In this document: positions 1 to 64,000 of the stretch, piece by piece
Layout: each line of letters opens with the position of its first letter
How positions within the stretch are numbered: the stretch's first letter is position 1
Assembly (NCBI RefSeq): GCF_004000235.1
Contig: NZ_RCIO01000001.1
Span: forward strand, 310,001 to 374,000
Source of the DNA: Mesorhizobium sp. Z1-4
GTDB taxonomy: Bacteria > Pseudomonadota > Alphaproteobacteria > Rhizobiales > Rhizobiaceae
Direction of reading: 5' to 3'
Length of the DNA: 64,000 nt
Notes under the pieces: generated by a model
Database searches by the model: none
What the model saw: the letters and a program-made list of their open reading frames with translations, nothing else
What the model was told of the DNA's origin: nothing
Position numbers and translations under genes: made by a program

Positions 1-97
1 CGCTTCGATTATGCCTGACATCACTTCGGGCAATACGAACTCGCCGGTCGTCATGATCGCGGAGAAGGCCGCGGACATGATCCTTGGGAGTGCGTAG
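1..97 (+). CDS. GMC-family oxidoreductase, C-terminal end (partial)
   Basis: The first 31 codons of the window, read in the frame beginning at base 2, encode the typical C-terminus of glucose-methanol-choline oxidoreductases such as choline or alcohol dehydrogenase: an SGNTN block followed by IAEKAADMI, ending with TAG at 95-97. In this family the SGNTN asparagine lies close to the flavin and the second catalytic residue. The rest of the FAD enzyme lies upstream of the window, so substrate cannot be judged. It runs in the same direction as the muconate cycloisomerase that starts about 150 bases later. Confidence 0.8.
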
Positions 98-248
98 CGC
101 CGCCGGATGCGACTTTGCCGGGCGCGTGCGCGTTTCCGACGTAGATGTCTAATCCAGAGGTATCGGCTGAGACCGCCGCCGCAATGGACCGGTGCGCGTG
201 AGTGATCCATTCTCGGGTGTAAATGCCCCCCGGATTTGGAGTTCCAGA

Positions 249-1397
249 ATGGTCACGATCGACAGAATTGACGCCGCAATTTTGGACATCCCGACCATAC
301 GCGGCCACGTGCTCGCCATGGCGACCATGCGCCAGCAGTCCTTCGTGCTGGTGCACGTCAGGTTTTCGGACGGCTCGACCGGACTGGGCGAAGGCGCGTC
401 CATTGGCGGGCTGAGCTACGGAAACGAGAGCCCCGAGAGTATCCTCTCCGCCGTCAGGGATTTCATTGCTCCGTGTCTGAACGGCTTACCCGCAGACAAT
501 GTGAACGGCGCCATCCTGAGGATGGAGAAGGCCGTGAAGGGCAACTTCATCGCAAGAGCGGCTGTCGAAATGGCGCTGTGGGATGGCTTGGCGCGGCGGC
601 GAGGCTTGCCATTGGCCGACTTGTTCGGCGGCGCTGTTCGCACGTCAATGCCGGTTGCGTGGACGCTAGCAAGCGGCGTGTCTTCCACCGATATCGAGGA
701 AGCAAAAGAGCTGATTGCAGCCGCCCGTCACAATATCTTCAAACTCAAGATCGGCACCCGCAATGTCCGCGACGACATCGCCCATGTGACCGCGATCAGA
801 CAGGCACTCGGCGACGGCATCGGCATCCGCGTCGATGTCAATCAGGCCTGGTCGATGCACGACGCCCGCTGGGGTACAGCCGGCCTCGAAGAGCTTGGAG
901 CCGAACTTGTCGAGCAGCCGCTGAGCGCGTCCGACACAGCCGGCATGGCAGAGCTTACCGCTTCCAGCCGCATCGCGATCATGGCCGATGAAGCGCTTAA
1001 CGGTCCAGTCGACGCGCAGGCCCTCGCCTGCCGGCGCGCAGCCGATGTTTTTGCGGTCAAGGTCGCACAGTCAGGCGGCCTGAAAAGGGCGCGCGAGGTT
1101 TGTGCGATAGCTGACGCCGCAGGGATAGGAACCTATGCAGGCACCATGCTCGAAAGCGGAGTCGGCACGGCGGCATCCCTTCATCTCTTTGCCACCGTCG
1201 ACAAGTTGCAATGGGGGAGCGAGCTGTTCGCGCCGCTGCTGTTTGCAGACGAGATCTTGGCAGAGCCGATCCGCTACAGCGACTTTGCCGTGCATGTACC
1301 GGACGGCCCCGGCATCGGCGTCGAGCTCGATCCGGACAAGCTCGCACATTACCGGCGCGACAGCCGCAAGAGCAGTCTCCACGCGCTGACGAACTGA
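249..1397 (+). CDS. catB: Muconate cycloisomerase (enolase superfamily)
   Basis: Converts cis,cis-muconate to muconolactone in the ortho branch of catechol degradation. The 382-residue protein has the full active site of muconate-lactonizing enzymes: the KLKIG motif with Lys165 and Lys167, Mg ligands Asp196 (in VDVNQAW), Glu222 (in VEQPL) and Asp247 (in MADEAL), and Lys271 on the far side of the barrel. ATG 249 is chosen over an upstream in-frame GTG because GGAG lies 7 bases before it and the family N-terminus begins there. It is convergent with a LysR gene ending two bases away, unlike the common divergent catR-catB arrangement. Chloromuconate or related substrates cannot be excluded by sequence reading. 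No muconolactone isomerase (catC) was found in the window. Confidence 0.88.
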   Translation: MVTIDRIDAAILDIPTIRGHVLAMATMRQQSFVLVHVRFSDGSTGLGEGASIGGLSYGNESPESILSAVRDFIAPCLNGLPADNVNGAILRMEKAVKGNFIARAAVEMALWDGLARRRGLPLADLFGGAVRTSMPVAWTLASGVSSTDIEEAKELIAAARHNIFKLKIGTRNVRDDIAHVTAIRQALGDGIGIRVDVNQAWSMHDARWGTAGLEELGAELVEQPLSASDTAGMAELTASSRIAIMADEALNGPVDAQALACRRAADVFAVKVAQSGGLKRAREVCAIADAAGIGTYAGTMLESGVGTAASLHLFATVDKLQWGSELFAPLLFADEILAEPIRYSDFAVHVPDGPGIGVELDPDKLAHYRRDSRKSSLHALTN

Positions 1398-1399
1398 GC

Positions 1400-2296
1400 T
1401 CAGATCGTCTTTCGCGCCACACGTTGAGCGATGGTGATAAAGTTGCGTACATGCACCCCCTGCTCGTCGAGACGGTGATTCACCGACAGCGATGTCTTCG
1501 TCAGCGGCAGGGCGATTTCCGCAAACTTGATACCGTTGCGCTGCGCGCTGGCAACGGACTGCGGAACCACACACGCACCCTCGCCTATCGCGACAAGGCT
1601 AAGCGCAGTCTGCAGATCCATCGTGAACACGCGGTTCGAAAACTCGACGCCCTGCGCCTCGAAATTTCCGAGCACGAAGTCGGCATAACTCGGCCGCGGA
1701 AACTCGGGATAAAGGATCATGTTTAGCCCGGCGATCTCTTCACCCGATATCTGTCCGGGCACCTGCGTCGTCACCGTATCGGGGATCGCTGCGACCAGTG
1801 CCTCTTCCGCCAGACGCCGCGTCACGAATTCCACATCCTCGAGTGCCGGGCGTGCAAAGGCGACGTCGATCTCGCGCCTGACCAGTGCACGGTGCAACCG
1901 CGAATTGTTCATCGGTATGAGACTGAGATTGACCGTCGGATAGTTGGCCCGAAAGGACTTGATGATGGTCGGCAACAGACCGAATGTCGACGAGCCGACG
2001 AAGCCGACGCGCAGCCGCCCTTCCGCGCCCTGTCCTATCCGCCGGACTTCGAGCTTGGTGTCCTCGATGTCTGTGAGGATCGACTGAAGACGTTCATACA
2101 GACGCTCTCCGGCCTGGGTCAGTGAGATGGCGTTCCTGCCGCGATTGAACAGAAGAGCGCCTATGTCTTCCTCAAACTGCTTGATCTGCCGGCTGAGCGG
2201 CGGCTGGGCCATATTCAGCCTTTCCGCTGCGCGCCCGAAGTGCAGTTCCTCGGCGACCGCCACGAAATAGGTCATCTGTTTGAGACTGAGGCTCAT
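1400..2296 (-). CDS. LysR-family regulator, CatR/BenM-like
   Basis: A LysR-type transcriptional regulator of about 298 residues. The N-terminal winged helix-turn-helix (residues about 5-64) carries the very typical stretch ELHFGRAAERL...QPPLSRQI seen in CatR, BenM and other muconate-responsive regulators, followed by a linker helix and a periplasmic-binding-like effector domain starting near residue 90 (GRLRVGFVGSS). ATG 2296 is used; an in-frame GTG at 2305 would add three residues. It lies downstream of the catechol dioxygenase gene on the same strand, separated by an intrinsic terminator, and is convergent with catB. By position it most likely controls one or both of these genes, with muconate as the plausible inducer (inference). 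Confidence 0.85.
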   Translation of the reverse strand: MSLSLKQMTYFVAVAEELHFGRAAERLNMAQPPLSRQIKQFEEDIGALLFNRGRNAISLTQAGERLYERLQSILTDIEDTKLEVRRIGQGAEGRLRVGFVGSSTFGLLPTIIKSFRANYPTVNLSLIPMNNSRLHRALVRREIDVAFARPALEDVEFVTRRLAEEALVAAIPDTVTTQVPGQISGEEIAGLNMILYPEFPRPSYADFVLGNFEAQGVEFSNRVFTMDLQTALSLVAIGEGACVVPQSVASAQRNGIKFAEIALPLTKTSLSVNHRLDEQGVHVRNFITIAQRVARKTI

Positions 2297-2344
2297 CGGT
2301 GGCACCCGCGCTTGAATTCGCCTTCATCTTGGCCACAAGCCCTT

Positions 2345-2375
2345 GAAAAGAAAAGCCCCGGCCGAAGCCAGGGCT
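2345..2375 (-). terminator. Intrinsic terminator after the intradiol dioxygenase gene
   Basis: On the minus strand a nine-pair stem with one mismatch (AGCCC-T-GGC against GCC-G-GGGCT) closes on a C(UUCG)G tetraloop and is followed by TTTTCTTTTC. It lies 25 bases after the stop codon of the dioxygenase gene and separates it from the downstream LysR gene. This is the cleanest rho-independent terminator in the window. Confidence 0.88.
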
Positions 2376-2399
2376 CGATGGTTCACCGCTTCTGTGGGC

Positions 2400-3266
2400 T
2401 TAAGCGGCGATGGCTTTGTCCGCGCCTTTGAGTACAAAATCGAACTGGACATGAAGGTCGGTATCGAGATCGTCTCCGGCGGCTTCGAATTTGCCGATCA
2501 GGCTCTCTTTCACCGCGAACACGCTGTCGTTTTCGAGCCACTCGCTGTCACTGTCATAGACTTGGCTCACCAGAGTCCGATAGCCGTCCTTGGACAGAAT
2601 GAAGTGGATGTGCCCGGGCCGGTTGGGGTGATGGCCCATCGCCCGAAGCAGTTCGCCTGCGGTTTCGTTGTCCGGGATCGGATAAGGAACGGGCCGCACC
2701 GCGCGGAACGCGTAGTGCCCGTCCTTGTCGGACTCGAAACGCCCCCGCAGATTGTAGTCCGGCTGTTCCGGATCGTGATTCTCGTAGAGCCCGTTCGGGG
2801 CATCCTCCCAGACATCGACCGTGACGCCCTCTATCGGGGCGCCGTTGACGTCGCGGATGTGGCCTTCGAAATAGACCGTTTCTTCGCCGTCGAACTGCTT
2901 CTGCGCGGTCGACGCGCCCTTCGGCAGGACCGGCGGGTTCTCGCGATAGAACGGTCCGAGCACCGTCGATTCACTCTCGACGCCATCGATGCGGTTGGTC
3001 AGCATGTCGACCAGAACCTCGACACCCAGAATGTCTCCAAGAAGAATGAACTCCTGCCGTTTGTCATCGCACGTTTGGCCGGCACGGGCGAGGAAATCGC
3101 AGGCGAAGAGGAACTCGTCGTGCTGCAGATTCACATCGCGGCAGAAATCGTGCAGGTGCCGGATGAGCGCTGTAAGAACCTCGCGACCCCGGTCCGAAAT
3201 TTCGCCGTTCTTGCCGAGTGAACCGATGACGACGTCCGTGACGCTGTCGATGGTGACATTACGCAT
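2400..3266 (-). CDS. catA: Intradiol ring-cleavage dioxygenase (catechol or hydroxyquinol 1,2-dioxygenase)
   Basis: Non-heme Fe(III) dioxygenase that opens catechol between the hydroxyls to give cis,cis-muconate. The 288-residue protein has an N-terminal helical dimerisation domain (residues 1-100) and a C-terminal beta-sandwich. The four iron ligands are in place: Tyr161 (NGLYENHD), Tyr195 (PVPYPIP), His219 and His221 (PGHIHF), with the conserved Arg in YNLRGRF. The start at 3266 is set by a strong AAAGGAGG Shine-Dalgarno sequence. The motif style, VLGPFYREN and the RPVPYPIPDN loop, is nearer to hydroxyquinol and chlorocatechol dioxygenases than to classical CatA, so hydroxyquinol or a substituted catechol may be the real substrate. 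With catB and the aniline dioxygenase genes nearby, a catechol role fits the context. Confidence 0.85.
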   Translation of the reverse strand: MRNVTIDSVTDVVIGSLGKNGEISDRGREVLTALIRHLHDFCRDVNLQHDEFLFACDFLARAGQTCDDKRQEFILLGDILGVEVLVDMLTNRIDGVESESTVLGPFYRENPPVLPKGASTAQKQFDGEETVYFEGHIRDVNGAPIEGVTVDVWEDAPNGLYENHDPEQPDYNLRGRFESDKDGHYAFRAVRPVPYPIPDNETAGELLRAMGHHPNRPGHIHFILSKDGYRTLVSQVYDSDSEWLENDSVFAVKESLIGKFEAAGDDLDTDLHVQFDFVLKGADKAIAA

Positions 3267-3375
3267 TTTTCCTCCTTTTCGGGCGTGATACCGCGGCCAC
3301 ATCTGACGTTTTGGCCCGGCCTGCATCCTCGCCATCATGTTCACAAACCGCCGTGATCTCTCCAATGCACCTGCC

Positions 3376-3391
3376 AGTATCGGACAATACT
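3376..3391. promoter_or_regulatory. Inverted repeat in the divergent promoter region (possible LysR box)
   Basis: An AGTAT-N6-ATACT inverted repeat sits near the middle of the 223-base gap between the divergent dioxygenase gene (start 3266) and the SCP2-like gene (start 3490). Short dyads of this size are typical LysR-type recognition boxes, and two LysR genes flank the region. It does not have the ATAC-N7-GTAT polarity reported for BenM/CatM, so which regulator binds is open. Confidence 0.4.
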
Positions 3392-3489
3392 TTTCGGCCA
3401 CCTCGTCTCCCGCATGAGGTATGGAGGGATACCCGGCCCAACATTGCCGACCACCCTCCCCGAGCGTCATCCTTGCGCCAACGAGCCGG

Positions 3490-3888
3490 ATGGAGTGGCA
3501 AGGCATGTTGGACAGGTTGGAAGCAATGGCGCTTGAGCTTGAGCGCCGCCCGCACCTTCTGCGGCTGGGAAGGCTGTTCAGCGAGACCATCCTTCTTCAG
3601 GTCGACGCGGAAGAATATCTGCTGCATTTCGAACGCGGCCGCATAGCCGGCATCGAAACCGGTCCTGATCGCAAGATACCGTGGCGCTTTGCATTCAAGA
3701 CTGAGTTCGAGGCGCTGCAGGCCTTCTGGCAACCGGTCCCCGCGCCAGGGTTCCACGACATTTTCGGACTGGTGAAGATCGGCAGGGCGCGCATCGACGG
3801 CGACATCCTGGTGCTGGTCAAAAATCTCCGCTTCTTCAAGGAATTCATGGCCCTGGGCCGGCAGCGAGATGGAGTACATTCGGCATGA
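3490..3888 (+). CDS. Small SCP2-like protein of unknown function
   Basis: A protein of about 132 residues with no signal peptide or membrane segment. Its pattern (alternating beta strands, ERGRIAGIETG, a Trp-Arg-Phe-Ala-Phe strand, then VKIGRARIDGD and an amphipathic end) resembles the sterol-carrier-protein-2 lipid-binding fold, but the match is by eye only. ATG 3490 is taken as the start; no convincing ribosome site is present, and an in-frame ATG at 3421 would lengthen the N-terminus with low-complexity residues. The stop overlaps the start of the following alpha/beta hydrolase (ATGA), so the two are translationally coupled and probably act together. It is transcribed divergently from the ring-cleavage dioxygenase. 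A role in binding a hydrophobic intermediate is a guess. Confidence 0.6.
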   Translation: MEWQGMLDRLEAMALELERRPHLLRLGRLFSETILLQVDAEEYLLHFERGRIAGIETGPDRKIPWRFAFKTEFEALQAFWQPVPAPGFHDIFGLVKIGRARIDGDILVLVKNLRFFKEFMALGRQRDGVHSA

Positions 3889-4727
3889 TCGAGCCAATTT
3901 GCGGGCGTTATGTCACCATTGAGACGGGCGGGCGAAAGAACCGCATCTATTTCGAAGAGGCGGGCAGCGGCCGACCCGTTCTGTGCCTGCACACGGCCGG
4001 CGCCGACTCGCGCCAGTGGCGGCATTTGCTGAACGACGGCGAAATCACCGCATCCAACCGCCTCATCGCGTTCGATATGCCATGGCACGGCAAGTCGCTT
4101 CCGCCCGAGGGGTTTGAAACCGAAGAGTATCTTCTGACGACGGACAGCTACATCGAAACCATTCTGGACATGGTGGAAGCGCTTCAGCTGGAGAAGCCGG
4201 TTCTCGCTGGCTGTTCGATGGGCGGCCGTATCGCGCTGCAGCTTGCCGCCCTGCATGGCGACAAATTCTCCGGCTTCATAGCCATCGAGGCGAGTGACTT
4301 TCAGCCGGCCTGGTACGATATCGACTGGTTCCACCGGCCAGATGCTCATGGCGGTGAAATGGGCGCAGCGTTGGTCTCCGCCAACATTTCGCCCCATGCA
4401 CCGGCGGCGGAACGCTGGAACACGCTGTGGATGTTCATGATGAGCGGCCCCGGTGTATTTCGCGGCGACCTGAGTTTTTATACGCGCGACGACAGTCTGA
4501 TTGGCCGGCTCGGCAGCATCGATACCGCGCGCGCACCGGTCCACATTCTGGTTGGCTCCTACGATCTGACATGCACGCCGGAAGATGCACGCCGAACCGC
4601 CGACGCCATTCCCGGTGCGACGATCACCGTGATGGAAGAGCTCGGCCACTTCCCGATGAGCGAGCATCCGGAGGCTTTCAGGCCGTTCTTCGTTGACGCG
4701 CTTGGCCGTATGGCGCGCAGCCCGTAG
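3885..4727 (+). CDS. Alpha/beta hydrolase (possible enol-lactonase)
   Basis: A 280-residue alpha/beta-hydrolase-fold enzyme. The nucleophile elbow is GCSMGG with Ser111, the oxyanion region is LHTAGADS near residue 37, the acid is in VGSYDLTCTPED and the catalytic His in EELGHFPMSEHPE near the C-terminus. It overlaps the upstream SCP2-like gene by four bases. Ring-cleavage clusters often carry hydrolases of this fold: 3-oxoadipate enol-lactonase (CatD) in the ortho route, or C-C hydrolases in the meta route. With catA-like and catB genes beside it and no extradiol dioxygenase in the window, a CatD-like role is the best contextual guess, but substrate-specific residues were not recognised. It converges on the LysR gene ending at 4741. 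Confidence 0.75.
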   Translation: MIEPICGRYVTIETGGRKNRIYFEEAGSGRPVLCLHTAGADSRQWRHLLNDGEITASNRLIAFDMPWHGKSLPPEGFETEEYLLTTDSYIETILDMVEALQLEKPVLAGCSMGGRIALQLAALHGDKFSGFIAIEASDFQPAWYDIDWFHRPDAHGGEMGAALVSANISPHAPAAERWNTLWMFMMSGPGVFRGDLSFYTRDDSLIGRLGSIDTARAPVHILVGSYDLTCTPEDARRTADAIPGATITVMEELGHFPMSEHPEAFRPFFVDALGRMARSP

Positions 4728-4740
4728 ACCTGTCATTGCG

Positions 4741-5622
4741 TTACAGTGCGCGCGCGCACGCCTTGACCAGCATATGTAGCAGATCCTGCTGCCAGGTGGC
4801 CTTCAGATCCAGCCTGCTGACCAGCCAGAACTCAGCTGTAAGCGGCCCGACAGCGACCGGCAGCTGTTCGAGCTCAGGGTGCTCGCGCGCCAGGAAGTCG
4901 GGCAAAAGAGCCACGCCGCCGCCATTGGCGCAGAGTTTGGCCGTCGAAGAAACATCGTCGGCCCACAGCGAGACATCGCCGGAAATCCCGAGCTTCTTCC
5001 AGTCGACAGCGCTGTAAACGAATTCATGATCCTGACAGGAGAAATGCGTACTCGTGCCGATCAGCCGATGTGTGGTCTTGCCGTCGGCCGCCGCCTGCGT
5101 CTGCTCAAGATACTTCCTGCTGCCGTAGAGATTGAGGCCGATGTCGCCGATTTTGCGGATCTTCAGCGAATTCATATTCGAAACCGGGCGCGCCAGCCTT
5201 AGTGCGATGTCCACCCCGCCGCGCTCGAGATCCACGAAATGCGATTCCGTCGTCACATTGATAACAAAACCGGGGTAACGCTCCTGAAAGCTGAGCAGCG
5301 TTGGCGCGATAAAAGGCAGGAATACGTCCAGAAGCGAAATGCGGATTGTCCCGGTGCGCGCACCGCCGGCGGATTCGAACCGCCGTGCCGCGGCTTCCAT
5401 ACTGAGTGCCGCCTCGAGAAGCTCACCCTGTCCGGGGGCAATCACGAGACTGCCTTGATCGCGCAGAAAGAGCGAGCTTCCAAGGCTGTCTTCCAGAAGC
5501 TTTATCTTCCGCCTGAGTGTGGAGTCGTCGACGCCCTCCTGCTCGGCGGCGGTCTTGTAGTCGCCATAGCGATAGAGCGCCAGAAACGCTCGAACCAGGT
5601 CCCAGGAAAGTTCTGAATTCAA
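4741..5622 (-). CDS. LysR-family regulator at the end of the aniline dioxygenase operon
   Basis: A LysR-type regulator of 293 residues. The DNA-binding domain begins almost at the first residue (LSWDLVRAFLALYRYGDYKTAA) and continues with DDSTLRRKIKLLE; the effector domain starts near residue 92 (GTIRISLLDVFLPF). The recognition helix departs from the usual PSxSxxI pattern. The only reasonable start is TTG at 5622: the next in-frame codon upstream that could initiate is CTG 5634, and a TAG closes the frame at 5644-5646. It follows the reductase gene by 44 bases on the same strand, the position of tdnR/atdR in aniline dioxygenase clusters, so it is the likely regulator of the operon (inference from order). 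Confidence 0.82.
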   Translation of the reverse strand: MNSELSWDLVRAFLALYRYGDYKTAAEQEGVDDSTLRRKIKLLEDSLGSSLFLRDQGSLVIAPGQGELLEAALSMEAAARRFESAGGARTGTIRISLLDVFLPFIAPTLLSFQERYPGFVINVTTESHFVDLERGGVDIALRLARPVSNMNSLKIRKIGDIGLNLYGSRKYLEQTQAAADGKTTHRLIGTSTHFSCQDHEFVYSAVDWKKLGISGDVSLWADDVSSTAKLCANGGGVALLPDFLAREHPELEQLPVAVGPLTAEFWLVSRLDLKATWQQDLLHMLVKACARAL

Positions 5623-5666
5623 CTCCGCTGTCAGGCTCGCCTCCTAAGCTGGCGTACAGGTTCCTC

Positions 5667-6668
5667 TCATGGGAACTTCACGGTCAGTTTTTCAGATTCG
5701 GGCTTTGACCGGCAGGCAAGAACCCAACCGTCTGCGATATCGTCCTCATCCAGCACCGAATTCTCGCCAAGATTCACGTTTCCCTCGACGAGCTCACACA
5801 TGCATGCCGCGCAGTTTCCGGCCCGGCACGAATTGGGAGCATTCAATCCTTCACGCAACATGCAATCAAGCAGATGCTCATCCCTCCCGCATTCGACGTC
5901 GATGAGCGAGCCGCCGATATCGACCGTCATGCTTACCATTTCGCCGGACGGGGCAACGCTTTCTGTTTCGCCGGCCCCCAGCTCGAAAAGCTCAAGATGA
6001 CACCTGTCTTCGGCAACGCCGATGTCCTTTGCCGCCGTTTCCGCAGCACGCATGTAAGGCTCTGGCCCACAGATGAAGCAATCTGCGCCGGCGAAACCGC
6101 TCCCCATGTCCGCGAGATCGGATACGCTGGGAAAGCCCCTTTCCGCATCCAGCCAGTGAACGACCGAAAGCCGCTCCGGGTACCGCTTCACCCAGGCGTC
6201 GATCTCCTGTCCGCGGGCGACATATTCCGCAGCACGGTTTGCGTAGACCAGCCTCACCTTGCCGGAACCCCGGATCAGCGCCGATTTCAGGATCGACAGA
6301 ACCGGCGTGATCCCACTGCCACCCGCGTACAGAAGAAAGTCGCGATTGAGGTCGGCGGGCACGAAGGCCCCGGCGGCCGGCAGAACTTCGATCGTCGCGC
6401 CGGCTTTTAGATTGTCCGCGATCCAGTTCGAGCCCAACCCGTCCTCGACGCGCCGCACCAGAATGGCTGGCGGTAGGCCTTCGTAAGGGCTCGTGGACAC
6501 CGAATAGCACCTGAAGATCGTCCCGGAAGCATGCGGGATCTTCACTGTCAGATACTGGCCTGGCTGGTAGTCGACCCGACCCGACGGCTGCGGCCCACCC
6601 AGCTCGATAAACACCGTGTCCGGCGTTTCGGCCATGACGGATCGCACCTGGAGCTTTTGAAGTCTCAT
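5667..6668 (-). CDS. atdA5: Aniline dioxygenase reductase component
   Basis: Electron-transfer reductase for the Rieske oxygenase, passing electrons from NAD(P)H through FAD to a plant-type 2Fe-2S centre. The 333 residues contain an FAD-binding barrel (RCYSVSTSP near residues 64-72), a nucleotide-binding domain (LYAGGSGITPVLSIL near 122, ICGPEPYM near 198) and a C-terminal ferredoxin domain with Cys-x4-Cys-x2-Cys in SCRAGNCAAC and the fourth Cys in LACRS. This order, reductase first and ferredoxin last, is that of PaaE/KshB-like and TdnB/AtdA5 reductases. It starts 8 bases after the beta-subunit stop and is the last enzyme gene of the operon. A CoA-ester or steroid oxygenase partner is unlikely given the adjacent Rieske alpha/beta pair. 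Confidence 0.85.
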   Translation of the reverse strand: MRLQKLQVRSVMAETPDTVFIELGGPQPSGRVDYQPGQYLTVKIPHASGTIFRCYSVSTSPYEGLPPAILVRRVEDGLGSNWIADNLKAGATIEVLPAAGAFVPADLNRDFLLYAGGSGITPVLSILKSALIRGSGKVRLVYANRAAEYVARGQEIDAWVKRYPERLSVVHWLDAERGFPSVSDLADMGSGFAGADCFICGPEPYMRAAETAAKDIGVAEDRCHLELFELGAGETESVAPSGEMVSMTVDIGGSLIDVECGRDEHLLDCMLREGLNAPNSCRAGNCAACMCELVEGNVNLGENSVLDEDDIADGWVLACRSKPESEKLTVKFP

Positions 6669-6676
6669 GACAACGC

Positions 6677-7279
6677 CTAGAGGAAGAAGGAGTTGTTGCC
6701 CTGAGGCTCGTCCGCGTCGATCAGGTTGACCTGCTTGACAACGATGCGCAAACCTTCGTCGGTCTGGCGCAGAACGTAACCATTCCAGCCTGAAAGCACG
6801 CGATTTTCACCAGCCCGGGTTTCGCCCATGACGAAGGGAGCCCTTGCCCGAATATGGCCTCTGCCATCTTCGTGCTTCCAGATCTCGGGCATGCCCAGCA
6901 CCCGCGCCGTACGCGACGGCGGCAGCTGCGAATAGGCAAGGCCGGTGCCGAGCCGGTCGACGCGGTCGATCAGCCGTCGCCGGTCGTGGAACTCGAGGCT
7001 GACTGTGAGCGCAGCGCTCGACGCCGGCCAGTTGGACGGCACCCAATAGACGCAGTCTGCGACGTAAAGGTCCAGCCACGGCCCGAACGCCTGGTCATCC
7101 AACGCCCGCGCTTCGCTTGCGAGCAGGGAATGAACGCCGTCGATTTCGGCGACCCGGCCTGGATCGAAAGCTCGAAAATCCTCAGACGCCGCATCAAGCC
7201 ACGTGTAGAGTTCGGCGTCGATATAGGTCGAAGCAGGCTGCGGAGCAGCTTTGGCCTCAGGGCTCGTTTGTTCGTTCAT
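6677..7279 (-). CDS. atdA4: Aniline dioxygenase small (beta) subunit
   Basis: Beta subunit of a ring-hydroxylating dioxygenase, about 200 residues with the cystatin/SnoaL-like cone fold that supports the alpha subunits in an alpha3beta3 complex. Recognisable features are the WLDLYVADCVYWVP strand, the basic HDRRRLIDRVDRL helix and the closing strand with VKQVNLIDAD. ATG 7279 overlaps the alpha-subunit stop (ATGA), which fixes the start and couples translation. The stretch RVDRLGTGLAYSQLPPSRTARV is the usual contact region in this family. The protein is not catalytic by itself. The neighbouring GS-like and amidotransferase-like genes identify the system as aniline-type rather than benzoate- or anthranilate-type. 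Confidence 0.86.
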   Translation of the reverse strand: MNEQTSPEAKAAPQPASTYIDAELYTWLDAASEDFRAFDPGRVAEIDGVHSLLASEARALDDQAFGPWLDLYVADCVYWVPSNWPASSAALTVSLEFHDRRRLIDRVDRLGTGLAYSQLPPSRTARVLGMPEIWKHEDGRGHIRARAPFVMGETRAGENRVLSGWNGYVLRQTDEGLRIVVKQVNLIDADEPQGNNSFFL

Positions 7280-8613
7280 TGCGCGTCGCCCTCCGGTCGG
7301 GTCTGGATATTCGGTTTCACTTTCATCAGCTCCTTCCACCGCCGGAAGTAGGCCCGAAGGTGCAGGTCGGACGTCACGGGACCCGAGACAATGCCGTCAC
7401 GCTCGGCGCGGTCGGTATTCGTCGTCACATGGCGGCTGATATCGACCCATTCTTCTTCGGGGATCGACATCAGGCCTTGCTGGCAGGCTTCGAAATTGGC
7501 TGCGTCGTCGGTCTCGCCTAGAATCGGGAAGTCTTCCTGCGTGCGCATGCGCATCACATTCACTTCCTCATCCACGCCGTCGAGGGTGGTGGCATACCAG
7601 GTCAGAATGGTCTCTCCGACAGACAGCGGCTCGATCACCTGGATCTGGTTCCCGATCAGCAACAGATTCGGGAAAATGTTGAGGTTCATGCCGCTGCCGA
7701 CTGCCATGTCGAGTGTCGACGACTGCTCGTCCTGCGGCTTTCTGGCGGCGACCGATCCTTCAAATGTCTCTCGCCCCGGCTGCGGACGCTGCTGCTTCCA
7801 GGCCGAGGGATTGTACATCTCCTCGCGCTGATCGATCAGTGTATGGCCGTTACCCAGGTCGTAGACGCGCATTGAGCTTTTGTCGGCATCGCCGAAATAG
7901 GTCATGTCGCCGCCGCCATACCGGTCGGCAGTCATCTTGAGCAGCGACTGGTGCGAAAACGGAACGTGATAGCCGTCGCCGGCATTGTCGAAGATCAGCT
8001 TCCAGTTGCATTTGAGATGGAAGCGGTGCGCGCTCGACTGCACGACCAGCCCGTCGCCGCCGCCCTGGTCAAGCCACTGGTCGATGAAGAACCGCGCCTG
8101 GCCCAGATGGGTCTCGAGGTCCGGAGCTTCCTGATTGAGAGTTGCAAAGACAAACCCGCGATAGCTCTCGACGCGCGGGGCCCGGCCGAGTGAAAACCGG
8201 TCGCGCGAAAACGCATTGCCATATGCGTCACGGCCCGGCACACCCATCAATTTGCCGTCGTTCTTGAAACGCCATCCGTGGTACGGGCAGGTAAAGGTCG
8301 CTGCCTGTCCCGACTTTTCCCGGCAGATCGTCGCGCCACGATGCGTGCAGCGATTCATCAGGACATGCAGCTGGTTTTTCGCGTCGCGAGTGACGATAAC
8401 CGGCCTGGACCCCAGCCGCGCAGCGCGAAAATCATTGGCGTTGGGTATCTCGCTTTCATGGAGAAGATAGACCCATGTGCCGGCGAATATGCTGGCCATT
8501 TCGTGCTGAAAGATCGAAGGGTCCGCATAAACCGACCGATGCACTCGCGTGTCGGTTACCACCTGATCCCAGGCGCCATCCGTTCGATCGGTCGTTGCCA
8601 GTTCCATATTCAT
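7276..8613 (-). CDS. atdA3: Aniline dioxygenase large (alpha) subunit, Rieske oxygenase
   Basis: Catalytic alpha subunit (445 residues) that dihydroxylates the ring and releases the amine. The N-terminal Rieske domain has Cys89 and His91 (CTHRG) and Cys109 and His112 (CPYHGW). The catalytic domain has the bridging Asp213 and the iron ligands His216 and His221 in GDGYHVPFSH, with the same spacing as Asp205-His208-His213 of naphthalene dioxygenase; a distal Asp should complete the triad. ATG 8613 overlaps the stop of the upstream amidotransferase gene (TGATG), and a TTG three bases earlier is less likely. On family alone it could be a benzoate, anthranilate or salicylate oxygenase. The aniline assignment rests on the two upstream gamma-glutamylation genes; whether substituted anilines are used is not decidable. 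Confidence 0.88.
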   Translation of the reverse strand: MNMELATTDRTDGAWDQVVTDTRVHRSVYADPSIFQHEMASIFAGTWVYLLHESEIPNANDFRAARLGSRPVIVTRDAKNQLHVLMNRCTHRGATICREKSGQAATFTCPYHGWRFKNDGKLMGVPGRDAYGNAFSRDRFSLGRAPRVESYRGFVFATLNQEAPDLETHLGQARFFIDQWLDQGGGDGLVVQSSAHRFHLKCNWKLIFDNAGDGYHVPFSHQSLLKMTADRYGGGDMTYFGDADKSSMRVYDLGNGHTLIDQREEMYNPSAWKQQRPQPGRETFEGSVAARKPQDEQSSTLDMAVGSGMNLNIFPNLLLIGNQIQVIEPLSVGETILTWYATTLDGVDEEVNVMRMRTQEDFPILGETDDAANFEACQQGLMSIPEEEWVDISRHVTTNTDRAERDGIVSGPVTSDLHLRAYFRRWKELMKVKPNIQTRPEGDAQ

Positions 8614-9353
8614 CAACTCGTCACCTTTCGCATCCGGGGCAGCGTACCGTCGGCCAACAAAGACCTGCAGAGCGCAAGCAGCCCCTCAACTGTTGTTTCG
8701 CGTTCAAGCGAGCGCCGCGCATCGACCGCATCGGCAGCACTCAGGTTTCCATCGGAAAGGTGCAGCGGCAGCACCACTTCGTTCATCGTTCGCAGGCTCA
8801 TTTCAGGATGACCCTGAATGCCGAGCATCGCCGTACCGAGAGAAAAGACCTCGACTGCCGCCGTCTCCGACCGGGCCAGCAGCTCGGCGCCGGGCGGCAA
8901 CATGCTGATGCACTCGCCGTGGCTTTCCAGCACCCGCGGCCTTCTGTTGAAACCCGCTTCGGCGCACCAGCTGCCGAGTGGCTCCAGAAGCTCTATCGTT
9001 TCGCCTCCGAGCATGAACCGGCCGGAGGGATTGCTGCTGACTTCGCCACCCATCGACTTCGCAACCATCTGGGCCCCGAAACAGATGCCAACCAGCGGCT
9101 TTTTTTCCACCCAAGCGTGCCTGATCAGAGCGGACAGTGTGGCGTGCCAGGGCTGGTCGGTCTGCAGCGCCGATTTCTCGCTGCCGCTGATTACAAAGCC
9201 GTCAAATGCGACAGCCTTTTCGGCGAGCTCCGGGTCGGAGAGGGACACGATCTCCCATGCCCCTTCTCCACTGTCGAATGCCGCGAGCATTTCTTTCTGA
9301 TAGTCCGGCAGTGTCTGATGCGAGCACCAGACGAGCAGGTAGCGCTCCGGCAT
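8613..9353 (-). CDS. atdA2: Glutamine amidotransferase-like gamma-glutamylanilide hydrolase
   Basis: A class I glutamine amidotransferase domain protein (246 residues) with a complete Cys-His-Glu triad: the nucleophile Cys in GICFGAQ near residue 91 and His and Glu in GHPE near residue 176. It is a stand-alone domain, as expected for AtdA2/TdnT of aniline degraders, proteins that act on gamma-glutamylanilide. It lies between the GS-like ligase (40 bases downstream of that gene's stop) and the Rieske alpha subunit, the exact order of the atd, tdn and dca clusters. In another context the same fold could be a GMP-synthase-like or gamma-glutamyl-polyamine hydrolase, so neighbours carry the assignment. 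Confidence 0.82.
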   Translation of the reverse strand: MPERYLLVWCSHQTLPDYQKEMLAAFDSGEGAWEIVSLSDPELAEKAVAFDGFVISGSEKSALQTDQPWHATLSALIRHAWVEKKPLVGICFGAQMVAKSMGGEVSSNPSGRFMLGGETIELLEPLGSWCAEAGFNRRPRVLESHGECISMLPPGAELLARSETAAVEVFSLGTAMLGIQGHPEMSLRTMNEVVLPLHLSDGNLSAADAVDARRSLERETTVEGLLALCRSLLADGTLPRMRKVTS

Positions 9354-9393
9354 TTGCTTCTCCAGAACTAGGGTTTCAGCAGCAGCCGCCGGC

Positions 9394-10875
9394 TTACATG
9401 AGCTCGAAATACTCCCGATGTTCCCACTGCGTTACATTCTCTCCGCCGGCTGCGTCAGCGCCCTCGGCAGCAATGAACCGGTCCCATTCGGAATTCCGCA
9501 GCTGCAGCCAGTAGTCGATGAACATGTCGCCCATGGTTTCGCGGAAGAAAGACGAGCCCTGGAGCGCGTCGAGCGACTGCTTCAGCGTGCCCGGCAGAAC
9601 CGTCACGTCTGCAGCATAGGGTTCCTCCTGCAGCGGGCCGGGATCAAGCCGATTGCGCAGCCCGTCGAGGCCGGAGAATATCTGCGAGGCCATATAGAGA
9701 TACGGATTGGCCGCCGGTTCACCGATGCGGTTTTCGATACGGCTGGCGGAATCTCCGGGGGCTGCGATTACGCGCACCATCGCCGCCCGGTTGTCTTCCG
9801 CCCAGCAGGCGCGGTCGGGAGCCAGCGAGTAAGGCCGCCGGCGGTGATAGCCATTGACCGTCGGCGTCGTGAAGCTCGACGCCTCGACCGCGTGAGCCAG
9901 CAGGCCCGCCGCATAATGACGCCCGACACCCGACACCGGTTCACCTTCGTTCGGAACGAATGCGTTGCGGCCCGACTTCAGGTCTGTGAGCGACTGGTGC
10001 ATGTGCCAGCCCGAGCCATAGAAGCTGGGGATTGCCGGCTTGCACATGAAACTGGCCAGATAACCCATTCGGCGCGCCATCTGCTTGACCGCGGCCTTGA
10101 ACAGAACCGCGGCATCCGCAGCCTCGAGCCCTTCCATGACATCGAATGTCGTTTCGACCTGGCTAGGCGCCCACTCATCCTCGATCGAGCGCAGGGGCAG
10201 GCCGAGTTTGATCAGGTTGCGCCGCATCTCCACCAGCAAGGGGTCGATTTCGTCGAGGTGGTTCTCAAGAAGATAGGAGTATCCGTGCGCAACCGGCATG
10301 ACCTTGGGAGGATTGGCCGGCGAACCCGGCCCGCCGAGACCCTCGGGTTCGAGTGACGGATCGACGATCTTGGTCAGATACCATTCGATTTCGAGCCCGG
10401 CGGTGAAGCCATAGCCTTCCTTCCGCAGCTCCGACAGAGCGTTGCGCATGATGTTGCGCGGGCTGAGCGGGAACGGCCGGCCGTCGCGATAATAGAGGTC
10501 GGCGAGCATCCAGCCCGTCTTGTCGGCCCAGGGCAGTACCTTGAACGTGGTCGGGTCCGGCACCATCACCACATTCGGGCTTCCGCTCAGCTCGGCGCGG
10601 CCAAAGCCGCCGCCCTTGGTGAACGGGTTGAATGCAATCGCGCTCGCCGTGTCGAAGAAAAACGGCGCCATCGTGATCTCGGAGCCGCTCTTGAAAGCGG
10701 ATAGAAGTGCCGGAACCGTCAGCGCCTTGCCGCGCAGAAGGCCGTACTGGTCGGGCCATGACAGCCGGACGATCTCCAGCCCTTCGGCCTTGATCTGCTT
10801 TTCGACCTTGGCCGCAGCTCTCCTCTGCTCGTCCGTCCAAAGACCGTGTTTGTCGATAAACTTCTTCTCTCCCAT
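9394..10875 (-). CDS. atdA1: Glutamine synthetase-like gamma-glutamylanilide synthetase
   Basis: A GS-fold ligase of 493 residues that in aniline degraders joins L-glutamate to aniline using ATP, the first step before the dioxygenase. Active-site blocks of the GS barrel are present: Glu162 and Glu164 (GLEIEWYL), the WAPSQVE block near 235-241, HMHQSL with His291 and His293, the ANPYLYMAS block, and RIENRIGEP for the C-terminal Arg. Deviations from true GS (SPSQVETTF in place of APGQHE-like, NGYHRRRPYS in place of NSYKR) fit an amine-specific ligase. ATG 10875 is set by a GGAGGAGGGC ribosome site; longer in-frame extensions are not supported. It heads the leftward operon. Isopropylamine or polyamine gamma-glutamylation is the alternative, less likely with a Rieske oxygenase in the operon. 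Confidence 0.85.
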   Translation of the reverse strand: MGEKKFIDKHGLWTDEQRRAAAKVEKQIKAEGLEIVRLSWPDQYGLLRGKALTVPALLSAFKSGSEITMAPFFFDTASAIAFNPFTKGGGFGRAELSGSPNVVMVPDPTTFKVLPWADKTGWMLADLYYRDGRPFPLSPRNIMRNALSELRKEGYGFTAGLEIEWYLTKIVDPSLEPEGLGGPGSPANPPKVMPVAHGYSYLLENHLDEIDPLLVEMRRNLIKLGLPLRSIEDEWAPSQVETTFDVMEGLEAADAAVLFKAAVKQMARRMGYLASFMCKPAIPSFYGSGWHMHQSLTDLKSGRNAFVPNEGEPVSGVGRHYAAGLLAHAVEASSFTTPTVNGYHRRRPYSLAPDRACWAEDNRAAMVRVIAAPGDSASRIENRIGEPAANPYLYMASQIFSGLDGLRNRLDPGPLQEEPYAADVTVLPGTLKQSLDALQGSSFFRETMGDMFIDYWLQLRNSEWDRFIAAEGADAAGGENVTQWEHREYFELM

Positions 10876-11176
10876 GGGTAGCCCTCCTCCCTGTGGGTCA
10901 TCTGTTTCGACCGATAGGTAAGCGAGAAAGAGAAAGCGGGTCCATGACGAACCCGCGAAAGCAATTCTCACAAATGCGAACGCAGCCGCTGCCCAAAGAA
11001 TGGCGAGTTGAGGAGAGGCACCGTATTGCGCTGATATGCGACATGCCTTCCATTCAACGGCCGAGATACGCACCTTCAGCAGCCCACATGTACCGACAGG
11101 AAACTCCGGCACCTTCTGCACTCGAGGCAACCGGCCGGAGCATCGAAAATTCGTCTGCCGTCAGGAGGCCCGGGGA
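10876..11176. promoter_or_regulatory. Divergent upstream region of the aniline operon and the YqaA-like gene
   Basis: This 301-base gap holds the leader of the leftward GS-like gene and the leader of the rightward membrane-protein gene. A perfect six-pair hairpin (GCGGGT-N9-ACCCGC) lies at 10936-10956, about 60 bases upstream of the GS-like start codon, and may be an mRNA leader structure or an operator. No convincing sigma-70 or sigma-54 promoter could be assigned by eye. Confidence 0.45.
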
Positions 11177-11614
11177 GTGGAACACCTTGTCGCTTTTGCA
11201 GCCTTGTTTGGTATTGCCTTCGCCTCAGCGACGCTGCTTCCGGCGCAATCGGAAGCTGTGCTCGTCGGTATGCAACTGGCCGGCTATCCGGTCGTTATTT
11301 TGATAGCTGTCGCCAGTCTCGGAAATACGCTTGGCGCGGTGGTGAACTGGGCACTCGGCCGGGGTGCGGACAGGTTCAGCGGACGCAGCTGGTTTCCTGT
11401 CTCTCAAGCGTCGCTCGCGCGCGCTTCGGGGTGGTATCGACGATGGGGAAAGTGGAGCCTTCTGCTCTCGTGGGCGCCGATCGGCGGCGACGCACTCACG
11501 GTTGTCGCCGGCGTTCTGCGTGAACCTCTCTGGAGCTTCCTGCTGCTGGTCGGCATCGCCAAGACCGGTCGGTATGTGGCGGTAGCAGCGGCAACGGCCG
11601 GTCTGATCGGATAG
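11177..11614 (+). CDS. YqaA-like inner-membrane protein (DedA/VTT superfamily)
   Basis: A 145-residue membrane protein. The diagnostic stretch of the YqaA family, SATLLPAQSEA followed by SLGNTLGAVVNWALGR, is present at residues about 16-65, and about three to four hydrophobic segments follow (including LLLSWAPIGGDALTVVAGVL). GTG 11177 is used because AGGAGG lies 8 bases before it and the family N-terminus begins with this hydrophobic helix; the frame remains open upstream but reads as low-quality sequence. The molecular role of the family is not settled; relatives are linked to envelope integrity or lipid handling. It is divergent from the aniline operon and convergent with the ROK kinase, so no functional link to either is evident. 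Confidence 0.75.
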   Translation: MEHLVAFAALFGIAFASATLLPAQSEAVLVGMQLAGYPVVILIAVASLGNTLGAVVNWALGRGADRFSGRSWFPVSQASLARASGWYRRWGKWSLLLSWAPIGGDALTVVAGVLREPLWSFLLLVGIAKTGRYVAVAAATAGLIG

Positions 11615-11653
11615 GTGCTGATCAGGTGCCAGCGGCGGAGGATCCGCAGTCAC

Positions 11654-12547
11654 CTAGGCGCCTTTTTCCTTCTTCTGCGGGGCTGCCAGGAGCGCGGCAC
11701 CGACAAGGCCCGATTCGGGGCCGAGGCCAGCCAGGCGGAGCTCCGGGCACAGCGGCGCCGGGCGCCACAGGCTTTCATCGAGCGCGCGCCTGCATGCGGC
11801 AAGATAGGTCGGGCTCGCCGAGGGCAACCCGCCGCCCAGAACAACTGCTTCCGGATCGAGCACGTTGGCCAGAAAGCCCAGCGCGCGCCCGAGCAGTGCG
11901 CCGGCATTCGCGACGATACACCGCGCTGTTTCCTCACCGGCTTCCGCCTCGCCGATCAATGCCGCCACGGAGGTCATGGAAAGCCCTGCCGCGTGGGCGC
12001 GCGACAGCATGCCCGCGCCGCCTGACACCTCTTCCACGCTCACATGTTTGCCGCCCGGGTTCTCTTCGACCAGATGGCTCATGCCCAGCCCTATCGCCCG
12101 GCCACGACACCCGAGATAAGGCACCGCGCCGCGCATCACGACATTTGCAATGCCCGTCCCTGCATTGGCGTAAAGCCAGTCGCCCAGTCCGCGACCGACT
12201 CCGAAAGACGCTTCAGCGACGGCAGCGGCACGGACATCGGAATCGACCGCCAGTACCGGGGCAAACGAAAACGCTTCACGCAGCTGCGCCGAGGTCCAGG
12301 GTACGCGGTGGGAACTGACAATCTCGCCTGCCGTATCGACAGCTTCGCAAATGCCAACTCCAAGCGGCAAATCGGCACCGGACGCCAGCGCGCGTGCTTC
12401 GGCAGCGACCCTGCCGAGAAACTCGCTGCCGGCGCGCTCGCGAGCCGGAGTTTCAAGGCGCACGGAACGGTCGACGCGTCCACTGACGGCATCGACCAGA
12501 CCGATGACGGTTTTGCTGCCGCCGACGTCAATGCCGATTATGTTCAT
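11654..12547 (-). CDS. ROK-family sugar kinase without the usual zinc-binding motif
   Basis: A 297-residue ROK (repressor, ORF, kinase) family protein without an N-terminal helix-turn-helix, so a kinase rather than a repressor. The phosphate-binding loop GIDVGGSKT is at residues 5-13, the catalytic Asp in VDSDVRAAA near residue 101, and NAGTGIANV and VLGGGL mark the second nucleotide site. Most ROK proteins carry a CxCGxxGCxE zinc motif after the HxxxE motif; here that stretch reads HVSVEEVSGGAGM and lacks the cysteines. The start codon overlaps the stop of the cupin gene (ATGA). Glucose, N-acetylglucosamine or N-acetylmannosamine kinases are the usual members; the substrate here is unknown. 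Confidence 0.82.
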   Translation of the reverse strand: MNIIGIDVGGSKTVIGLVDAVSGRVDRSVRLETPARERAGSEFLGRVAAEARALASGADLPLGVGICEAVDTAGEIVSSHRVPWTSAQLREAFSFAPVLAVDSDVRAAAVAEASFGVGRGLGDWLYANAGTGIANVVMRGAVPYLGCRGRAIGLGMSHLVEENPGGKHVSVEEVSGGAGMLSRAHAAGLSMTSVAALIGEAEAGEETARCIVANAGALLGRALGFLANVLDPEAVVLGGGLPSASPTYLAACRRALDESLWRPAPLCPELRLAGLGPESGLVGAALLAAPQKKEKGA

Positions 12548-13407
12548 GCGCCGTCAGCTACACCCAGTCCGGGGCCAACGCCATAGACGAAGCTTGCCGG
12601 CTCGCCGCGCAGATTGGCGTATTGATGACGTGCACCGTCGGGAAAGAAGAAGCCGTCACCGGGATTCAGCTCGAACCACACCTGGCCGTCCCTGTCAGGG
12701 CACAGCACGTGCAGGCAGCCCGACGTCACGTAGAGGCACTCGTCGCCCTTGCGCGTGATCATCGAGGATTTGCGTCCGGGCAGCACGGTCGTCTTGCCGC
12801 TTTCCAGATGCTCCGTGGCCGCATAGAGGCCGGTGATGACGCCCTGGTCCTCGGGGTCGAGCTCCCAGAGCAGGTCCGCGTCTCGCATGAGCTTGATGGT
12901 CGCGGTCTGTTTTTCCTCTTCGGCAGCCATCGGCCAGCGACCTATGAAGCGCTCCTGACGATAGGTCGAGGTCTCGAGATAGGGGCGTGTGCGGGCATAA
13001 GCACCCGATGCGCCGGTCGACGGCGGCGGCGAGAAATACTCGAGCACCCGCACCGGCTTGTCCGATAGGCTGAAGCCATGGTGCCAGGTGTCCTTGCGGA
13101 AGAATACGGCCTCGCCCTCCTGCACCACACGGACTTCCCCCGTTTCCGGATTGGCCGCACCGAACGTGCCCGACAGGACATAGAGCACCTCGTCCGCGCC
13201 AAACACGGTGCGGTAGTCTTCCGAGTGCTTGAAGTTGCCGCCACCGGCGAGGCTGAAGACGAGCTGGTGGATTTTGTCGGTCGAGGCATAGATCAGGTCG
13301 TCAACGAGCCCGGCTCCGGCATCGCCCCACACATGACGCGTAACCTCTGCATAAGGGATGTGGGTCGGCCTGTCGAAAACAGGCCGCGGCGACGATTTGT
13401 AACCCAT
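12544..13407 (-). CDS. Double-cupin protein
   Basis: A bicupin of 287 residues. The first cupin barrel has HSEDYRTVFGADEVLYVLSGTF with metal-ligand type His and Glu near residues 62-75, and WHHGFS as the second motif near 118. The second barrel has KGDECLYVTSGCLHV and PDGARHQYAN. ATG 13407 with GGAGAG 7 bases upstream is preferred to the longer frame. It is co-translated with the ROK kinase and divergent from the TetR-ABC operon across an 83-base gap with a strong palindrome, which suggests shared control. Cupins of this build include sugar isomerases, dioxygenases and regulatory sensors. Neither gentisate dioxygenase nor pectin-degradation signatures were evident, so no reaction is assigned. 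Confidence 0.75.
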   Translation of the reverse strand: MGYKSSPRPVFDRPTHIPYAEVTRHVWGDAGAGLVDDLIYASTDKIHQLVFSLAGGGNFKHSEDYRTVFGADEVLYVLSGTFGAANPETGEVRVVQEGEAVFFRKDTWHHGFSLSDKPVRVLEYFSPPPSTGASGAYARTRPYLETSTYRQERFIGRWPMAAEEEKQTATIKLMRDADLLWELDPEDQGVITGLYAATEHLESGKTTVLPGRKSSMITRKGDECLYVTSGCLHVLCPDRDGQVWFELNPGDGFFFPDGARHQYANLRGEPASFVYGVGPGLGVADGA

Positions 13408-13461
13408 TAAAAACTCTCCGGCTGAAGGGTGCTTCAAGGCGCGAGCAGTTCACCCCTTGTT

Positions 13462-13485
13462 TTTGTACCGTCCGGACAGTACAAA
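13462..13485. promoter_or_regulatory. Palindromic operator for the adjacent TetR regulator
   Basis: A 24-base palindrome centred on TCCGGA (half-site TTTGTACnGTCC) with only one mismatched pair, ending 5 bases before the TetR start codon and lying in the 83-base divergent gap before the cupin gene. Position and near-perfect symmetry are those of a TetR-family operator that would control both the cupin-ROK pair and the TetR-ABC operon. Confidence 0.8.
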
Positions 13486-13490
13486 GAACT

Positions 13491-14114
13491 ATGAGCAAGC
13501 GCAAGACCTCACAACCGACGGTCCAGAAATTGCTGGACACCGCAGAGACCATTGTTGCCAGAGACGGCCTGGTGGGCCTCACATATGACCGGGTTTCCAA
13601 GGACGCCGGCGTCGCAAAAGGCACGGTGCTTTATCACTTCGCCTCGAAAGAGGACCTCATCACAGCGGTGATCGAACGGCTTGTGTCGCGCTTCGATGCC
13701 GCGCTTTCGCATGCGATGAGTTCCGACCCCGATGCGAGCGGCCGCGCTGTGCGGGCCTACATAGCCGCCACCCATGAAGGCGACGCTTTCACCGGCGAAT
13801 ATTTCGACCGGGTGAACGGCGCCATCACGGCAGCACTCGCCAACACGCCTGAACGGCTTGCCGCCGTGCAGGCACAGGGCCGGCGCCACCAGGACGCCAT
13901 CATCGCGGATTCACCGGATCCAGTACTCGCCACCATCGTGCGCATGGCGATCGACGGCCTGTGGTTCGCCGAAAGCCTGGGCCTGATGAACTACGACCCG
14001 GCCCTCAAGGCGGCGGTTCTCGCCCGCCTGAAGTCGTGGACCTACGACAAGGAAACCGCGGCCGCCAATGACGCATCCAAGAACAATGAAAAGGGAGAAA
14101 AGAATGCCAAGTAG
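13491..14114 (+). CDS. TetR-family transcriptional repressor
   Basis: A TetR-type repressor of 207 residues. Its N-terminal three-helix DNA-binding domain (residues about 8-55) has DRVSKDAGVAKGTVLYHFASKEDL, the standard recognition pattern. The C-terminal ligand domain is helical and ends with a Lys-rich tail. No ribosome site is obvious because the operator palindrome abuts the start codon. The 3' end overlaps the start of the downstream solute-binding protein gene by 11 bases, so the regulator is part of the ABC importer operon and is likely autoregulated through the palindrome at 13462-13485. The ligand is probably the imported compound or its product (inference). Confidence 0.88.
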   Translation: MSKRKTSQPTVQKLLDTAETIVARDGLVGLTYDRVSKDAGVAKGTVLYHFASKEDLITAVIERLVSRFDAALSHAMSSDPDASGRAVRAYIAATHEGDAFTGEYFDRVNGAITAALANTPERLAAVQAQGRRHQDAIIADSPDPVLATIVRMAIDGLWFAESLGLMNYDPALKAAVLARLKSWTYDKETAAANDASKNNEKGEKNAK

Positions 14115-15219
14115 TCATGTCAAACCGCGCCATGGACTCCACCGCCGCGGCTTCCTCGCCGCTGGCACGGCGGCTGCGGCAGCACTTATGCTGCCACGCT
14201 CGGCCATGGCCGGCACGCAACTGTCGTGGATCGGATGGCAGGGCTACGACGAGCCGCTCAAAGCCGGCGACTTTCTGAAAGACAACGACATAGACCTGTC
14301 GACGACCTATATCGGTTCCAACGAGGAAATCATCACCAAGCTGCAGGCCGGCGGAGCCGGTCAGCTTGACCTGATCTCAATCTATTTCGGGCACATCCCG
14401 ATCCTGGCAGGTGCAGGGCTTATCGAACCTATCGACGAAGCCCGCGTGCCGGGCATCGACAAGATATTCCCCGATTTCCTTGACATCGACACCATCCGCA
14501 TGGACGGCAAGCTCTATGCCGTGCCCTTCACCTGGGGCACTCTGTCCATGATCTACGATCCCAATGCGATTGCCAAACCGGTCTCGTGGAACGACTGTCT
14601 GAAGGACGAATACAAGGGCAAGGTGTCGCTTACCGACGACATCACAGGCCTCATCACGACATGGGCGCCGATCGTCACCGGGACAAAGACACCCACGCGC
14701 CTGACAGCGGCACAGCTCAAAGAGACGATCGACTTCCTCATCAAGATCAAGCGCGAACACGCCCGCACCCTGTCGCCCAACTACGGCGAGGCAACCGACC
14801 TTTACGCACGCGGCGAGGTCGTCATCTCGGCAATCGGCTGGGACGCGCAGGTGGCCTTTGCCGCCGACAAAGGCAAGGAGCTGGCTTTCGTGCGTCCGCA
14901 GGAAGGCGTGATGGTGTTCATGGACACCCTGGCCGTTCCAAGTGGAGCGCCCAACCGCGACGCCGCATACAAAGCGCTGGCGCAGGCGATATCGGCAGCC
15001 GGGCAGACGGTCCTGGCTTCCGATCTGACGCAGGCGGTCGTGAACAGTGACGCAGTGCCGCTGGTCGATGACGTCAACCGCGACGTCTATCAGTATGGCG
15101 ACTTCGAAAACCTGTTCCGGAGCGCCCGGTTTGACCCGTTCTGGCCGTTGCAGGACGATGGCGAATACGCCAGCTACGACCAGGTTCAGGAAGAGTATCA
15201 GCGCTTCCTGCGAGCCTAG
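14104..15219 (+). CDS. ABC importer substrate-binding protein, polyamine type (PotD-like)
   Basis: Periplasmic binding protein of 371 residues for the importer encoded downstream. A twin-arginine style signal, HRRGFLAAG followed by an alanine-rich segment and an AMA cleavage site near residue 37, indicates export as a folded protein. The mature part has the class-F pattern of spermidine/putrescine-binding proteins (DFLKDNDIDLS, EEIITKLQAGG, PFTWGTLSMIYDP, YASYDQVQEEYQRFL at the end). ATG 14104 has GGGAG 9 bases upstream and is preferred over an upstream frame that overlaps the TetR gene more. Binding-site residues were not matched to a known ligand, so polyamine, opine or other cationic compounds remain possible. 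Confidence 0.86.
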   Translation: MPSSHVKPRHGLHRRGFLAAGTAAAAALMLPRSAMAGTQLSWIGWQGYDEPLKAGDFLKDNDIDLSTTYIGSNEEIITKLQAGGAGQLDLISIYFGHIPILAGAGLIEPIDEARVPGIDKIFPDFLDIDTIRMDGKLYAVPFTWGTLSMIYDPNAIAKPVSWNDCLKDEYKGKVSLTDDITGLITTWAPIVTGTKTPTRLTAAQLKETIDFLIKIKREHARTLSPNYGEATDLYARGEVVISAIGWDAQVAFAADKGKELAFVRPQEGVMVFMDTLAVPSGAPNRDAAYKALAQAISAAGQTVLASDLTQAVVNSDAVPLVDDVNRDVYQYGDFENLFRSARFDPFWPLQDDGEYASYDQVQEEYQRFLRA

Positions 15220-15224
15220 CCCAA

Positions 15225-16301
15225 ATGCGCGGCTTCGAATCTGAAGACCCGATCCTGCGGCTGGCAGGATTGGGCAAGCGCTTCGGTCACGCCGACGTGG
15301 TCAAGGATATCGAGCTTACGATCCCGCGCGGATCGTTCACCGCGATCCTTGGCCCGTCAGGCTGCGGCAAATCCACCTTGCTGAGGATGATCGGTGGCCT
15401 GACGCTGCCGACATCCGGCCGCATCGAAATCGATGGCGAGGACGTAACATATACGCCACCGCAGAAGCGGCCCACAAACACCGTGTTCCAGAGCCACGGC
15501 CTGTTTGCGCATATGAGCGTGCACGAAAACGTAGCTTTCGGCCTTTCGCTCGCCGGGCGGCCCCGCGAGGAAATATCCGACCGGGTTGCCGATGCTCTGA
15601 AGCTGGTCAGACTGAGCGGTTTCGAAGGGCGCACGGTCGACCGCCTTTCGGGCGGCCAGCAGCAGCGCGTGGCGCTGGCACGAGCTCTGGTGATGCGGCC
15701 CAAAATCCTTCTACTCGACGAACCTCTCTCGGCCCTCGACCTCAAATTGCGCCAGGCAATGCAGGAAGAACTGCGCGCCATCCATCTGGACACCGGCGGC
15801 ACATTCATCTTCGTCACGCACGATCAGGCCGAGGCATTCGCGCTGGGCGATCGTCTCATAGTCATGAACCAGGGCCGAATCGAACAGGCCGGACCGCCCG
15901 GCGAGGTTTATGCGCGTCCCCGCAGCCGGTTTGCGGCTGAATTCGTCGGCGACGCAAATTTCCTGACGGGCAAACGCAACAACGGCCGGGTCGCGCTCGA
16001 CATAGGTGTGCAATTCGACCTGCCGGGGCCGGACGGCATGCTTAATCTCATGTTGCGCCCCGAAGCCGCACGCCTCCACACAGCCGGCGCCGACAGTCGG
16101 GAGGACGGTCGGATCAGCGTAGAGGGTGTAATCAAAGAGGTCGTCGACCTCGGCCCGTTTGCACAATGCCGGTTCGATCTGGGCGGCGGGCACCATATCG
16201 AGATATCGGGTATCCCCAGGACAATGATCGGCGAGATCGCGGTCGGCAGCCGTGTTTCCGCAAGCTGGCCCAAATCCGCACTGGTTGACGTGACCCCATG
16301 A
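15225..16301 (+). CDS. ABC importer ATPase, PotA type
   Basis: Nucleotide-binding subunit of 358 residues. Walker A GPSGCGKST is near residue 43, the signature LSGGQQQR near 143, Walker B ILLLDEPLSALD near 163 and the switch His in FVTHDQAEA near 196; a TOBE-like C-terminal domain follows from about residue 240. The Q-loop region reads FQSHGLF where most relatives have FQNYALF, a small departure. The gene begins 5 bases after the binding-protein stop and its own stop overlaps the first permease start (ATGA). It powers the importer encoded from 14104 to 17931. Confidence 0.9.
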   Translation: MRGFESEDPILRLAGLGKRFGHADVVKDIELTIPRGSFTAILGPSGCGKSTLLRMIGGLTLPTSGRIEIDGEDVTYTPPQKRPTNTVFQSHGLFAHMSVHENVAFGLSLAGRPREEISDRVADALKLVRLSGFEGRTVDRLSGGQQQRVALARALVMRPKILLLDEPLSALDLKLRQAMQEELRAIHLDTGGTFIFVTHDQAEAFALGDRLIVMNQGRIEQAGPPGEVYARPRSRFAAEFVGDANFLTGKRNNGRVALDIGVQFDLPGPDGMLNLMLRPEAARLHTAGADSREDGRISVEGVIKEVVDLGPFAQCRFDLGGGHHIEISGIPRTMIGEIAVGSRVSASWPKSALVDVTP

Positions 16302-17155
16302 GTGACGCCAGCGCACCGCAACGCAGCACGGGCGGCGCCCTGCTCGCTGCCCCCGCCTTCGCGATCCTGGCGGTGCTTTTCATCGTGCCGATGATACTGC
16401 TCTTTGTTGTGAGCTTCTGGCGCGTGCGCAATTTCGCGCTCACTCCGGATATGTCCCTGGATGCCTACACACGTGTCTTCGTTACCTATGGCGACGTGCT
16501 CGTTTCCACCATGGCGAACGGGAGCGTTACGGCGCTGATCTGCGTCGGCCTCGGCTTCCTGTTTGCCTATGCGGCGCGATTTCGTGCCGGGCGCTGGGGC
16601 GACGCCCTCATTCTCGTTGCGATCATCACGCTTTTTGGCGGCTATCTGGTCAAGATTTACGCCTGGAAAGCGATCCTGAGCACGGATGGATTCCTGAATG
16701 CCATTCTGGTTGCCACCGGGGTGTCAGCAGAGCCACTCGATACGCTGCTTTACAATCGCGGCGCCGTCATTGTGGCGCTGGTCCATTTTCTGCTGCCGTT
16801 TGCCATTCTGCCCATCTACGGCCAGCTGCGCAGTGTGAACGACATACAGATCGAGGCAGCGCACGACCTCGGGGCCAGCGGACGCCAGACATTGATCCGT
16901 GTCATCATCCCGCAATGCCGGATCGGGCTTTTCGCCGCTTTCGCAATCTCGTTTCTGTACGCAGCAGGCGACTACATCACACCTCGCTTTCTCGGCGGCG
17001 GATCGGGCACGATGATCGGACAGTTCATCGCCCAGGAATTCTCGACCCGTTTCAACTGGCCCGCAGGTGCGGCGATGTCATTCGTACTGATGGCGGCAAG
17101 CCTTTTGGTGCTCGGGCTGGTCGGCATCCTTTTCGTCAGGAGAAAACCGTCTTGA
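16298..17155 (+). CDS. ABC importer permease, PotB type
   Basis: Inner-membrane permease of 285 residues with six predicted membrane segments, the first at about residues 14-36. The EAA loop that docks to the ATPase is visible as EAAHDLGASGRQTLIRVIIPQ-like sequence near residue 188. The ATG overlaps the ATPase stop by four bases, and the TGA overlaps the second permease start. It forms the channel as a heterodimer with the next gene product. Gene order (binding protein, ATPase, PotB, PotC) is standard for polyamine-type importers. Confidence 0.9.
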   Translation: MSDASAPQRSTGGALLAAPAFAILAVLFIVPMILLFVVSFWRVRNFALTPDMSLDAYTRVFVTYGDVLVSTMANGSVTALICVGLGFLFAYAARFRAGRWGDALILVAIITLFGGYLVKIYAWKAILSTDGFLNAILVATGVSAEPLDTLLYNRGAVIVALVHFLLPFAILPIYGQLRSVNDIQIEAAHDLGASGRQTLIRVIIPQCRIGLFAAFAISFLYAAGDYITPRFLGGGSGTMIGQFIAQEFSTRFNWPAGAAMSFVLMAASLLVLGLVGILFVRRKPS

Positions 17156-17931
17156 GACAGTTCAGGGCCCTGCTCTGGTTCGCTGTGATTGCGATGCTGG
17201 TTCTGTTCATGCTTGGACCGCTCGCGATCGTCGTGGTGTTTTCCTTCAATTCCGGCGCACTGGTCAGCCTGCCGCTGACCGGCTTCAGTCTCGACTGGTA
17301 CCGTGAACTGTTTTCATCGGACGAGTTCTGGGCTGCGTTCCGCAACAGCCTCGCCGTGGCAGTCCCGACGGCGTTGCTGGCAACGGTGACCGGCACAATG
17401 ACGGCACTCGCGCTGACGCGCAAAAGCGCCTCGGCGAGCGTGCCGCTGCTGACGGCGCTCTCGGTTCCCATCATGATCCCGCCACTGGTCGTCGCGATCG
17501 GTCTGGTCGTGCTTTATGTACGCTGGCTGTCGATCCCGCTTGGCATCGGCGCCGTCATCGGCGGGCACCTGCTATTGACGCAGCCACTGGTCGCGCTGGT
17601 GGTCAGTGCCCGCATGGCAAGCTTCGACCGTGTTGCGCTCGAGGCGGCTCGCGACCTTGGCGCAACACCCTGGCAGGCCTTCCGATATGTGACGCTTCCG
17701 CAGATCAGGGCAGCGCTCGTGGGCGCGGCGCTGCTCGCCTTCGCCATCTCGCTGGACGAATTCATCATCACGATCTTCACGATCGGTTCCGGCAACACAC
17801 TGTCGACTTTCGTGTGGGGCAAGATGCGCACCTCCCTCGACCCCTCCATCAATGCCATCGCAACCCTGCTGCTCGTCGTCACGATAGGCTCGACCGCAAT
17901 TGCTTTGCGTATGACGCGCTACCGCGGCTGA
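17152..17931 (+). CDS. ABC importer permease, PotC type
   Basis: Second permease, about 259 residues, with six membrane segments and the EAA motif (EAARDLGATPWQAFRYVTLP) near residue 163. The start is TTG 17152, which overlaps the PotB stop (TTGA) and has AGGAG nine bases upstream; no ATG lies nearby in frame with family-like N-terminal sequence. It completes the importer and ends the operon; 156 bases follow before the next TetR gene. The TTG start may lower its translation relative to the upstream permease. Confidence 0.87.
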   Translation: MRQFRALLWFAVIAMLVLFMLGPLAIVVVFSFNSGALVSLPLTGFSLDWYRELFSSDEFWAAFRNSLAVAVPTALLATVTGTMTALALTRKSASASVPLLTALSVPIMIPPLVVAIGLVVLYVRWLSIPLGIGAVIGGHLLLTQPLVALVVSARMASFDRVALEAARDLGATPWQAFRYVTLPQIRAALVGAALLAFAISLDEFIITIFTIGSGNTLSTFVWGKMRTSLDPSINAIATLLLVVTIGSTAIALRMTRYRG

Positions 17932-18031
17932 GCCAATCGGCAGCGAAAAAGGCCAGCACTTACCGTTTCCCATGAACTGACAGTCGCCTCTGCTGAAGCC
18001 GGGGCGCATGGCAGCCTGAGGCATTGACAAA

Positions 18032-18075
18032 TTCAAACAGATGTTTGAAGTTTGGAAATGAAACACCTGTTTGAA
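18032..18075. promoter_or_regulatory. Two tandem operators before a TetR regulator
   Basis: The first site, 18032-18049, is TTCAAACA-N2-TGTTTGAA with perfect eight-base arms. The second, 18058-18075, repeats the core (GAAACA-N2-TGTTTGAA) with 15 of 18 bases the same. The centres are 26 bases apart, and a TTGACA hexamer at 18024-18029 could be the -35 element, so bound repressor would cover the promoter. The pair ends 12 bases before the TetR start codon. Confidence 0.8.
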
Positions 18076-18087
18076 ACGGCTGATTGA

Positions 18088-18744
18088 ATGACTGAGAGAG
18101 CAATAACGGCTTCAGGCGCGACGCGGCTTCGCATCAAATCCGCTGCGCTTGATCTCTACGCTGCCAAGGGGCTCGACGGCGTGACGATCCGGTCGCTGAC
18201 GGAGCACGCAAACGCCAATATGGCAGCCATCAACTACCATTTCGGCAGCAAGGATCAGCTCACGTTCGAGATATTCCGCGACATCGCGCGCAAGTCGGCG
18301 CAAGCCCGTATTGCAATGCTCGATGAGCTGCAGGCCGAATGCGCCGCCGCCGAACGCACGCCAAAGATCCGCGAGATTATCGAGACTTTTGTCGCTCCCT
18401 ATCTCGACGAAAACGACCCGCGCTCCGGTGTGCTGCTTGCGCAACTGATCATGAAACACCGCGCCGGCCCCAACGCCTGGACCGAGGCAGTGGTACGCGA
18501 AGAGCTCGACGGGATGGCGCTGCGCTACATCGGTCTTCTGCTCGAGGCGGCGCCGCATCTGACGAGCAAGGCCGTTCACTGGCGTTACCATCTGATGGTC
18601 GGCGGCATCGTCCTCGCGCTGAGCGACAGCGCCTCAAGCAACCGTCTTGAACGTCTTTCCGGAAAGGCCATGGCGCCGCAAGACATCGCTTCAAAGCGCC
18701 GCGAGATCGTCGATTTTCTCGTCGCCGGCTTCGGAGGCGACTGA
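18088..18744 (+). CDS. TetR-family regulator of the TRAP/glutathione module
   Basis: TetR-type repressor of 218 residues. The DNA-binding domain covers residues about 11-60 (TIRSLTEHANANMAAINYHFGSKDQL); the long C-terminal domain (VAPYLDENDPRSGVLLAQLI) resembles the CerR/YbiH-like group of TetR proteins with an extended ligand domain. It is the first gene of a rightward operon: 57 bases separate it from the TRAP binding-protein gene, with no terminator. The two upstream palindromes are its probable autoregulatory operators. The inducer is likely the TRAP substrate or a breakdown product (inference). Confidence 0.87.
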   Translation: MTERAITASGATRLRIKSAALDLYAAKGLDGVTIRSLTEHANANMAAINYHFGSKDQLTFEIFRDIARKSAQARIAMLDELQAECAAAERTPKIREIIETFVAPYLDENDPRSGVLLAQLIMKHRAGPNAWTEAVVREELDGMALRYIGLLLEAAPHLTSKAVHWRYHLMVGGIVLALSDSASSNRLERLSGKAMAPQDIASKRREIVDFLVAGFGGD

Positions 18745-18801
18745 CCGCATTTCCACCCCCGGAATTCAGCTGGGGAAAGCAATCCAAACGGGAGGAATAG
18801 T

Positions 18802-19866
18802 GTGAATAAGAATAGCGTTATTGCATTGGCAGCCGTGTTGGCGGCGAGCGTTGCCGGCTCGGCGCAGGCCGAAGAGTTCCGCATCACCGTGGCAGCCGGA
18901 CACCCGCCAGTCAGCCTCGGCGTTGCCGGTGTCCAGAAGTTTTTCATCCCTGAAATCAATCGCAGGCTCGCCGAGATGGGCGGGGAGCACAGCATCGAGT
19001 GGACAGAGGCCTATGGCGGCTCGCTGGCCGACTTCAACGGTGTGCTGGAAGCGGTCGAAGACGGTATCGCCGACATGGGCTACGTCGTTCATCTGTTCGA
19101 AGGCGACAAGCTTCCGCTTGAGCAGGTCAGTTATGTCACGCCGTTCGGGACCAACGACACGGCGCTGATGATGAACGTGATCTCCAAGCTCCACAAAGCC
19201 ATTCCGGAGATGGGCGCAGCTTGGGAAAAGCACAACCAGATGGTGCTCGCGCCCACCGGCATCGACACCTACCATCTGCTGTCGAACTTCCCTGTCAACG
19301 AGCTGGGCGATCTCGACGGCCGCCGTATCAGCGTCAGCGGCCTGGCCACCAAGTGGTTGAGCGGCACCGACGCCGTGCCGGTCAGCGGGGCCCTGCCCAC
19401 CTACTACAACTCCATCGCGACCGGTCTGACCGACGGCATGCTGACCTTTGAATCGGCTGTCGCTTCCTACAAATTCTACGAAGTGGCGCCTATCGTCACC
19501 AAGGTGAGCTTCGGCGCGCAGTATTCGAGCGGCCTTACCATCAATCTCGACACCTGGAACCGCTTTCCCGAGGAAGTGAAATCGGTTTTCCTGGAAGTGG
19601 CCGATGCCTATCGCGACCGCACCGCGCAAGCCTACACGTCGGCTGGTGAAAAGAGCCTGCAGGCCGCAGTGGATGCAGGAGCGGAGATCGCCGAGGAGAA
19701 CCCGGATCTGCGCAAGCAGCTGGCGGCCAACCTGCCGAACATCGCCCGCGAATGGGCCGCTGCGCTGGACGCCGAGGGACTTCCCGGGACGGAAACTCTC
19801 GAAACCTATATGAGGCTTTCCCGTGAGGCCGGTGTCGAGTTCGCGCGCGACTGGAGCGCCCAGTAA
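18802..19866 (+). CDS. TRAP transporter substrate-binding protein (DctP family)
   Basis: Periplasmic receptor of 354 residues for a tripartite ATP-independent transporter. A Sec signal peptide ends with GSAQA before EEF (residue 24). The DctP-family fold shows EEFRITVAAGHPP, a GVLEAVEDGIADMGYV helix and GRRISVSGLATKWL, the stretch carrying the usual carboxylate-binding Arg. The start is GTG 18802 with GGAGGAAT at ideal spacing. TRAP receptors mostly bind organic acids, so a carboxylate, possibly aromatic or a ring-cleavage product, is expected given the fumarylacetoacetase and GST genes downstream. Confidence 0.88.
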   Translation: MNKNSVIALAAVLAASVAGSAQAEEFRITVAAGHPPVSLGVAGVQKFFIPEINRRLAEMGGEHSIEWTEAYGGSLADFNGVLEAVEDGIADMGYVVHLFEGDKLPLEQVSYVTPFGTNDTALMMNVISKLHKAIPEMGAAWEKHNQMVLAPTGIDTYHLLSNFPVNELGDLDGRRISVSGLATKWLSGTDAVPVSGALPTYYNSIATGLTDGMLTFESAVASYKFYEVAPIVTKVSFGAQYSSGLTINLDTWNRFPEEVKSVFLEVADAYRDRTAQAYTSAGEKSLQAAVDAGAEIAEENPDLRKQLAANLPNIAREWAAALDAEGLPGTETLETYMRLSREAGVEFARDWSAQ

Positions 19867-19904
19867 GCGTGACGCACCCTTCATCTGGAAGTGGAGCAGC
19901 CGCG

Positions 19905-20414
19905 ATGCGGCTGTTCCATTCACTCGCCTTCGTCATGGCTCTGCTCGGCGGCATCGGCACGCTGGCCATGATGGTGCTCATCAATGTCGATGTGGTTGGG
20001 CGCGGCTTCTTCGGTATGCCGTTTCCCGCGACCGCCGAAATCATCAGCGCCAGTATTGTGGGGATCGTCTTTCTTCAGCTGCCCTACTGCACACTGAAAG
20101 GCAGGAATATCCGCTCAGCCATGCTGCTCGACCGGCTTGCCGGGCGGGGGCATCGCGCGGCCCGCATTCTCGACGGGGTGCACTATCTGATCGGCGGCGT
20201 CATGCTCGCGATCATCGCCTGTTACGCCGTGCCGGAAGTCGTCGAAATGATCGTCGATCGTGAGACCGTCGGCATTCGCGGCATCATGACACTACCGCGC
20301 TGGCCCTTTGTCGTCTCCGTCGCGATTGGCGCGATCCTGACGACCATTGCGTTCTTCATCATTGCCAAACGCCGTCTCATCAGCCCGGAATCGATTGGGG
20401 ACGACGATGAGTAA
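19905..20414 (+). CDS. TRAP transporter small permease (DctQ family)
   Basis: Small membrane subunit of 169 residues with four hydrophobic segments and the typical DctQ N-terminal block MVLINVDVVGRGFF and PATAEII. ATG 19905 has GGAG eight bases upstream and starts at the family N-terminus; GTG 19869 would add 12 polar residues without a ribosome site. It follows the receptor gene by a short gap and overlaps the large permease start by eight bases. The C-terminus is a run of acidic residues (GDDDE). Confidence 0.86.
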   Translation: MRLFHSLAFVMALLGGIGTLAMMVLINVDVVGRGFFGMPFPATAEIISASIVGIVFLQLPYCTLKGRNIRSAMLLDRLAGRGHRAARILDGVHYLIGGVMLAIIACYAVPEVVEMIVDRETVGIRGIMTLPRWPFVVSVAIGAILTTIAFFIIAKRRLISPESIGDDDE

Positions 20415-21714
20415 CGTCGAAATCGGACTGGTCTCTCTGGTCGTCATCGTAGCTCTCATACAGACCGGGCTGCACGTTGCGGTGGCTCTTGCGCTGGTCT
20501 CTTTCGTCGGCGTTTTTCTGGTACGCGGCGACATGTCGATCGCCGGCGCGCTGCTGACGCATGCAGCGCTGGAAAGCGTCGCGCGCTACTCGTTCGGTGT
20601 CATCCCGCTCTTCGTTCTCATGGGAGTTTTGGTCGGTGTTTCGGGGCTCGGCCGGGATATTTTCGACGTAGCCGGGCAGCTGTTCAGGCGCGTGCGCGGC
20701 GGGCTTGCCATCGCCACCGTTTGTGCAAATGCGGTTTTTGCCGCGGTGAACGGAACCTCGATCGCTTCGGCATCGGTGTTCACCAAGGTTGCCGTGCCCG
20801 AGCTCATGAAACAGGGCTACACGCCCCGCTTCTCCGTCGGTGTCGTGGCAGGGTCTTCGGTGTTGGGCATGCTGATCCCGCCCTCGCTGCTGCTCATCCT
20901 CTACGGCATCATCGCCGAGGTCTCGATAGGCGCCCTGTTTACCGCCGGTATCGTGCCGGGGATCGTTCTGGCCTTCTTCTTTATCCTGCTGATCCTATTC
21001 CTGACGACCTTCTTCCCCTCCTTCACTGGCGTCCCGAACGAACCCGCAGGCCAGGAGCTGATGTCGCCGACCGTTCTGTTTGTTAAGGCGGCGCCGATAG
21101 CATTTCTCGTGCTTCTGGTTCTCGGCGGCATCTATGGCGGCTTCTTTACGCCGACCGAGGCGGGCGGCGTCGGCGCGATGGGCGCATTGGTCATCGCGAT
21201 CGCGCGGCGCAGTCTGTCGTACAAGCAGTTCGGCAAGCTCCTCATTGAAACCGGTCAGGTTACCGCCTCGATCACGTTCCTGATCATCGCCGCGCACATG
21301 TATTCGCGCCTGCTGGCGCTGACCGGCGTGCCGGGTGCGATGGTTGGCATGATGGAGGCTGCCGGGCTCGGATTCTTCGCGGTGATGGCGCTCTATTTGC
21401 TGGTCATCATCATACTGGGCACCATTCTCGACAGCGCCTCGATAATGCTCATTCTTCTGCCGCTGATGGTGCCGGTTGTGGCTCAGTTCGACGTCAACCT
21501 CATCTGGTTCGGCATCGTAACGGTCATCGCCGTGGAGGTGGGGTTGCTGACGCCGCCGCTTGGCGTTGCCTGTTTCGTCATCAAGGCCAATCTCGACGAC
21601 AAGTCGATAAGTCTGTCGAACATCTTCAGCGGTGCCGGTCCCTTTGCGCTCGTGATGGTGGTGATGACGGCACTCATTCTTTTCGTACCGGGCATTGCCC
21701 TTCTGCTGCTCTAG
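20407..21714 (+). CDS. TRAP transporter large permease (DctM family)
   Basis: Large permease of 435 residues with about 12 membrane segments, belonging to the ion transporter superfamily; it couples uptake to a sodium or proton gradient. DctM landmarks include the VNGTSIASASVFTKVAVPEL loop, the GSSVLGMLIPPSLLLILYG segment and LTPPLGVACF near the C-terminus. ATG 20407 lies inside the end of the DctQ gene. A nine-base gap leads to the hydrolase gene, so transporter and enzymes form one operon. Confidence 0.9.
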   Translation: MSNVEIGLVSLVVIVALIQTGLHVAVALALVSFVGVFLVRGDMSIAGALLTHAALESVARYSFGVIPLFVLMGVLVGVSGLGRDIFDVAGQLFRRVRGGLAIATVCANAVFAAVNGTSIASASVFTKVAVPELMKQGYTPRFSVGVVAGSSVLGMLIPPSLLLILYGIIAEVSIGALFTAGIVPGIVLAFFFILLILFLTTFFPSFTGVPNEPAGQELMSPTVLFVKAAPIAFLVLLVLGGIYGGFFTPTEAGGVGAMGALVIAIARRSLSYKQFGKLLIETGQVTASITFLIIAAHMYSRLLALTGVPGAMVGMMEAAGLGFFAVMALYLLVIIILGTILDSASIMLILLPLMVPVVAQFDVNLIWFGIVTVIAVEVGLLTPPLGVACFVIKANLDDKSISLSNIFSGAGPFALVMVVMTALILFVPGIALLLL

Positions 21715-21722
21715 GGGGAACC

Positions 21723-22718
21723 GTGCCTGTTCAACCAAAAACCGACCTCGTCGAACTCGGCAACGGCCTGTTCGCCTATATTCAGGAAGACGGTTCCTGG
21801 GGCTGGAGCAACAGCGGCCTGATCGTCAGCGAAGGGCAAAGCCTGATGGTGGACACGCTTTTCACGGGTTACCTCACCCGTGATCTGCTCGATGCTTACC
21901 GCCGCGTGGCGCCCGAAGCCGCCGAAATCGACGTCCTGGTCAACACGCACTCCAACGGCGACCACACATTCGGCAACTACGTTGTCGAGACGGCGCGCAT
22001 CGTCGCCTCGACGCGGTGTGCGCAGGAGATGGCTGAACGGCCGGCCGAAGTCTTCTCCAGAAATATTGCGGACTGGCGCAATCAGGGCGCCCACTGGGAA
22101 TTTCTCCATGAGGTCATGGGAGCCCGCTTCGATTTTTCCGATATCGTCTACTCGCCGCCAAACGAACTGTTCGACGGCCAGAAGACACTGATGCTGGGCG
22201 GCCGCAAGCTGGAGCTGCGCGAGTTCGGCCCCGCGCATACGAGGGGTGACATCGTCATCCACATTCCGGATGCAAAGACAGTTTTCGTCGGCGATCTGCT
22301 GTTTTCCGGCAGCCACCCGATGATCTGGGACGGTTCGATCGCAAACTGGATTCGCGCCTGCGACGAAATCCTGACCTGGGATGTTGATGTCGTCGTACCG
22401 GGCCACGGCCCGGTTGGCGACAAAACGCAGCTTGCAGGCATGCGCGCCTATTTCGTCGATCTGATGGAGGCCGCACAGGAGCGATATTCCGGCGGGCAGC
22501 CATGGCAGGATGCCGCAGCCGAGATAGGGCTTTCGAAATATGACAGCTGGCTCGATCGCGAACGCGTGGTCGGGAACGTGGCGGCCGCCTATCGAGAGCT
22601 TTCGGGTGGGGCGATCCAGCCCGCGCGGGAAGCCGTCGTTACAGAGATGATCAAATTCCACAGAGGCGGCGAGTGCGCACACGGCGACGAGTGCGGTTGT
22701 CACGACAGGAAGGTGTGA
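21723..22718 (+). CDS. Metallo-beta-lactamase-fold hydrolase with Cys/His-rich tail
   Basis: A 331-residue MBL-fold hydrolase. The first metal motif reads THSNGDH near residue 78, with Asn where the second His of HxHxDH normally sits, a variant shared by a known subgroup; further ligands are His in GPAHTRGD, Asp in VGDLLF and His in VPGHGP. The last 17 residues are unusual: ECAHGDECGCH packs three Cys and two His into eleven residues and could bind an extra metal. The start is GTG 21723 with AGGGGGAA upstream. It follows the TRAP permease and precedes a GST and a fumarylacetoacetase. Glyoxalase II-like thioester hydrolysis of a glutathione adduct is one possibility, unproven. Confidence 0.78.
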   Translation: MPVQPKTDLVELGNGLFAYIQEDGSWGWSNSGLIVSEGQSLMVDTLFTGYLTRDLLDAYRRVAPEAAEIDVLVNTHSNGDHTFGNYVVETARIVASTRCAQEMAERPAEVFSRNIADWRNQGAHWEFLHEVMGARFDFSDIVYSPPNELFDGQKTLMLGGRKLELREFGPAHTRGDIVIHIPDAKTVFVGDLLFSGSHPMIWDGSIANWIRACDEILTWDVDVVVPGHGPVGDKTQLAGMRAYFVDLMEAAQERYSGGQPWQDAAAEIGLSKYDSWLDRERVVGNVAAAYRELSGGAIQPAREAVVTEMIKFHRGGECAHGDECGCHDRKV

Positions 22719-22720
22719 AG

Positions 22721-23470
22721 ATGGAACTCGAACTGATCAATCATAACTATTCCACCTGCTCCCAGAAGGTCAGGTTGTGCCTTCATGAAAAGGGGCTGCC
22801 GTTCAAACACACCCAGATCGACTTCCGCGCCAAGGATCACCTCAAGCCGGAATATCTGAAGCTCAATCCCAACGGCGTGGTGCCGACGCTTCTGCACAAT
22901 GGCCGGCCAGTGATCGATAGTTCGGTCATCATGGAGTACCTGGAAGAAGTATTCCCCGAAAAGCCGCTGCAGCCCGACAATCCATATGACCGCGCGCGCA
23001 TGCGCGCATGGCTGCGTTTTATCGAAGAGGTGCCGACGGCAGCGATACGGGTGCCGTCATTCAATGCCGCATTTTCCCGGCATTACCGCGACATGTCGGA
23101 TGCCGAGATCATGGCAAATGCCGATGACCGTCCGCTGCGGCGTGAATTCTACCGGTCGATGGGACGCGAAGGTTTCGAGGATTCCGCCGTCCAGGATAGC
23201 AACGACCGCCTGCGCAAGACCGTCATTCGCATGGACAGCACGCTGGCGGACAGCGCGTGGCTGGTTGGCGACGATCTCAGCCTCGCGGACTTCTGTGTTG
23301 TGCCGACGATCGACCGGATGATTGACCTCGGGCTGGATTTCCTGCTCGACGATGCGCCGCATTTCGCGCGCTGGTGGGCGGCGATCCAGAGCCGCCCCGC
23401 CTATGACCGCACCTACATTCCCGGATCGCGGGTATCCCATGTTTATCAGGATCTGGCCCGTAGCGCCTGA
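22721..23470 (+). CDS. Glutathione S-transferase family protein
   Basis: A 249-residue GST with an N-terminal thioredoxin fold (residues 1-78) and an all-helical C-terminal domain. The active-site loop reads NYSTCSQKVRL with Ser11/Cys13 candidates near residues 11-14; the cis-Pro is in NPNGVVPTL and the glutathione gamma-glutamyl contacts in DSSVIMEYLEE. Next to fumarylacetoacetase, a maleylacetoacetate or maleylpyruvate isomerase function is attractive, but the zeta-class SSxCxWRVRIAL motif is not matched, so a dehalogenase or ether-cleaving GST is also possible. ATG 22721 lies just after the MBL gene stop, with AGGAAGG upstream. Confidence 0.82.
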   Translation: MELELINHNYSTCSQKVRLCLHEKGLPFKHTQIDFRAKDHLKPEYLKLNPNGVVPTLLHNGRPVIDSSVIMEYLEEVFPEKPLQPDNPYDRARMRAWLRFIEEVPTAAIRVPSFNAAFSRHYRDMSDAEIMANADDRPLRREFYRSMGREGFEDSAVQDSNDRLRKTVIRMDSTLADSAWLVGDDLSLADFCVVPTIDRMIDLGLDFLLDDAPHFARWWAAIQSRPAYDRTYIPGSRVSHVYQDLARSA

Positions 23471-23494
23471 TCTGCAACTGCCGTCGGAGGAATA

Positions 23495-24766
23495 ATGTCG
23501 GACCTGCTGCCCAGCTGGCTTGAGTCTGCAAACGCGCCAGGATGCCCGTTTCCGCTCAACAATCTGCCCTATGGGGTATTCTCCGCTGCCGGCGATACGC
23601 CAAGATGCGGTATCGCGATCGGCGACCGGGTGCTGGATATTCCGGCGCTCGCGCGCGCGGGAGCGATCGAATTCGATCCGGGCTTGTTTGTCGAGCCAGC
23701 CTGGAACGCTTTCATGCAGGCTGGGCCTGAAAGCTGGCGAAAGCTGCGGGCGCGTCTTCAGGATCTGCTTGGTGCGAACGGCGATCCGCGTCTGCGCGAC
23801 GACAAGGCGCTGGTGGAAACGGTGCTTGTGCCGCTGGATTCCGTAAAACTTCACGCCCCCTTCAGGGTGACCGAATTCACCGACTTCTTCGCCAGCCGCC
23901 ACCACGCGCAAAATGTCGGGGCCCTTTTCCGCGACCCGCAAAACGCCCTGCCCCCAAACTGGCTTCACATTCCCATCGGCTATAACGGGCGGGCATCCAG
24001 CGTCGTCGCATCGGGCACGGCAATCCACCGGCCCTGGGGGCAGTTGAAGGCCCCCGACGCTGACGCGCCGGTGTTCGCACCGTCGCGGCGTTTCGACATC
24101 GAGCTCGAGCTGGGCGCGGTCATAGGTTCGCCGCTAGGCGGTCCCTCGAGCGTTCAGGAAGCCGACGATGCGATCTTCGGGTACACGTTGCTCAACGACT
24201 GGTCGGCCCGCGACATCCAATTCTGGGAATATCAGCCACTGGGACCATTTCAGGCCAAAGCGACTGCCACGTCGATCGGCGAGTGGATCGTTCCCAAGGC
24301 TGCGCTCGAGCCGTTCCGGGTCGACGCGCCGGCAAGGGAAAAGCCACTCCTCGAATACCTCAAGGAGCCGGGCCCGATGCTCTACGATATCGATCTTGAT
24401 ATCTATCTTCGCGGCGCTGACGGTGAGGAAACCAGGATATCGCGTACCAACTACCGGCACATGTATTATTCGGCGGCGCAGCAGATCGCTCACCATACGG
24501 CCTGTGGATGTCCTATGCGCATTGGCGATTTGACCGGGTCGGGAACTATCTCGGGGCCCACTGACGACAGTCTCGGCTGTCTGATCGAGATGACCAAGGG
24601 CGGTCGCGAACCGCTTGTGCTGAAAGATGGACAGCCCCGCACTTTTCTCGAAGACGGCGACACGGTTCGTTTGACAGGCGCCGCGAAAAGGAACGGCATT
24701 GCCATCGGTTTCGGCAATTGCGTGGGCACGTTGCTCGCGCCGCTCCAGGAACCTTACGCCCGCTGA
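23495..24766 (+). CDS. fahA: Fumarylacetoacetase (FAH family, full length)
   Basis: Hydrolyses fumarylacetoacetate to fumarate and acetoacetate at the end of homogentisate degradation. At 423 residues it is the full-length two-domain form, not the short FAH-fold hydratase. The catalytic His lies in TDFFASRHHAQNVG near residue 130; metal ligands are in DIELELGAVIG and the NDWSARDIQFWEYQ segment near 225-240; the end has GSGTISGP and GNCVGTLLAP. PIGYNGRASS replaces the common PVGYHGRASS, a His-to-Asn change close to the active site. GGAGGAAT gives a clear start. No homogentisate dioxygenase or tyrosine-pathway gene is present, so the ring-cleavage step must be encoded elsewhere or the substrate differs. 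Confidence 0.87.
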   Translation: MSDLLPSWLESANAPGCPFPLNNLPYGVFSAAGDTPRCGIAIGDRVLDIPALARAGAIEFDPGLFVEPAWNAFMQAGPESWRKLRARLQDLLGANGDPRLRDDKALVETVLVPLDSVKLHAPFRVTEFTDFFASRHHAQNVGALFRDPQNALPPNWLHIPIGYNGRASSVVASGTAIHRPWGQLKAPDADAPVFAPSRRFDIELELGAVIGSPLGGPSSVQEADDAIFGYTLLNDWSARDIQFWEYQPLGPFQAKATATSIGEWIVPKAALEPFRVDAPAREKPLLEYLKEPGPMLYDIDLDIYLRGADGEETRISRTNYRHMYYSAAQQIAHHTACGCPMRIGDLTGSGTISGPTDDSLGCLIEMTKGGREPLVLKDGQPRTFLEDGDTVRLTGAAKRNGIAIGFGNCVGTLLAPLQEPYAR

Positions 24767-24784
24767 AGGCCCGGATTTGCGTCG

Positions 24785-24809
24785 GGGCCAGACGGTTCTC
24801 GTCCGGCCC
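24785..24809 (+). terminator. GC-rich hairpin after the fumarylacetoacetase gene
   Basis: GGGCC-A-GACG pairs with CGTC-C-GGCCC around a five-base loop, 18 bases after the stop codon. The stem is strong but no T-run follows, so it would be a rho-assisted or weak terminator, or an mRNA-stabilising 3' end, separating this operon from the next. Confidence 0.5.
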
Positions 24810-24886
24810 GACCGTTGCAATCGGCTTTCTCCGCAACCTCTGGATCGCCGTAGAAAATGCTGGACATCGCTTCGGCCATCGGTCAA

Positions 24887-24906
24887 TCTTAACACTGTAA
24901 GAATTG
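24887..24906 (+). promoter_or_regulatory. Shared motif before the SDR gene, copy 1
   Basis: TCTTAACA-C-TGTAA-GA-ATTG, identical at 17 of 20 positions to the copy at 30413-30432 and ending 37 bases before ATG 24944, against 36 bases for the other copy. The core TTAACAnTGTAA has partial dyad symmetry. A common operator or activator site for the two transcription units of this catabolic region is likely. Confidence 0.6.
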
Positions 24907-24943
24907 GAGCGAAATTGCGCATGGCGCGATATTGAGAGGGCAT

Positions 24944-25831
24944 ATGTTTCAGGACGAATTGTTGAAGGGTAAGCGGATACTGGTGACCGGCGGCGGCACC
25001 GGGCTCGGCCGCGTCATTGCCGAGAAGTACCTCTCACTCGGCGCCGATATCTACATCTGCGGACGGCGCGGGAACGTTCTGGAAGAGACCTCAGCCGAAA
25101 TGATGGCTGAACATGGCGGTACCGTTAAATTCAAAGCGGTCGACATTCGCGACGCGGACGCGGTGGATGCGATGGTCGGCGAGATATTCGACGATGGCGG
25201 CCCCCTGACCGGGCTCGTCAACAACGCGGCCGGCAATTTCATCAGCCGCACCGAAGACCTGTCCCACCGCGGCTTCGATGCGATCGCCGACATCGTTATG
25301 CACGGTACGTTTTACGTCACCCATTCAGTGGGCAGGCGGTGGATCGAAGCCGGTGTCCCCGGGTCGGTCGTTTCCATACTCGTAACCTGGGTATTCAACG
25401 GCGGGCCTTACGTCGTTCCGTCCGCCATGTCCAAATCGGCCATCCGGTCGCTGACCCAATCGCTCGCGCTCGAATGGGGTCAGCACGACATTCGCCTTAA
25501 CGCGATCGCGCCGGGCGAGTTTCCGACCGAAGGGATGAGCGCACGCCTTTTGCCGGGCATGAAAAGCGGCCGCGCTGACGATAATCCGATGCGGCGGGTC
25601 GGCCGGATGCCGGAACTTCAGAACCTCGCAACGTTCCTGATGGCCGACGGCGTGGACTGGATCAACGGCCAGACCATTACGATCGACGGCGGGCAATGGA
25701 TGGCCGGCGGCGGCAACTTTTTCAGGTTTCGGGACAAAACGGACGAAGACTGGAACAATATTCGCGATCTGATCAAAGCGCAGAACGCCAAAGACAAGGC
25801 GCAGCGCACGGTCGACCCTGCGAAAGCCTGA
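24944..25831 (+). CDS. Short-chain dehydrogenase/reductase, 2,4-dienoyl-CoA reductase-like
   Basis: A 295-residue SDR. The cofactor motif TGGGTGLG is near residue 16 and NNAAG near 90. The usual YxxxK catalytic pair is changed: the segment reads VVPSAMSKSAI, keeping Lys but with Ser at the Tyr position. Loss of this Tyr, together with LALEWGQHDIRLNAIAPG and EFPTEG, is the pattern of 2,4-dienoyl-CoA reductases of mitochondrial and peroxisomal type, which use other residues. ATG 24944 has GAGAGGG just upstream. As the first gene after the shared motif and upstream of CoA ligase and CoA-transferase genes, it probably reduces an unsaturated acyl-CoA intermediate (inference). Confidence 0.82.
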   Translation: MFQDELLKGKRILVTGGGTGLGRVIAEKYLSLGADIYICGRRGNVLEETSAEMMAEHGGTVKFKAVDIRDADAVDAMVGEIFDDGGPLTGLVNNAAGNFISRTEDLSHRGFDAIADIVMHGTFYVTHSVGRRWIEAGVPGSVVSILVTWVFNGGPYVVPSAMSKSAIRSLTQSLALEWGQHDIRLNAIAPGEFPTEGMSARLLPGMKSGRADDNPMRRVGRMPELQNLATFLMADGVDWINGQTITIDGGQWMAGGGNFFRFRDKTDEDWNNIRDLIKAQNAKDKAQRTVDPAKA

Positions 25832-25896
25832 TCGAGGCTGCTTGCGAATACCGGATGCGGGCGCGGAGCCTGTTTCCGCCAACCGGGAGAAATGTA

Positions 25897-26691
25897 ATGC
25901 CGCGCCGTTTTGTTGACATCTCCGTCGCGCTGGATCCTGTGCTGGCGTCCGATCCGCCGATCATGCAGCCGCAGGTCGAATACATGGATCATCAGGCCAC
26001 CGCCGATCAGATCAAGTCCTTCTTTCCCGGACTGGAGAAGGATCAACTGCCAGACGGCGAGGGTTGGGCTGTCGAACGCCTGACGGTGTCGAGCCACAAT
26101 GGCACGCATCTCGATGCGCCATACCACCATCATTCGACTATGAACCGCGCCCTCAAGCCAGGAGGCGAGCCGGCATCGACAATCGATGAGGTGCCCCTCG
26201 AATGGTGCTTCGCCCCTGGCGTGAAGCTCGACTTTCGTCACATGGCGGATGGCTATGTAGCCACCGCGGGCGACGTGGAGGCCGAGCTCAAGCGGATAGG
26301 CCATGAACTCGCCCCTCTCGACATCGTCCTGGTGAATACCGCAGCCGGCGAACGCTACGGGCACCCCGACTATGTCGGTCGCGGTTGCGGGCTCGGGCGC
26401 GAGGCTACGCTTTATCTGCTCGAACGCGGCGTTCGCGTGACCGGCACCGATGCCTGGTCGTGGGATGCGCCATTTTCGGCTACGGCGGCGCGTTGGGCGA
26501 AGGAAGGCGATCCCTCGATCATCTGGGAGGGGCACAGGGCATCCATGGAGATCGGATATTGCCACATGGAGAAACTGGCCAATCTGGACCAGCTTCCCGG
26601 TCATGGATTCCTGGTCTCCTGTTTTCCCTACAAGATCAAGAAGGCTTCGGCAGGCTTCACCCGCGCGGTCGCCATTTTCGAAGACACATGA
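25897..26691 (+). CDS. Cyclase-family metal-dependent hydrolase (kynurenine formamidase-like)
   Basis: A 264-residue member of the cyclase family (polyketide-cyclase/KynB-like). The family metal-binding motif is clear: SHNGTHLDAPYHHH at residues about 67-80, and the catalytic region near TDAWSWDAPF. Members hydrolyse amides or lactones, for example N-formylkynurenine or isatin, with manganese or zinc. ATG 25897 has GGGAG at good spacing; a second ATG five bases upstream is out of frame. It lies 65 bases after the SDR gene. The KynB function itself is unlikely since no tryptophan-pathway gene is near; ring opening of a lactone or lactam intermediate is the contextual guess. Confidence 0.8.
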   Translation: MPRRFVDISVALDPVLASDPPIMQPQVEYMDHQATADQIKSFFPGLEKDQLPDGEGWAVERLTVSSHNGTHLDAPYHHHSTMNRALKPGGEPASTIDEVPLEWCFAPGVKLDFRHMADGYVATAGDVEAELKRIGHELAPLDIVLVNTAAGERYGHPDYVGRGCGLGREATLYLLERGVRVTGTDAWSWDAPFSATAARWAKEGDPSIIWEGHRASMEIGYCHMEKLANLDQLPGHGFLVSCFPYKIKKASAGFTRAVAIFEDT

Positions 26692-26774
26692 GCCAAGGCT
26701 CGAACTGACGACGCCACTGGGGGTCGCAGGACCCACCAATGCCACTGCACCCATTGCCCTGCGGGAGGATCAAA

Positions 26775-27284
26775 ATGTCCAACAACACTACCGGCGCTGA
26801 AGCCGCACCCAGAACCCAGATTCAGTTCGACTGCGTGGGCACTGCGACCGGCAAAATGCGCAACGAGCTGAATGTGGTCATGAGCCGGCCGTCGCCGGAT
26901 GGCCCCTGGGAACTGGCAAGCGACGAAGGAGCGTTTCATGGCGGCGACGGTTCAGCCCCTCCGCCGCTGGCGCTTTTCGTTGCCGGACTGACCGGCTGCA
27001 TCATGACCCAGATGCGCGCTTTTGCGAAACGCCTGAGCGTTTCACTGGACGATCTCAAGGTCGAAACCCGCGTCGTCTGGGATTGGCAGGCAGCGGGGCG
27101 GATCTATGAAACCGCGCCTCACAGTTTCGAGATCGACATTCTGCTGACCAGTTCCGATGACGCCAGCAAGGTAGTCGAGCTCATCGAAGCGGCAAAAAAG
27201 GGCTGCTTCCTCGAGCAGACACTGGGCACCCGCAACGTCATCAAGCACCGGCTGAAGACAGCCGACGGCTGGCTGACAGTCTAG
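26775..27284 (+). CDS. OsmC/Ohr-family protein
   Basis: A 169-residue OsmC-like protein, a thiol peroxidase fold. The two redox cysteines are present: in the helix LTGCIMTQM near residue 75 and in KKGCFLEQTLG near residue 146. The N-terminal half has a short polar extension before TQIQFDCVG. ATG 26775 has GGGAGGAT 5 bases upstream. In catabolic operons OsmC proteins may remove organic hydroperoxides or act on thioester intermediates; several OsmC proteins occur beside aromatic-CoA genes. It is 83 bases after the cyclase-family gene and 27 before the CoA ligase gene. Confidence 0.82.
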   Translation: MSNNTTGAEAAPRTQIQFDCVGTATGKMRNELNVVMSRPSPDGPWELASDEGAFHGGDGSAPPPLALFVAGLTGCIMTQMRAFAKRLSVSLDDLKVETRVVWDWQAAGRIYETAPHSFEIDILLTSSDDASKVVELIEAAKKGCFLEQTLGTRNVIKHRLKTADGWLTV

Positions 27285-27311
27285 CTGCCGGGCCGGCCAG
27301 GGGGAGCCGCA

Positions 27312-29087
27312 GTGGTTTCTTTTCGTCCAACGCTTTTTCCGGACCAATCATTCGATGTTCAGCATCGCGACGATGGAGCGATTCTGATCAGGTCCGATCT
27401 CGCCCTGCCCGGCGACCGCGAACATGTGATTGCGCCGGTCATGGAATGGGCGAAGCTGAAACCCGGCGCCGCCGCATTTGCCGAACGGAAGGATGAAGAC
27501 GCCCTGACCTGGCGCTTCCTGACCTGGTCCGCGCTTCGCAACGATATCTACCGTTTCGGGAATGCGTTGCTGGAAAACGGCCTGGGCCAGCATAGTCCGC
27601 TCGTCATGGCGTGCCGCAACAGCCTGGATGCCGCACGCCTGATCTGCGCGGCTCTCTACGTCGGCGTGCCGGTCGTGCCGGTCACGCCAGCGATCCTGAA
27701 CGCCGGTGATGATCGCCTGCGTACCGTTCTGGAAAAGGTCGCTGCCGGCGCCGTTTTCGTCGATGACGGCAATCGGCTTGCAGGCTTCGGCGACTTGATC
27801 CTGCGGCTTGCGTCGCGTTCCCAGATGACGGGTGTAACGCCGCTGGCCGAGTTGTCGGCATCAACACACGGCGCCGAAAGCGTGGACGGGGCACACGCGG
27901 CGCTCAAACCGCATCACCGTGCGAAGATCATGTTTACCTCGGGTTCCGCAGGGAATCCCAAGGGTGTTGTCCAAACGTTTGGCATGCTGGCGGCAAACCG
28001 CACGGCAAATGCCATGATAACCGCGAGCCGCCCAATAGAGAACGCGCAGTTCATTGACTGGATGCCCTGGTCGCACGTGATGGGCGGCAACATCATCTTC
28101 AACCGCAGCCTGCTGGCCGGGGCAACGCTGTATATCGACGACGGCCGCCCCGTTGAGGGACAGTTCGCGCGGACGATCGAGAATTTGAAGTCGGTCAGCC
28201 CCGACAGCTTCACCTCAGCGCCTCTGGCGTTTTCGATGCTGATCGATGCCTTTGAACGGGATGCCGACCTTGCCCGCGGGTTTCTGCGGAATATGCGTTT
28301 CATGACGTTTGGCGGCGCAGCGATGTCGACGGTTGTTGCCGGCCGCTTTCACGCGCTGGCAGAGCGGCTGTTTGGTGAGCGCATTACTCTGTGCTCGGGC
28401 TACGGAGCCACGGAAGCCAGCGGCAGCGCGCTGCTGCAGACTGGAGCATTCCACCGCTCCGACCTTCTGGGTCTGCCCATACCCGGTCTGACTGCCAAGC
28501 TCACGCCCGGCGATGGCGGGTATGAGTTAGGGCTGAGCGGCCCCATGGTGTTTTCGGAGTATCTCAACGATCCCGATGCAACGGGGGCGGCATTCGACGA
28601 TGAGGGCTTCTTCAAGACGGGCGATCTGGTCACGTTCGACACGATCGAGGATGGGCTGGTTTTCTCCGGGCGGGCATCGGTTGCCTTCAAGCTCGACAGC
28701 GGAACATGGGTCAACGCCGACGGACTGAGGCGATCGCTGATCGAGACCTTGGCGCCGCTTGCCCAGGACGCAATAATCTGCGGTGAGGGAAGGCGCGACG
28801 TCCGGGCTCTCATCTTGCCGCGCGAAGAGGGCTTCAAGGCCGAGTTCGGCTGCAGCGCTGGAGAAATGCTGGAGAATGGACGGCGCACGCTTGAAGCGTT
28901 CGTGCGTAAACGCCTGCAGCAGGCAAACGCAGGATCGGGAAGCAGCCGGCGCATCGCGCGCGCAGCGTTCCTGGACAAACCGGTGTCGAACGCGGCCGGT
29001 GAAATCAATGACAAGGGCCACGTGAACCAGCGGCGCTGCCTGGCGACCCGCCGTGCACAGGTCGAGGAGCTCTATCGTGACTGCTGA
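27312..29087 (+). CDS. AMP-forming CoA ligase, feruloyl-CoA synthase-like
   Basis: An acyl-adenylate-forming enzyme of 591 residues that would activate an aromatic or related acid to its CoA thioester. The phosphate loop MFTSGSAGNPKGVV is near residue 210, the adenine block YGATEASG near 363, FFKTGDL near 439 and the catalytic C-terminal Lys in GEINDKGHVNQR near 567. The N-terminal part with ILIRSDLALPG and the overall length fit the feruloyl-CoA synthase group rather than benzoate or 4-coumarate ligases. GTG 27312 with AGGGGGAG upstream is the start. The next gene, a CoA-transferase, overlaps its 3' end. The substrate cannot be read from sequence. Confidence 0.85.
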   Translation: MVSFRPTLFPDQSFDVQHRDDGAILIRSDLALPGDREHVIAPVMEWAKLKPGAAAFAERKDEDALTWRFLTWSALRNDIYRFGNALLENGLGQHSPLVMACRNSLDAARLICAALYVGVPVVPVTPAILNAGDDRLRTVLEKVAAGAVFVDDGNRLAGFGDLILRLASRSQMTGVTPLAELSASTHGAESVDGAHAALKPHHRAKIMFTSGSAGNPKGVVQTFGMLAANRTANAMITASRPIENAQFIDWMPWSHVMGGNIIFNRSLLAGATLYIDDGRPVEGQFARTIENLKSVSPDSFTSAPLAFSMLIDAFERDADLARGFLRNMRFMTFGGAAMSTVVAGRFHALAERLFGERITLCSGYGATEASGSALLQTGAFHRSDLLGLPIPGLTAKLTPGDGGYELGLSGPMVFSEYLNDPDATGAAFDDEGFFKTGDLVTFDTIEDGLVFSGRASVAFKLDSGTWVNADGLRRSLIETLAPLAQDAIICGEGRRDVRALILPREEGFKAEFGCSAGEMLENGRRTLEAFVRKRLQQANAGSGSSRRIARAAFLDKPVSNAAGEINDKGHVNQRRCLATRRAQVEELYRDC

Positions 29088-30276
29088 GCGCAAGTCGCTT
29101 CCATTGGCCGGGATCAAGGTCATCGATTTCGGCCGCTACATTGCCGGTCCATACTGTGCCGCGCTGCTTGCCGATCTTGGAGCTGACGTCATTCGCGTCG
29201 AGAAGGTCGGCGGCGGCGAGGACAGGACGATCCTGCCGCTGACGTCATCGGGCGATGGGCCGATGTACCTGCAGATGAACCGCAACAAACGGGCCATGAC
29301 GCTCGACCTGAGCTCCCCGGCGGGGCGCGCGATTTCTCGCAGGCTTATCGAGAAAGCCGATGTCGTGATCGCAAACCTGCCACCCAGGGCCCTCGCCCGG
29401 CTCGGTATGGATTGGGACACGGTTTCGGCCATCAATCCCGCCGCAATACTGGTCGTCGCCACCGCGTTCGGACTGAACGGCGGCTATTCGGACAAGGTCG
29501 GGTTCGACACCGTGGGACAGGCAATGTCCGGCGCGGTTCACCTGACAGGTACGCCGGAGCAGCCGTATCGCACGCCTGTCCAGTACGTCGATATCGGGAC
29601 CGCGACTGCCTGTGCCTACGGCGTCTTGGCAGCCCTTATCGACCGGCAGAAAACCGGTCTAGGGCAGCTGGTCGAAGGGTCGCTGCTGCGCACCGGCGTG
29701 ATCAACACCAATGCCCTTCTGCTGGAGGAGGCACGTACCGGAATTGCCCGAGAAGCGACCGCGAACCTTGGGTTCACGGGCGCACCGGTGGATATATTCC
29801 AGACGACGACCGGCTGGGTTGTTCTCCAGGTTCTTGGTCAGCCGATCTTCAAGCGCTGGTGCACGATGATAGGCCGGCCGAAGCTCGAAAGCGATCCGCG
29901 CGGTACGGACGATCCGACGCGAGGCGCCAACGCCGAGTTTTTCAGCCAGATCATGCGGGAATGGTGCGCAACCCGCACGCGGGAGGAAGTTCTCGATGCA
30001 TGCGCTCAAGCGCGCGTCCCCGTAGCGCCGGTGCTTTCGCCGCGCGAAGTGATAGCCGATCCCAACATCACAAACGCCGGTCATCTGGTGTGGGGAGAGG
30101 TCGCGGACGAAGACGCGCTGGTTCCGCTTGCGGCACCGCCAATCGCGTTCTCTGCTATCGATGCCGCAATCCGCAGCCCTGCGCCCAGGCTCGGTGCACA
30201 TACCGACAGCATTCTACGCGATCTCGGCTACTCGGAAACGCAGGTCGGGCTTTTCAGAGAGCAAGGTGTGGTTTAG
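29077..30276 (+). CDS. Class III CoA-transferase (CaiB/BaiF family)
   Basis: A family III CoA-transferase of 399 residues that swaps CoA between acids through a covalent Asp-CoA intermediate. The family N-terminus is clear (GIKVIDFGRYIAGPYCA, LGADVIRVEKVGGGE) as is the MNRNKRAMTLDL segment; the candidate catalytic Asp is in VQYVDIGTAT near residue 175. GTG 29077 overlaps the ligase 3' end by 11 bases and has GAGGAG upstream. Having both an AMP-forming ligase and a CoA-transferase suggests one loads the growth substrate and the other recycles CoA to it from a pathway product. Confidence 0.87.
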   Translation: MTAERKSLPLAGIKVIDFGRYIAGPYCAALLADLGADVIRVEKVGGGEDRTILPLTSSGDGPMYLQMNRNKRAMTLDLSSPAGRAISRRLIEKADVVIANLPPRALARLGMDWDTVSAINPAAILVVATAFGLNGGYSDKVGFDTVGQAMSGAVHLTGTPEQPYRTPVQYVDIGTATACAYGVLAALIDRQKTGLGQLVEGSLLRTGVINTNALLLEEARTGIAREATANLGFTGAPVDIFQTTTGWVVLQVLGQPIFKRWCTMIGRPKLESDPRGTDDPTRGANAEFFSQIMREWCATRTREEVLDACAQARVPVAPVLSPREVIADPNITNAGHLVWGEVADEDALVPLAAPPIAFSAIDAAIRSPAPRLGAHTDSILRDLGYSETQVGLFREQGVV

Positions 30277-30412
30277 CGCAACCAATTGAACACACAGCAT
30301 TTTCCCAAGGAAGCAGCGTGGCGGGCGGACATCCGGCGAGAAGCCGACCATTGTCCCGGGTCATTTGTCTCAAGGATGAAGGGTTCAACACAGTTAGCGC
30401 CTTTACGACGAG

Positions 30413-30432
30413 TCTTAACAGTGTAATGATTG
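30413..30432 (+). promoter_or_regulatory. Shared motif before the ABC binding-protein gene, copy 2
   Basis: TCTTAACA-G-TGTAA-TG-ATTG, 36 bases before ATG 30469. It matches the copy at 24887-24906 at 17 of 20 bases and at nearly the same distance from the start codon. The 192-base gap it lies in also has an imperfect further element (TTCAACACAGTTAG at 30384-30397). The two copies argue that enzyme and transporter genes are co-regulated. Confidence 0.6.
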
Positions 30433-30468
30433 ATCAGATCAGCAAGACAACCGATGAGGGAGGAATTC

Positions 30469-31437
30469 ATGATTAGCAGACGCGGGTTCGTAGCAGGGAC
30501 GTTGGCGGCGCCGTTCGTAACCTCGACACTAAGTGCACGCGCCGAGCAGAAAAATCTGCGCATCGCCTACAGCGCCGTATCGCATTGGGCCGGTTCGTTC
30601 ACCGCCCAGGAACAGGGGTTTTTCGCCGAGCGCGGTATCGATGCGGAGTTCGTGCTTACGCAGGTCTCGTCCAACGTACCGGCTGTACTTCTCTCCGGTT
30701 CGGTCGAAATCGGGTGCCTCACGCCGCCGACCTTCTTCCAGGCCATCGAAGGCGGCCTGCCGCTCAGGGCCGTGTGCGGCGCGACAATCAGTTCGCCAAA
30801 CCCATCCGGCACCGACTCCGCGCAGGTTGTCGTCGCAAAGGGTTCGGGCATCAGCGGCCCGCAGGACTTTGCCGGCCGGAAGGTCGCTACACCCGGCTTC
30901 GGATCCGTGCTCGACATCGTATTCCGCGCATGGTTGATCAAGGGCGGCGTTGATCTGGCATCCGTAAGCTTTTCCGAGACGGCTATGCCCAACCTGCCCG
31001 ACGTTCTGCGTGGCGGCACAGTCGACGCCGTTGTTGTCGCCGACCCGTTCCTAAGTCGTATGGTCGCCGGCGGTATGGGCGAGAAAATGATCTTCATTTC
31101 CGAGACCGTCCCGCCAGGGACACTGATGACCATGTATGCGACGACCGCCGAATATGCGGCCCAGAACAAAGACGTCATCGAAGCTTTTCAGGCCAGTATC
31201 CAGCAAGCCAACAGCTTTATCGAAGCCGGCGGCGAGAACCTCGTCCAGGCGCGTCAGGCCATCGGCCAATATCTGAAGCTGCCGCCCCAGGCGTTGGCAA
31301 ATCTTCCGATTGCCGATCTCCAGGCCCTGGTGGATCAGGAACAGGTCACGCGCTGGTATGATATCCTCGAACAGCAGAGCCTCGTCACGGCACGGCATCC
31401 GGCCGACGAGATAGTGCTGCCTCTCGGAAGAGCTTGA
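30469..31437 (+). CDS. ABC importer substrate-binding protein, SsuA/TauA/NMT1 type
   Basis: Periplasmic binding protein of 322 residues. The N-terminus carries a twin-arginine type signal, SRRGFVAGT, with a likely cleavage after SARA near residue 25. The mature part matches the nitrate/sulfonate/taurine receptor group: LRIAYSAVSHWAGSF, EQGFFAERGIDAEF, LLSGSVEIGCLTPPTFFQAI and PDVLRGGTVDAVVVADPFL. ATG 30469 has GGGAGGAA upstream. Members bind sulfonates, pyrimidines, phthalate-like acids and others; with a CoA ligase operon upstream, an aromatic acid is reasonable here. It is the first gene of a four-gene transporter unit. Confidence 0.87.
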   Translation: MISRRGFVAGTLAAPFVTSTLSARAEQKNLRIAYSAVSHWAGSFTAQEQGFFAERGIDAEFVLTQVSSNVPAVLLSGSVEIGCLTPPTFFQAIEGGLPLRAVCGATISSPNPSGTDSAQVVVAKGSGISGPQDFAGRKVATPGFGSVLDIVFRAWLIKGGVDLASVSFSETAMPNLPDVLRGGTVDAVVVADPFLSRMVAGGMGEKMIFISETVPPGTLMTMYATTAEYAAQNKDVIEAFQASIQQANSFIEAGGENLVQARQAIGQYLKLPPQALANLPIADLQALVDQEQVTRWYDILEQQSLVTARHPADEIVLPLGRA

Positions 31438-32222
31438 TGAGCCAATCGGCAGTTGCCACATCGCAGGCCGCGCCGGAGATTTGCTTCGACGGCGTGGACC
31501 TGTCGCTCGGCGGGTTGGAAATCCTCAAGGGTATCGACCTTGAGATTCGACGCGGCGAGTTCATCTGTGTGATCGGCCCGTCCGGCTGCGGCAAGACAAC
31601 CATGCTGCGGCTGATCGCCGGATTTCACCGCGCAACTGCAGGTGCGGTGATGCATGAAGGGCGGGCCGTCAACGGCCCGTCCCCCGACATCGCCATCGTC
31701 TTTCAGGATTACGGCAAAGCGCTGCTTCCTTGGCGCAATGCCGCAGACAATGTTGCATTGGCGCTCGAGGCGATGCGCGTGCCCAAGTCGCAGCGCGCGG
31801 ACATGATCACCGGGTTTCTGGGCAAAGTGGGTTTGGCCGATCACGCCCAGAAGTTCCCATCCCAGATGTCAGGCGGCATGCAGCAGCGGCTGCAGATCGC
31901 ACGGGCGCTGGCGCAGAATCCGTCGGTCCTGCTCATGGACGAGCCATTCGGCGCACTTGACGCCATGACGCGACAGACCTTGCAGGACGAGTGCCTCAAC
32001 CTCGTCGAGAACATGGGCACGACAGTGTTTTTCGTCACCCACGATATCGAGGAGGCTATCTATCTCGGCGACCGGGTGGTCACGCTTTCACCCAATCCCG
32101 GGCGCATCGCCGACATCCATACGGTCAACCTGCCGCGCCCACGCAACCAGCTCACGACCCGCGAAGACCCGGAGTTTCTCAGGCTTCGACGCGTGCTGTT
32201 CGATTTTATCCAAGGGCACTGA
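31437..32222 (+). CDS. ABC importer ATPase, SsuB/TauB type
   Basis: Nucleotide-binding subunit of 261 residues. Walker A GPSGCGKTT lies near residue 50, the signature MSGGMQQRL near 145, Walker B VLLMDEPFGALD near 165 and the switch His in FVTHDIEEA near 200. ATG 31437 shares one base with the binding-protein stop (TGATG). No TOBE domain follows, as normal for this subfamily. The stop is directly followed by the ATG of the first permease. Confidence 0.9.
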   Translation: MSQSAVATSQAAPEICFDGVDLSLGGLEILKGIDLEIRRGEFICVIGPSGCGKTTMLRLIAGFHRATAGAVMHEGRAVNGPSPDIAIVFQDYGKALLPWRNAADNVALALEAMRVPKSQRADMITGFLGKVGLADHAQKFPSQMSGGMQQRLQIARALAQNPSVLLMDEPFGALDAMTRQTLQDECLNLVENMGTTVFFVTHDIEEAIYLGDRVVTLSPNPGRIADIHTVNLPRPRNQLTTREDPEFLRLRRVLFDFIQGH

Positions 32223-32990
32223 ATGAGCGCCTTGCTATCCATGCGCGGGCTGCTGGTTCCAGCGTTGCTGCTCCTCGGGGCAGAAGTGCTGGTCAACGCC
32301 GCCGATTTGTCCAGCAACAACATTGCGCCGCCGTCCGCCGCGTTTGCCGCGCTGCTGCGCATCATGCTCGACGGAACTCTGTTCGTGTCGACTGGCCAGA
32401 CGCTACTTGCAACCGCGATGGGGCTGGCAGTTGGCGGAAGCCTCGGATTGGTTGCCGGTATTCTGCTTGGTCTTTCCAGGACCGCCTCGCGGCTGATGAC
32501 GGTGTCGCTGGAGTTCTTCCGGCCTGTTCCGGCTGTAGCGCTGATCCCGATCTCAATGCTGGTGTTCGGCTTCGGCTACGCGATGGAAGTCGCGGTGGTC
32601 GCCTTCGCTGCCTTCTGGCCAATGCTGATCTATTGCAAGGGCGCCATCGAGGCGGTTGAGCCGCAATTGCTCGAAGTCGCGCAAATGCTCAGGCTTTCCT
32701 ATTTCGATACGGTGCGCAAAATCGTGCTTCCGGCGGCCTTGCCGCGTATTTTCGTGGCGTTGCGCACTGCAACCGGCATTGCGCTGATCCTGGGCGTTAC
32801 GACCGAAATCCTCTCCAACCCCCAGGGGCTCGGCTTTGCGGTCATGAGCGCGCAACAGTCACTGCATCCCGACAACATGATTGCCAACATCTTCTGGCTG
32901 GGCGTTCTTGGCGTGGTCGTCAATTCGGGCCTGTTGTGGCTGCAAAGCCGGCTGTTCGGCAACGCCGGCCGCCCGGGAGGTGGCCGGTGA
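32223..32990 (+). CDS. ABC importer permease 1, SsuC/TauC type
   Basis: Membrane subunit of 255 residues with about six hydrophobic segments; the EAA-type loop is LLEVAQMLRLSYFDTVRKIVLPAAL-like near residue 147. It begins immediately after the ATPase stop and ends overlapping the GTG of the second permease. Most SsuC-type importers use one permease gene as a homodimer; here two different permease genes follow each other, so the channel is probably a heterodimer. Confidence 0.88.
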   Translation: MSALLSMRGLLVPALLLLGAEVLVNAADLSSNNIAPPSAAFAALLRIMLDGTLFVSTGQTLLATAMGLAVGGSLGLVAGILLGLSRTASRLMTVSLEFFRPVPAVALIPISMLVFGFGYAMEVAVVAFAAFWPMLIYCKGAIEAVEPQLLEVAQMLRLSYFDTVRKIVLPAALPRIFVALRTATGIALILGVTTEILSNPQGLGFAVMSAQQSLHPDNMIANIFWLGVLGVVVNSGLLWLQSRLFGNAGRPGGGR

Positions 32991-33757
32991 AGCGTGCATC
33001 GAACTTTCTCTGGTTCCTCGGTTCAGTCGGTGTCTTCGCGCTGCTGCTCTTTGGATGGCACCTGATCGCACAGTCAGGGATGGTTTCGCGCGTTTATCTT
33101 GCGCCGCCCGACAAGGCATTCGCCGCGATCACAAACGGATTTACGGGACCAAACGGACTCGGCAGCTCGATGTGGGCCACCGTCCAGCGCATGCTGTATG
33201 GCTGGGTTCTGGCTTCGATGGTCGGCATCGTGCTCGGGTCGATCATCGGCATATCGGCGATTGCGCGCATCTACCTCCAGCCGATGCTTGAGTTCCTGCG
33301 GCCGCTTCCCGCGTCGGCAATCGTGCCGCTGGCCATTGCGTTCTTCGGCCTCAGCGAAAGCATGGTGCTGTTCGTTATCGCGTTCGGCTCGTTCTGGCCG
33401 GTCCTGCTCGCGGCCGTGCAGGGCGTCTCGTCAGTCGAACCGCGGCTGTACGAGGTGGCGCGCGCCCTCAACATGTCTCGGCGCGAAACCATCTGGAAGA
33501 TCGCGTTGCCAAACGCGCTGCCTGATATCTTTGCCGGCATGCGTATCGGGTTGGCTGTCGCGCTGGTACTGACAGTCGTCGGTGAATTCGTCGGCGGTCA
33601 GAATGGGCTGGGCCTGGAGATCCTGCGGGCATCCCGCCAATTTCAGGCACCCAGGATGTTCGGCGGCGTGATCCTGCTCGGCGTCATCGGCTACAGCTGC
33701 GCCGTGATCATCAGCAACGTTGAAAGGTACCTGATGCGGTGGCGCGCCAGCCGCTAA
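32987..33757 (+). CDS. ABC importer permease 2, SsuC/TauC type
   Basis: Second permease of 256 residues, with about six membrane segments and the loop LYEVARALNMSRRETIWKIALPNAL-like near residue 160. GTG 32987 overlaps the preceding stop (GTGA), which sets the start. It pairs with permease 1. The gene converges with a TetR gene whose stop lies 22 bases away; no terminator is visible in that gap. Confidence 0.88.
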   Translation: MKRASNFLWFLGSVGVFALLLFGWHLIAQSGMVSRVYLAPPDKAFAAITNGFTGPNGLGSSMWATVQRMLYGWVLASMVGIVLGSIIGISAIARIYLQPMLEFLRPLPASAIVPLAIAFFGLSESMVLFVIAFGSFWPVLLAAVQGVSSVEPRLYEVARALNMSRRETIWKIALPNALPDIFAGMRIGLAVALVLTVVGEFVGGQNGLGLEILRASRQFQAPRMFGGVILLGVIGYSCAVIISNVERYLMRWRASR

Positions 33758-33779
33758 CGAAGTGGAGGCGCGCACGGAC

Positions 33780-34409
33780 CTAGCCGCGGCGCAGGCCGGC
33801 CAGAAGGTTTTCCATCATTGCATCCAGAAGCACCTGATCCGACAGGTTTTCGGGCCGCTCCTGAGCCGACGGAAAGTCCACCAGCAGCGATGACAGGCCG
33901 TGGGCCGCAGACCAAACGACCCACGTCGCCGTATTGCCGTCCTTCTCGACGCCGACGTGTTCCAGATAGGCCTGCACTTCGGTCTTTAGTGCGCGAAACG
34001 AGCGCAGCCCGGCTTTCTTGAGGTCGGGATAGTTTTCACGCGGTGCAATGAGGGGGCCGAACATCAGATTGAAGATGGCAGGTTTCTCGATTGCGAACCC
34101 GACATAAGCCTCAACATAGATCCTGAGTCTTTTCTCCGGCGATGTCTGGCCTTCGACCAGGCGCTCGCGGCGCGATATCAACTCTTCGAAGCCGCAGATC
34201 GCGACTGCGGCAAGCAAAGCCGATTTGTCCTTGAAATGGTGCAGGGCGGCCGGCCCCGATACTCCGGCCCTGCGCGCGGCCTCGCGCAATGAGGTCTTTG
34301 TAGGTCCGAGCTCGGTGATCGCATCGGTCGCAACGGTGATGAGCGTCCTGCGCAGGTCGCCGTGGTGATATGTTTCGCGCACGGGATATGTAGTGGTTGT
34401 CTCGGCCAT
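33780..34409 (-). CDS. TetR-family regulator with a WHG-type C-terminal domain
   Basis: TetR-type regulator of 209 residues. DNA-binding domain at residues about 15-62 (SLREAARRAGVSGPAALHHFKDKSAL); the C-terminal domain contains VVWSAAHGLSSLLVDF, the hallmark of the TetR WHG subgroup. An inverted repeat (GCTnTAC-N6-GTAnAGC) begins two bases upstream of the start codon, suggesting autoregulation. The gene is convergent with the ABC permease and is divergent, across 523 bases, from the flavin monooxygenase gene. Its motif does not resemble the shared TCTTAACA element, so it may not be the regulator of the CoA-ligase module. Confidence 0.86.
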   Translation of the reverse strand: MAETTTTYPVRETYHHGDLRRTLITVATDAITELGPTKTSLREAARRAGVSGPAALHHFKDKSALLAAVAICGFEELISRRERLVEGQTSPEKRLRIYVEAYVGFAIEKPAIFNLMFGPLIAPRENYPDLKKAGLRSFRALKTEVQAYLEHVGVEKDGNTATWVVWSAAHGLSSLLVDFPSAQERPENLSDQVLLDAMMENLLAGLRRG

Positions 34410-34411
34410 GA

Positions 34412-34431
34412 GCTGTACCGTTGAGTATAGC
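34412..34431. promoter_or_regulatory. Inverted repeat directly upstream of the TetR gene
   Basis: GCTGTAC at 34412-34418 and GTATAGC at 34425-34431 form an inverted repeat with one mismatch and a six-base spacer. It starts three bases from the TetR start codon on the opposite strand, where an autoregulatory operator would block transcription or initiation. Confidence 0.55.
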
Positions 34432-34890
34432 GTCTTTTCGGTCGAAGCGGCGCATCTGGCAAGCTGTTAACACGGAATTCGCGAGCAGATGCTCGACGGG
34501 CCTCTGTCGCCGTCCATGCTCAACCCGAGACCTGTACCGGACAGCATTTCGAACCAGCTCAGTTCCGGCCCGTTATTCTGCTGGCCGCGGTGAACCCGGG
34601 CAGATACATCTCAGCTCGATTGGCCCGCCGTCGAGTCCGAACAGTCTCGGTATGAGCGTCGCCACGCGCCGGAAGCCGAGATCGCGGCATCGCCACGCGT
34701 CTCGGTTCCTCCGGCCGCCTGCGTCTGCGCGTCAGCCGCAGGGATTGTCCCGCCAGGCCGATCGCTAACGGCTCACCGCGGACGGTGCGCTGCACCAGCC
34801 CCATCCACCCTTGATTTCCAAGGTTGTCCACATCTGCCGGCTTCCAGTCGAAGCAACGGCCGGACGAGCTTGACGATTGTCATGCCCGAA

Positions 34891-34912
34891 TGTATACAGT
34901 GCACAGAATACA
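34891..34912. promoter_or_regulatory. Palindromic operator before the flavin monooxygenase operon (GntR type)
   Basis: A 22-base palindrome with nine of eleven pairs matched: outer half-sites TGTATnC and GnATACA around the core GTGCAC. It lies 20 bases before the start codon at 34933. TGTATACA-like half-sites are typical of FCD-class GntR repressors, and such a gene (43142) lies in this cluster. The nine bases ATGTATACA recur at 43029-43037, 105 bases before that regulator gene. Confidence 0.6.
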
Positions 34913-34932
34913 GAACCTAAGGACCCCCGAGA

Positions 34933-36186
34933 ATGGATTTTGCACTCAACTCCGAACAACGCGAATGGATAGCCAAGGCGAGCGCACTCAAGCCTTTGCT
35001 TGCAGCAAACGCGGATCGATACGACGCCGAAGCCGCGTTTCCGGCAGACAATTTCGTGGAGATGAAGAAACAGAAGTTCCATCATCTCATGGTCCCCAAG
35101 GAGTATGGCGGCCTTAATCCGCAGCCCAAGGGCAGCCTTGGAATGGCGCAGTTCGCCGTTGCGGAAGAGCTTGCGCGCATCTGCCCGACCACGGCATGGA
35201 ATCTGCTGATCCACTTTCACCAGGTAGGCCTTGTGTGCCGCATGGGCAGCGAGGAACAGAAGCAGCGGTTCCTCGGCCAGATCGTGAATGAAGACGCGTT
35301 GATGGGCTCGCTCGGCAGCGAAGTGAACCCGCGTCAGATCAAAGCCGACAATGTTGCAACCAAGCTGACTTTCGATTCCCTCTTCGAACCGGTCGAAGGC
35401 GGGTTCAAGGCATCGGGCGAAAAGCACTTCTGCTCAATGGCGCCCGCAGCAGACCTGCTGGCGTTCTGGGCACTCGCTCCGGGCGCCCGCACCAACGGCG
35501 AAGGGCTGACGATTTCGATCGTCCCCAAGACGTCGCCCGGCCTGACTTTCGAAGACAGCTGGAGCGACGCAATAGGGTTGCGCGGCACGGTGAGCTGGAC
35601 CGCCAAACTCGACAATGTGTTCATCCCCTGGAAGAACGTCATGGGCGAGCCCGGAGACTTCGTCCAGAAAGATCCCTACACGTATGAATGCTCGCATGCC
35701 GCTCACCTGGTCGGCACAACGCAAGGCATTATCGACTATCTGGTCGAGTTCATCGGCGGACGCGATTATCTGGCGAAAGACCCGGTGCTGATGTATGCTC
35801 TGGCGGAGATCGACAGCGGCATCCAGGCAGCGCGCGCTTCCTACCGGTACGCGGTCTGGCTCTGGGATGAAGCGCGCTACGATGAAGCCATGCTCGGCTC
35901 CTATCGCGCCCTGCACACGGCCAAGAAGGTAGCAGGTCACGCAGCCGAGAAGGCTTTCGAGATCGTCGGCGCCCGTTCGTTGTTCACCTATCTTCCGATC
36001 GAGCGTTTCTGGCGTGAAGCCAAAGCAAGCACGCTGCATACGCGCGACACGCAGCTGATGGCTCAGCTTGCACAAGGCGTACTGGCCGGCGGACGGCAGT
36101 TCTCGAAGACCAAATATGGCGAGCAGCTGGACACGCCCAAGACGTGGGCCGACTTCGGCTTCACCCCGGAGCGGGAGCCAGCCTGA
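34933..36186 (+). CDS. Acyl-CoA-dehydrogenase-fold flavin monooxygenase
   Basis: A 417-residue protein of acyl-CoA dehydrogenase fold: N-terminal helical domain (to about residue 115), central beta barrel (MGSLGSEVNP, GFKASGEKHFCSMA, about 120-240) and C-terminal helical bundle ending with IERFWREAKASTLH. The canonical catalytic Glu region of true acyl-CoA dehydrogenases is not evident, and the pattern (WNLLIHFHQVGL, SGEKHFCS) is that of the DszC/HpaB-like group that uses reduced FMN or FAD and oxygen. A stand-alone flavin reductase gene (40351) is in the same run of genes and is the natural partner. It is the first gene of the cluster. It would oxygenate the imported compound; ring, sulfur or N-hydroxylation are all known for the group. 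Confidence 0.8.
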   Translation: MDFALNSEQREWIAKASALKPLLAANADRYDAEAAFPADNFVEMKKQKFHHLMVPKEYGGLNPQPKGSLGMAQFAVAEELARICPTTAWNLLIHFHQVGLVCRMGSEEQKQRFLGQIVNEDALMGSLGSEVNPRQIKADNVATKLTFDSLFEPVEGGFKASGEKHFCSMAPAADLLAFWALAPGARTNGEGLTISIVPKTSPGLTFEDSWSDAIGLRGTVSWTAKLDNVFIPWKNVMGEPGDFVQKDPYTYECSHAAHLVGTTQGIIDYLVEFIGGRDYLAKDPVLMYALAEIDSGIQAARASYRYAVWLWDEARYDEAMLGSYRALHTAKKVAGHAAEKAFEIVGARSLFTYLPIERFWREAKASTLHTRDTQLMAQLAQGVLAGGRQFSKTKYGEQLDTPKTWADFGFTPEREPA

Positions 36187-36285
36187 ACGAACGCGTTCGC
36201 GAACCGTGCGCCGGCGGCGCTGGCGCAACAAGTAGTGGCGAATTCGTAACGTGCACCGAAACGCTTCGGAGGAAGGCGGTGCACG

Positions 36286-36296
36286 CCCCCCCCCCC
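36286..36296 (+). repeat. Poly(C) tract of 11 bases
   Basis: An uninterrupted run of 11 C in the 137-base gap between the monooxygenase stop and the binding-protein start, 27 bases before that ATG. It is the longest homopolymer noticed in the window. Such tracts slip during replication; outside a coding frame this could alter promoter or leader spacing. A sequencing length error is also possible. Confidence 0.85.
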
Positions 36297-36323
36297 ACCT
36301 CAAAAACGTTGAAGGGAACTGAC

Positions 36324-37400
36324 ATGAAAGCTGACAAAAGCCACCGCGGCCGAGGCATATCGCGCCGATCGTTCATGACGCATACGGCCGTCGGCGCAGC
36401 GGCGCTGGCAATGCCGAATATCGTACGGGCCCAGACCGGCGGTCGTGTGCTCGTGCGCACGTCGGGCGGCTCCTATCAGGAGGCTCTTCAGCAGGGGACG
36501 TGGAACGAGTTCACCAAGATCACCGGCATCGAAGTTATCGGCGTTCCCGCGAATACGGGCAAGCTGCTGACGATGGCCGAAGCGGGGTCGCAGGAGCTCG
36601 ACATCGTTGAAGCCAATGCGATCGCCATGCTCACCCTTCAGGACCGGGGCGTCCTTGAGGAGATCGACTACTCGCGGTTCGAATACACCGACGTCAACGA
36701 CGTGAGCACGGTCGAACCAACCTATCTCAGCTACTGCGCGTTCGCGGAAGCGATCTGCTACAATACCGAAGCGTTTCCCGACGGCGGGCCGGCAAACTGG
36801 GCGGACGTCTGGGACGTCGAGAATTTCCCGGGCCGCCGCATGCTTCAGGACGCCAAGGCGATCTCTCCCAACCTCGAGTTCGCTCTCCTGGCGGCAGGCG
36901 TCAGCAAGGAAGAACTCTATCCGCTCGACGTCGACCGTGCATTCGACATGCTGCGGCAGATCCGTCCGCATGTCATCAAGTTCTTCGACAGCGGGGCGCT
37001 CGGCGCATCGCTGCTGGCTGAACGGACGGCGGTTCTCGGCGCGCTGTGGACCAACCGTGTCGAAGCGCTGCGGAAGGAAGGCGCCCCTGTTGCAATCGAA
37101 TGGAACCAGGCGATGCGCGTGACCGAATACACCGGCATCCTGAAAGGTTCGCCCAACTACGACAACGCGATGCGTCTCATCGATTATTCTTCGAGCCCGA
37201 AGGCGCAGGCATTGTCGCTGCCGCAGATCGGCCTCAGCCCGGAAAACATCCGCGCATTCGACCATATTGCGCCTGAGGTGGCCGCCATTCTTCCGACCAG
37301 CCCCGTGCTCAAGGACAAGGGGTTCGAACAAAGCGCAGCCTGGTGGATCGCAAACCGCGACGATATCGCTCGGCGTTGGGAAGAATTCCTGCTCGAGTAG
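36324..37400 (+). CDS. ABC importer substrate-binding protein, polyamine/opine type
   Basis: Periplasmic binding protein of 358 residues with a twin-arginine signal (GISRRSFMTHTAVGAAALA, residues 11-29) and cleavage after VRA near residue 38. The mature part shows RTSGGSYQEALQQGTW, a class of PotD-like receptors common in rhizobia, and EFALLAAGVSKEELYPLD and AWWIANRDDIARRWEEFL near the end. ATG 36324 has GAAGGGA upstream. The same type recurs in this window at 60402, with similar phrases (EFALLAEGVDAKEVY, RWQEWLLD), so the two receptors are related. Ligand unknown. Confidence 0.87.
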   Translation: MKADKSHRGRGISRRSFMTHTAVGAAALAMPNIVRAQTGGRVLVRTSGGSYQEALQQGTWNEFTKITGIEVIGVPANTGKLLTMAEAGSQELDIVEANAIAMLTLQDRGVLEEIDYSRFEYTDVNDVSTVEPTYLSYCAFAEAICYNTEAFPDGGPANWADVWDVENFPGRRMLQDAKAISPNLEFALLAAGVSKEELYPLDVDRAFDMLRQIRPHVIKFFDSGALGASLLAERTAVLGALWTNRVEALRKEGAPVAIEWNQAMRVTEYTGILKGSPNYDNAMRLIDYSSSPKAQALSLPQIGLSPENIRAFDHIAPEVAAILPTSPVLKDKGFEQSAAWWIANRDDIARRWEEFLLE

Positions 37401-37503
37401 TCTTCCTTCCGGGTCTAAGCCCGATCCGCGCAACTTATGAAAACATCAGGCATTGGAACCGGCGCACCCCCCAATCTGCGCCGGTTCCGGTGGAAGGAAC
37501 ACG

Positions 37504-38628
37504 ATGAAGGCATCAGCGGGAAACTCAATCGTTCTCGACAATCTATGGAAGACCTACGGCAGTTTTGTAGCTGTCGGCGGCGTCTCGCTCTCGATCGAGG
37601 CAGGGAAATTCTGCACGATCCTTGGCCCAAGCGGTTCCGGCAAAACCACTGTCCTGATGATGCTGGCGGGATTTTCCGAACCCCTGCGCGGCAACATTCT
37701 GATCGACGGCAATGATGTAACGCGTCTGCCGCCGCAAAAACGCAACCTCGGCGTGGTGTTTCAGAACTACGCGCTTTTCCCGCACATGACTGTCCTCGGC
37801 AACGTCGCTTTCCCGCTCAAGATGCGTGGCATGAATGCGGCGGAAATCAATCTGAAATGCCGCCAGATGCTCGATGTCGTCGAGCTCGGCGATTTTGCCG
37901 GGCGCTATCCGGGCGAGCTTTCCGGCGGCCAGCAGCAGCGCGTCGCACTGGCTCGGGCACTGGTGTTCGAGCCGCGCGTACTGCTCATGGACGAGCCGCT
38001 GGGTGCACTCGACAAGAGACTGCGCGCTGCACTTCAGGTCGAACTGAAAGAACTGCAGCGCCGCATGAACGTGACGGTTGTCTACGTCACGCACGACCAG
38101 GAAGAAGCCCTGACCATGGCTGACCAGGTGGTCATCATGAACCACGGCAAAATAGAACAATTCGGAACCGCTGACGACCTCTACGACCGGCCGACAACCG
38201 AGTTCGTAGCCGGTTTCATGGGCGATACGAACCTCATCGAAGGCGTGGTCACCGCCAAAGGCAATGACGGCGTGTTGCGCGTCGAACATCCGACCGGCCG
38301 CACCATTCTTGCGCAGAACAATGCCAGTTCCGTCGGTGATTCAGTTTCGGTTTCGCTGCGTCCGGAATGCCTCGCCCTCGAAGCCCGCAAAGACAGTCCC
38401 ACCGAAGAAGCCAACGGCTGGAACGGCCGTATCGTCAACGCGGTCTCCCTGGGCGATGCGATGAGATACACAATCGTCGTCGGCGAGAACCGGCCGTCGC
38501 TGCAAATTCAGTTGCAGGCCAAACTCGGCCGGCGCGGCGCACATGGGCACCGGTTTTATCCAGCCGACGAAGTGCGCTTGAGCTGGAACGCCAATGATGC
38601 GCGCGTGCTGCCGCGCGGCAAGAGGTGA
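37504..38628 (+). CDS. ABC importer ATPase, PotA type
   Basis: ATPase of 374 residues with Walker A GPSGSGKTT near residue 43, FQNYALFPHMTV in the Q-loop, signature LSGGQQQR near 140, Walker B VLLMDEPLGALD near 160, switch His in VTHDQEEA near 195, and a TOBE domain from about residue 245. ATG 37504 has GGAAGGAA upstream and is preferred to an ATG 51 bases earlier. It lies 103 bases after the binding-protein gene and is followed within 4 bases by the first permease. Confidence 0.9.
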   Translation: MKASAGNSIVLDNLWKTYGSFVAVGGVSLSIEAGKFCTILGPSGSGKTTVLMMLAGFSEPLRGNILIDGNDVTRLPPQKRNLGVVFQNYALFPHMTVLGNVAFPLKMRGMNAAEINLKCRQMLDVVELGDFAGRYPGELSGGQQQRVALARALVFEPRVLLMDEPLGALDKRLRAALQVELKELQRRMNVTVVYVTHDQEEALTMADQVVIMNHGKIEQFGTADDLYDRPTTEFVAGFMGDTNLIEGVVTAKGNDGVLRVEHPTGRTILAQNNASSVGDSVSVSLRPECLALEARKDSPTEEANGWNGRIVNAVSLGDAMRYTIVVGENRPSLQIQLQAKLGRRGAHGHRFYPADEVRLSWNANDARVLPRGKR

Positions 38629-38632
38629 GACG

Positions 38633-39520
38633 GTGAGCGCGCCCTCCCCCAACACCGAGGCGGCAATCGGCGGAACTCGCCGCAAGTGGACGCCCAGGAT
38701 CACCTCGCTCTGGCTTCTCGTCCCGGCACTTGGGTTTCTGGCCGTCTTCTTCGCCTATCCGCTTGCATCTATTGTCCTGCGCTCGTTCGACGGAGGTGCT
38801 TCCGGGCTCACGCTGGAACACTATTCGACCTTCTTCACCGTCCCGGTCTATCCGCGCATCCTGTGGCAAACGATCGAGATTTCTCTGCTGACGACCATCC
38901 TGTGCGTCCTGGTTGGCTATCCGCTCGCTTACGTGATGGCGAACAGTTCGCCCGCGGTGCGCAACGTGATGCTGCTCATGGTCATGCTGCCGTTCATGAC
39001 CAGCGTACTTGTGCGCACATATGGCTGGATGGTGATCCTGAGGCCGACGGGGCTGTTGAACCACGTAGCGCAGCTGTTCGGCCTGCCGGCCGTCGAGCTG
39101 CTCTACAACCGGCCGGGCATGCTGATCGGCCTCGTCTACACGATGACGCCCTACGTCGTACTCACGCTCTACAGCGTCATGCGGGGTATCGACGGGCGGC
39201 TGGTGGCGGTGGCACGCAGCCTCGGAGCCAGCGGGTGGTCGGCTTTCTGGCGCATCTATTTTCCTCTTAGCCTGCCTGGCGTAGCCGGGGCATCGCTGCT
39301 CGTCTTCATTCTATCGAGCGGCTTCTACATCACCCCGCGTCTGATGGGCGGCGACAGGGATCAGCTGCTGGCATCGATCATTGCCTATCAGGTCGATGTG
39401 CTCCTGAACTTCGAATTCGCATCTGCAATCGCAGTCATATTGCTGGCGATTACGCTGGTCTGCTTCGGCATCTATGCGCGCGCAGTCGGGCTCAAGCAGC
39501 TTCTCACGAGCAGGACCTGA
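38633..39520 (+). CDS. ABC importer permease, PotB type
   Basis: Permease of 295 residues with a polar N-terminal arm of about 25 residues and six membrane segments. The EAA-like loop reads LVAVARSLGASGWSAFWRIYFP near residue 195. GTG 38633 follows the ATPase stop by four bases with an AGAGGTGAG ribosome site. The next permease starts four bases after its stop. Confidence 0.88.
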   Translation: MSAPSPNTEAAIGGTRRKWTPRITSLWLLVPALGFLAVFFAYPLASIVLRSFDGGASGLTLEHYSTFFTVPVYPRILWQTIEISLLTTILCVLVGYPLAYVMANSSPAVRNVMLLMVMLPFMTSVLVRTYGWMVILRPTGLLNHVAQLFGLPAVELLYNRPGMLIGLVYTMTPYVVLTLYSVMRGIDGRLVAVARSLGASGWSAFWRIYFPLSLPGVAGASLLVFILSSGFYITPRLMGGDRDQLLASIIAYQVDVLLNFEFASAIAVILLAITLVCFGIYARAVGLKQLLTSRT

Positions 39521-39524
39521 GCAG

Positions 39525-40358
39525 ATGTCGATCAACGCCTCCATAAAACCTAACCCGGCCGTACGCGTGTTGGCATGGTGCGCAATCGCCTTTCTGATCG
39601 CACCGATCCCGATCATCATCCTGGTGTCGTTTAGCTCGGCCCAGTACCTGACGTTCCCGCCGCCTGGCCTGTCCTTGCAATGGTACGAACGCTTTCTCGG
39701 CAGCAGCGAGTGGGTTCAGTCGATCTGGATCAGTCTGCAGGTTGCCGTCTTCTCCGCCATTCTGACGATGGTGCTGGCAACCATGGCGGCGATCCCGATG
39801 GTCAGGGCCGACTTCGGGCGCAAGTCGATCATCTATGCCATCCTGCTGGCACCGATGATCATCCCGGTCATCATCACCGCAATCGCGATGTATTTCGTGT
39901 TCGCGCAGGCAGGTCTCACCGGGACCGTTCTGGCAATCACCATCGGCCATACTATCGTGGTGCTGCCAATCGCCTTCGTGGTTCTCTCATCGACCCTGCA
40001 AGGCCTCGATCCCAGGCTTGAAAGGGCTGCGATCAGCCTCGGCGCAACGCCCCTGGTTGCATTCTACAAGATTACGCTGCCGCTGCTCGCGCCTGGCATT
40101 CTTACCGCCGGCCTGTTTGCGTTCCTTACGTCATTCGACGAACTGATCATCCCGCTTTTCCTTGGCGGCCCGACAACGCAGACCCTGGCCGTGCGCATCT
40201 GGAACAGCGTCGTCATGGAGATCGAACCAACCATTTCCGCTGTCGCGGTGTTCCTGATCGGGACGACTGTCCTCGTCATGGTTCTTGCCGCGCTGGTGTC
40301 ACGCGCGTTCCAGCGGAAAAGCTCAAGCAGTTCTCATCAGGAGGCTTCTCATGCGTGA
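39525..40358 (+). CDS. ABC importer permease, PotC type
   Basis: Second permease, 277 residues, with six membrane segments and the loop LERAAISLGATPLVAFYKITLP near residue 165. The C-terminus is a Ser/His-rich tail. Its last eight bases overlap the flavin reductase start, which ties the importer to the oxygenase system at the level of translation. Confidence 0.9.
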   Translation: MSINASIKPNPAVRVLAWCAIAFLIAPIPIIILVSFSSAQYLTFPPPGLSLQWYERFLGSSEWVQSIWISLQVAVFSAILTMVLATMAAIPMVRADFGRKSIIYAILLAPMIIPVIITAIAMYFVFAQAGLTGTVLAITIGHTIVVLPIAFVVLSSTLQGLDPRLERAAISLGATPLVAFYKITLPLLAPGILTAGLFAFLTSFDELIIPLFLGGPTTQTLAVRIWNSVVMEIEPTISAVAVFLIGTTVLVMVLAALVSRAFQRKSSSSSHQEASHA

Positions 40359-40860
40359 TCGTGTAAACGGCACTTCCCCCCAGCCTGTGCCGTCACAGCT
40401 TTTCCGTTCCGTCATGGGTTCGTTCCCGACAGGGGTCACCGTCATCACAACAGTCGCCGAAACCGGCGGGCCGGTTGGCATGACCGTGAACGCCATCACC
40501 TCGGTGTCGCTGGAGCCGCCGCAACTGCTTATCTGCCTGGCCAAGAGCCGCTACACCGCGTCGGCCATCCAGTCGTGCGGAAGGTTCGCCGTGAATTTTC
40601 TCAGCAACGACCAGAAAGAGGTCGCGGGCATCTTCGCCTCCAACGCGGAGCAGAAGTTCAGCACCGTCGGTTATCACGAGGGCGTCCTGGACCTGCCGCT
40701 TATCAATGGCAGCCTGGCGATCGCCGAGTGCGAGGTGTCCAACGTCATCGATGCTGGCGACCACCTGATCTTTATCGGCGAGGTGGTGAGCGGCAGAGCA
40801 ACCGACGGCATGCCGCTGGTGTTTTTCAGACGCAACTACGGGATCTGGAAGGCAGCTTGA
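40351..40860 (+). CDS. Flavin reductase (component of the two-component monooxygenase)
   Basis: NAD(P)H:flavin oxidoreductase of 169 residues with the FMN-binding split barrel. Typical blocks are present: LFRSVMGSFPTGVTVITT, GMTVNAITSVSLEPPQLLICL and FAVNFLSNDQKEVAGIFA. It supplies free reduced flavin, most likely to the acyl-CoA-dehydrogenase-fold monooxygenase encoded at 34933. ATG 40351 has CAGGAGG seven bases upstream. Coupled translation with the preceding permease and the M24 hydrolase gene starting one base after its stop place it firmly in the operon. Confidence 0.87.
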   Translation: MRDRVNGTSPQPVPSQLFRSVMGSFPTGVTVITTVAETGGPVGMTVNAITSVSLEPPQLLICLAKSRYTASAIQSCGRFAVNFLSNDQKEVAGIFASNAEQKFSTVGYHEGVLDLPLINGSLAIAECEVSNVIDAGDHLIFIGEVVSGRATDGMPLVFFRRNYGIWKAA

Positions 40861-40861
40861 G

Positions 40862-41974
40862 ATGACCGCGGCAGTGAAACTCTACGCTTCGCGTATCGAC
40901 GCGGTACGCGCCAACATGAAGGCTGGCGGCATCGACGCCCTCGTGATCGGCGCCACATCCGATATGCAATACCTGACCGGCAAGAAGCTCCCCAACACGG
41001 AACGCTTCAATGCGCTTGTGATTTCCTCGACGGGAACCCCCCATCTCGTAGTGCCGCAGCTTCAGCGCCCGCTTGTATCGGAACTCGAGGGAAGCGTGGA
41101 AATCGTGACCTGGGAAGAAACCAGCGATCCGGTCGCGGTGACTGCTGACTTGCTGGCAAGCCTTGGCGCCCGTTCGCTCGCCGTGGACGGCCTGATGCGC
41201 GCTGCCTTTCTGCTGCGGCTTCAGTCACAGCTCGGGCAGAGCGTCAGCTTCAGCGATGCCACGCCGGTTTGCGCACAGGCGCGCCTTTGCAAAGACAGCG
41301 ACGAAATCGCCATTCTGAAGGATGCAGGTGGCCGTTTCGACGCCATCTGGCAGGAATTCTGGAGCAAGGGGCGCCTCGTCGGTGTCAGCGAGCGCAATGT
41401 CGTCGAGCAGATCCGCAAGCTGCTCCACGCCCATGGCTTCGACACGATGGAGTGGTGCGACGTGGGCAGCGGTCCCAACGGCGCCTCGCCCCTGCATCAT
41501 CATTCCGATCGCATTATTGAACCCGGCGACCCGGTTGTCATCGACTTTGCCGGCACCATCGGCGGCTATTTCATGGATACCTGCCGCACGCCGGTCGCAG
41601 GAACGCCGCCGCCGGAATTTCTGGAAATCTACAACGTCGTACAGCGCGCCCACGTCGCAGCCAATGTGGCGGCGAAGCCGGGCATTGCAGCGCAGGAAGT
41701 GGATCGGGCCGGAAGAGATGTGATCACGGCTGCAGGCTTCGGAGACAGGTTCATCCATCGCCTTGGCCACGGGCTTGGTCTCGACGCTCATGAAGAACCT
41801 TACATCGTCTCGGGAAACAAGCTCACGCTGAGGCCGGGTATGGTCTACTCGAACGAGCCAGGCATCTACATCGACGGGAAATGGGGCGTGCGCATCGAGG
41901 ACATCATCCTGATGACCGATGAAGGCGCGCAGTCATTCAATACTGCCACCCGCGACATCGTCAGCATGAACTGA
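40862..41974 (+). CDS. M24-family metallohydrolase (Xaa-Pro dipeptidase-like)
   Basis: A 370-residue pita-bread-fold hydrolase. All five metal ligands of M24 enzymes can be read: Asp228 (VIDFAG), Asp239 (YFMDTCRT), His303 (RLGHGLGL), Glu332 (YSNEPGIY) and Glu346 (VRIEDIIL). The N-terminal creatinase-like domain covers residues 1-140. It should cleave a C-N bond, for example an imidodipeptide or related amide, using Mn or Co. It starts one base after the flavin reductase stop. A second M24 relative follows; the pairing of a metal and a metal-free member recalls hydrolase pairs of ectoine and creatine breakdown, but neither pathway is otherwise present. Confidence 0.85.
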   Translation: MTAAVKLYASRIDAVRANMKAGGIDALVIGATSDMQYLTGKKLPNTERFNALVISSTGTPHLVVPQLQRPLVSELEGSVEIVTWEETSDPVAVTADLLASLGARSLAVDGLMRAAFLLRLQSQLGQSVSFSDATPVCAQARLCKDSDEIAILKDAGGRFDAIWQEFWSKGRLVGVSERNVVEQIRKLLHAHGFDTMEWCDVGSGPNGASPLHHHSDRIIEPGDPVVIDFAGTIGGYFMDTCRTPVAGTPPPEFLEIYNVVQRAHVAANVAAKPGIAAQEVDRAGRDVITAAGFGDRFIHRLGHGLGLDAHEEPYIVSGNKLTLRPGMVYSNEPGIYIDGKWGVRIEDIILMTDEGAQSFNTATRDIVSMN

Positions 41975-41984
41975 GGACATCACA

Positions 41985-43133
41985 GTGACAATCACAGCCA
42001 AGGTGGCGCCGTCGGACGCAATGTTTCCGCTTTCGGAGTACCAGGACCGCATTGCACGGACCCGGTCGAAAATGGCCGAGCTGAAGGCCGACGTCCTTCT
42101 GATCGATTGCGTTGAGCACATGGTCTACCTCTTCGGCTATGCGCCGCCCGCGGCAATCTATCAGGTGGTGCTGCTGCCACTCGAAGGGGACCCGGTCGGT
42201 ATCGTGCGCTCGCTCGATGCCACCACATTCGCCGAACAGTCTTGGGTGCGCGAGGCGATCCATTTTGCCGACGATCAGAACCCGATTGCCATCATCTCCG
42301 AGGAGGTGAAGCGGCGCGGCTGGAGCGGTGCGAACATCGCTATCGAGCTGGATTCGCACTTCCTTCCCGCTAAACGCTTCATACAGCTGCAATCGGCGCT
42401 GCCCGACGCGCATTTCGTCGATTTCTCTCAGGTCCTGTGGGAGATGCGGCTGATAAAGTCGGATCATGAGATCGCCATGATGCGCGAAGTCTCGCGGATC
42501 GCCGATGCCGGCATGATGGCCGCAATCGAGACTGCGGCCGAGGGTGTCAGCGAACGCAAATGCGCGGCCGCGCTTTATGCAAGGGTGATCGAGGAAGGTG
42601 CGGATTCCATGCGAAGCGCGCTGATGTCTGCGGGCGCGCGCACTGATTCCCTCCACGGACGCCTAGGAAATCACATCTTGCGAAAAGGCGATGTGATGCA
42701 TGTGGAATCCATTCCCCTGTTGAGGGGGTATGGGGCACGGCTGATGCGTTCCAGCGTCGTCGGGGAGCCGGCAGCAGACCTCGCAAACGCGGCGCAAGTC
42801 ATGCTTGCCGCGCAGGAAGAGCAGTATGCGGCGATGCGTCCGGGAGCCCGAGCGTCCGACGTCGACGGCATCCTCCGCGACCGCATTCTCAAATCGGGCC
42901 TGCGCAAGACATATGAAAATTTCACCGGCTACACGCTGGGCTTCATCGGACTGCCCATTACAAGCGATTTTACCCGCGCATATCTCCGGACCTCTGATTG
43001 GCTCCTTGAGGAAGGCATGGTATTTCACATGTATACATACGCCGCCGGCATTGCGTTCAGCGACACCGTTCTTGTTACAGATACGGGATCGGAGAGATTG
43101 ACCAGAACCGAACGAAAACTCTTCGTCAGGTAG
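41985..43133 (+). CDS. Metal-free creatinase-type M24 hydrolase
   Basis: A 382-residue pita-bread-fold protein related to the previous gene but lacking the metal site: at the positions of the two Asp ligands it has VMHVESIPL and ARLMRSSVVG, and the C-terminal Glu ligands are replaced in VFHMYTYAAG and FSDTVLVT. Creatinase is the known metal-independent branch of this fold and uses an active-site His; DSLHGRLGN near residue 223 could supply it. The start is GTG 41985 with GAGG upstream. It could hydrolyse a guanidino or amide C-N bond, or be a non-catalytic partner of the preceding protein. Confidence 0.78.
   Translation: MTITAKVAPSDAMFPLSEYQDRIARTRSKMAELKADVLLIDCVEHMVYLFGYAPPAAIYQVVLLPLEGDPVGIVRSLDATTFAEQSWVREAIHFADDQNPIAIISEEVKRRGWSGANIAIELDSHFLPAKRFIQLQSALPDAHFVDFSQVLWEMRLIKSDHEIAMMREVSRIADAGMMAAIETAAEGVSERKCAAALYARVIEEGADSMRSALMSAGARTDSLHGRLGNHILRKGDVMHVESIPLLRGYGARLMRSSVVGEPAADLANAAQVMLAAQEEQYAAMRPGARASDVDGILRDRILKSGLRKTYENFTGYTLGFIGLPITSDFTRAYLRTSDWLLEEGMVFHMYTYAAGIAFSDTVLVTDTGSERLTRTERKLFVR
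43029..43038. promoter_or_regulatory. Palindrome ATGTATACAT upstream of the GntR gene
   Basis: A perfect ten-base palindrome 103 bases before the GntR start, inside the 3' part of the M24-type gene. It shares nine bases with the operator-like palindrome at 34890-34898 in front of the cluster. Its place in coding sequence lowers confidence, but autoregulation of GntR genes from within an upstream gene is possible. Confidence 0.35.
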
Positions 43134-43141
43134 GATATTCA

Positions 43142-43810
43142 ATGTTGAGTTTCGACAAGGTCGAGACCCGCAGCACCGTCGTGTTGCAAGTCTACCAGCA
43201 GATGAAGCGAAGCATCTTGCGTGGCGAGCTACCGACCGGATACCGGATTGTCGAAGTGAACATTGCAGAGGCGTTCGGCGTGAGCCGGACACCTGTCCGC
43301 GAGGCCATTTCCAGGCTCATCGCCCAGGGCTTCATTAAAGAGCAGGGCAACGTAAAAGTCGTAGCCGACATCTCTGTGAGCATGAGCGAGATCAACGGCA
43401 TTCGGACCGTTCTCGAGAGCTACGCGGCCAGGCTCGCGGCAGAGAATGCCACCGATGAAGATCTGCGTGTGATCTCGGAATATTGCAATTCGAGCGTGCT
43501 GGTCGATGGATCGTCGCCGCTCGAAAAACGAGCGATGCTCAACGATTCCTTCCACGAAGCAGTGGCGCGAGCATCCTACAATGAACGCCTGATCAAGATG
43601 ATCGCCGATTTCTACGAATACGCGCTCACCGAGGAAATGCTGGTCTACTACAGCAAAGCCGATACGGAAGCCCACGCAGAGCAGCACCGCTCGATAGTGA
43701 AGGCGCTATGCGAACGCGATCCCGATGCAGCGGAAGAGGCGATGCGCGCCCACATCACTTCGATCGGCCGGGTGATCGAACGCGCGATCACGCAGATGAA
43801 GCCTAAATAG
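43142..43810 (+). CDS. GntR-family regulator, FCD class
   Basis: A 222-residue GntR regulator. The winged helix-turn-helix spans residues about 8-75 (NIAEAFGVSRTPVREAISRLIAQGFI); the all-helical FCD effector domain follows, with metal-site type residues in NDSFHEAVARAS near residue 138 and HAEQHRSIVKAL near 180. It lies 8 bases after the M24-type gene. It is the only regulator within the 34.9-45.3 kb cluster and therefore the prime candidate for control of that operon through the TGTATACA-type palindromes. Carboxylic acids are usual ligands of this class. Confidence 0.88.
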   Translation: MLSFDKVETRSTVVLQVYQQMKRSILRGELPTGYRIVEVNIAEAFGVSRTPVREAISRLIAQGFIKEQGNVKVVADISVSMSEINGIRTVLESYAARLAAENATDEDLRVISEYCNSSVLVDGSSPLEKRAMLNDSFHEAVARASYNERLIKMIADFYEYALTEEMLVYYSKADTEAHAEQHRSIVKALCERDPDAAEEAMRAHITSIGRVIERAITQMKPK

Positions 43811-43870
43811 CCGCCGATCGCACCAAGCCAACCAAGTCAATTCATCGCATTGAGTTCCGGGAGGGAATAC

Positions 43871-44152
43871 ATGCCCGCGCACATCGTTATTGAAGTGGAA
43901 GTCACCGACAAGGAACTCTACGAGGATTACCGGCACAAGCTGCCGCCCACCATGGCGGAGTTCGGCGGCAAGCCCATCGTCAGGGGATTTGCGCAGCTTC
44001 TCGAGGGGGAAACCGCGATGGACCGGATTTCGGTGATCGAGTTTCCCGACAGCGAGTCGGCACTCGCCTGGTATCGCAGCCCCAATGTTCAGGCACTGGG
44101 CGACCAACGCAGAGCATCGGCGAAGGTAACAATGCGGCTGGTTAATTCCTGA
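43871..44152 (+). CDS. DUF1330 family protein
   Basis: A 93-residue protein of the DUF1330 family, a ferredoxin-like alpha/beta barrel (dimeric) fold. Recognisable features are YEDYRHKLPPTMAEFGGKPIVRGF and ISVIEFPDSESALAWYRSPNVQAL. No enzymatic activity is established for the family; members sit often in catabolic operons, as do related EthD-like proteins. ATG 43871 has GGGAGG upstream. It lies between the GntR and the M20 genes. Confidence 0.85.
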   Translation: MPAHIVIEVEVTDKELYEDYRHKLPPTMAEFGGKPIVRGFAQLLEGETAMDRISVIEFPDSESALAWYRSPNVQALGDQRRASAKVTMRLVNS

Positions 44153-44174
44153 CGGCCGGCAGCGGAGACGAGAC

Positions 44175-45338
44175 ATGACATCGGAAGACAAGGTCGCCGG
44201 CTGGCTCGAGGCGCGGCGGGAGGCGATGGTCGAGCTGCTGCGCGACCTCGTCAACACGGACAGCCATACGCCGGACAAGCAAGGCGTCGACGCCGTCGTG
44301 GATCAGTTGCAGAAGTTTCTGGAATCGGAGGGTGTGGCAACGCGGCTCGACGAACAGCAGGCCGCGGGAAACCTTCTTCACGCCGACATATGCCCCAGGG
44401 GTTTCAACGGCAAACCGGTCTTCCTGATGGGGCACTGCGACACGGTATTTCCGAAGGGCGAAGCGGCGAAACGGCCGTTCGCGATTTCGGGCGACCGCGC
44501 CTACGGCCCCGGCGTTGCGGACATGAAGGGCGGACTTGTCGTCAACGCCTTCGTGATCGCGGCACTGAATGCGCAATTTCCCGAAGGCGTGCCTGTGCGG
44601 GCGCTGTTTACCTCGGACGAAGAAATCGCATCGCCAGTGTCTCGCCACGAGATCGCAAGGAGCACGCAAGGCGCGCTTGCCGTGTTCAACAGCGAGCCCG
44701 GAAGGCCGAGCGGAAACGTCACGGTTGGCCGGAAGGGCGGTGTTTTCATGCGCGTCGACGTCGCGGGGCGAGCTGCACATTCGGGATCGCACTTCACACA
44801 CGGCATCAGCGCGGTCGAAGCGCTGGCGCGCAAGATCACCGAACTTCACGGGCTGACCGACCTTGAGATCGGCGTGACCGTCAATGTCGGCGTGATCAGG
44901 GGCGGCCTGACGCTCAACACCGTAGCGCCCGAAGCAAGCGCAGAGTTCGAGCTGCGCTATGTCGATGAGCGGCACCGCGATGAATACATGGCGAAGATCG
45001 AGCAGATAGTCGCCACCGAGCACGTTGCGGGGTCCAGCGCTGAACTGACCATAACCGGGGAGTTCCTGCCACTCGTTCAGAGCGAAGCCTGCAAGGCGCT
45101 GTACGAAACATATGATGCCGCGGCGGGCAGCCTCGGCCTGCATTTCGGCGAGGAATTCTCAGGCGGGTGTTCCGATGCCGGCATCCCCTCCAGCCTCGGT
45201 GTCCCGACCATATGCGGCACAGGACCGGTCGGCGGCGGATCGCACACGGTCGAGGAATATATCGAGATCGATACGCTCCTCACCCGGGCGCAGACCCTGG
45301 CAATCGCGGTCATGCGGGTTGCGGCAAGCGGCGGCTGA
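44175..45338 (+). CDS. M20-family metallopeptidase (glutamate carboxypeptidase-like)
   Basis: A di-zinc hydrolase of 387 residues. The M20 metal site is complete: His in MGHCDTVF near residue 89, bridging Asp in GPGVADMKGG near 117, catalytic Glu-Glu in TSDEEIAS near 152, Glu in NSEPGRP near 176 and the C-terminal His in GGGSHTVEEY near 362. The lid domain occupies residues about 190-300. The carboxypeptidase G2 group, which removes C-terminal glutamate or cleaves N-acyl amino acids, is the closest by eye. It ends the cluster and converges on the ribokinase gene. No signal peptide, so it acts in the cytoplasm. Confidence 0.87.
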   Translation: MTSEDKVAGWLEARREAMVELLRDLVNTDSHTPDKQGVDAVVDQLQKFLESEGVATRLDEQQAAGNLLHADICPRGFNGKPVFLMGHCDTVFPKGEAAKRPFAISGDRAYGPGVADMKGGLVVNAFVIAALNAQFPEGVPVRALFTSDEEIASPVSRHEIARSTQGALAVFNSEPGRPSGNVTVGRKGGVFMRVDVAGRAAHSGSHFTHGISAVEALARKITELHGLTDLEIGVTVNVGVIRGGLTLNTVAPEASAEFELRYVDERHRDEYMAKIEQIVATEHVAGSSAELTITGEFLPLVQSEACKALYETYDAAAGSLGLHFGEEFSGGCSDAGIPSSLGVPTICGTGPVGGGSHTVEEYIEIDTLLTRAQTLAIAVMRVAASGG

Positions 45339-45421
45339 GCCGGCGATTTGCTTCGGCGTCCCGGGCTTGCGGACCGTGCCGTTGTCCCCCGGGTGTCGAA
45401 TTGCGGCGCCGGCGGACCCGG

Positions 45422-46336
45422 CTAGATCAGGCGGTCTACCGTGGCTCGTGCGGGCAAAGCGGGAATTACTCCCACTTTGGTGCAGGCCTGTGAACCGCAC
45501 ACAGCGGCAAAGCGCACGGCATCGGTGAGGCTGCGCCCCTCGGCCAACGCAACGCCGAGACCGGCGTTGAAGGCATCTCCGGCACCCGTCGTGTCGACAA
45601 CCTCTACGGGTACCGACGGCACGATTTCATCAATCTCGTCGGTCAAGACCAGCACACCCGCACGCCCCATGGTCACCAGCACATTGCGCACGCCGCGGCG
45701 TCTCAGTTCGCGGGCAAGTTCATGCGTGGGTCGCCCGTCGTCGGCTTCCAAGCCAAGCAGGATGCGCAATTCGCTTTCGTTGGGCGTCAGGTAGTCGACA
45801 TGACGGAAGATGGAATCCGGCAGCGCCACCGCCGGCGCCGGATTCAGCACCGTGATCGCTCCTGCCCGTTTGCCGAGTTCCATGGCGCGCTGTGCCGCGG
45901 CTACCGGAATTTCCAGCACACTCATCACGACGTTGCTGCCGGCGATCCTGTCCGCCGCCTTGTCCACGAAGCCGGCATCCATGAGCTCGTTCGCGCCCAT
46001 GTCGAGCACGATGAAGTTGTCCCCCTGCTGGTTCAGAATGATGAGCCCGGCTCCGGTGGCACGCTCGGCGGTCGTCAGGACATGCGCGGCATCGACGCCT
46101 TCGGATTCGTATAATTCGGTCGCTATCGTACCCAGTTTGTCCGCCCCGATCACGGCCACCAGCGAAGCGTCGCCGCCAAGACGGGCAATGGCCACGGCCT
46201 GGTTCGATCCCTTGCCGCCGGGCCCCATGTCGAAGTCGGAACCGGGCATGGTCTCGCCGAACACCGGCAGCCGCGACGCGCGAATTGTCATGCCGACCGC
46301 AAAGCTGCCGACCACTGTAATCTTCGGTTTTGTCAT
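45422..46336 (-). CDS. rbsK: Ribokinase (PfkB family)
   Basis: Phosphorylates ribose at O5. The 304-residue protein has both PfkB signatures: GPGGKGSNQAVAIARLGG near residues 38-55 and DTTGAGDAFNAGLG near 246, where the Asp is the catalytic base; TPNESEL and VTMGRAGVLV are also typical. It is transcribed leftward 41 bases after the AraC gene, presumably in one unit. Ribose would come from the nucleoside hydrolase encoded in the divergent operon; a deoxyribokinase or related sugar specificity cannot be ruled out. Confidence 0.87.
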   Translation of the reverse strand: MTKPKITVVGSFAVGMTIRASRLPVFGETMPGSDFDMGPGGKGSNQAVAIARLGGDASLVAVIGADKLGTIATELYESEGVDAAHVLTTAERATGAGLIILNQQGDNFIVLDMGANELMDAGFVDKAADRIAGSNVVMSVLEIPVAAAQRAMELGKRAGAITVLNPAPAVALPDSIFRHVDYLTPNESELRILLGLEADDGRPTHELARELRRRGVRNVLVTMGRAGVLVLTDEIDEIVPSVPVEVVDTTGAGDAFNAGLGVALAEGRSLTDAVRFAAVCGSQACTKVGVIPALPARATVDRLI

Positions 46337-46377
46337 GCACCCCGCCTCCCGACTTCGCCCGCATCGCGGTAGCTATG

Positions 46378-47223
46378 TCACTTCTTTCCAAGTTCGTTGT
46401 TGCGCCAGGCCGCCGGTCCGATACCGACCAGCCGGCGGAAGGTCCTGCTGAAATGATAAACGTCGCAGAAGCCGCACCGGTCGGCTATGTGGAACGCGGA
46501 CTCGTCGGTTTCCGCCAGCAAACGCTGCGCAAGCGTCAGGCGCTCCCGCGTGACCCATGCCTTGGGGCCGGTTCCCACATAGCGATGGAAGAGACGGCGG
46601 TTCTGCGACGGGCTGAGACCCGTATATGCCGTGATGTCGGACGGTTTCCAGGCGTCGCCCGGCCTGGCGCGCATGGCATCGAGGACCAGACGAAGCCGCT
46701 GCGGAACGCTCGTCTCGCTGTTTTGGACATCCGGTTCCCCCAGCCGCCAAACGAGCTCGCCTACAAGCATGTTCAGCTGCAGGTCGATGCCCGGGCCGTG
46801 ACTCTCCAGCGTGGCGAACAGGCGCTCGAACCATTTGGTGACAAAGGCCGGATCGGGAAAGGTGACAACGGGCAGCGACTCGTTGAACAATTTGCGGCGC
46901 AGCGCTTCCGCGTTCGGCCCATCGATGCGGCACCACAACACCGTCCAGGGGTCGCGCTGATCGGCCGAATGGCGATGCGGTACCTCGTTCGCAATCCAGA
47001 CAAACTGATTTGCAGAGACCGTAAATCGGCGGCCAAGCGTCTCGACCGTCCCGCCCCCCGAGATGCAGAAGATCAAATCCTGCCCCTGAAAAGCACTGCG
47101 CGAGACCACGTAATCGCGGCTCGCCCTGAGGTGACCCGCCCTCACAACCGTGTAGGCAGTTTCGGTCCAGCGGGGTGCCGGAACGAAATGATGCGTTGCC
47201 AGGATTTGTGGTTTTTCCACCAT
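46378..47223 (-). CDS. AraC-family regulator with N-terminal cupin
   Basis: A 281-residue AraC-type activator. The N-terminal part (residues 1-150) looks like a sugar-sensing cupin domain (QDLIFCISGGGTVETLG, HRHSADQRDPWTVLW); the C-terminal two helix-turn-helix motifs are clear, the second as ADRCGFCDVYHFSRTFRRLVGIGP. It starts 132 bases from the divergent dioxygenase gene. Two direct TATGTC repeats with 20-base period in that gap are its likely binding site. It heads the leftward unit with ribokinase, so ribose or a nucleoside is the expected effector (inference). Confidence 0.87.
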   Translation of the reverse strand: MVEKPQILATHHFVPAPRWTETAYTVVRAGHLRASRDYVVSRSAFQGQDLIFCISGGGTVETLGRRFTVSANQFVWIANEVPHRHSADQRDPWTVLWCRIDGPNAEALRRKLFNESLPVVTFPDPAFVTKWFERLFATLESHGPGIDLQLNMLVGELVWRLGEPDVQNSETSVPQRLRLVLDAMRARPGDAWKPSDITAYTGLSPSQNRRLFHRYVGTGPKAWVTRERLTLAQRLLAETDESAFHIADRCGFCDVYHFSRTFRRLVGIGPAAWRNNELGKK

Positions 47224-47250
47224 GCGTGTTTTTTACAAAGTTTTGCCCAT

Positions 47251-47276
47251 TATGTCCATTTACCGGTCAGTATGTC
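47251..47276. promoter_or_regulatory. Direct repeats in the AraC/dioxygenase divergent promoter
   Basis: TATGTC at 47251-47256 and again at 47271-47276, 20 bases apart, that is two helical turns, the arrangement expected for an AraC-type dimer. The second copy is also part of a small dyad (TATGT-CGC-ACATA, 47271-47283). The gap separates the AraC gene from the dioxygenase and ECF operon. Confidence 0.55.
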
Positions 47277-47354
47277 GCACATAGCCTGACGTCACATTAC
47301 TCGCTTCTAAGTGCTCCCTCCCCCTCTGTTTGGAGCACGAAGGGCCGCGCAAAG

Positions 47355-48167
47355 GTGGAACTTGATCAATTGTTGACTCAATCGACGCAATCAAGCTCTG
47401 CCTTCGCGCCGTCCGAGGCTGAAGCCGACACTTATAAGCGGGACGGTTATTTTATTCGAAAGAGCCTGTTCTCACCCGACGAAGTTGCCAATTTCCGTGA
47501 CTACGCGCGGCAGCGCCTCGAAGCAGAGGCGGCCAGCGACAAGGTCATGGCAAAAGGCGACAGGGACGGCCGATCGACCCTCCTGAAAATGTGGAACAGT
47601 GCCGGCGACGACAAATACGGCATGGTTGCCCGTGATGAGCGGCTGGTGACCCTGGCCACCGCGGCAATCGGCGAGCCGGTTTATCTCTACAGCCACAAGA
47701 TGACGATGAAGCAGCCCCACGAAGGCGGCGCATGGGAGTGGCACCAGGATTTCGGCTACTGGTACAATTATGGCTGTCTGGCCCCGCAGATGATGAGCAT
47801 CTACGTGGCGCTCGACAAATCCACCCGAGAAAACGGTTGCCTGCAGGTTCTGGAGCGCACACATGAGCTCGGGCGCCTCAATCACGAACGTGATGCAGAT
47901 GGGCAGACCATCGTGCAGCAGGAGCATCTCGATGCTGCGCTTACCCGCTTCAAGCATATTTACGTGGAAATGGAGGCCGGCGACGCGCTGGTTTTCCACG
48001 GAAACCTGCTGCACCGTTCGGATGCGAACCGCAGCGATACCTACAGGTGGGGCTATATCTGCTCCTACAACGCCGTAGCCAACGCGCCGTTCAAACGGGT
48101 TCGCGACTACGGCAATTTCGAAGAACTTAAAGTGGTGCCGGCCGGGAGTTTCCAAACGGCATCGTGA
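47355..48167 (+). CDS. Phytanoyl-CoA dioxygenase-family protein (Fe(II)/2-oxoglutarate oxygenase)
   Basis: A 270-residue member of the PhyH superfamily. The iron site is His130 and Asp132 (EWHQDFGYW) and probably His220 (GNLLHRSD), with Arg226 (ANRSD) as the 2-oxoglutarate contact. This set indicates an active hydroxylase or demethylase. GTG 47355 is taken as the start; the frame is open further upstream but enters the AraC promoter. It lies 133 bases before the ECF S-component gene and is divergent from the AraC gene, so it is likely part of the nucleoside operon. A modified nucleoside, for instance one with a methyl or deoxyribose group, is a possible substrate; direct evidence is lacking. 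Confidence 0.82.
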   Translation: MELDQLLTQSTQSSSAFAPSEAEADTYKRDGYFIRKSLFSPDEVANFRDYARQRLEAEAASDKVMAKGDRDGRSTLLKMWNSAGDDKYGMVARDERLVTLATAAIGEPVYLYSHKMTMKQPHEGGAWEWHQDFGYWYNYGCLAPQMMSIYVALDKSTRENGCLQVLERTHELGRLNHERDADGQTIVQQEHLDAALTRFKHIYVEMEAGDALVFHGNLLHRSDANRSDTYRWGYICSYNAVANAPFKRVRDYGNFEELKVVPAGSFQTAS

Positions 48168-48300
48168 GGATGCGCGCGGTTTGCGCCGCGTGTTGTGAGC
48201 TCGTCCGAGGAAGGTCGCGTTCAGTTTGCAGTTGTCCGGCAGGGCAGAGTTGCAGCGTGATGCGGTTCACAAGGCGAGGCAACCTAGGGGGAGTAAGACC

Positions 48301-49011
48301 ATGAATTCCAATACATCAGCGCCGACACTCAAGAAGTCGTCCGGCGGACAACTAAACATCCCGACCACGTTCATCGTGACGCTGATCCCGGTCTGCGTGG
48401 CCCTGAACATCGTTGGCGGCTTTATCGCACATGCGTTGCGCCTCCCGGTCTATCTGGACATGATCGGCACCGCCATCTCGGCCATCGTGCTCGGCCCCTG
48501 GTGGGGCGCACTCGTCGGTATTCTGACCAACACCGGCTCGTCGCTCATCAACGGCCCAGTCAGCCTGCCTTTCGCACTGGTCAATATCGCCGGCGCGCTT
48601 GTGTGGGGTTATGGCGTCCGTTCATTCGGCCTCGGCCGCACCTTGCCCCGGTTTTTCGCGCTCAACATCATTGTTGCGATCGTTTGCACGATCATCGCCG
48701 CGCCGATCATCGTTCTGGTCTTCGGCGGCGCGACCGGCAACACCGCTGACGCTCTGACCGGCGTGTTCCTTGCGGTTGGCCAGAACCTCGTCGGTTCGGT
48801 TCTGTCGTCGAACATTCTGACATCACTCGCGGACAAGATCATCGGCGGTTTCGTGGCCCTTGCGGTGATCGAAGCAATGCCTCGATCTCTGACAGCCGAC
48901 CTCGATCTTGTGAAATCGACACCGCTGAAGGGCATACTTTATGCACTGGTTGGCGTGCTTATAGGTGTCGTGATCATTGCGATATTCCTCGCCATGGGAT
49001 CGGGCGGCTAG
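48301..49011 (+). CDS. ECF transporter S component (substrate-binding membrane subunit)
   Basis: A 236-residue integral membrane protein with about six segments. It has the ECF S-component pattern LNIVGGFIAHALRLPVYLDMIGTAISAIVLGPWWGALVGILTN, broken here into VYLDMIGTAI and GPWWGALVG blocks near residues 58-80, and NGPVSLPFALVNIAGALVWG. This fits S subunits of the CD3073-like group. It confers specificity and works with the EcfA, EcfA' and EcfT products encoded directly downstream. ATG 48301 follows GGGGGAG. The flanking nucleoside phosphorylases and hydrolase point to a nucleoside ligand. A 67-base gap with a strong hairpin separates it from the first ATPase gene. Confidence 0.82.
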   Translation: MNSNTSAPTLKKSSGGQLNIPTTFIVTLIPVCVALNIVGGFIAHALRLPVYLDMIGTAISAIVLGPWWGALVGILTNTGSSLINGPVSLPFALVNIAGALVWGYGVRSFGLGRTLPRFFALNIIVAIVCTIIAAPIIVLVFGGATGNTADALTGVFLAVGQNLVGSVLSSNILTSLADKIIGGFVALAVIEAMPRSLTADLDLVKSTPLKGILYALVGVLIGVVIIAIFLAMGSGG

Positions 49012-49034
49012 TCCGGCAGTCCAGCAGTTTTTAC

Positions 49035-49060
49035 GGCGCCGGCTGCAAACGGCCGGCGCC
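49035..49060 (+). other. Strong intercistronic hairpin between S component and EcfA
   Basis: A perfect nine-pair GC stem (GGCGCCGGC with GCCGGCGCC) around an eight-base loop, 19 bases before the EcfA start. There is no T-run after it, so it is more likely an RNA-processing or stability element, or an attenuator, that lets the S component be made in excess of the energising module. Confidence 0.7.
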
Positions 49061-49078
49061 AATGCCCGAGAATAAAGA

Positions 49079-49933
49079 ATGTCAAATCCAATTATCCAAT
49101 TCGACGACGTATCGTTCAGTTACGCCGGTACCGACAGCTTCGCGCTTCAGTCGGTAAGCCTTGAAATCAAGGAAGGCGAATACGTCGCCATCCTTGGCCT
49201 CAACGGGGCCGGCAAGACAACGCTCGGCCTGTGCGTCAACGGTATCGTGCCGACCATGCTCGGCGGAAACCTGACCGGGAAAGTGACCGTCGGAGGGCTC
49301 GACGTTTCCGAGTACCCGGTTCGCGAACTCGCCAAGCTTGTCGGCATTGTGTTCGACAACCCCGAGTTCCAGATGAGCCAGATGTCCGCGGCCGAGGAAG
49401 TCGCGCTCGGGCTCGAGCATGCCGGCGTTCCGCACGAGGCAATGCACGAGATCGTGTCCGATTCGCTGGCAATGGTCGGGCTCGCCGGTTTCGAAGCCCG
49501 CTCGCCGCTCGGTCTGTCAGGCGGCCAGCAGCAGCGTCTCGCCATCGCCGCGGTGCTGGCGATGAAGCCGCGCATTCTCATCATGGACGAACCGACATCC
49601 AACCTCGACCCGATCGGGAAACAGGAAGTGTTCGACATGGCAGCAAAGCTGAATGGCGAACAGGGCATGACGGTCATCGTCATCGAGCACGAAGTGGAGG
49701 TCATGGCACGCTACGCCGACCGCGTGATCGTGATGGATGGCGGCCGGGTTGTGATGAACGGCACACCTCAGGAGATATTCAGCCGCGTAGACGAACTGGC
49801 CGCGCTGAAGCTGAGGGTTCCCGAAGCCGTTGCCCTTGCCAAACAACTCGAAGCGCGGGGCGTCTGGAAGGGCGATTTTCCTGTGCGCACCGAAACCGCG
49901 GTCGACCGCGTCAATGCGATGCTGAAGGCATAA
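49079..49933 (+). CDS. ecfA: ECF transporter ATPase EcfA
   Basis: First ECF ATPase, 284 residues. Walker [10 protein letters not shown] is near residue 40, the Q-loop [22 protein letters not shown] near 90, signature LSGGQQQRL near 145, Walker [13 protein letters not shown] near 165 and the switch His in VIEHEVE near 204. All motifs are canonical, so this subunit should carry the competent catalytic residues of its half-sites. It starts 67 bases after the S component and is followed by one base before the second ATPase gene. Confidence 0.9.
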
Positions 49934-49934
49934 A

Positions 49935-50813
49935 ATGGCTGACGAACACCCCATCGCCGCTGATGCCGATGCACCAGCCATTCTTGTCGAGCAGGCGCAC
50001 TACACATATGCGAACGGCAATGTCGTTGCGCTCTCCGGCGTCGACCTGAGGGTCGAAAAGGGCGAGATCATCGGCATCATCGGCCAGAACGGCTCTGGCA
50101 AGACGACGCTCACCAAACTGTTCAACGGCCTGCTGAAACCCTCATCCGGATCCGTTGTCATCAATGGCGTGAACACGGCGACGCAGTCGGTTCAGCAGAT
50201 GGCGCAGCATATCGGCTACGTTTTCCAGAACCCCAACCATCAGCTGTTTGCGCGCACGGTGGACGACGAACTGCGCTTCGGACCGCGCAATATCGGAATG
50301 AGCGAAGACGAGATCGATCAGCGCGTAGCTGAAGCGGTCGAGTTCTTCGGCCTGCGCAACGTGATCGACGAGCATCCCTATCGCGTCAGCTTCCCGATCC
50401 GGAAGCTGGTCGGCATCGCCTCGATTGTCACGATGCGCCCGTCGATCATCATCTTCGACGAGCCTTCGACGGGCCAGGATCATGACACGACCAAGGTCAT
50501 CAACAACCTGATGACGGGTTTGCGCGAACAGGGAACGACCGTCGTGTGCGTTTCCCACGACATGCCTCTTCTGGCTGACGTCGTGGAGCGCGTCATCGTC
50601 ATGAAGGATACCAAAATCATTGCTGACGCATCGCCGCGCGATGTGTTTGCCGACGCCGCTCTGATGCAGCGGACAAACCTCATGGCTCCGCAGGTCACCG
50701 AAATCGCACTTCAGACGACCGTGCCTCTCGGCGGGGCCATTGCATTGACGCCCGCAGAGCTGGCTGACGATATCGCAAATCGTCTCAAGCCGCGCGCCAA
50801 GACCGGATCGTGA
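49935..50813 (+). CDS. ecfA2: ECF transporter ATPase EcfA' with altered signature motif
   Basis: Second ECF ATPase, 292 residues. Walker A GQNGSGKTT near residue 55, Q-loop FQNPNHQLFARTVDDEL near 96, Walker B IIIFDEPSTGQDH near 173 and the switch His in VSHDMPLL near 208. The ABC signature LSGGQ is not present: the corresponding segment reads RVSFPIRKLVGIA near residue 152. The two signature glycines are missing, so one of the two composite ATP sites of the EcfA-EcfA' dimer is probably degenerate. The polar N-terminal arm of about 20 residues is longer than in EcfA. Confidence 0.88.
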   Translation: MADEHPIAADADAPAILVEQAHYTYANGNVVALSGVDLRVEKGEIIGIIGQNGSGKTTLTKLFNGLLKPSSGSVVINGVNTATQSVQQMAQHIGYVFQNPNHQLFARTVDDELRFGPRNIGMSEDEIDQRVAEAVEFFGLRNVIDEHPYRVSFPIRKLVGIASIVTMRPSIIIFDEPSTGQDHDTTKVINNLMTGLREQGTTVVCVSHDMPLLADVVERVIVMKDTKIIADASPRDVFADAALMQRTNLMAPQVTEIALQTTVPLGGAIALTPAELADDIANRLKPRAKTGS

Positions 50814-50826
50814 GGACAATTCAGAG

Positions 50827-51720
50827 ATGTCGATAAGCAACCCATTGCCGCTTGCGCTGGTTCCTGGCAACTCCTTCATTCACAACGTCAGCCCCGGTCC
50901 GAAGATGATCCTGGTGGTGGGCTACGTCATCCTGGCCTTCTCGACGCAGAACATCATCATTCTCTACTCGATGGCGGCGATTGCGTTCATTTTCGCTATC
51001 TGGGCCGGAATTCTCAGAACCTTCCTGAAGGGCCTTCTGATCCTGTTGCCCATCGGCTCGTCGCTGCTGGCGCTGCAGATTCTGGCGCCGGCGGTGGAAA
51101 AGCCGTGGACCGCCGCTGCCGAGCTCGGACCGGTCACTCTCTATATCGACGGGCTCTATTACGGGTTCGTGCTGCTGGGACGAATTTTCGCTTCGCTGGC
51201 GATTGCGCTCGTGATGCTGATGACGACGCATCCCAGCGACATGTTCACCACATTCACCAAGCTGCGCGTCCCCTACACGCTCAACTTCATGCAGGCGATG
51301 ACGCTGCAGCTGATCCCGGTCTTTCAGCGCGAAGTCGGCATCATCCTGAGCGCCCAGAAATCACGCGGAATGAAAGGCAGCGGTTTCTCCGCCGTCCTCC
51401 CAAGCTTTATTCCGGTGTTTGTCGGCGCGATCGAACGCGTGCAGCAGCTCTCCATTTCGCTGGAATCGCGCGGCTTCGGCTCGACCGGGCACAAGACCAG
51501 CTACCGCAAGGTCAAGGGCAAATGGAGTGACACGGCTATCGCTGTCTGCTCGATCGTCATCATGGCGACGCTGGCGGTGATGTCGATCATGCGCGGCTCG
51601 TGGAATCTGAGCGACCAGATCACGTTCAGCGCCAACTTCGTGCTCGGGCTCTTCCTGCTCGTCGCCGGCACCTTTCTCACAATCGTGACGATCACGATTG
51701 CCTTCATGTTCCGCAAGTAG
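50827..51720 (+). CDS. ecfT: ECF transporter transmembrane subunit EcfT
   Basis: Scaffold subunit of 297 residues that couples both ATPases to the S component. It has about six to seven hydrophobic segments and a cytoplasmic helical region with two Arg-containing coupling motifs: SAQKSRGMKGSGF near residue 178 and LESRGFGSTG near 213, the Ala-Arg-Gly type signatures of EcfT. ATG 50827 follows the EcfA' stop by 13 bases. It completes a full ECF cassette encoded by four adjacent genes, so this is a dedicated (group I) ECF importer rather than one sharing a common energising module. Confidence 0.87.
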   Translation: MSISNPLPLALVPGNSFIHNVSPGPKMILVVGYVILAFSTQNIIILYSMAAIAFIFAIWAGILRTFLKGLLILLPIGSSLLALQILAPAVEKPWTAAAELGPVTLYIDGLYYGFVLLGRIFASLAIALVMLMTTHPSDMFTTFTKLRVPYTLNFMQAMTLQLIPVFQREVGIILSAQKSRGMKGSGFSAVLPSFIPVFVGAIERVQQLSISLESRGFGSTGHKTSYRKVKGKWSDTAIAVCSIVIMATLAVMSIMRGSWNLSDQITFSANFVLGLFLLVAGTFLTIVTITIAFMFRK

Positions 51721-51737
51721 AATTCCGGAGATCTGTC

Positions 51738-52526
51738 ATGCCCGTCAGCGGTAAAGACGAACCGCAGCATCATATTCGCCTGAAATCCGGCGATGTCGGC
51801 CGCTACGTGTTCCTGCCGGGCGATCCCGGCCGGTGCGAACCCATTGCACAGCTGTTCGACAATCCGCGTCTCGTCGCGGCCAACCGCGAATATACGACAT
51901 GGGCCGGCACGCTCGACGGCGAACCGGTCGCGGTTACGTCGACCGGCATCGGCTGTCCGTCCGCGGCAATTGCCATCGAAGAGCTGAAGAATGTCGGCGC
52001 CGACACCTTCATTCGCGTCGGAACGTCCGGAGCCATGCAGCCGGACATCAAACCCGGCACCCTGGGCGTGATCAGCGGCGCAATCCGTGACGAAGGCACG
52101 TCGAGCCATTACCTGCCGATCGAGTTTCCGGCTGTCGCAGACCTTGAGGTTACGCGCGCGCTCGCGCTCGGCGCCCGCAAGACCGGCCAGCCCTACCGCA
52201 TCGGCATCGCCCAGTCGAAGGACTCCTTCTTCGGCCAGCACGAGCCCGGGCGCATGCCCGTCGCGAACCGGCTGAAGGATCGCTGGAGCGCATGGGTTGC
52301 CGGCGGCGCGATCTGTTCGGAAATGGAGGCCGCGGGGCTTTTCATCGTCGGCTCGACGCTGAGAGTGCGGGTTGGCGGGATCATGCAGATCCTGGGCCAC
52401 CACGACCAGTCGCCGATGACGGCCGAGGAAAAGGCGTCCGTCTCGCTCGACGACCTCCTTACGACAGCGGTAGCCGGCCTGCGCGAACTGATTGCGCATG
52501 ACCGTGCGGAAGCAGGTTCGCGATGA
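51738..52526 (+). CDS. Nucleoside phosphorylase 1 (uridine phosphorylase-like)
   Basis: A 262-residue NP-I family phosphorylase that splits a nucleoside with phosphate into base and (deoxy)ribose 1-phosphate. GDPGRCEPIA near residue 33 is the phosphate-binding motif, GTSGAMQ near 96 the second phosphate contact, and SEMEAAGLF near 199 carries the ribose-binding Glu. VRVGGIMQI near the end is a uridine-phosphorylase-like segment. ATG 51738 has CCGGAG upstream. The stop overlaps the start of a paralogue (ATGA). The two differ mainly in the last third, which lines the base pocket, so they may prefer different bases. Confidence 0.87.
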   Translation: MPVSGKDEPQHHIRLKSGDVGRYVFLPGDPGRCEPIAQLFDNPRLVAANREYTTWAGTLDGEPVAVTSTGIGCPSAAIAIEELKNVGADTFIRVGTSGAMQPDIKPGTLGVISGAIRDEGTSSHYLPIEFPAVADLEVTRALALGARKTGQPYRIGIAQSKDSFFGQHEPGRMPVANRLKDRWSAWVAGGAICSEMEAAGLFIVGSTLRVRVGGIMQILGHHDQSPMTAEEKASVSLDDLLTTAVAGLRELIAHDRAEAGSR

Positions 52527-53269
52527 GTGAGGAGCCGCAATATCACCTTCAGCTGCGCCGCGGCGATGTCGGCCGCTACGTGCTTCTGCCTGGAGACCCC
52601 GGGCGGTGCGAGCCGATCGCCGCATTGTTCGACAGTGCCGAACATGTAGCGTCCAACCGCGAATATACGACGTATACCGGCTTGCTGAACGGTGAGAAGG
52701 TAAGCGTCGTTTCGACCGGTATCGGCTGTCCATCCGCGGCGATCGCTGTGGAAGAGCTGATCAAGATCGGGGCGGACACCTTCATCAGGGTCGGCACCTC
52801 GGGCGCAATACAGCCCGGCACGCCAGACGGCACGCTTGCCGTGGTGACCGGCGCAATCCGCGACGAAGGCACCTCATCGCACTATCTGCCCATTGAGTTC
52901 CCGGCCATCGCCGACCCGCAGGTCGTCGATGCACTGGCTATCGCCGCCAAACGTCTCGAGATTCCACACATGCTGGGCGTGAGCCAGTCGAAGGATTCGT
53001 TCTACGGCGAAACCGAACCGGAGCGCATGCCGCTTGCGGGTCAGCTCGCCGACCGGTGGAACGCATGGATCGGCGGCGGTGCCATCTGTTCCGAAATGGA
53101 GGCTTCGGCGATCTTCGTGATTGCCTCCATTCACCGTGTGCGGGCAGGCGGCGTGATGCAGATGCACTCGGGCGACGGCACGGTCGGCCGGGAACTTCTG
53201 CTCAATTCGGCCGTCGAGGCGCTCCGGGTTCTCATCGAAGCAGATCGAAACCAGCAACAATGGCCGTAA
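52523..53269 (+). CDS. Nucleoside phosphorylase 2 (tandem paralogue)
   Basis: A 248-residue NP-I phosphorylase, clearly homologous along its whole length to the preceding gene product (shared GDPGRCEPIA, STGIGCPSAAIA, GADTFIRVGTSGA, AIRDEGTSSHYLPIEFPA, AICSEMEA). The ribose-binding Glu lies in SEMEASAIF. It lacks the HHDQSPMTAEEK insert present in copy 1 and has a shorter MHSGDGTVG in its place. It overlaps the upstream gene by four bases and the MFS gene by ten. The duplication is old: many differences are spread over the protein. Confidence 0.87.
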   Translation: MSEEPQYHLQLRRGDVGRYVLLPGDPGRCEPIAALFDSAEHVASNREYTTYTGLLNGEKVSVVSTGIGCPSAAIAVEELIKIGADTFIRVGTSGAIQPGTPDGTLAVVTGAIRDEGTSSHYLPIEFPAIADPQVVDALAIAAKRLEIPHMLGVSQSKDSFYGETEPERMPLAGQLADRWNAWIGGGAICSEMEASAIFVIASIHRVRAGGVMQMHSGDGTVGRELLLNSAVEALRVLIEADRNQQQWP

Positions 53270-54576
53270 GTGCAGACGTATCGCGGTTGCACGCGGCCGC
53301 GCCAGACTACGCCCGGGAAATGGAACTTTACCAGAAGCGGAACTTCGCGCTTCTGGTGCTGGATGGCGCCTGCTTCGCCTTTGCCATTTCACTGCTGTCG
53401 GAAACAACCATCATTCCCGCCTTTGTGCAGGCGCTGAGCGGCAGCACGCTTCTGGTCGGGCTTGTCGCCGCCACGTTCGCGGTCGGGCGCTACCTGCCCC
53501 AGCTCGTGGGGGCCCATCTGGTGCAGGGCCGCAGCCGGCGCAAGCCGCTGCTGCTCGCAATCGTGCTCGCCGAGAGGGTTGGCATCCTGGCGATCGCCAT
53601 TGCCGCGCAGCTGATCGGCGTCATCGACGAATCTGCCGTGCTCGTGCTCTTTTTCATCGCCTTTTGCGGCTATGCCATCACCACGGGACTGATCGGACCG
53701 GTTTACGGCGACTTTGTCGCAAAATCGCTGACCCGGGGACGCGGTGTCTTTTTCGGTACGGTGCAGCTTCTCGGCGGCCTGCTCGGTTTCAGCGCCGCCA
53801 TGGTGGCCGAGTACATCATCAAGACGTCGCCTTTTCCGACCGGAAACCAGCTGTGCTTCTGGATAAGTTTCGGCCTGTCCTTCCTGTCCATCGCATTCGT
53901 GGCTTCGCTGCGTGAAATCCCCTACCCGCATGTGCAGCCGCGCGGCCGGTTCTGGGCCACGGTTGCGAGCATTCCCGGACTTCTGGCCGAAAACGAAGCC
54001 TATCGGCGTTTCCTCGCAGCCCGCATCATGTTTGCCCTGGCAACATGCGGCGTCGGCTTCGTGGTCGTGGACGGCATGGGTGACGTTCTGGCGCTCTCCG
54101 ATGCCGCGTTGCTGGCGGCCGTCTTCATCTTTTCGCAGGCCACACTCGGATTTGCCCTTGGCGTCCTCGGCAATTATTTCGGATGGAAGCTGATCGTCTT
54201 TCTGGGCGGCTGCCTCGTCGCCATCGGAATGTCGGGGGCGCTGCTCGCCCATTCGCTGCCGGTCTACATTGTCATCTTCATTGCGCTGGGCGGTGCCAAT
54301 GCCGTGACGGTGATCGGCGACCCCAACATGTCGATCGAGATGGCGCCGGCAGAACGCACGAGCCTTTACCTGGGCACGACCTCGACGCTTCTTGCGCCGT
54401 TTTTCATCTTCGGCCCGCTGATCGCCGGTGCACTGATCGACGTGGTCGGATACGACGCCATTTTCGCGGCGGCCCTGGCTTTTGCCGTCGTCGGAATGGC
54501 GCTGGCGCTGCGCATGCCCGAACCCCGCAAAATCGTAGAACCTGATGCAGTCGGACAGCCCGGCGCCATCCCATGA
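53260..54576 (+). CDS. MFS transporter
   Basis: Major facilitator superfamily protein of 438 residues with 12 hydrophobic segments; a cytoplasmic loop between segments 2 and 3 with GRSRRKPLLLAIVLAER-type sequence (residues about 84-100) replaces the usual GxxxDRxGRR. The overlap with the phosphorylase gene and the short gap to the nucleoside hydrolase place it in the salvage operon. It could import nucleosides as a second route, or export free bases left after phosphorolysis. The direction of transport cannot be read from the sequence. Confidence 0.83.
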   Translation: MAVSADVSRLHAAAPDYAREMELYQKRNFALLVLDGACFAFAISLLSETTIIPAFVQALSGSTLLVGLVAATFAVGRYLPQLVGAHLVQGRSRRKPLLLAIVLAERVGILAIAIAAQLIGVIDESAVLVLFFIAFCGYAITTGLIGPVYGDFVAKSLTRGRGVFFGTVQLLGGLLGFSAAMVAEYIIKTSPFPTGNQLCFWISFGLSFLSIAFVASLREIPYPHVQPRGRFWATVASIPGLLAENEAYRRFLAARIMFALATCGVGFVVVDGMGDVLALSDAALLAAVFIFSQATLGFALGVLGNYFGWKLIVFLGGCLVAIGMSGALLAHSLPVYIVIFIALGGANAVTVIGDPNMSIEMAPAERTSLYLGTTSTLLAPFFIFGPLIAGALIDVVGYDAIFAAALAFAVVGMALALRMPEPRKIVEPDAVGQPGAIP

Positions 54577-54589
54577 AAGTGAGGCCGCC

Positions 54590-55510
54590 ATGCGCCGAAT
54601 GATTATCGACACCGACACCGCCGCCGACGACAGCTTCGCCATCCTGATCGGATTGCTGCACCCACAGGCAAAGCTCGAAGCGGTCACCATCGTTGCCGGC
54701 AATGTCGACTTCGATCAGCAGATCGAGAACGCGTTGATCACCATTGAAGCCGCGGGCCGCGGCGGCGAGGTTCCGGTTTTCCCGGGGGCGCGTGTGCCGC
54801 TCATGCGCCCGTGGCGCGGAGCCAAAGCGCATGGCGACGGCAAGGGCAATCACGACTTCCCCAAACCGAAGCAGAAACCCGAAGCCGAACATGCCGCAAA
54901 TGCGCTGGTGCGTATCGTGAACGAAAATCCCGGCCAGATCGACATCGTTGCGATCGGCCCGCTCACGAACCTGGCCACCGCAATCGCGCTGGACCGGGAC
55001 TTCCCGTCCAAGGTTCGCGAACTGCGCATCATGGGCGGCTGCGACAATTCGGTCGGCAACATCACCGCGGCGGCTGAATATAACTTCTACGTCGATCCGG
55101 AGGCGGCCGAGATCGTGCTGCAGGCCGGGTTCAACACGACGATCGTGACCTGGACGCTGACCCTGTCCCACGCACTCTGGAGCAAGGAGCAACTGGACAG
55201 GATCGCACGCAAGAAGACCAAGCTTTCGGAATTCTTCACGATCCTCGACACGCCCAATCTGGCTTACAACCAGACCAAGGACATCATGGGCAGCACGCAC
55301 CCGGACTCGCTCAATGCGATGCTGCTGGTGCGCCCGGACCTGGTGAAATCGGAAAGCCGCAAGTTCGTCTCCGTCGAGACCGTCAGCGAAATGACCCGCG
55401 GCTATTCGCTGTTCGACCACCGCCCGGAGCGCAATGCTCCCAACGCCACCGTCATTCATGACGTCGATGCCGAGGGTTTCTACGAAGCTTTTTCGGAACT
55501 CCTGAGCTGA
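54590..55510 (+). CDS. Nucleoside hydrolase (IUNH family)
   Basis: Calcium-dependent N-ribohydrolase of 306 residues that splits nucleosides into base and ribose. The Asp cluster at the N-terminus reads DTDTAADDS (residues 7-15), a variant of the common DTDPGxDDA with Thr-Ala in place of Pro-Gly. Other landmarks are IVAIGPLTNLA-like sequence near 120, EYNFYVDPEAAEIVL near 160 and VIHDVDAEGFYE near 290, where the Asp would be the last Ca ligand. ATG 54590 is used. Free ribose from this enzyme would feed the ribokinase encoded at 45422. Confidence 0.87.
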   Translation: MRRMIIDTDTAADDSFAILIGLLHPQAKLEAVTIVAGNVDFDQQIENALITIEAAGRGGEVPVFPGARVPLMRPWRGAKAHGDGKGNHDFPKPKQKPEAEHAANALVRIVNENPGQIDIVAIGPLTNLATAIALDRDFPSKVRELRIMGGCDNSVGNITAAAEYNFYVDPEAAEIVLQAGFNTTIVTWTLTLSHALWSKEQLDRIARKKTKLSEFFTILDTPNLAYNQTKDIMGSTHPDSLNAMLLVRPDLVKSESRKFVSVETVSEMTRGYSLFDHRPERNAPNATVIHDVDAEGFYEAFSELLS

Positions 55511-55547
55511 ACCGCCGGCACGCAAAAAGTGCCACCGCTCCCGACCC

Positions 55548-56249
55548 TCACCCCGAGATGACGCGGGCCTTCATCCAGAGAAAAAGCGGCAACCGCTGCC
55601 ACTGAGCCAGGTGTTCCCGCGCCGGGGTGATCTCGGGCAGCGGCTCGCGCAATGATGTGATGCCGAGACCGGCCGCCTCCAGGGCAGAGGCATAACGCTC
55701 CAGAGACTGTGTCCAGCCGGAAAAGTGCATCGTCAGGCCGTTGCCCTTTGCTTCGGTCTCGAACTTGCGGCGTTCAAAATAATTGTCGCCGGCGCCGATG
55801 GTCTGCAGGTCCGCAAGCGGGTGTACAATCGAGATCACCAGCGTGCCATCGTCGCGCAGCACGCGCCGGAATTCCCGCACCGCGGCCGGCAGGTCCTCAA
55901 CGTCCATGAGCATGTTGTAGGAGATGACGGTGTCGAAGCTTCCGGTCGCAAAAGGCAGGTCGGTCGCGGGCGCGACTATATAGTCGGCGGCCGATTCAGC
56001 ACCCTTCGCAGCGTCGACAAGTTCTGCGACCGCGTCGACTGCCGTAATACGATAGCCGAGCGGCTTCAGCGTACGGGCAACCCTGCCCTCGCCGCAGCCG
56101 ATGTCCAGCAATTCGCCCGAGCCGGCCCCGACGAACTCCGCGAAAGCAGACTGATAGGCCCAGAACGCGTCATGATCGGGCGACCGGGCCCAGTCGATCC
56201 ACTCGCGGGCAAACCGCGACCAGTGCTTCTGATCGTCGCCGACCGTCAT
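55548..56249 (-). CDS. Class I SAM-dependent methyltransferase
   Basis: A 233-residue methyltransferase with a Rossmann fold. Motif I is LLDIGCGEGRVA near residue 47, the acidic residue after beta 2 is in ITAVDAVAEL, and motif post-I DLPFATGSFDTVIS and IVHPLADL mark the substrate side. It resembles UbiE/COQ5-like small-molecule methyltransferases, but no specific relative is recognised. It converges on the nucleoside hydrolase gene and lies 32 bases downstream of the acyl-CoA synthetase gene, so it may be the last gene of the leftward CoA operon. Confidence 0.82.
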   Translation of the reverse strand: MTVGDDQKHWSRFAREWIDWARSPDHDAFWAYQSAFAEFVGAGSGELLDIGCGEGRVARTLKPLGYRITAVDAVAELVDAAKGAESAADYIVAPATDLPFATGSFDTVISYNMLMDVEDLPAAVREFRRVLRDDGTLVISIVHPLADLQTIGAGDNYFERRKFETEAKGNGLTMHFSGWTQSLERYASALEAAGLGITSLREPLPEITPAREHLAQWQRLPLFLWMKARVISG

Positions 56250-56281
56250 TTCGCGTTCCTTTCAAAGGCAGGGCCGGACGC

Positions 56282-57922
56282 CTATCTCCAAACGCCCTCC
56301 ACCCGGTCGAAACTGTCCTTGCGCAGGTCCTCGCTCGCCGCAATCAGTTTTTGCTTGGCAATCTTGTGCGAGGGTGTACGCGGATAGTCATCGATGAAGG
56401 CGACATAACGCGGCACCTTGAAGGCCGCGAGTTTGCCCTTGCTGTGCTCGAACAGCGCGTCGAGCGAAAAGCCGTCCCGCGCCACACCGGGCTTGAGCTT
56501 GATATAGGCCTTGACCTCTTCCTTGCGCAGCGGGTCGGGCACCGGCACAACCGCCACTTCCTCCACCTCAGGCAACTCCTCCAGGACCGCCTCGACTTCC
56601 CGAGCCGAGATGTTCTCGCTGGATCGACGCACCATGTCCTTGATGCGCCCGACAATCGACAGGTATCCGTCCTCGTCGCGGATGAACAGATCGCCGGTGC
56701 GGAACCAGTCGCCGTCGAAGCTGTCGGCGTTGGCGTCGGGGCGCTTGTAATAGCCCTGCAGGATCGAGCGGCCGCGGATCTGCAGTTCGCCGGGCTCGCC
56801 CGGGGCGCATTCGCGCCCGTCTTCGCCAACCACCCGCGTCTCGCGGAACGGCGCGGCAATGCCGCATGTGCGTTTGTCGAGCTTGTGGGTCGCGGCAACC
56901 GGGACCATCATGCCGGCACCGATCTCCGTCATGCCGAAGGAATCGCGCGCAACGACACCGAACCGTTCCTCCGCTTCCTTCACGGAGGCAGGCGACCAGC
57001 CGAAGGCATTGATGTAGCGCAGGGACATTTTTGCGTCGGCGGCGCTCGGCGGCAGCGTTTTCAGCGCCGCTTCAGGGAAATAGGTGTAGTTGATCTCAAG
57101 GTCGCGGGCCCAATCGAAGAACCGCGTCAGACTCATGCGCCGGGCGATATAGGCAGTGCCGCCGAGCTGCATGGTCATCAGAAGCTGCCACTGCGGGTCC
57201 ATATAAAAAAACGGCGCCCAAAGCAGCGACCGCTTCACCTCGTCCGCACCCATTCCGGCCGCGGCCGAAAGCGCAAGCAGCAGCCAGTAATCGTGGCTGA
57301 GCATGCATCCCTTCGGAAAGCCTGTCGTACCCGACGTATATTGCAGGCTCATCAGATCGGTCGGAGCAACCGGCCAAGGGGCTTTCCACTGACGGTTTTC
57401 AGCCATCAGCTCTTCGATCGAGACATAGGGCGCCCCGCCGCCTCGCACGAAAACACGCGCATCGTCGAGAACGGCCGGCCGTTTCGTCATGCCTTCCAGC
57501 GCCGGCAAAAGAGCAGCGTCTGTGATGATTGCCTGCGCGTCCGACTGGTTGAGCAGAAAGTCGAGCTCGGCACTTGTGTAGCTGTTGTTGGTCGGAACCA
57601 GAACCGCGCCGAGCTTGGCGAGCGCGAACCAGGACACCACGAACTCCGGCACATTGGGCATCATCAGAGCGACATGCGCGCCTTTGCGAATGCCTCGCGC
57701 CAGAAGTGCTGCCGCCATCGTGTCGGAACGCTTGTCCAGCTCGGCATAAGAAAGGCTGATCTCGTCCTCGAACCAGATCGCAGCGGGTGCATCGCCCATC
57801 GTGGCCGCACGTTCGGCCACGAATGCGCCAATCGAAGCCGGAAAGTCCAGGGCAGCCAGCTTTTCCGCCACGCCCTGCATCTCGGCGATGCCCGGGTCGA
57901 TGGTTGCGCTGTTGAGGCTCAT
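56282..57922 (-). CDS. AMP-forming acyl-CoA synthetase
   Basis: Acid-CoA ligase of 546 residues. The ATP loop YTSGTTGFPKGCMLSH is near residue 190, DSFGMTEIG near 320, DWFRTGDLFIRD near 408 and the catalytic Lys in a PRTPSHKIAKQKL segment near 520. It resembles bile-acid/crotonobetaine-type ligases (CaiC-like) more than long-chain synthetases. ATG 57922 has GGAG eight bases upstream; GTG 57928 is too close to that site. It follows the enoyl-CoA hydratase gene, overlapping its end, and both lie downstream of an ABC importer on the same strand, so the imported acid is probably activated here. Confidence 0.87.
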   Translation of the reverse strand: MSLNSATIDPGIAEMQGVAEKLAALDFPASIGAFVAERAATMGDAPAAIWFEDEISLSYAELDKRSDTMAAALLARGIRKGAHVALMMPNVPEFVVSWFALAKLGAVLVPTNNSYTSAELDFLLNQSDAQAIITDAALLPALEGMTKRPAVLDDARVFVRGGGAPYVSIEELMAENRQWKAPWPVAPTDLMSLQYTSGTTGFPKGCMLSHDYWLLLALSAAAGMGADEVKRSLLWAPFFYMDPQWQLLMTMQLGGTAYIARRMSLTRFFDWARDLEINYTYFPEAALKTLPPSAADAKMSLRYINAFGWSPASVKEAEERFGVVARDSFGMTEIGAGMMVPVAATHKLDKRTCGIAAPFRETRVVGEDGRECAPGEPGELQIRGRSILQGYYKRPDANADSFDGDWFRTGDLFIRDEDGYLSIVGRIKDMVRRSSENISAREVEAVLEELPEVEEVAVVPVPDPLRKEEVKAYIKLKPGVARDGFSLDALFEHSKGKLAAFKVPRYVAFIDDYPRTPSHKIAKQKLIAASEDLRKDSFDRVEGVWR

Positions 57923-57924
57923 GG

Positions 57925-58701
57925 TCACTTCTCCTTGGCGGCGAGCGGCGGGGTCTTGTCGAAAGTGGCCCGCACGAGGTGGTACATGTGACCCGCGAGG
58001 GCCATAGCGTTGTCGCGGTCGAGATCGAGCGCGCGATAGAACGTCTCCATCTCGACACGCACGGCGCGTGGCGGAAGAGAGGCGATGCGGCCCGCAATTT
58101 CACCCGCCCGTGCCATCAGCTTGCCGGGATCGACGATTTCATTGATCAGGAAACAGCGCCGCGCCTCCTCGGCGTCGATTGCCTCGCCGGTCAAAGCCAT
58201 CCAAAGCGCAGCCGATTGCGGGATCTGGCGACCGAGCCGGGTCACGCCGCCGGCACCGGGCATGCCGTAGGCGATTTCGGGCATGCCGAACCTGGCGCCT
58301 GGCACCGCGATGCGCAGGTCGGTCAGTAGCAACAGGTAGATCATCCCCTGGCCCATGCAGGGCCCGTTGACCGCCGCAATCATGGGCTTGGTGCGGCGCA
58401 GCGAAAGGATTTCCGTCTCCCAGCCCGGATATTCGGCCGTATCGCCTGAACGGCGCGGCGTCAGATGGCGGTCGACGATCTCGGCCGTGGTGCGTTCCTG
58501 TCGTACGCTCTTCACGTCGTCGCCGGCGCAATAGGCGCGTTCGCCGGCGCCGGTCCAGATGCCGCATCGCACCTCAGGATCGGAATAGAAATCCTTCAAA
58601 ATGCCGTAGAGCTGCTCGTGCAGTTCCGGCGTCAAGACATTGACCGGCGGATTGTCCAGGGTGAGCACCGCAACCCCGTCCGATTTTTCGTACCTGAACA
58701 T
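57925..58701 (-). CDS. Enoyl-CoA hydratase/isomerase family protein
   Basis: A 258-residue crotonase-fold enzyme. The oxyanion-hole segments are RAYCAGDDVKSV near residue 62 and the NGPCMGQGMIYLLLLTDLRIA block near residues 108-128. Of the two catalytic Glu positions of enoyl-CoA hydratase, the region MPEIAYGMPGAGGVTRLGR near 140 keeps one. ATG 58701 overlaps the permease stop by one base (TGATG). It could hydrate an enoyl-CoA or act as a carnityl-CoA dehydratase-like enzyme, as in CaiD; the CaiC-like ligase beside it makes that comparison natural, though carnitine itself is not shown. Confidence 0.85.
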   Translation of the reverse strand: MFRYEKSDGVAVLTLDNPPVNVLTPELHEQLYGILKDFYSDPEVRCGIWTGAGERAYCAGDDVKSVRQERTTAEIVDRHLTPRRSGDTAEYPGWETEILSLRRTKPMIAAVNGPCMGQGMIYLLLLTDLRIAVPGARFGMPEIAYGMPGAGGVTRLGRQIPQSAALWMALTGEAIDAEEARRCFLINEIVDPGKLMARAGEIAGRIASLPPRAVRVEMETFYRALDLDRDNAMALAGHMYHLVRATFDKTPPLAAKEK

Positions 58702-59489
58702 CAATTGTTTCCCTGTCTTCTGGTTGCGCGGGCGCGCAGGAATTCCGCCAGCCCCATAGCCAGGGCGGTGACGATGACAAAAAAGGTCGAGATCGCGGCG
58801 ATGGTCGGATTGATCTCGAAACGCAGGTCGTTCCAGATGCGGACCGGCAGCGTTTCGGAGCCGCCCATCAGGAACAGCGCGATCACCAGCTCATCGAAGG
58901 ACACGAAGAACGCGAATATGAATGCCGCGGCGATGGCCGGCACAAGCGGCGGCACCGTTGCGGTCCAGAATGCGCGTAGAGGACCCGCGCCGAACACGCG
59001 GGCAGCCTTTTCCAGCGTCGGGTCGGTCTGACGATAGGCAGCCCCGACGATCATCACGACGAACGGCAATCCGACCGCGGCGTGCGCGAAGATGAGCGTC
59101 ACCTCGCTGTCGGTCGAGCCGAAGCGCAGCGCCAGCATGAATATTCCCAATGCAATGATGACGTTGGGAACGATAGCCGGCGCCAGCATCAGGCCGGTGA
59201 ACCCGGCGCGCCAGCGCGATGAGAATCGCGACAGTCCGACAACCGCTGCGGTGCCGGCCAATGTGGCAATCAGCGCCGATACGGCGGCCACTCGCAGCGA
59301 GCGCCAGGTCGCAGCCAGCCAGACGGGGTCTGAGAAATAGGCCTCATACCAGATCAGGCCCCAGCTCTTCGGCGGAAAGCCGAGGAACCGGTCGCCGCTG
59401 AACGACATCGGCGCGACAATCAATATCGGGAAAAAGAGAAACAGCACGCCCAGAGCAAAAAGAACGGTCGGCAGGAGGCGGTTCTTCAC
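58701..59489 (-). CDS. ABC importer permease, PotC type
   Basis: Permease of 262 residues with six membrane segments and the ATPase-docking loop LEKAARVFGAGPLRAFWTATVPPL near residue 165. GTG 59489 starts four bases after the preceding permease stop, with GAGG upstream. The polyamine-type permease order (PotB then PotC) is kept. Its stop overlaps the enoyl-CoA hydratase start, so the transport and enzyme genes form one operon. Confidence 0.88.
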   Translation of the reverse strand: MKNRLLPTVLFALGVLFLFFPILIVAPMSFSGDRFLGFPPKSWGLIWYEAYFSDPVWLAATWRSLRVAAVSALIATLAGTAAVVGLSRFSSRWRAGFTGLMLAPAIVPNVIIALGIFMLALRFGSTDSEVTLIFAHAAVGLPFVVMIVGAAYRQTDPTLEKAARVFGAGPLRAFWTATVPPLVPAIAAAFIFAFFVSFDELVIALFLMGGSETLPVRIWNDLRFEINPTIAAISTFFVIVTALAMGLAEFLRARATRRQGNN

Positions 59490-59493
59490 GGGA

Positions 59494-60339
59494 TCACGCC
59501 TCCCGCGGGGAGTAGAGGAACCGCGCCGCCACGAGGCGCACAAACGCCAGAAGCACAACCGTCGAAACCAGAAGAACAATCGCCATGGCTGCTGCAAAAC
59601 CCCAATTGGCCTGCGCGATCTGGTTGACGATCATGTTGCCGAGCAGCACGTCGCGGCGACCGCCGACAAGCGCCGGGACAATGAAGAAGCCCATCGAGAG
59701 GATGAATATGACCGACCAGCCGGTGAGCGCGCCTTCCAGGCTCAGAGGCAGGAAGACCCGGCGGAATGCAGCAAATGGCGATGCCCCGCACACGCGCGCC
59801 GCGCGCACAAGGCCCGGATCGATCTCCGTCATCGCCGAATAGCAGGTGACCACCATGATCGGCAGAAGGATCTGCACCATGGCCACATAGACCGAGCCAG
59901 TGGTGAACATGAGTGTCAGCGGCTGATCTATGATCCCCGTCCACTGCAGTGCGCTATTGACGATCCCCTCGCGACCCAGAACCACCATCCAGGCATAAGT
60001 CCGCACGAGAATGCTCATCCACAGCGGCACCAGAACGAGGAAAAGCAGCAGCGGCCTGCGGCGCACGGGCTGGCTGACGATGAAGAGCGCCATCGGATAA
60101 CCGATCAACAGGCATATCGAAGCCACCGTCGCTGAAACGAAAAGCGTGTTCCAGTATACCGTCAGGTAAACCGAGCGCGTGAAGAAGCGTTCGAAATGCG
60201 CCAGCGAAAATTCCGGCGCAAAAGCCGCCTCGACGAACACGAATGCAACCGGCACCGCGAACATCGCAAGTACAAGCACAAGCGCGGGTACGAGAGGAAA
60301 ACGGCGGCTGAAACGCATCGCGGTCAGAGAACCTGTCAT
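59494..60339 (-). CDS. ABC importer permease, PotB type
   Basis: Permease of 281 residues, six membrane segments, docking loop LVRAARVCGASPFAAFRRVFLPLSL near residue 182. It lies 62 bases after the binding-protein gene on the same strand. The first residues MTGSLTAMRFSRRF leave a second possible start at the inner Met, 21 bases downstream. It pairs with the next permease. Confidence 0.88.
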   Translation of the reverse strand: MTGSLTAMRFSRRFPLVPALVLVLAMFAVPVAFVFVEAAFAPEFSLAHFERFFTRSVYLTVYWNTLFVSATVASICLLIGYPMALFIVSQPVRRRPLLLFLVLVPLWMSILVRTYAWMVVLGREGIVNSALQWTGIIDQPLTLMFTTGSVYVAMVQILLPIMVVTCYSAMTEIDPGLVRAARVCGASPFAAFRRVFLPLSLEGALTGWSVIFILSMGFFIVPALVGGRRDVLLGNMIVNQIAQANWGFAAAMAIVLLVSTVVLLAFVRLVAARFLYSPREA

Positions 60340-60401
60340 GTTTCAAGAAGACGGTGCGGCGGCAGACCGCAATTTGCGTTTCGCCGCCGCACGGTGCCGG
60401 C

Positions 60402-61463
60402 TCAGTCGAGCAGCCACTCCTGCCAGCGCTCCTGAAGCGCGTCCAGGTTCTTGGCCCAGAACACGGCGTCGACAACGAACTGGCCGCCAATGTTGTCGGG
60501 ATGGGTCGGCAGCTCGCGACCGACAGCGGGGTCGATATGGTCGTAGAGACCCTTCACCATGCCGGGATAGGCAACCATCTTTGCAAACTCCGCGCTGCGC
60601 TGCGGATCGCCGATCATGAAGCTGATGTACTGCTCGGATTCCTTCTTATGTTTGGTACCCTTGAGGATACCGACATAAGACGGCTTCAGCGCACCGCCGT
60701 TCCACACGGTTTCGACCGGCACACCCTCTTGCTTCAGCTGGGTGATGCGACCGTTCCAGGCGGTCGTGAATGCCACCTCGCCATCCGCAAGCATCTGCAC
60801 CGGCTGGGCGCCCGCCGTCCACCAGGCCACGACATGCGGCTTGATCTCGTCGAGTTTTGCGAAAGCCCGGTCCACGCCCTCTTCGGTGGCAAGTATGGAA
60901 TAGACCTCCTTGGCGTCGACGCCTTCGGCTAGCAGCGCAAATTCCAGGTTCTCCATCACCGAGTCCTGCAGCGCGCGCGGGCCGGGGAACGTTCCTACAT
61001 CCCAGAAATCGGCCCAGCTGGTCATCTGCTTGCCTTCCGGCAGCTTGTCGGTGCGCTGAGCGATAACGGTCGAATAGGTTGCCGCAATTCCGGCATCGGC
61101 GAGCTTGGCATCGTCGGGCAGAAGATTGCCCGGGTCGGCCACTGACCAGTCGATCGGCTCAAGCCAGCCCTCGAGCGAAGCGGTAGCGTAGTCGATGGGC
61201 GTCAGTTCCGCGACGTCCCAGATCGGATTGCCGGCCTGCATCATGGCACGCATGGCCGACACGCGATCTGTCGTGGCCAGCGCCTTGATGCGGATTCCCG
61301 TCGCCTCGGCGAAAGGCTTGTCGAACAACATGTCCATCACCTGCGCCAGTCCGCCGCCGGACCCGGCATAGGTAAGTTCGACATCCTGCGCAGCGGCGCC
61401 AACCGTTGCCAATGGCATGGCAACAACCGCGGCAAGAAGACTTCTTCGTGTCAGACTATTCAT
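60402..61463 (-). CDS. ABC importer substrate-binding protein, polyamine/opine type
   Basis: Periplasmic receptor of 353 residues. The signal begins MNSLTRRSLLAAVVAM, with a twin-arginine pair and cleavage after GAAAQ near residue 26. The mature protein starts DVELTYAGSGGGLAQVM and contains WADFWDVGTFPGPRALQD, EFALLAEGVDAKEVY and a final WQEWLLD, phrases also found in the receptor encoded at 36324, so the two are homologous receptors of one subfamily. ATG 61463 with GGGAGAG upstream is the start. Context of acyl-CoA genes suggests a carboxylated or betaine-like ligand rather than a polyamine. Confidence 0.87.
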   Translation of the reverse strand: MNSLTRRSLLAAVVAMPLATVGAAAQDVELTYAGSGGGLAQVMDMLFDKPFAEATGIRIKALATTDRVSAMRAMMQAGNPIWDVAELTPIDYATASLEGWLEPIDWSVADPGNLLPDDAKLADAGIAATYSTVIAQRTDKLPEGKQMTSWADFWDVGTFPGPRALQDSVMENLEFALLAEGVDAKEVYSILATEEGVDRAFAKLDEIKPHVVAWWTAGAQPVQMLADGEVAFTTAWNGRITQLKQEGVPVETVWNGGALKPSYVGILKGTKHKKESEQYISFMIGDPQRSAEFAKMVAYPGMVKGLYDHIDPAVGRELPTHPDNIGGQFVVDAVFWAKNLDALQERWQEWLLD

Positions 61464-61485
61464 CACTACTCTCCCAGTTGTTTTG

Positions 61486-62520
61486 TCATTCGTAGAGCGA
61501 GGTCGCGTCCTGCCGTGCGAAGCCGGCCGAGATCGTTTCACCGCGCGCAGGCAATGGCAGCGCGCCGCTTCGCGGTTCCGACATGCGCAGCAGAAGGCCG
61601 CTGGCGAGACACAAGCGCAGTTCCGTCGTCGCACCGCGGAAAGCCACATCCTGTACGGTTGCATCGAAGCGAACATCGGACGGGCCGGGCGAACGGGTCA
61701 GCTTCTCCGGCCGGAGGCTGAGCGCCACAACCTTGTCTGGCGCCGCATCGAGCCCGACAGCCGAGACGTGCGAGCCGTCGTCCATGGGCACGATGTTGGT
61801 GCGGCCGATAAAGTCGGCGACAAAGCGACTGGCGGGCTTGTCGTAAAGGGCGCCGGGCGTATCGAGCTGGCAGATCGTGCCGGCATCCATCAGCGCGATA
61901 CGGTCCGACAAGGTCAGCGCCTCGCCCTGATCGTGGGTAACGAACACCACGGTGGTGCCGAACTCGCGATGCAGGCGGCGGATTTCTTCCTGAAGCTCTT
62001 CGCGCAGTTTAAGGTCCAGCGCCGACAGGCTTTCGTCCATCAACAGGACGGGCGGTTCGGCGACGACGGCGCGAGCGAGCGCCACCCTTTGCCTCTGCCC
62101 TCCGGAAAGCGCGGCCGGCCGCCGCGGGCCATATCCGGCGAGTTGCACCATCTCCAGCGTGCGCTCAACGCGTTGCCTGATCTCAGGACCGGGAACCCGG
62201 CGCATGCGCAGCGGGAAAGCGACGTTCTCGAACACGCTCATATGCGGAAACAGCGCGAAGCTCTGGAAGACCATTCCGACATTGCGCTTTTCCGGCGGAA
62301 GAGCCCCGACGGCTCTCTCTCCGATATAAACTTCGCCGGAAGTCGCGCGGTCGAAACCGGCGAGAATATTCAGCGCGGTTGTCTTGCCCGAGCCGCTCGG
62401 CCCCAGCAGCGTAATGAACTCACCGGCATCGATATTCAGGCAGAAATCATCGAGTGCGACCACGCTTCCGAAGCTGCGTGACACGTTCTGGAACCTGACC
62501 GGCGCTCTTCCTTGATTCAT
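61486..62520 (-). CDS. ABC importer ATPase, PotA type
   Basis: First gene of the leftward operon, 344 residues. Walker A GPSGSGKTTAL near residue 40, VFQSFALFPHMSV in the Q-loop, signature ALSGGQRQRV near 137, Walker B VLLMDESLSALD near 157 and switch His in VTHDQGEA near 191; a TOBE domain follows. Walker B has DESLSALD where DEPLSALD is usual, a Pro-to-Ser change. The start is 75 bases from the divergent TetR gene, with a set of GTCATT repeats between. Confidence 0.89.
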   Translation of the reverse strand: MNQGRAPVRFQNVSRSFGSVVALDDFCLNIDAGEFITLLGPSGSGKTTALNILAGFDRATSGEVYIGERAVGALPPEKRNVGMVFQSFALFPHMSVFENVAFPLRMRRVPGPEIRQRVERTLEMVQLAGYGPRRPAALSGGQRQRVALARAVVAEPPVLLMDESLSALDLKLREELQEEIRRLHREFGTTVVFVTHDQGEALTLSDRIALMDAGTICQLDTPGALYDKPASRFVADFIGRTNIVPMDDGSHVSAVGLDAAPDKVVALSLRPEKLTRSPGPSDVRFDATVQDVAFRGATTELRLCLASGLLLRMSEPRSGALPLPARGETISAGFARQDATSLYE

Positions 62521-62540
62521 CGTTGGATCAATTTTCCGAC

Positions 62541-62586
62541 GTTAGCGTCATTAATGACATTGACGTCATTTATTGAACGAGTCAAT
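62541..62586. promoter_or_regulatory. Operator cluster in the ABC/TetR divergent promoter
   Basis: Several dyads overlap here: GTCATTAATGAC (62547-62558, perfect), TGACGTCA (62561-62568) and ATTGAC...GTCAAT (62559-62564 with 62581-62586). GTCATT occurs twice as a direct repeat 18 bases apart. The dense symmetry in a 75-base divergent gap marks the likely binding region of the adjacent TetR protein. A TetR start at 62554 would lie inside it, which favours ATG 62596. Confidence 0.6.
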
Positions 62587-62595
62587 ATCCGCGAG

Positions 62596-63282
62596 ATGAC
62601 TGGTCGCGTGGAACCTGTTGCCGGCGAAAGCCGGCCCGACAATTTGGCTTTCGACTATGCGGAGCTGATGGCGCTGCGCGCCGATGCGCTGCGCGGCCGG
62701 CCGAAGCGCGTGCGAACGCGAGCCCGTATTCTCGCGGCAGCGGTGCGCGAACTGGCTGCCGGCGGCTATGAGGGCCTTACGGTGGATGGCATCTGCGCCG
62801 CCGCCGATATCGCCCGCGGAACATTCTATCTCTATTACTCGGACCGTGCGACGGTCGCCGTCGCGGTCTACCGAATGTTCTGGACCGCGGTTTATCAGCT
62901 CAGGCCACGGGTGCGCGGCCACAATTTGGACCAGCGCATCCGCGTCGCCAACGCGTTTTACCTGTCGCTCTATTCACGCAACGCACGGTTGCTGGCCGGC
63001 CAGGCGTCATTGTCGCGCGAGCGGCCGGATTTCGCCCGCTGGCACGACAACATGAACCACCGTTGGGCGCAGATCATTGCCAGCAACATGCCCGGCACCC
63101 TGCCCCACGAAGAGAAATTGCTGCGTGCCCATGCCCTGGTTGCGATGGCCGACGAACTTCTGAGCAGTATCTTCACCGAACGCACCCGCAGCCTTCTGCA
63201 CTGGAAGGAACACCCGGAAAAACTCGCGGATTGCCTCAGCGCGATCTGGAGCCGGGTCGTGATCGGCGCGGACCGCGGCTGA
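62596..63282 (+). CDS. TetR-family regulator of the acyl-CoA/ABC module
   Basis: TetR-type regulator of 228 residues. An N-terminal arm of about 38 residues precedes the DNA-binding domain (residues 40-90; VDGICAAADIARGTFYLYYSDRATV). The C-terminal ligand domain includes YLSLYSRNARLLAGQ and a HKW-poor helical end. ATG 62596 is preferred to ATG 62554 since the latter falls in the operator palindrome. It is divergent from the ABC-CoA operon and followed 16 bases later by a MaoC-type gene on the same strand, so it probably controls both sides. Confidence 0.84.
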   Translation: MTGRVEPVAGESRPDNLAFDYAELMALRADALRGRPKRVRTRARILAAAVRELAAGGYEGLTVDGICAAADIARGTFYLYYSDRATVAVAVYRMFWTAVYQLRPRVRGHNLDQRIRVANAFYLSLYSRNARLLAGQASLSRERPDFARWHDNMNHRWAQIIASNMPGTLPHEEKLLRAHALVAMADELLSSIFTERTRSLLHWKEHPEKLADCLSAIWSRVVIGADRG

Positions 63283-63298
63283 GAACAGGAAACCAGGC

Positions 63299-63823
63299 AT
63301 GCCGGACGCTCCATTCCCCACGGCGGAGGCTCAGCGCGCCCTCAATGGTCTGATCGGCCATGAGAGCTTTACGACCTGGCGCGCCATCGACCAGGAGACC
63401 GTAAACATATATGCGGCCGCCTCCGGCGACGGAGAGGGCGAGTGGATCCACCTGGATCCGGAACGCGCTGCGCGCGAAGCCCCTTATGGCGGGACCATCG
63501 TTCCGGGTTTTCTCCAGGTGGCAAATCTGACGCGGCTCTTCGGCGAAGCCGTCACCGCGTTCACCGGCATCGACCCCAACCATGCACTCAATTACGGCTT
63601 CGACAGGCTCCGTTTCGTTGCGCCCCTGCCCGTTGGCGCGCAGTTTCGTGCACGCATCAAGGTGAACGATGTGCGCCCGCATTCCACGGGCGGCTTTATC
63701 GTCAGGCAGGACGTGGCGCTCGAACGAAAGACGGACGGCAAACCGACGCTCATTGCGGAGTGGCTTTTCTACATCTCGCAGAAGGCGTTTCAGGCACCTG
63801 ACGCCGCCACGCCGCAGGGCTGA
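63299..63823 (+). CDS. MaoC-like dehydratase (hot-dog fold)
   Basis: A 174-residue MaoC-type (R)-specific enoyl-CoA hydratase. The hydratase-2 motif is visible: AASGDGEGEWIHLDPERAA near residues 40-60, where Asp/Glu and His form the catalytic pair, followed by APYGGTIVPGFLQVANLTRL. FDRLRFVAPLPVGAQFRARIKV forms the later strands of the hot-dog. ATG 63299 directly follows the TetR gene. It likely acts on a CoA thioester made by the synthetase encoded at 56282 (inference), giving the module two hydratases of different fold and possibly opposite stereochemistry. Confidence 0.85.
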   Translation: MPDAPFPTAEAQRALNGLIGHESFTTWRAIDQETVNIYAAASGDGEGEWIHLDPERAAREAPYGGTIVPGFLQVANLTRLFGEAVTAFTGIDPNHALNYGFDRLRFVAPLPVGAQFRARIKVNDVRPHSTGGFIVRQDVALERKTDGKPTLIAEWLFYISQKAFQAPDAATPQG

Positions 63824-64000
63824 TCAGCCCCGCCCAGCACCTGCGCCACTGCTTCGGCAGCCAAGCCGACGACCTTGCCAGCCTCGGCGCGGCCGGTGCG
63901 CGCACCCTTTCGGTACGTCGCGGAAATGAAGAGCTTCCGGCTTCTGCGCCGGGCCCTCGCCCGCATGCACAGTGGGTGTGCAGCCCTGGTTCACACTCAC
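63824..64000. other. Right end of the window, no gene assigned
   Basis: A short minus-strand frame (63790-63966, 58 codons) overlaps the end of the MaoC gene and a plus-strand frame opens at 63927 and runs off the window. Neither has a ribosome site or recognisable sequence, so both are left unassigned. Confidence 0.4.

Follow-up and report, generated by a model that had tools for sequence, protein, structure and literature searches.

Between positions 18032 and 24766 of a 64-kb stretch of DNA (the window), a TetR-family repressor, a TRAP importer, an MBL-fold hydrolase, a glutathione S-transferase (GST) and a fumarylacetoacetase (FAH) almost certainly make up one conserved TetR regulon. The prediction of a single TetR-controlled unit follows from conserved gene order and from an operator footprint; both bear out a preliminary description, which had placed importer, hydrolase, GST and FAH under one TetR, and all of the parts that it named lie where it had put them. 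The operon is conserved among bacteria and is apparently undescribed; a full-text literature search for a paper joining these parts found none beyond an incidental proteomics mention. Gene content and regulon are well supported, and from these sequences we infer the chemistry of the pathway.

Operon layout and conservation

All seven genes lie on the + strand and either overlap or are separated by gaps of at most 57 bp. The set recurs in identical order at loci L075/L197, L198, L077 and L095; this order is shared across a sister genus of the Rhizobiaceae, Sulfitobacter and Desertibaculum (L095). Partial gene sets are found in L076, L078, L100, L152 and L052. Several relatives that carry importer and MBL hydrolase lack the GST (L076, L078, L100 and L152), which makes the GST step dispensable; across related operons, the MBL hydrolase is the more constant of the two. 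Over the operon, a sigma-70 promoter scan gave 0 matches and a terminator scan gave matches at chance level only; RNA folding of the gap 3' of the FAH gene, beyond which a dehydrogenase is encoded at 24944, gave z = -0.7.

TetR repressor and operator array

The first gene (18088-18744, + strand) encodes a TetR/PsrA-like repressor of 218 aa, with TetR_N and TetR_C_30 domains and orthologs in related operons. Its best solved relative is 2fbq (56 bits), which we take to be PsrA of P. aeruginosa. The protein scores 67.2 bits on the PsrA equivalog (NF053516), below the cut-off of 300.

The double operator reported in the preliminary description is real. Predicted site 1 (18032-18049) is a perfect palindrome, TTCAAACA-GA-TGTTTGAA, and the best match in the window; its PsrA-type core is CAAACAGATGTTTG (18034-18047). 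Predicted site 2, ATGAAACACCTGTTTGAA (18058-18075), lies 26 bp from site 1 and has the core GAAACACCTGTTTG (18060-18073). A third, weaker repeat, TTGAAACGGCTGATTGAA (18071-18088), is found 13 bp past site 2 and ends at the TetR start codon. Both cores agree with the PsrA operator consensus, G/CAAAC(N2-4)GTTTG/C (PMC10304680), and are located at the TetR gene's own promoter. The repressor is probably autoregulated.

The pattern SAAACNNNNGTTTS has only two matches in the window, both of them operator cores (0.17 expected); at least two matches were obtained in 2 of 100 shuffles. Throughout the genome, the operator pair is the sole pair of motif sites less than 1 kb apart. The genome-wide count itself is at chance (14 sites vs 11 for a reversed control), and for this reason the PsrA motif alone was dropped as proof of an operator; a footprint across related operons was used instead.

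For the footprint, whole loci of 12.8-25 kb were scanned with the window's first operator site as the only template. The top match in the whole locus falls in the promoter of either the TetR or the receptor gene in all six TetR-bearing related operons (L052, L075, L076, L077, L078 and L095), and the same was found when the footprint was repeated in L198. Taken with the window, the first six make 7/7 operons with a related TetR in which the promoter operator match ranks top. In L052, a Pseudosulfitobacter plasmid, the divergent MBL gene is preceded by an operator copy of its own. The 13-bp phasing of repeats is also observed in L075, L076, L077, L078 and L198; since scoring of an 18-bp palindrome gives a neighbour shifted by 13 bp about four matches for free, the raw scores make this phasing look more striking than it is. 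The top-ranked operator sites do not depend on it.

TRAP importer

The importer is a complete DctP-type system encoded on the + strand: a solute-binding protein of the DctP family (18802-19866; PF03480), the small permease DctQ (19869-20414; PF04290) and the large permease DctM (20410-21714; PF06808). DctM scores 275 bits on TIGR00786 (cut-off 268) and is 69-72% identical in the closest operons.

The canonical carboxylate-binding arginine is missing from the receptor (GRRISVSG). In the alignment, Ser occupies the position of SiaP Arg147; 19 of 19 aligned receptor relatives also lack this Arg and have Ser, Gly, Asn, Val, Ile or Ala instead. The same genome also encodes an unrelated TRAP receptor, which keeps the Arg. 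The Arg is present in 96.8% of the DctP receptor family and gives carboxylate selectivity; receptors without it are few, and their ligands are varied (hydrophobic or ethanolamine) (PMC4646407). Consequently, a carboxylate may still be held in another way. From this residue, the imported substrate is reasonably likely to be a non-carboxylate.

The preliminary description suggested uptake of a maleyl-type or diketo acid whose ring is open beforehand, and completion of its breakdown inside the cell. On this model GST and FAH would do the finishing, and the MBL hydrolase would be an accessory. Carboxylates are the cargo of most DctP-type importers (PMC4646407), the FAH is a true fumarylacetoacetase and the GST contains a zeta-like motif, STCSQKVR, as this explanation would have it. 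It is nevertheless unlikely that an opened diketo acid is imported, and the claim is left unsupported, because the whole receptor subfamily lacks the carboxylate-binding Arg; furthermore, the GST is nearer to LigF than to MaiA, and the supposed accessory is retained across operons more consistently than the GST.

MBL-fold hydrolase

The MBL-fold hydrolase (21723-22718, + strand; PF00753) has the metal motif HxNxDH (H76, N78, D80, H81) plus H172, D191 and H228. Its structure model (mean pLDDT 91) has the MBL fold. H76, D80, H81, H172, D191 and H228 are invariant across 90 MBL sequences. The second His of the canonical HxHxDH is missing; HxNxDH is found in 84/90 and HxDxDH in 6/90, counts which are biased, since 80 of these loci were fetched partly via a pattern with N or D at that position. 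A search for an assigned function of this subfamily found none. The nearest folds to the model are 8d2z (a Burkholderia MBL) and 6uxu, with TM-scores by target of 0.80 and 0.79; among named structural relatives, the nearest is a dehalogenase rather than a lactonase.

At 21/65 loci, an FAH-family gene is found at most 2 kb from the gene of this MBL subfamily, vs 1/49 at 6-8 kb (Fisher P = 2e-5). The two are often side by side in Alpha- and Betaproteobacteria and in some Actinomycetota and Chloroflexota; further clusters with MBL and FAH genes also encode an FAD monooxygenase together with a VOC extradiol-type dioxygenase. In related TRAP-cyclase-FAH operons, a PF04199 cyclase-family enzyme replaces the MBL hydrolase. 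Conservation of the MBL hydrolase before FAH, and the cyclase in its stead elsewhere, point to a bond that is intact on import and hydrolysed afterwards. The chance that the MBL hydrolase performs the first intracellular step is about even.

Fumarylacetoacetase and a probable enzyme swap

The last gene (23495-24766, + strand) encodes a full-length fumarylacetoacetase, and the preliminary description was right to call it one: the protein scores 478.4 bits on TIGR01266 (cut-off 375.3), keeps the metal and catalytic residues and is nested among homogentisate-operon enzymes in a tree, with 60-62% identity to enzymes encoded beside hmgA. A single pocket residue is changed, from Y128 to F in mouse numbering; a full-text search for literature on FAH pocket residues found nothing. 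FAH probably catalyses the last step of the operon's route. It could equally serve the homogentisate pathway.

Every related operon seen carries a different, short FAH. Here, a long fumarylacetoacetase that derives from a homogentisate operon appears to have displaced the original short FAH, and the swap suggests a last intermediate close to fumarylacetoacetate. An intact short-type FAH was not found elsewhere in the genome (best match 43% over 187 aa). A reciprocal exchange between the TRAP and hmg operons was rejected, as the N-terminal domain of the FAH at the hmg locus is of the N_2 type and the protein is only 23-28% identical to the short FAHs of related operons.

The preliminary description had reported no ring-cleavage dioxygenase in the unit. 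This is confirmed inside the unit and does not extend to its surroundings: a catechol-type intradiol dioxygenase is encoded in the window at about 2403-3284, and the single-copy homogentisate dioxygenase gene (hmgA, TIGR01015) is located at G000:C1:403752-405038, 69 kb downstream of FAH. hmgA, a mark of homogentisate degradation operons, is absent from this operon.

The operon might still import homogentisate or its lactone, feed the distant hmgA and supply a dedicated fumarylacetoacetase. The genome holds hmgA, HPD and a true MaiA (C23:517054-517683, 271 bits), homogentisate lactone would suit an Arg-less receptor, and the ancestry of the window FAH agrees. This explanation is improbable, since the hmg locus already has its own, different FAH, which is distant from the short FAHs as noted above, and the operon occurs in genomes without a true hmgA. 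Five of nine related genomes searched had no hmgA match (L075, a partial MAG; L078, Albimonas; L153, Eilatimonas; L080; L100); Desertibaculum L095, with the full seven-gene operon, has a best match of 80 bits vs a cut-off of 511; hmgA is present in G325. HGD was found in 0 of 80 neighbourhoods at the distances tested. A strict link between operon and hmgA was therefore rejected. The gentisate pathway was also rejected because gentisate 1,2-dioxygenase (TIGR02272) has no match in the genome.

Glutathione S-transferase

The GST gene (22721-23470, + strand; 249 aa) starts with ATG at 22721 rather than with the listed GTG at 22673. The preliminary description took its product for the isomerase typical of homogentisate or gentisate-like routes. 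At 79.8 bits, the protein falls below the cut-off of 171.05 for the maleylacetoacetate isomerase equivalog (TIGR01262), so an identity as MaiA was rejected; it is LigF-like instead. LigF is its best solved relative by sequence (90.8 bits, residues 5-229) and ranks 1 in a fold comparison of the predicted structure.

This resemblance invites an aryl-ether pathway, in which the GST would cleave a lignin-type ether or glutathione adduct and the MBL hydrolase and FAH would process the rest; a TauD/TfdA-family gene ahead of GST-MBL-FAH in L080 is in keeping with it. Such a pathway is also improbable: the GST scores 35.6 bits on the NCBIfam beta-etherase equivalog (NF042997) vs a cut-off of 440, and GSTs about 48-50% identical to it adjoin intradiol dioxygenases rather than ether-cleavage genes.

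That the genes are mere neighbours without a common pathway, with an importer for an unrelated solute, is highly improbable and largely refuted already: importers of the receptor subfamily elsewhere do adjoin xanthine dehydrogenase, acetoacetate-CoA ligase or CoA-transferase genes, but seven-gene synteny extends from Rhizobiaceae to the Roseobacter group and Desertibaculum, and a common operator precedes the divergent MBL gene of L052.

Proposed pathway

The preferred reading is an import-and-cleave operon with at most three enzymatic steps, a model which, taken as a whole, has an even chance of being correct. TetR would keep its own operon repressed in the absence of an inducer. The importer would take up a substrate that is bound by other means than a salt bridge to a carboxylate; a neutral precursor is most likely, and it is probably cyclic (e.g. 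a lactone or another ring that can be hydrolysed). The MBL hydrolase would open this precursor by hydrolysis, giving a beta-diketo acid of the maleyl type. The GST would work on the cis form, by isomerisation or by removal of glutathione or an aryl group; FAH would cut a C-C bond, releasing fumarate or a similar acid together with acetoacetate or pyruvate. More tentatively, the operon may represent a new route in several bacterial groups, in which Arg-less TRAP importers bring in neutral rings, a new kind of MBL hydrolase opens them, and a LigF-like GST and an interchangeable FAH follow. If so, the FAH swap seen here is a clue to which compound the last intermediate is.

A single arginine is the reason why DctP-type TRAP receptors are seen as receptors for carboxylates. 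The operon ties an Arg-less receptor subfamily (all 19 aligned relatives) to a definite enzyme set, so the question of substrate is testable with a handful of genes. In addition, the enzyme that took the place of the short FAH is a fumarylacetoacetase whose function is known, and this natural exchange gives a hint of what the last intermediate of the pathway looks like.

Comparison with known systems

Two repeats of the PsrA operator type lie in the own promoter of S. maltophilia Smlt2053 (PMC10304680), and the window shares this autoregulatory position. Unlike PsrA-family regulators such as P. aeruginosa PsrA, the TetR described here would control an importer and hydrolase pathway, not beta-oxidation genes.

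TarPQM of Rhodopseudomonas palustris is likewise a DctP-type TRAP importer within an aromatic catabolic locus; however, TarP keeps Arg149 and binds cinnamic acids (PMC3610893), whereas the window receptor has Ser. The TRAP-cyclase-FAH operons of Thalassospira marina (L068) and Pseudosulfitobacter pseudonitzschiae (L186) have in common with related operons the importer subfamily and the short FAH family, and, where the window operon has its MBL gene, they encode a member of a metal-dependent hydrolase family; they differ from the window operon in that this is a PF04199 cyclase and in the absence of a GST.

The chlorothalonil hydrolytic dehalogenase (6uxu) and the Burkholderia MBL 8d2z, closest in fold to the modelled MBL hydrolase, are only about 20% identical to it and differ from the HxNxDH or HxDxDH of the window subfamily. 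LigF, the beta-etherase of Sphingobium SYK-6 (4xt0), matches the GST over nearly its full length in sequence and predicted fold; fold-alignment identity is 29%, however, the active-site motif differs, and the GST is far under the beta-etherase cut-off.

The window operon shares with HmgA-MaiA-FAH tyrosine degradation a TIGR01266 fumarylacetoacetase as last enzyme. In contrast to that pathway, it has no ring-cleavage dioxygenase, its GST is under the MaiA cut-off, an importer and MBL hydrolase are added, and related operons use another FAH type. Related operons pair a GST with a short FAH-family hydrolase, as the gentisate route pairs maleylpyruvate isomerase with fumarylpyruvate hydrolase; the FAH of the window, in contrast, is of the long type.

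Operon organisation and conservation

Seven plus-strand genes make up the operon at 18032-24766. The first encodes a TetR (18088-18744) and the next three a DctP-type TRAP importer (18802-21714); those for an MBL-fold hydrolase (21723-22718), GST (22721-23470) and full-length fumarylacetoacetase (FAH; 23495-24766) follow. Intergenic gaps are at most 57 bp, or the genes overlap. The families themselves are ordinary, but their conserved combination is apparently undescribed; the points of interest are a receptor without the usual arginine and an exchanged last enzyme. The observation made in the preliminary description is confirmed and strengthened, while its interpretation is partly supported.

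The seven-gene order is shared with L075/L197 and L198 (one sister genus in the same family), Sulfitobacter (L077) and Desertibaculum (L095). Identities to the sister-genus operons are 63% for MBL, 65-67% for GST and 61% for the receptor. Gene sets are reduced or rearranged in L076, L100, L152, Albimonas (L078) and a Pseudosulfitobacter plasmid (L052). Of 65 loci with the MBL subfamily, 21 have an FAH-family gene no more than 2 kb from it; at a distance of 6-8 kb, the count is 1 of 49 (Fisher P = 2e-5). On the plasmid, DctM is split over two reading frames (L052 14627-15983), reflecting a frameshift or a sequencing error. The operon in the Rhizobiaceae MAG (L075 12861-16949) directly adjoins integrase- and phage portal-like genes, as judged by eye.

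Exchange of the last enzyme

A terminal FAH step had been proposed, and this is supported: the window FAH scores 478.4 bits against the curated fumarylacetoacetase model (cut-off 375.3) and retains all metal and catalytic residues. Among TRAP-MBL operons, this long type is found only in the window. Related operons, where they have an FAH, carry short FAH-family proteins with about 45-67% mutual identity; the one scanned (L075) is without the fumarylacetoacetase N-terminal domain. In the tree, the window FAH falls within long FAHs of the same order (support 100/99, identity 60-62%), several of them beside the homogentisate dioxygenase gene hmgA, and apart from MBL-adjacent long FAHs of Sphingomonads and others (39-43% identity). 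The simplest reading is that a second C-C hydrolase, acting on an identical or closely similar intermediate, displaced the original one.

At pocket position Y128 (mouse numbering), the window FAH has Phe where the other members of its clade have Tyr. Y128, R142 and Y244 presumably hold the substrate carboxylate in the mouse FAH structure. All three positions vary in MBL-linked long FAHs (L053, L081, L093, L113, L117, L120, L121, L123, L135, L148) with metal and catalytic residues retained; the residue pattern suggests a different substrate end group.

Upstream enzymes and pathway

The GST is not of the maleylacetoacetate isomerase (MaiA) type. It reaches 79.8 bits against a cut-off of 171 for that model, with the N-terminal domain alone matching, and it is also below the cut-off for beta-etherase. 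The beta-etherase LigF is its closest relative by sequence and fold; nevertheless, the GST has a zeta-like STCSQKVR motif.

The MBL structure is predicted with confidence (pLDDT 91), and the nearest folds are a Burkholderia MBL and chlorothalonil dehalogenase. Six metal ligands are invariant in the subfamily; in place of the second His of HxHxDH, every sequence has Asn or Asp, a tally partly biased by the search pattern.

In Thalassospira marina and Pseudosulfitobacter pseudonitzschiae, the genes after the same importer subfamily encode a PF04199 cyclase-family enzyme and a short FAH, without MBL; therefore, two unrelated metal-dependent hydrolase families occupy one position. Other MBL-FAH clusters (L053, L121) include an FAD monooxygenase and a VOC extradiol-type dioxygenase. 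This interchange and these oxygenases support hydrolytic ring- or ester-opening before FAH in ring catabolism, although they do not name the substrate.

In Mesorhizobium sp. Z1-4, hmgA, HPD and a separate FAH lie 69 kb downstream, and a true MaiA is on another contig; gentisate dioxygenase was not found in this genome. G325 and Sulfitobacter have both the operon and hmgA. A homogentisate role is possible in the Z1-4 genome but not general, because Desertibaculum, with the full operon, has only a remote hmgA match, and searches of the Albimonas and Eilatimonas genomes gave none. Failure to find hmgA in the L075 genome is weak evidence, as the assembly is 79% complete.

The homogentisate locus of Z1-4 (L057 5721-9318; G000:C1:401720-405317) encodes an MBL-fold protein without key metal ligands: HYHAVR replaces HxHxDH and PGRGD replaces PGHGP. 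Other genomes of the order (L155, L156, L165, L170) encode proteins 76-79% identical to it next to FAH, some of them also next to hmgA. This is apparently a non-enzymatic or altered MBL retained in homogentisate operons.

Neighbouring genes

An aromatic-ring gene set occupies 249-10863. It contains a muconate cycloisomerase (470 bits, cut-off 335), a catechol-type intradiol dioxygenase, a PcaD-like hydrolase, Rieske oxygenase subunits and reductase, a glutamine amidotransferase and a gamma-glutamyl ligase; we take it to resemble aniline-type degradation. Directly upstream of the operon, a separate TetR (PF17937) precedes a polyamine-type ABC importer (13491-17931).

The next block (24944-30276) encodes a dehydrogenase, PF04199 cyclase, OsmC, AMP-ligase and CoA-transferase. 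Its cyclase is 72-73% identical to those in TRAP-cyclase operons (Shinella L073; a relative, L200, with OsmC nearby), so the block may form a second such module.

Operator and regulator

The double operator described earlier is present: CAAACAGATGTTTG (18034-18047) and GAAACACCTGTTTG (18060-18073) are the sole SAAACNNNNGTTTS matches in 64 kb, where 0.17 are expected. Across the genome, the motif occurs about as often as chance predicts (14 sites versus 11 with the reversed control), but no second close pair is present.

Footprinting, with window site 1 as sole template and each related locus scanned whole, is the strong test of the operator. The top match falls in the TetR or receptor promoter in L052, L075, L076, L077, L078, L095 and L198. 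L052 has a divergent MBL gene, and the three top-ranked sites in its 24.9 kb precede TetR, MBL and receptor. The scan found no operator in L100 and L152, where importer and MBL occur with no related TetR nearby. Secondary sites have 13-bp spacing in five loci (L075, L076, L077, L078, L198); window spacing is 26 and 13 bp. Recurrence of gene order and operator bears out a single regulon of importer and enzymes under one TetR. The best solved relative of this TetR is 2fbq, presumably P. aeruginosa PsrA. The published PsrA consensus, G/CAAAC(N2-4)GTTTG/C (PMC10304680), is the motif of the window's double operator.

TRAP receptor

A carboxylate-binding arginine is present in 96.8% of 6142 DctP-type receptor sequences; the exceptions include one protein with a hydrophobic pocket and one that binds ethanolamine (PMC4646407). 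At this position, 19 relatives of the window receptor have S, G, N, V, I or A, and the unrelated TRAP receptor encoded near hmgA in Z1-4 has Arg. Because the window receptor and these relatives lack the arginine, uptake of an already opened diketo acid, as first proposed, appears unlikely. The aromatic-acid importer TarPQM retains this arginine (PMC3610893), whereas the window receptor has Ser in its place.
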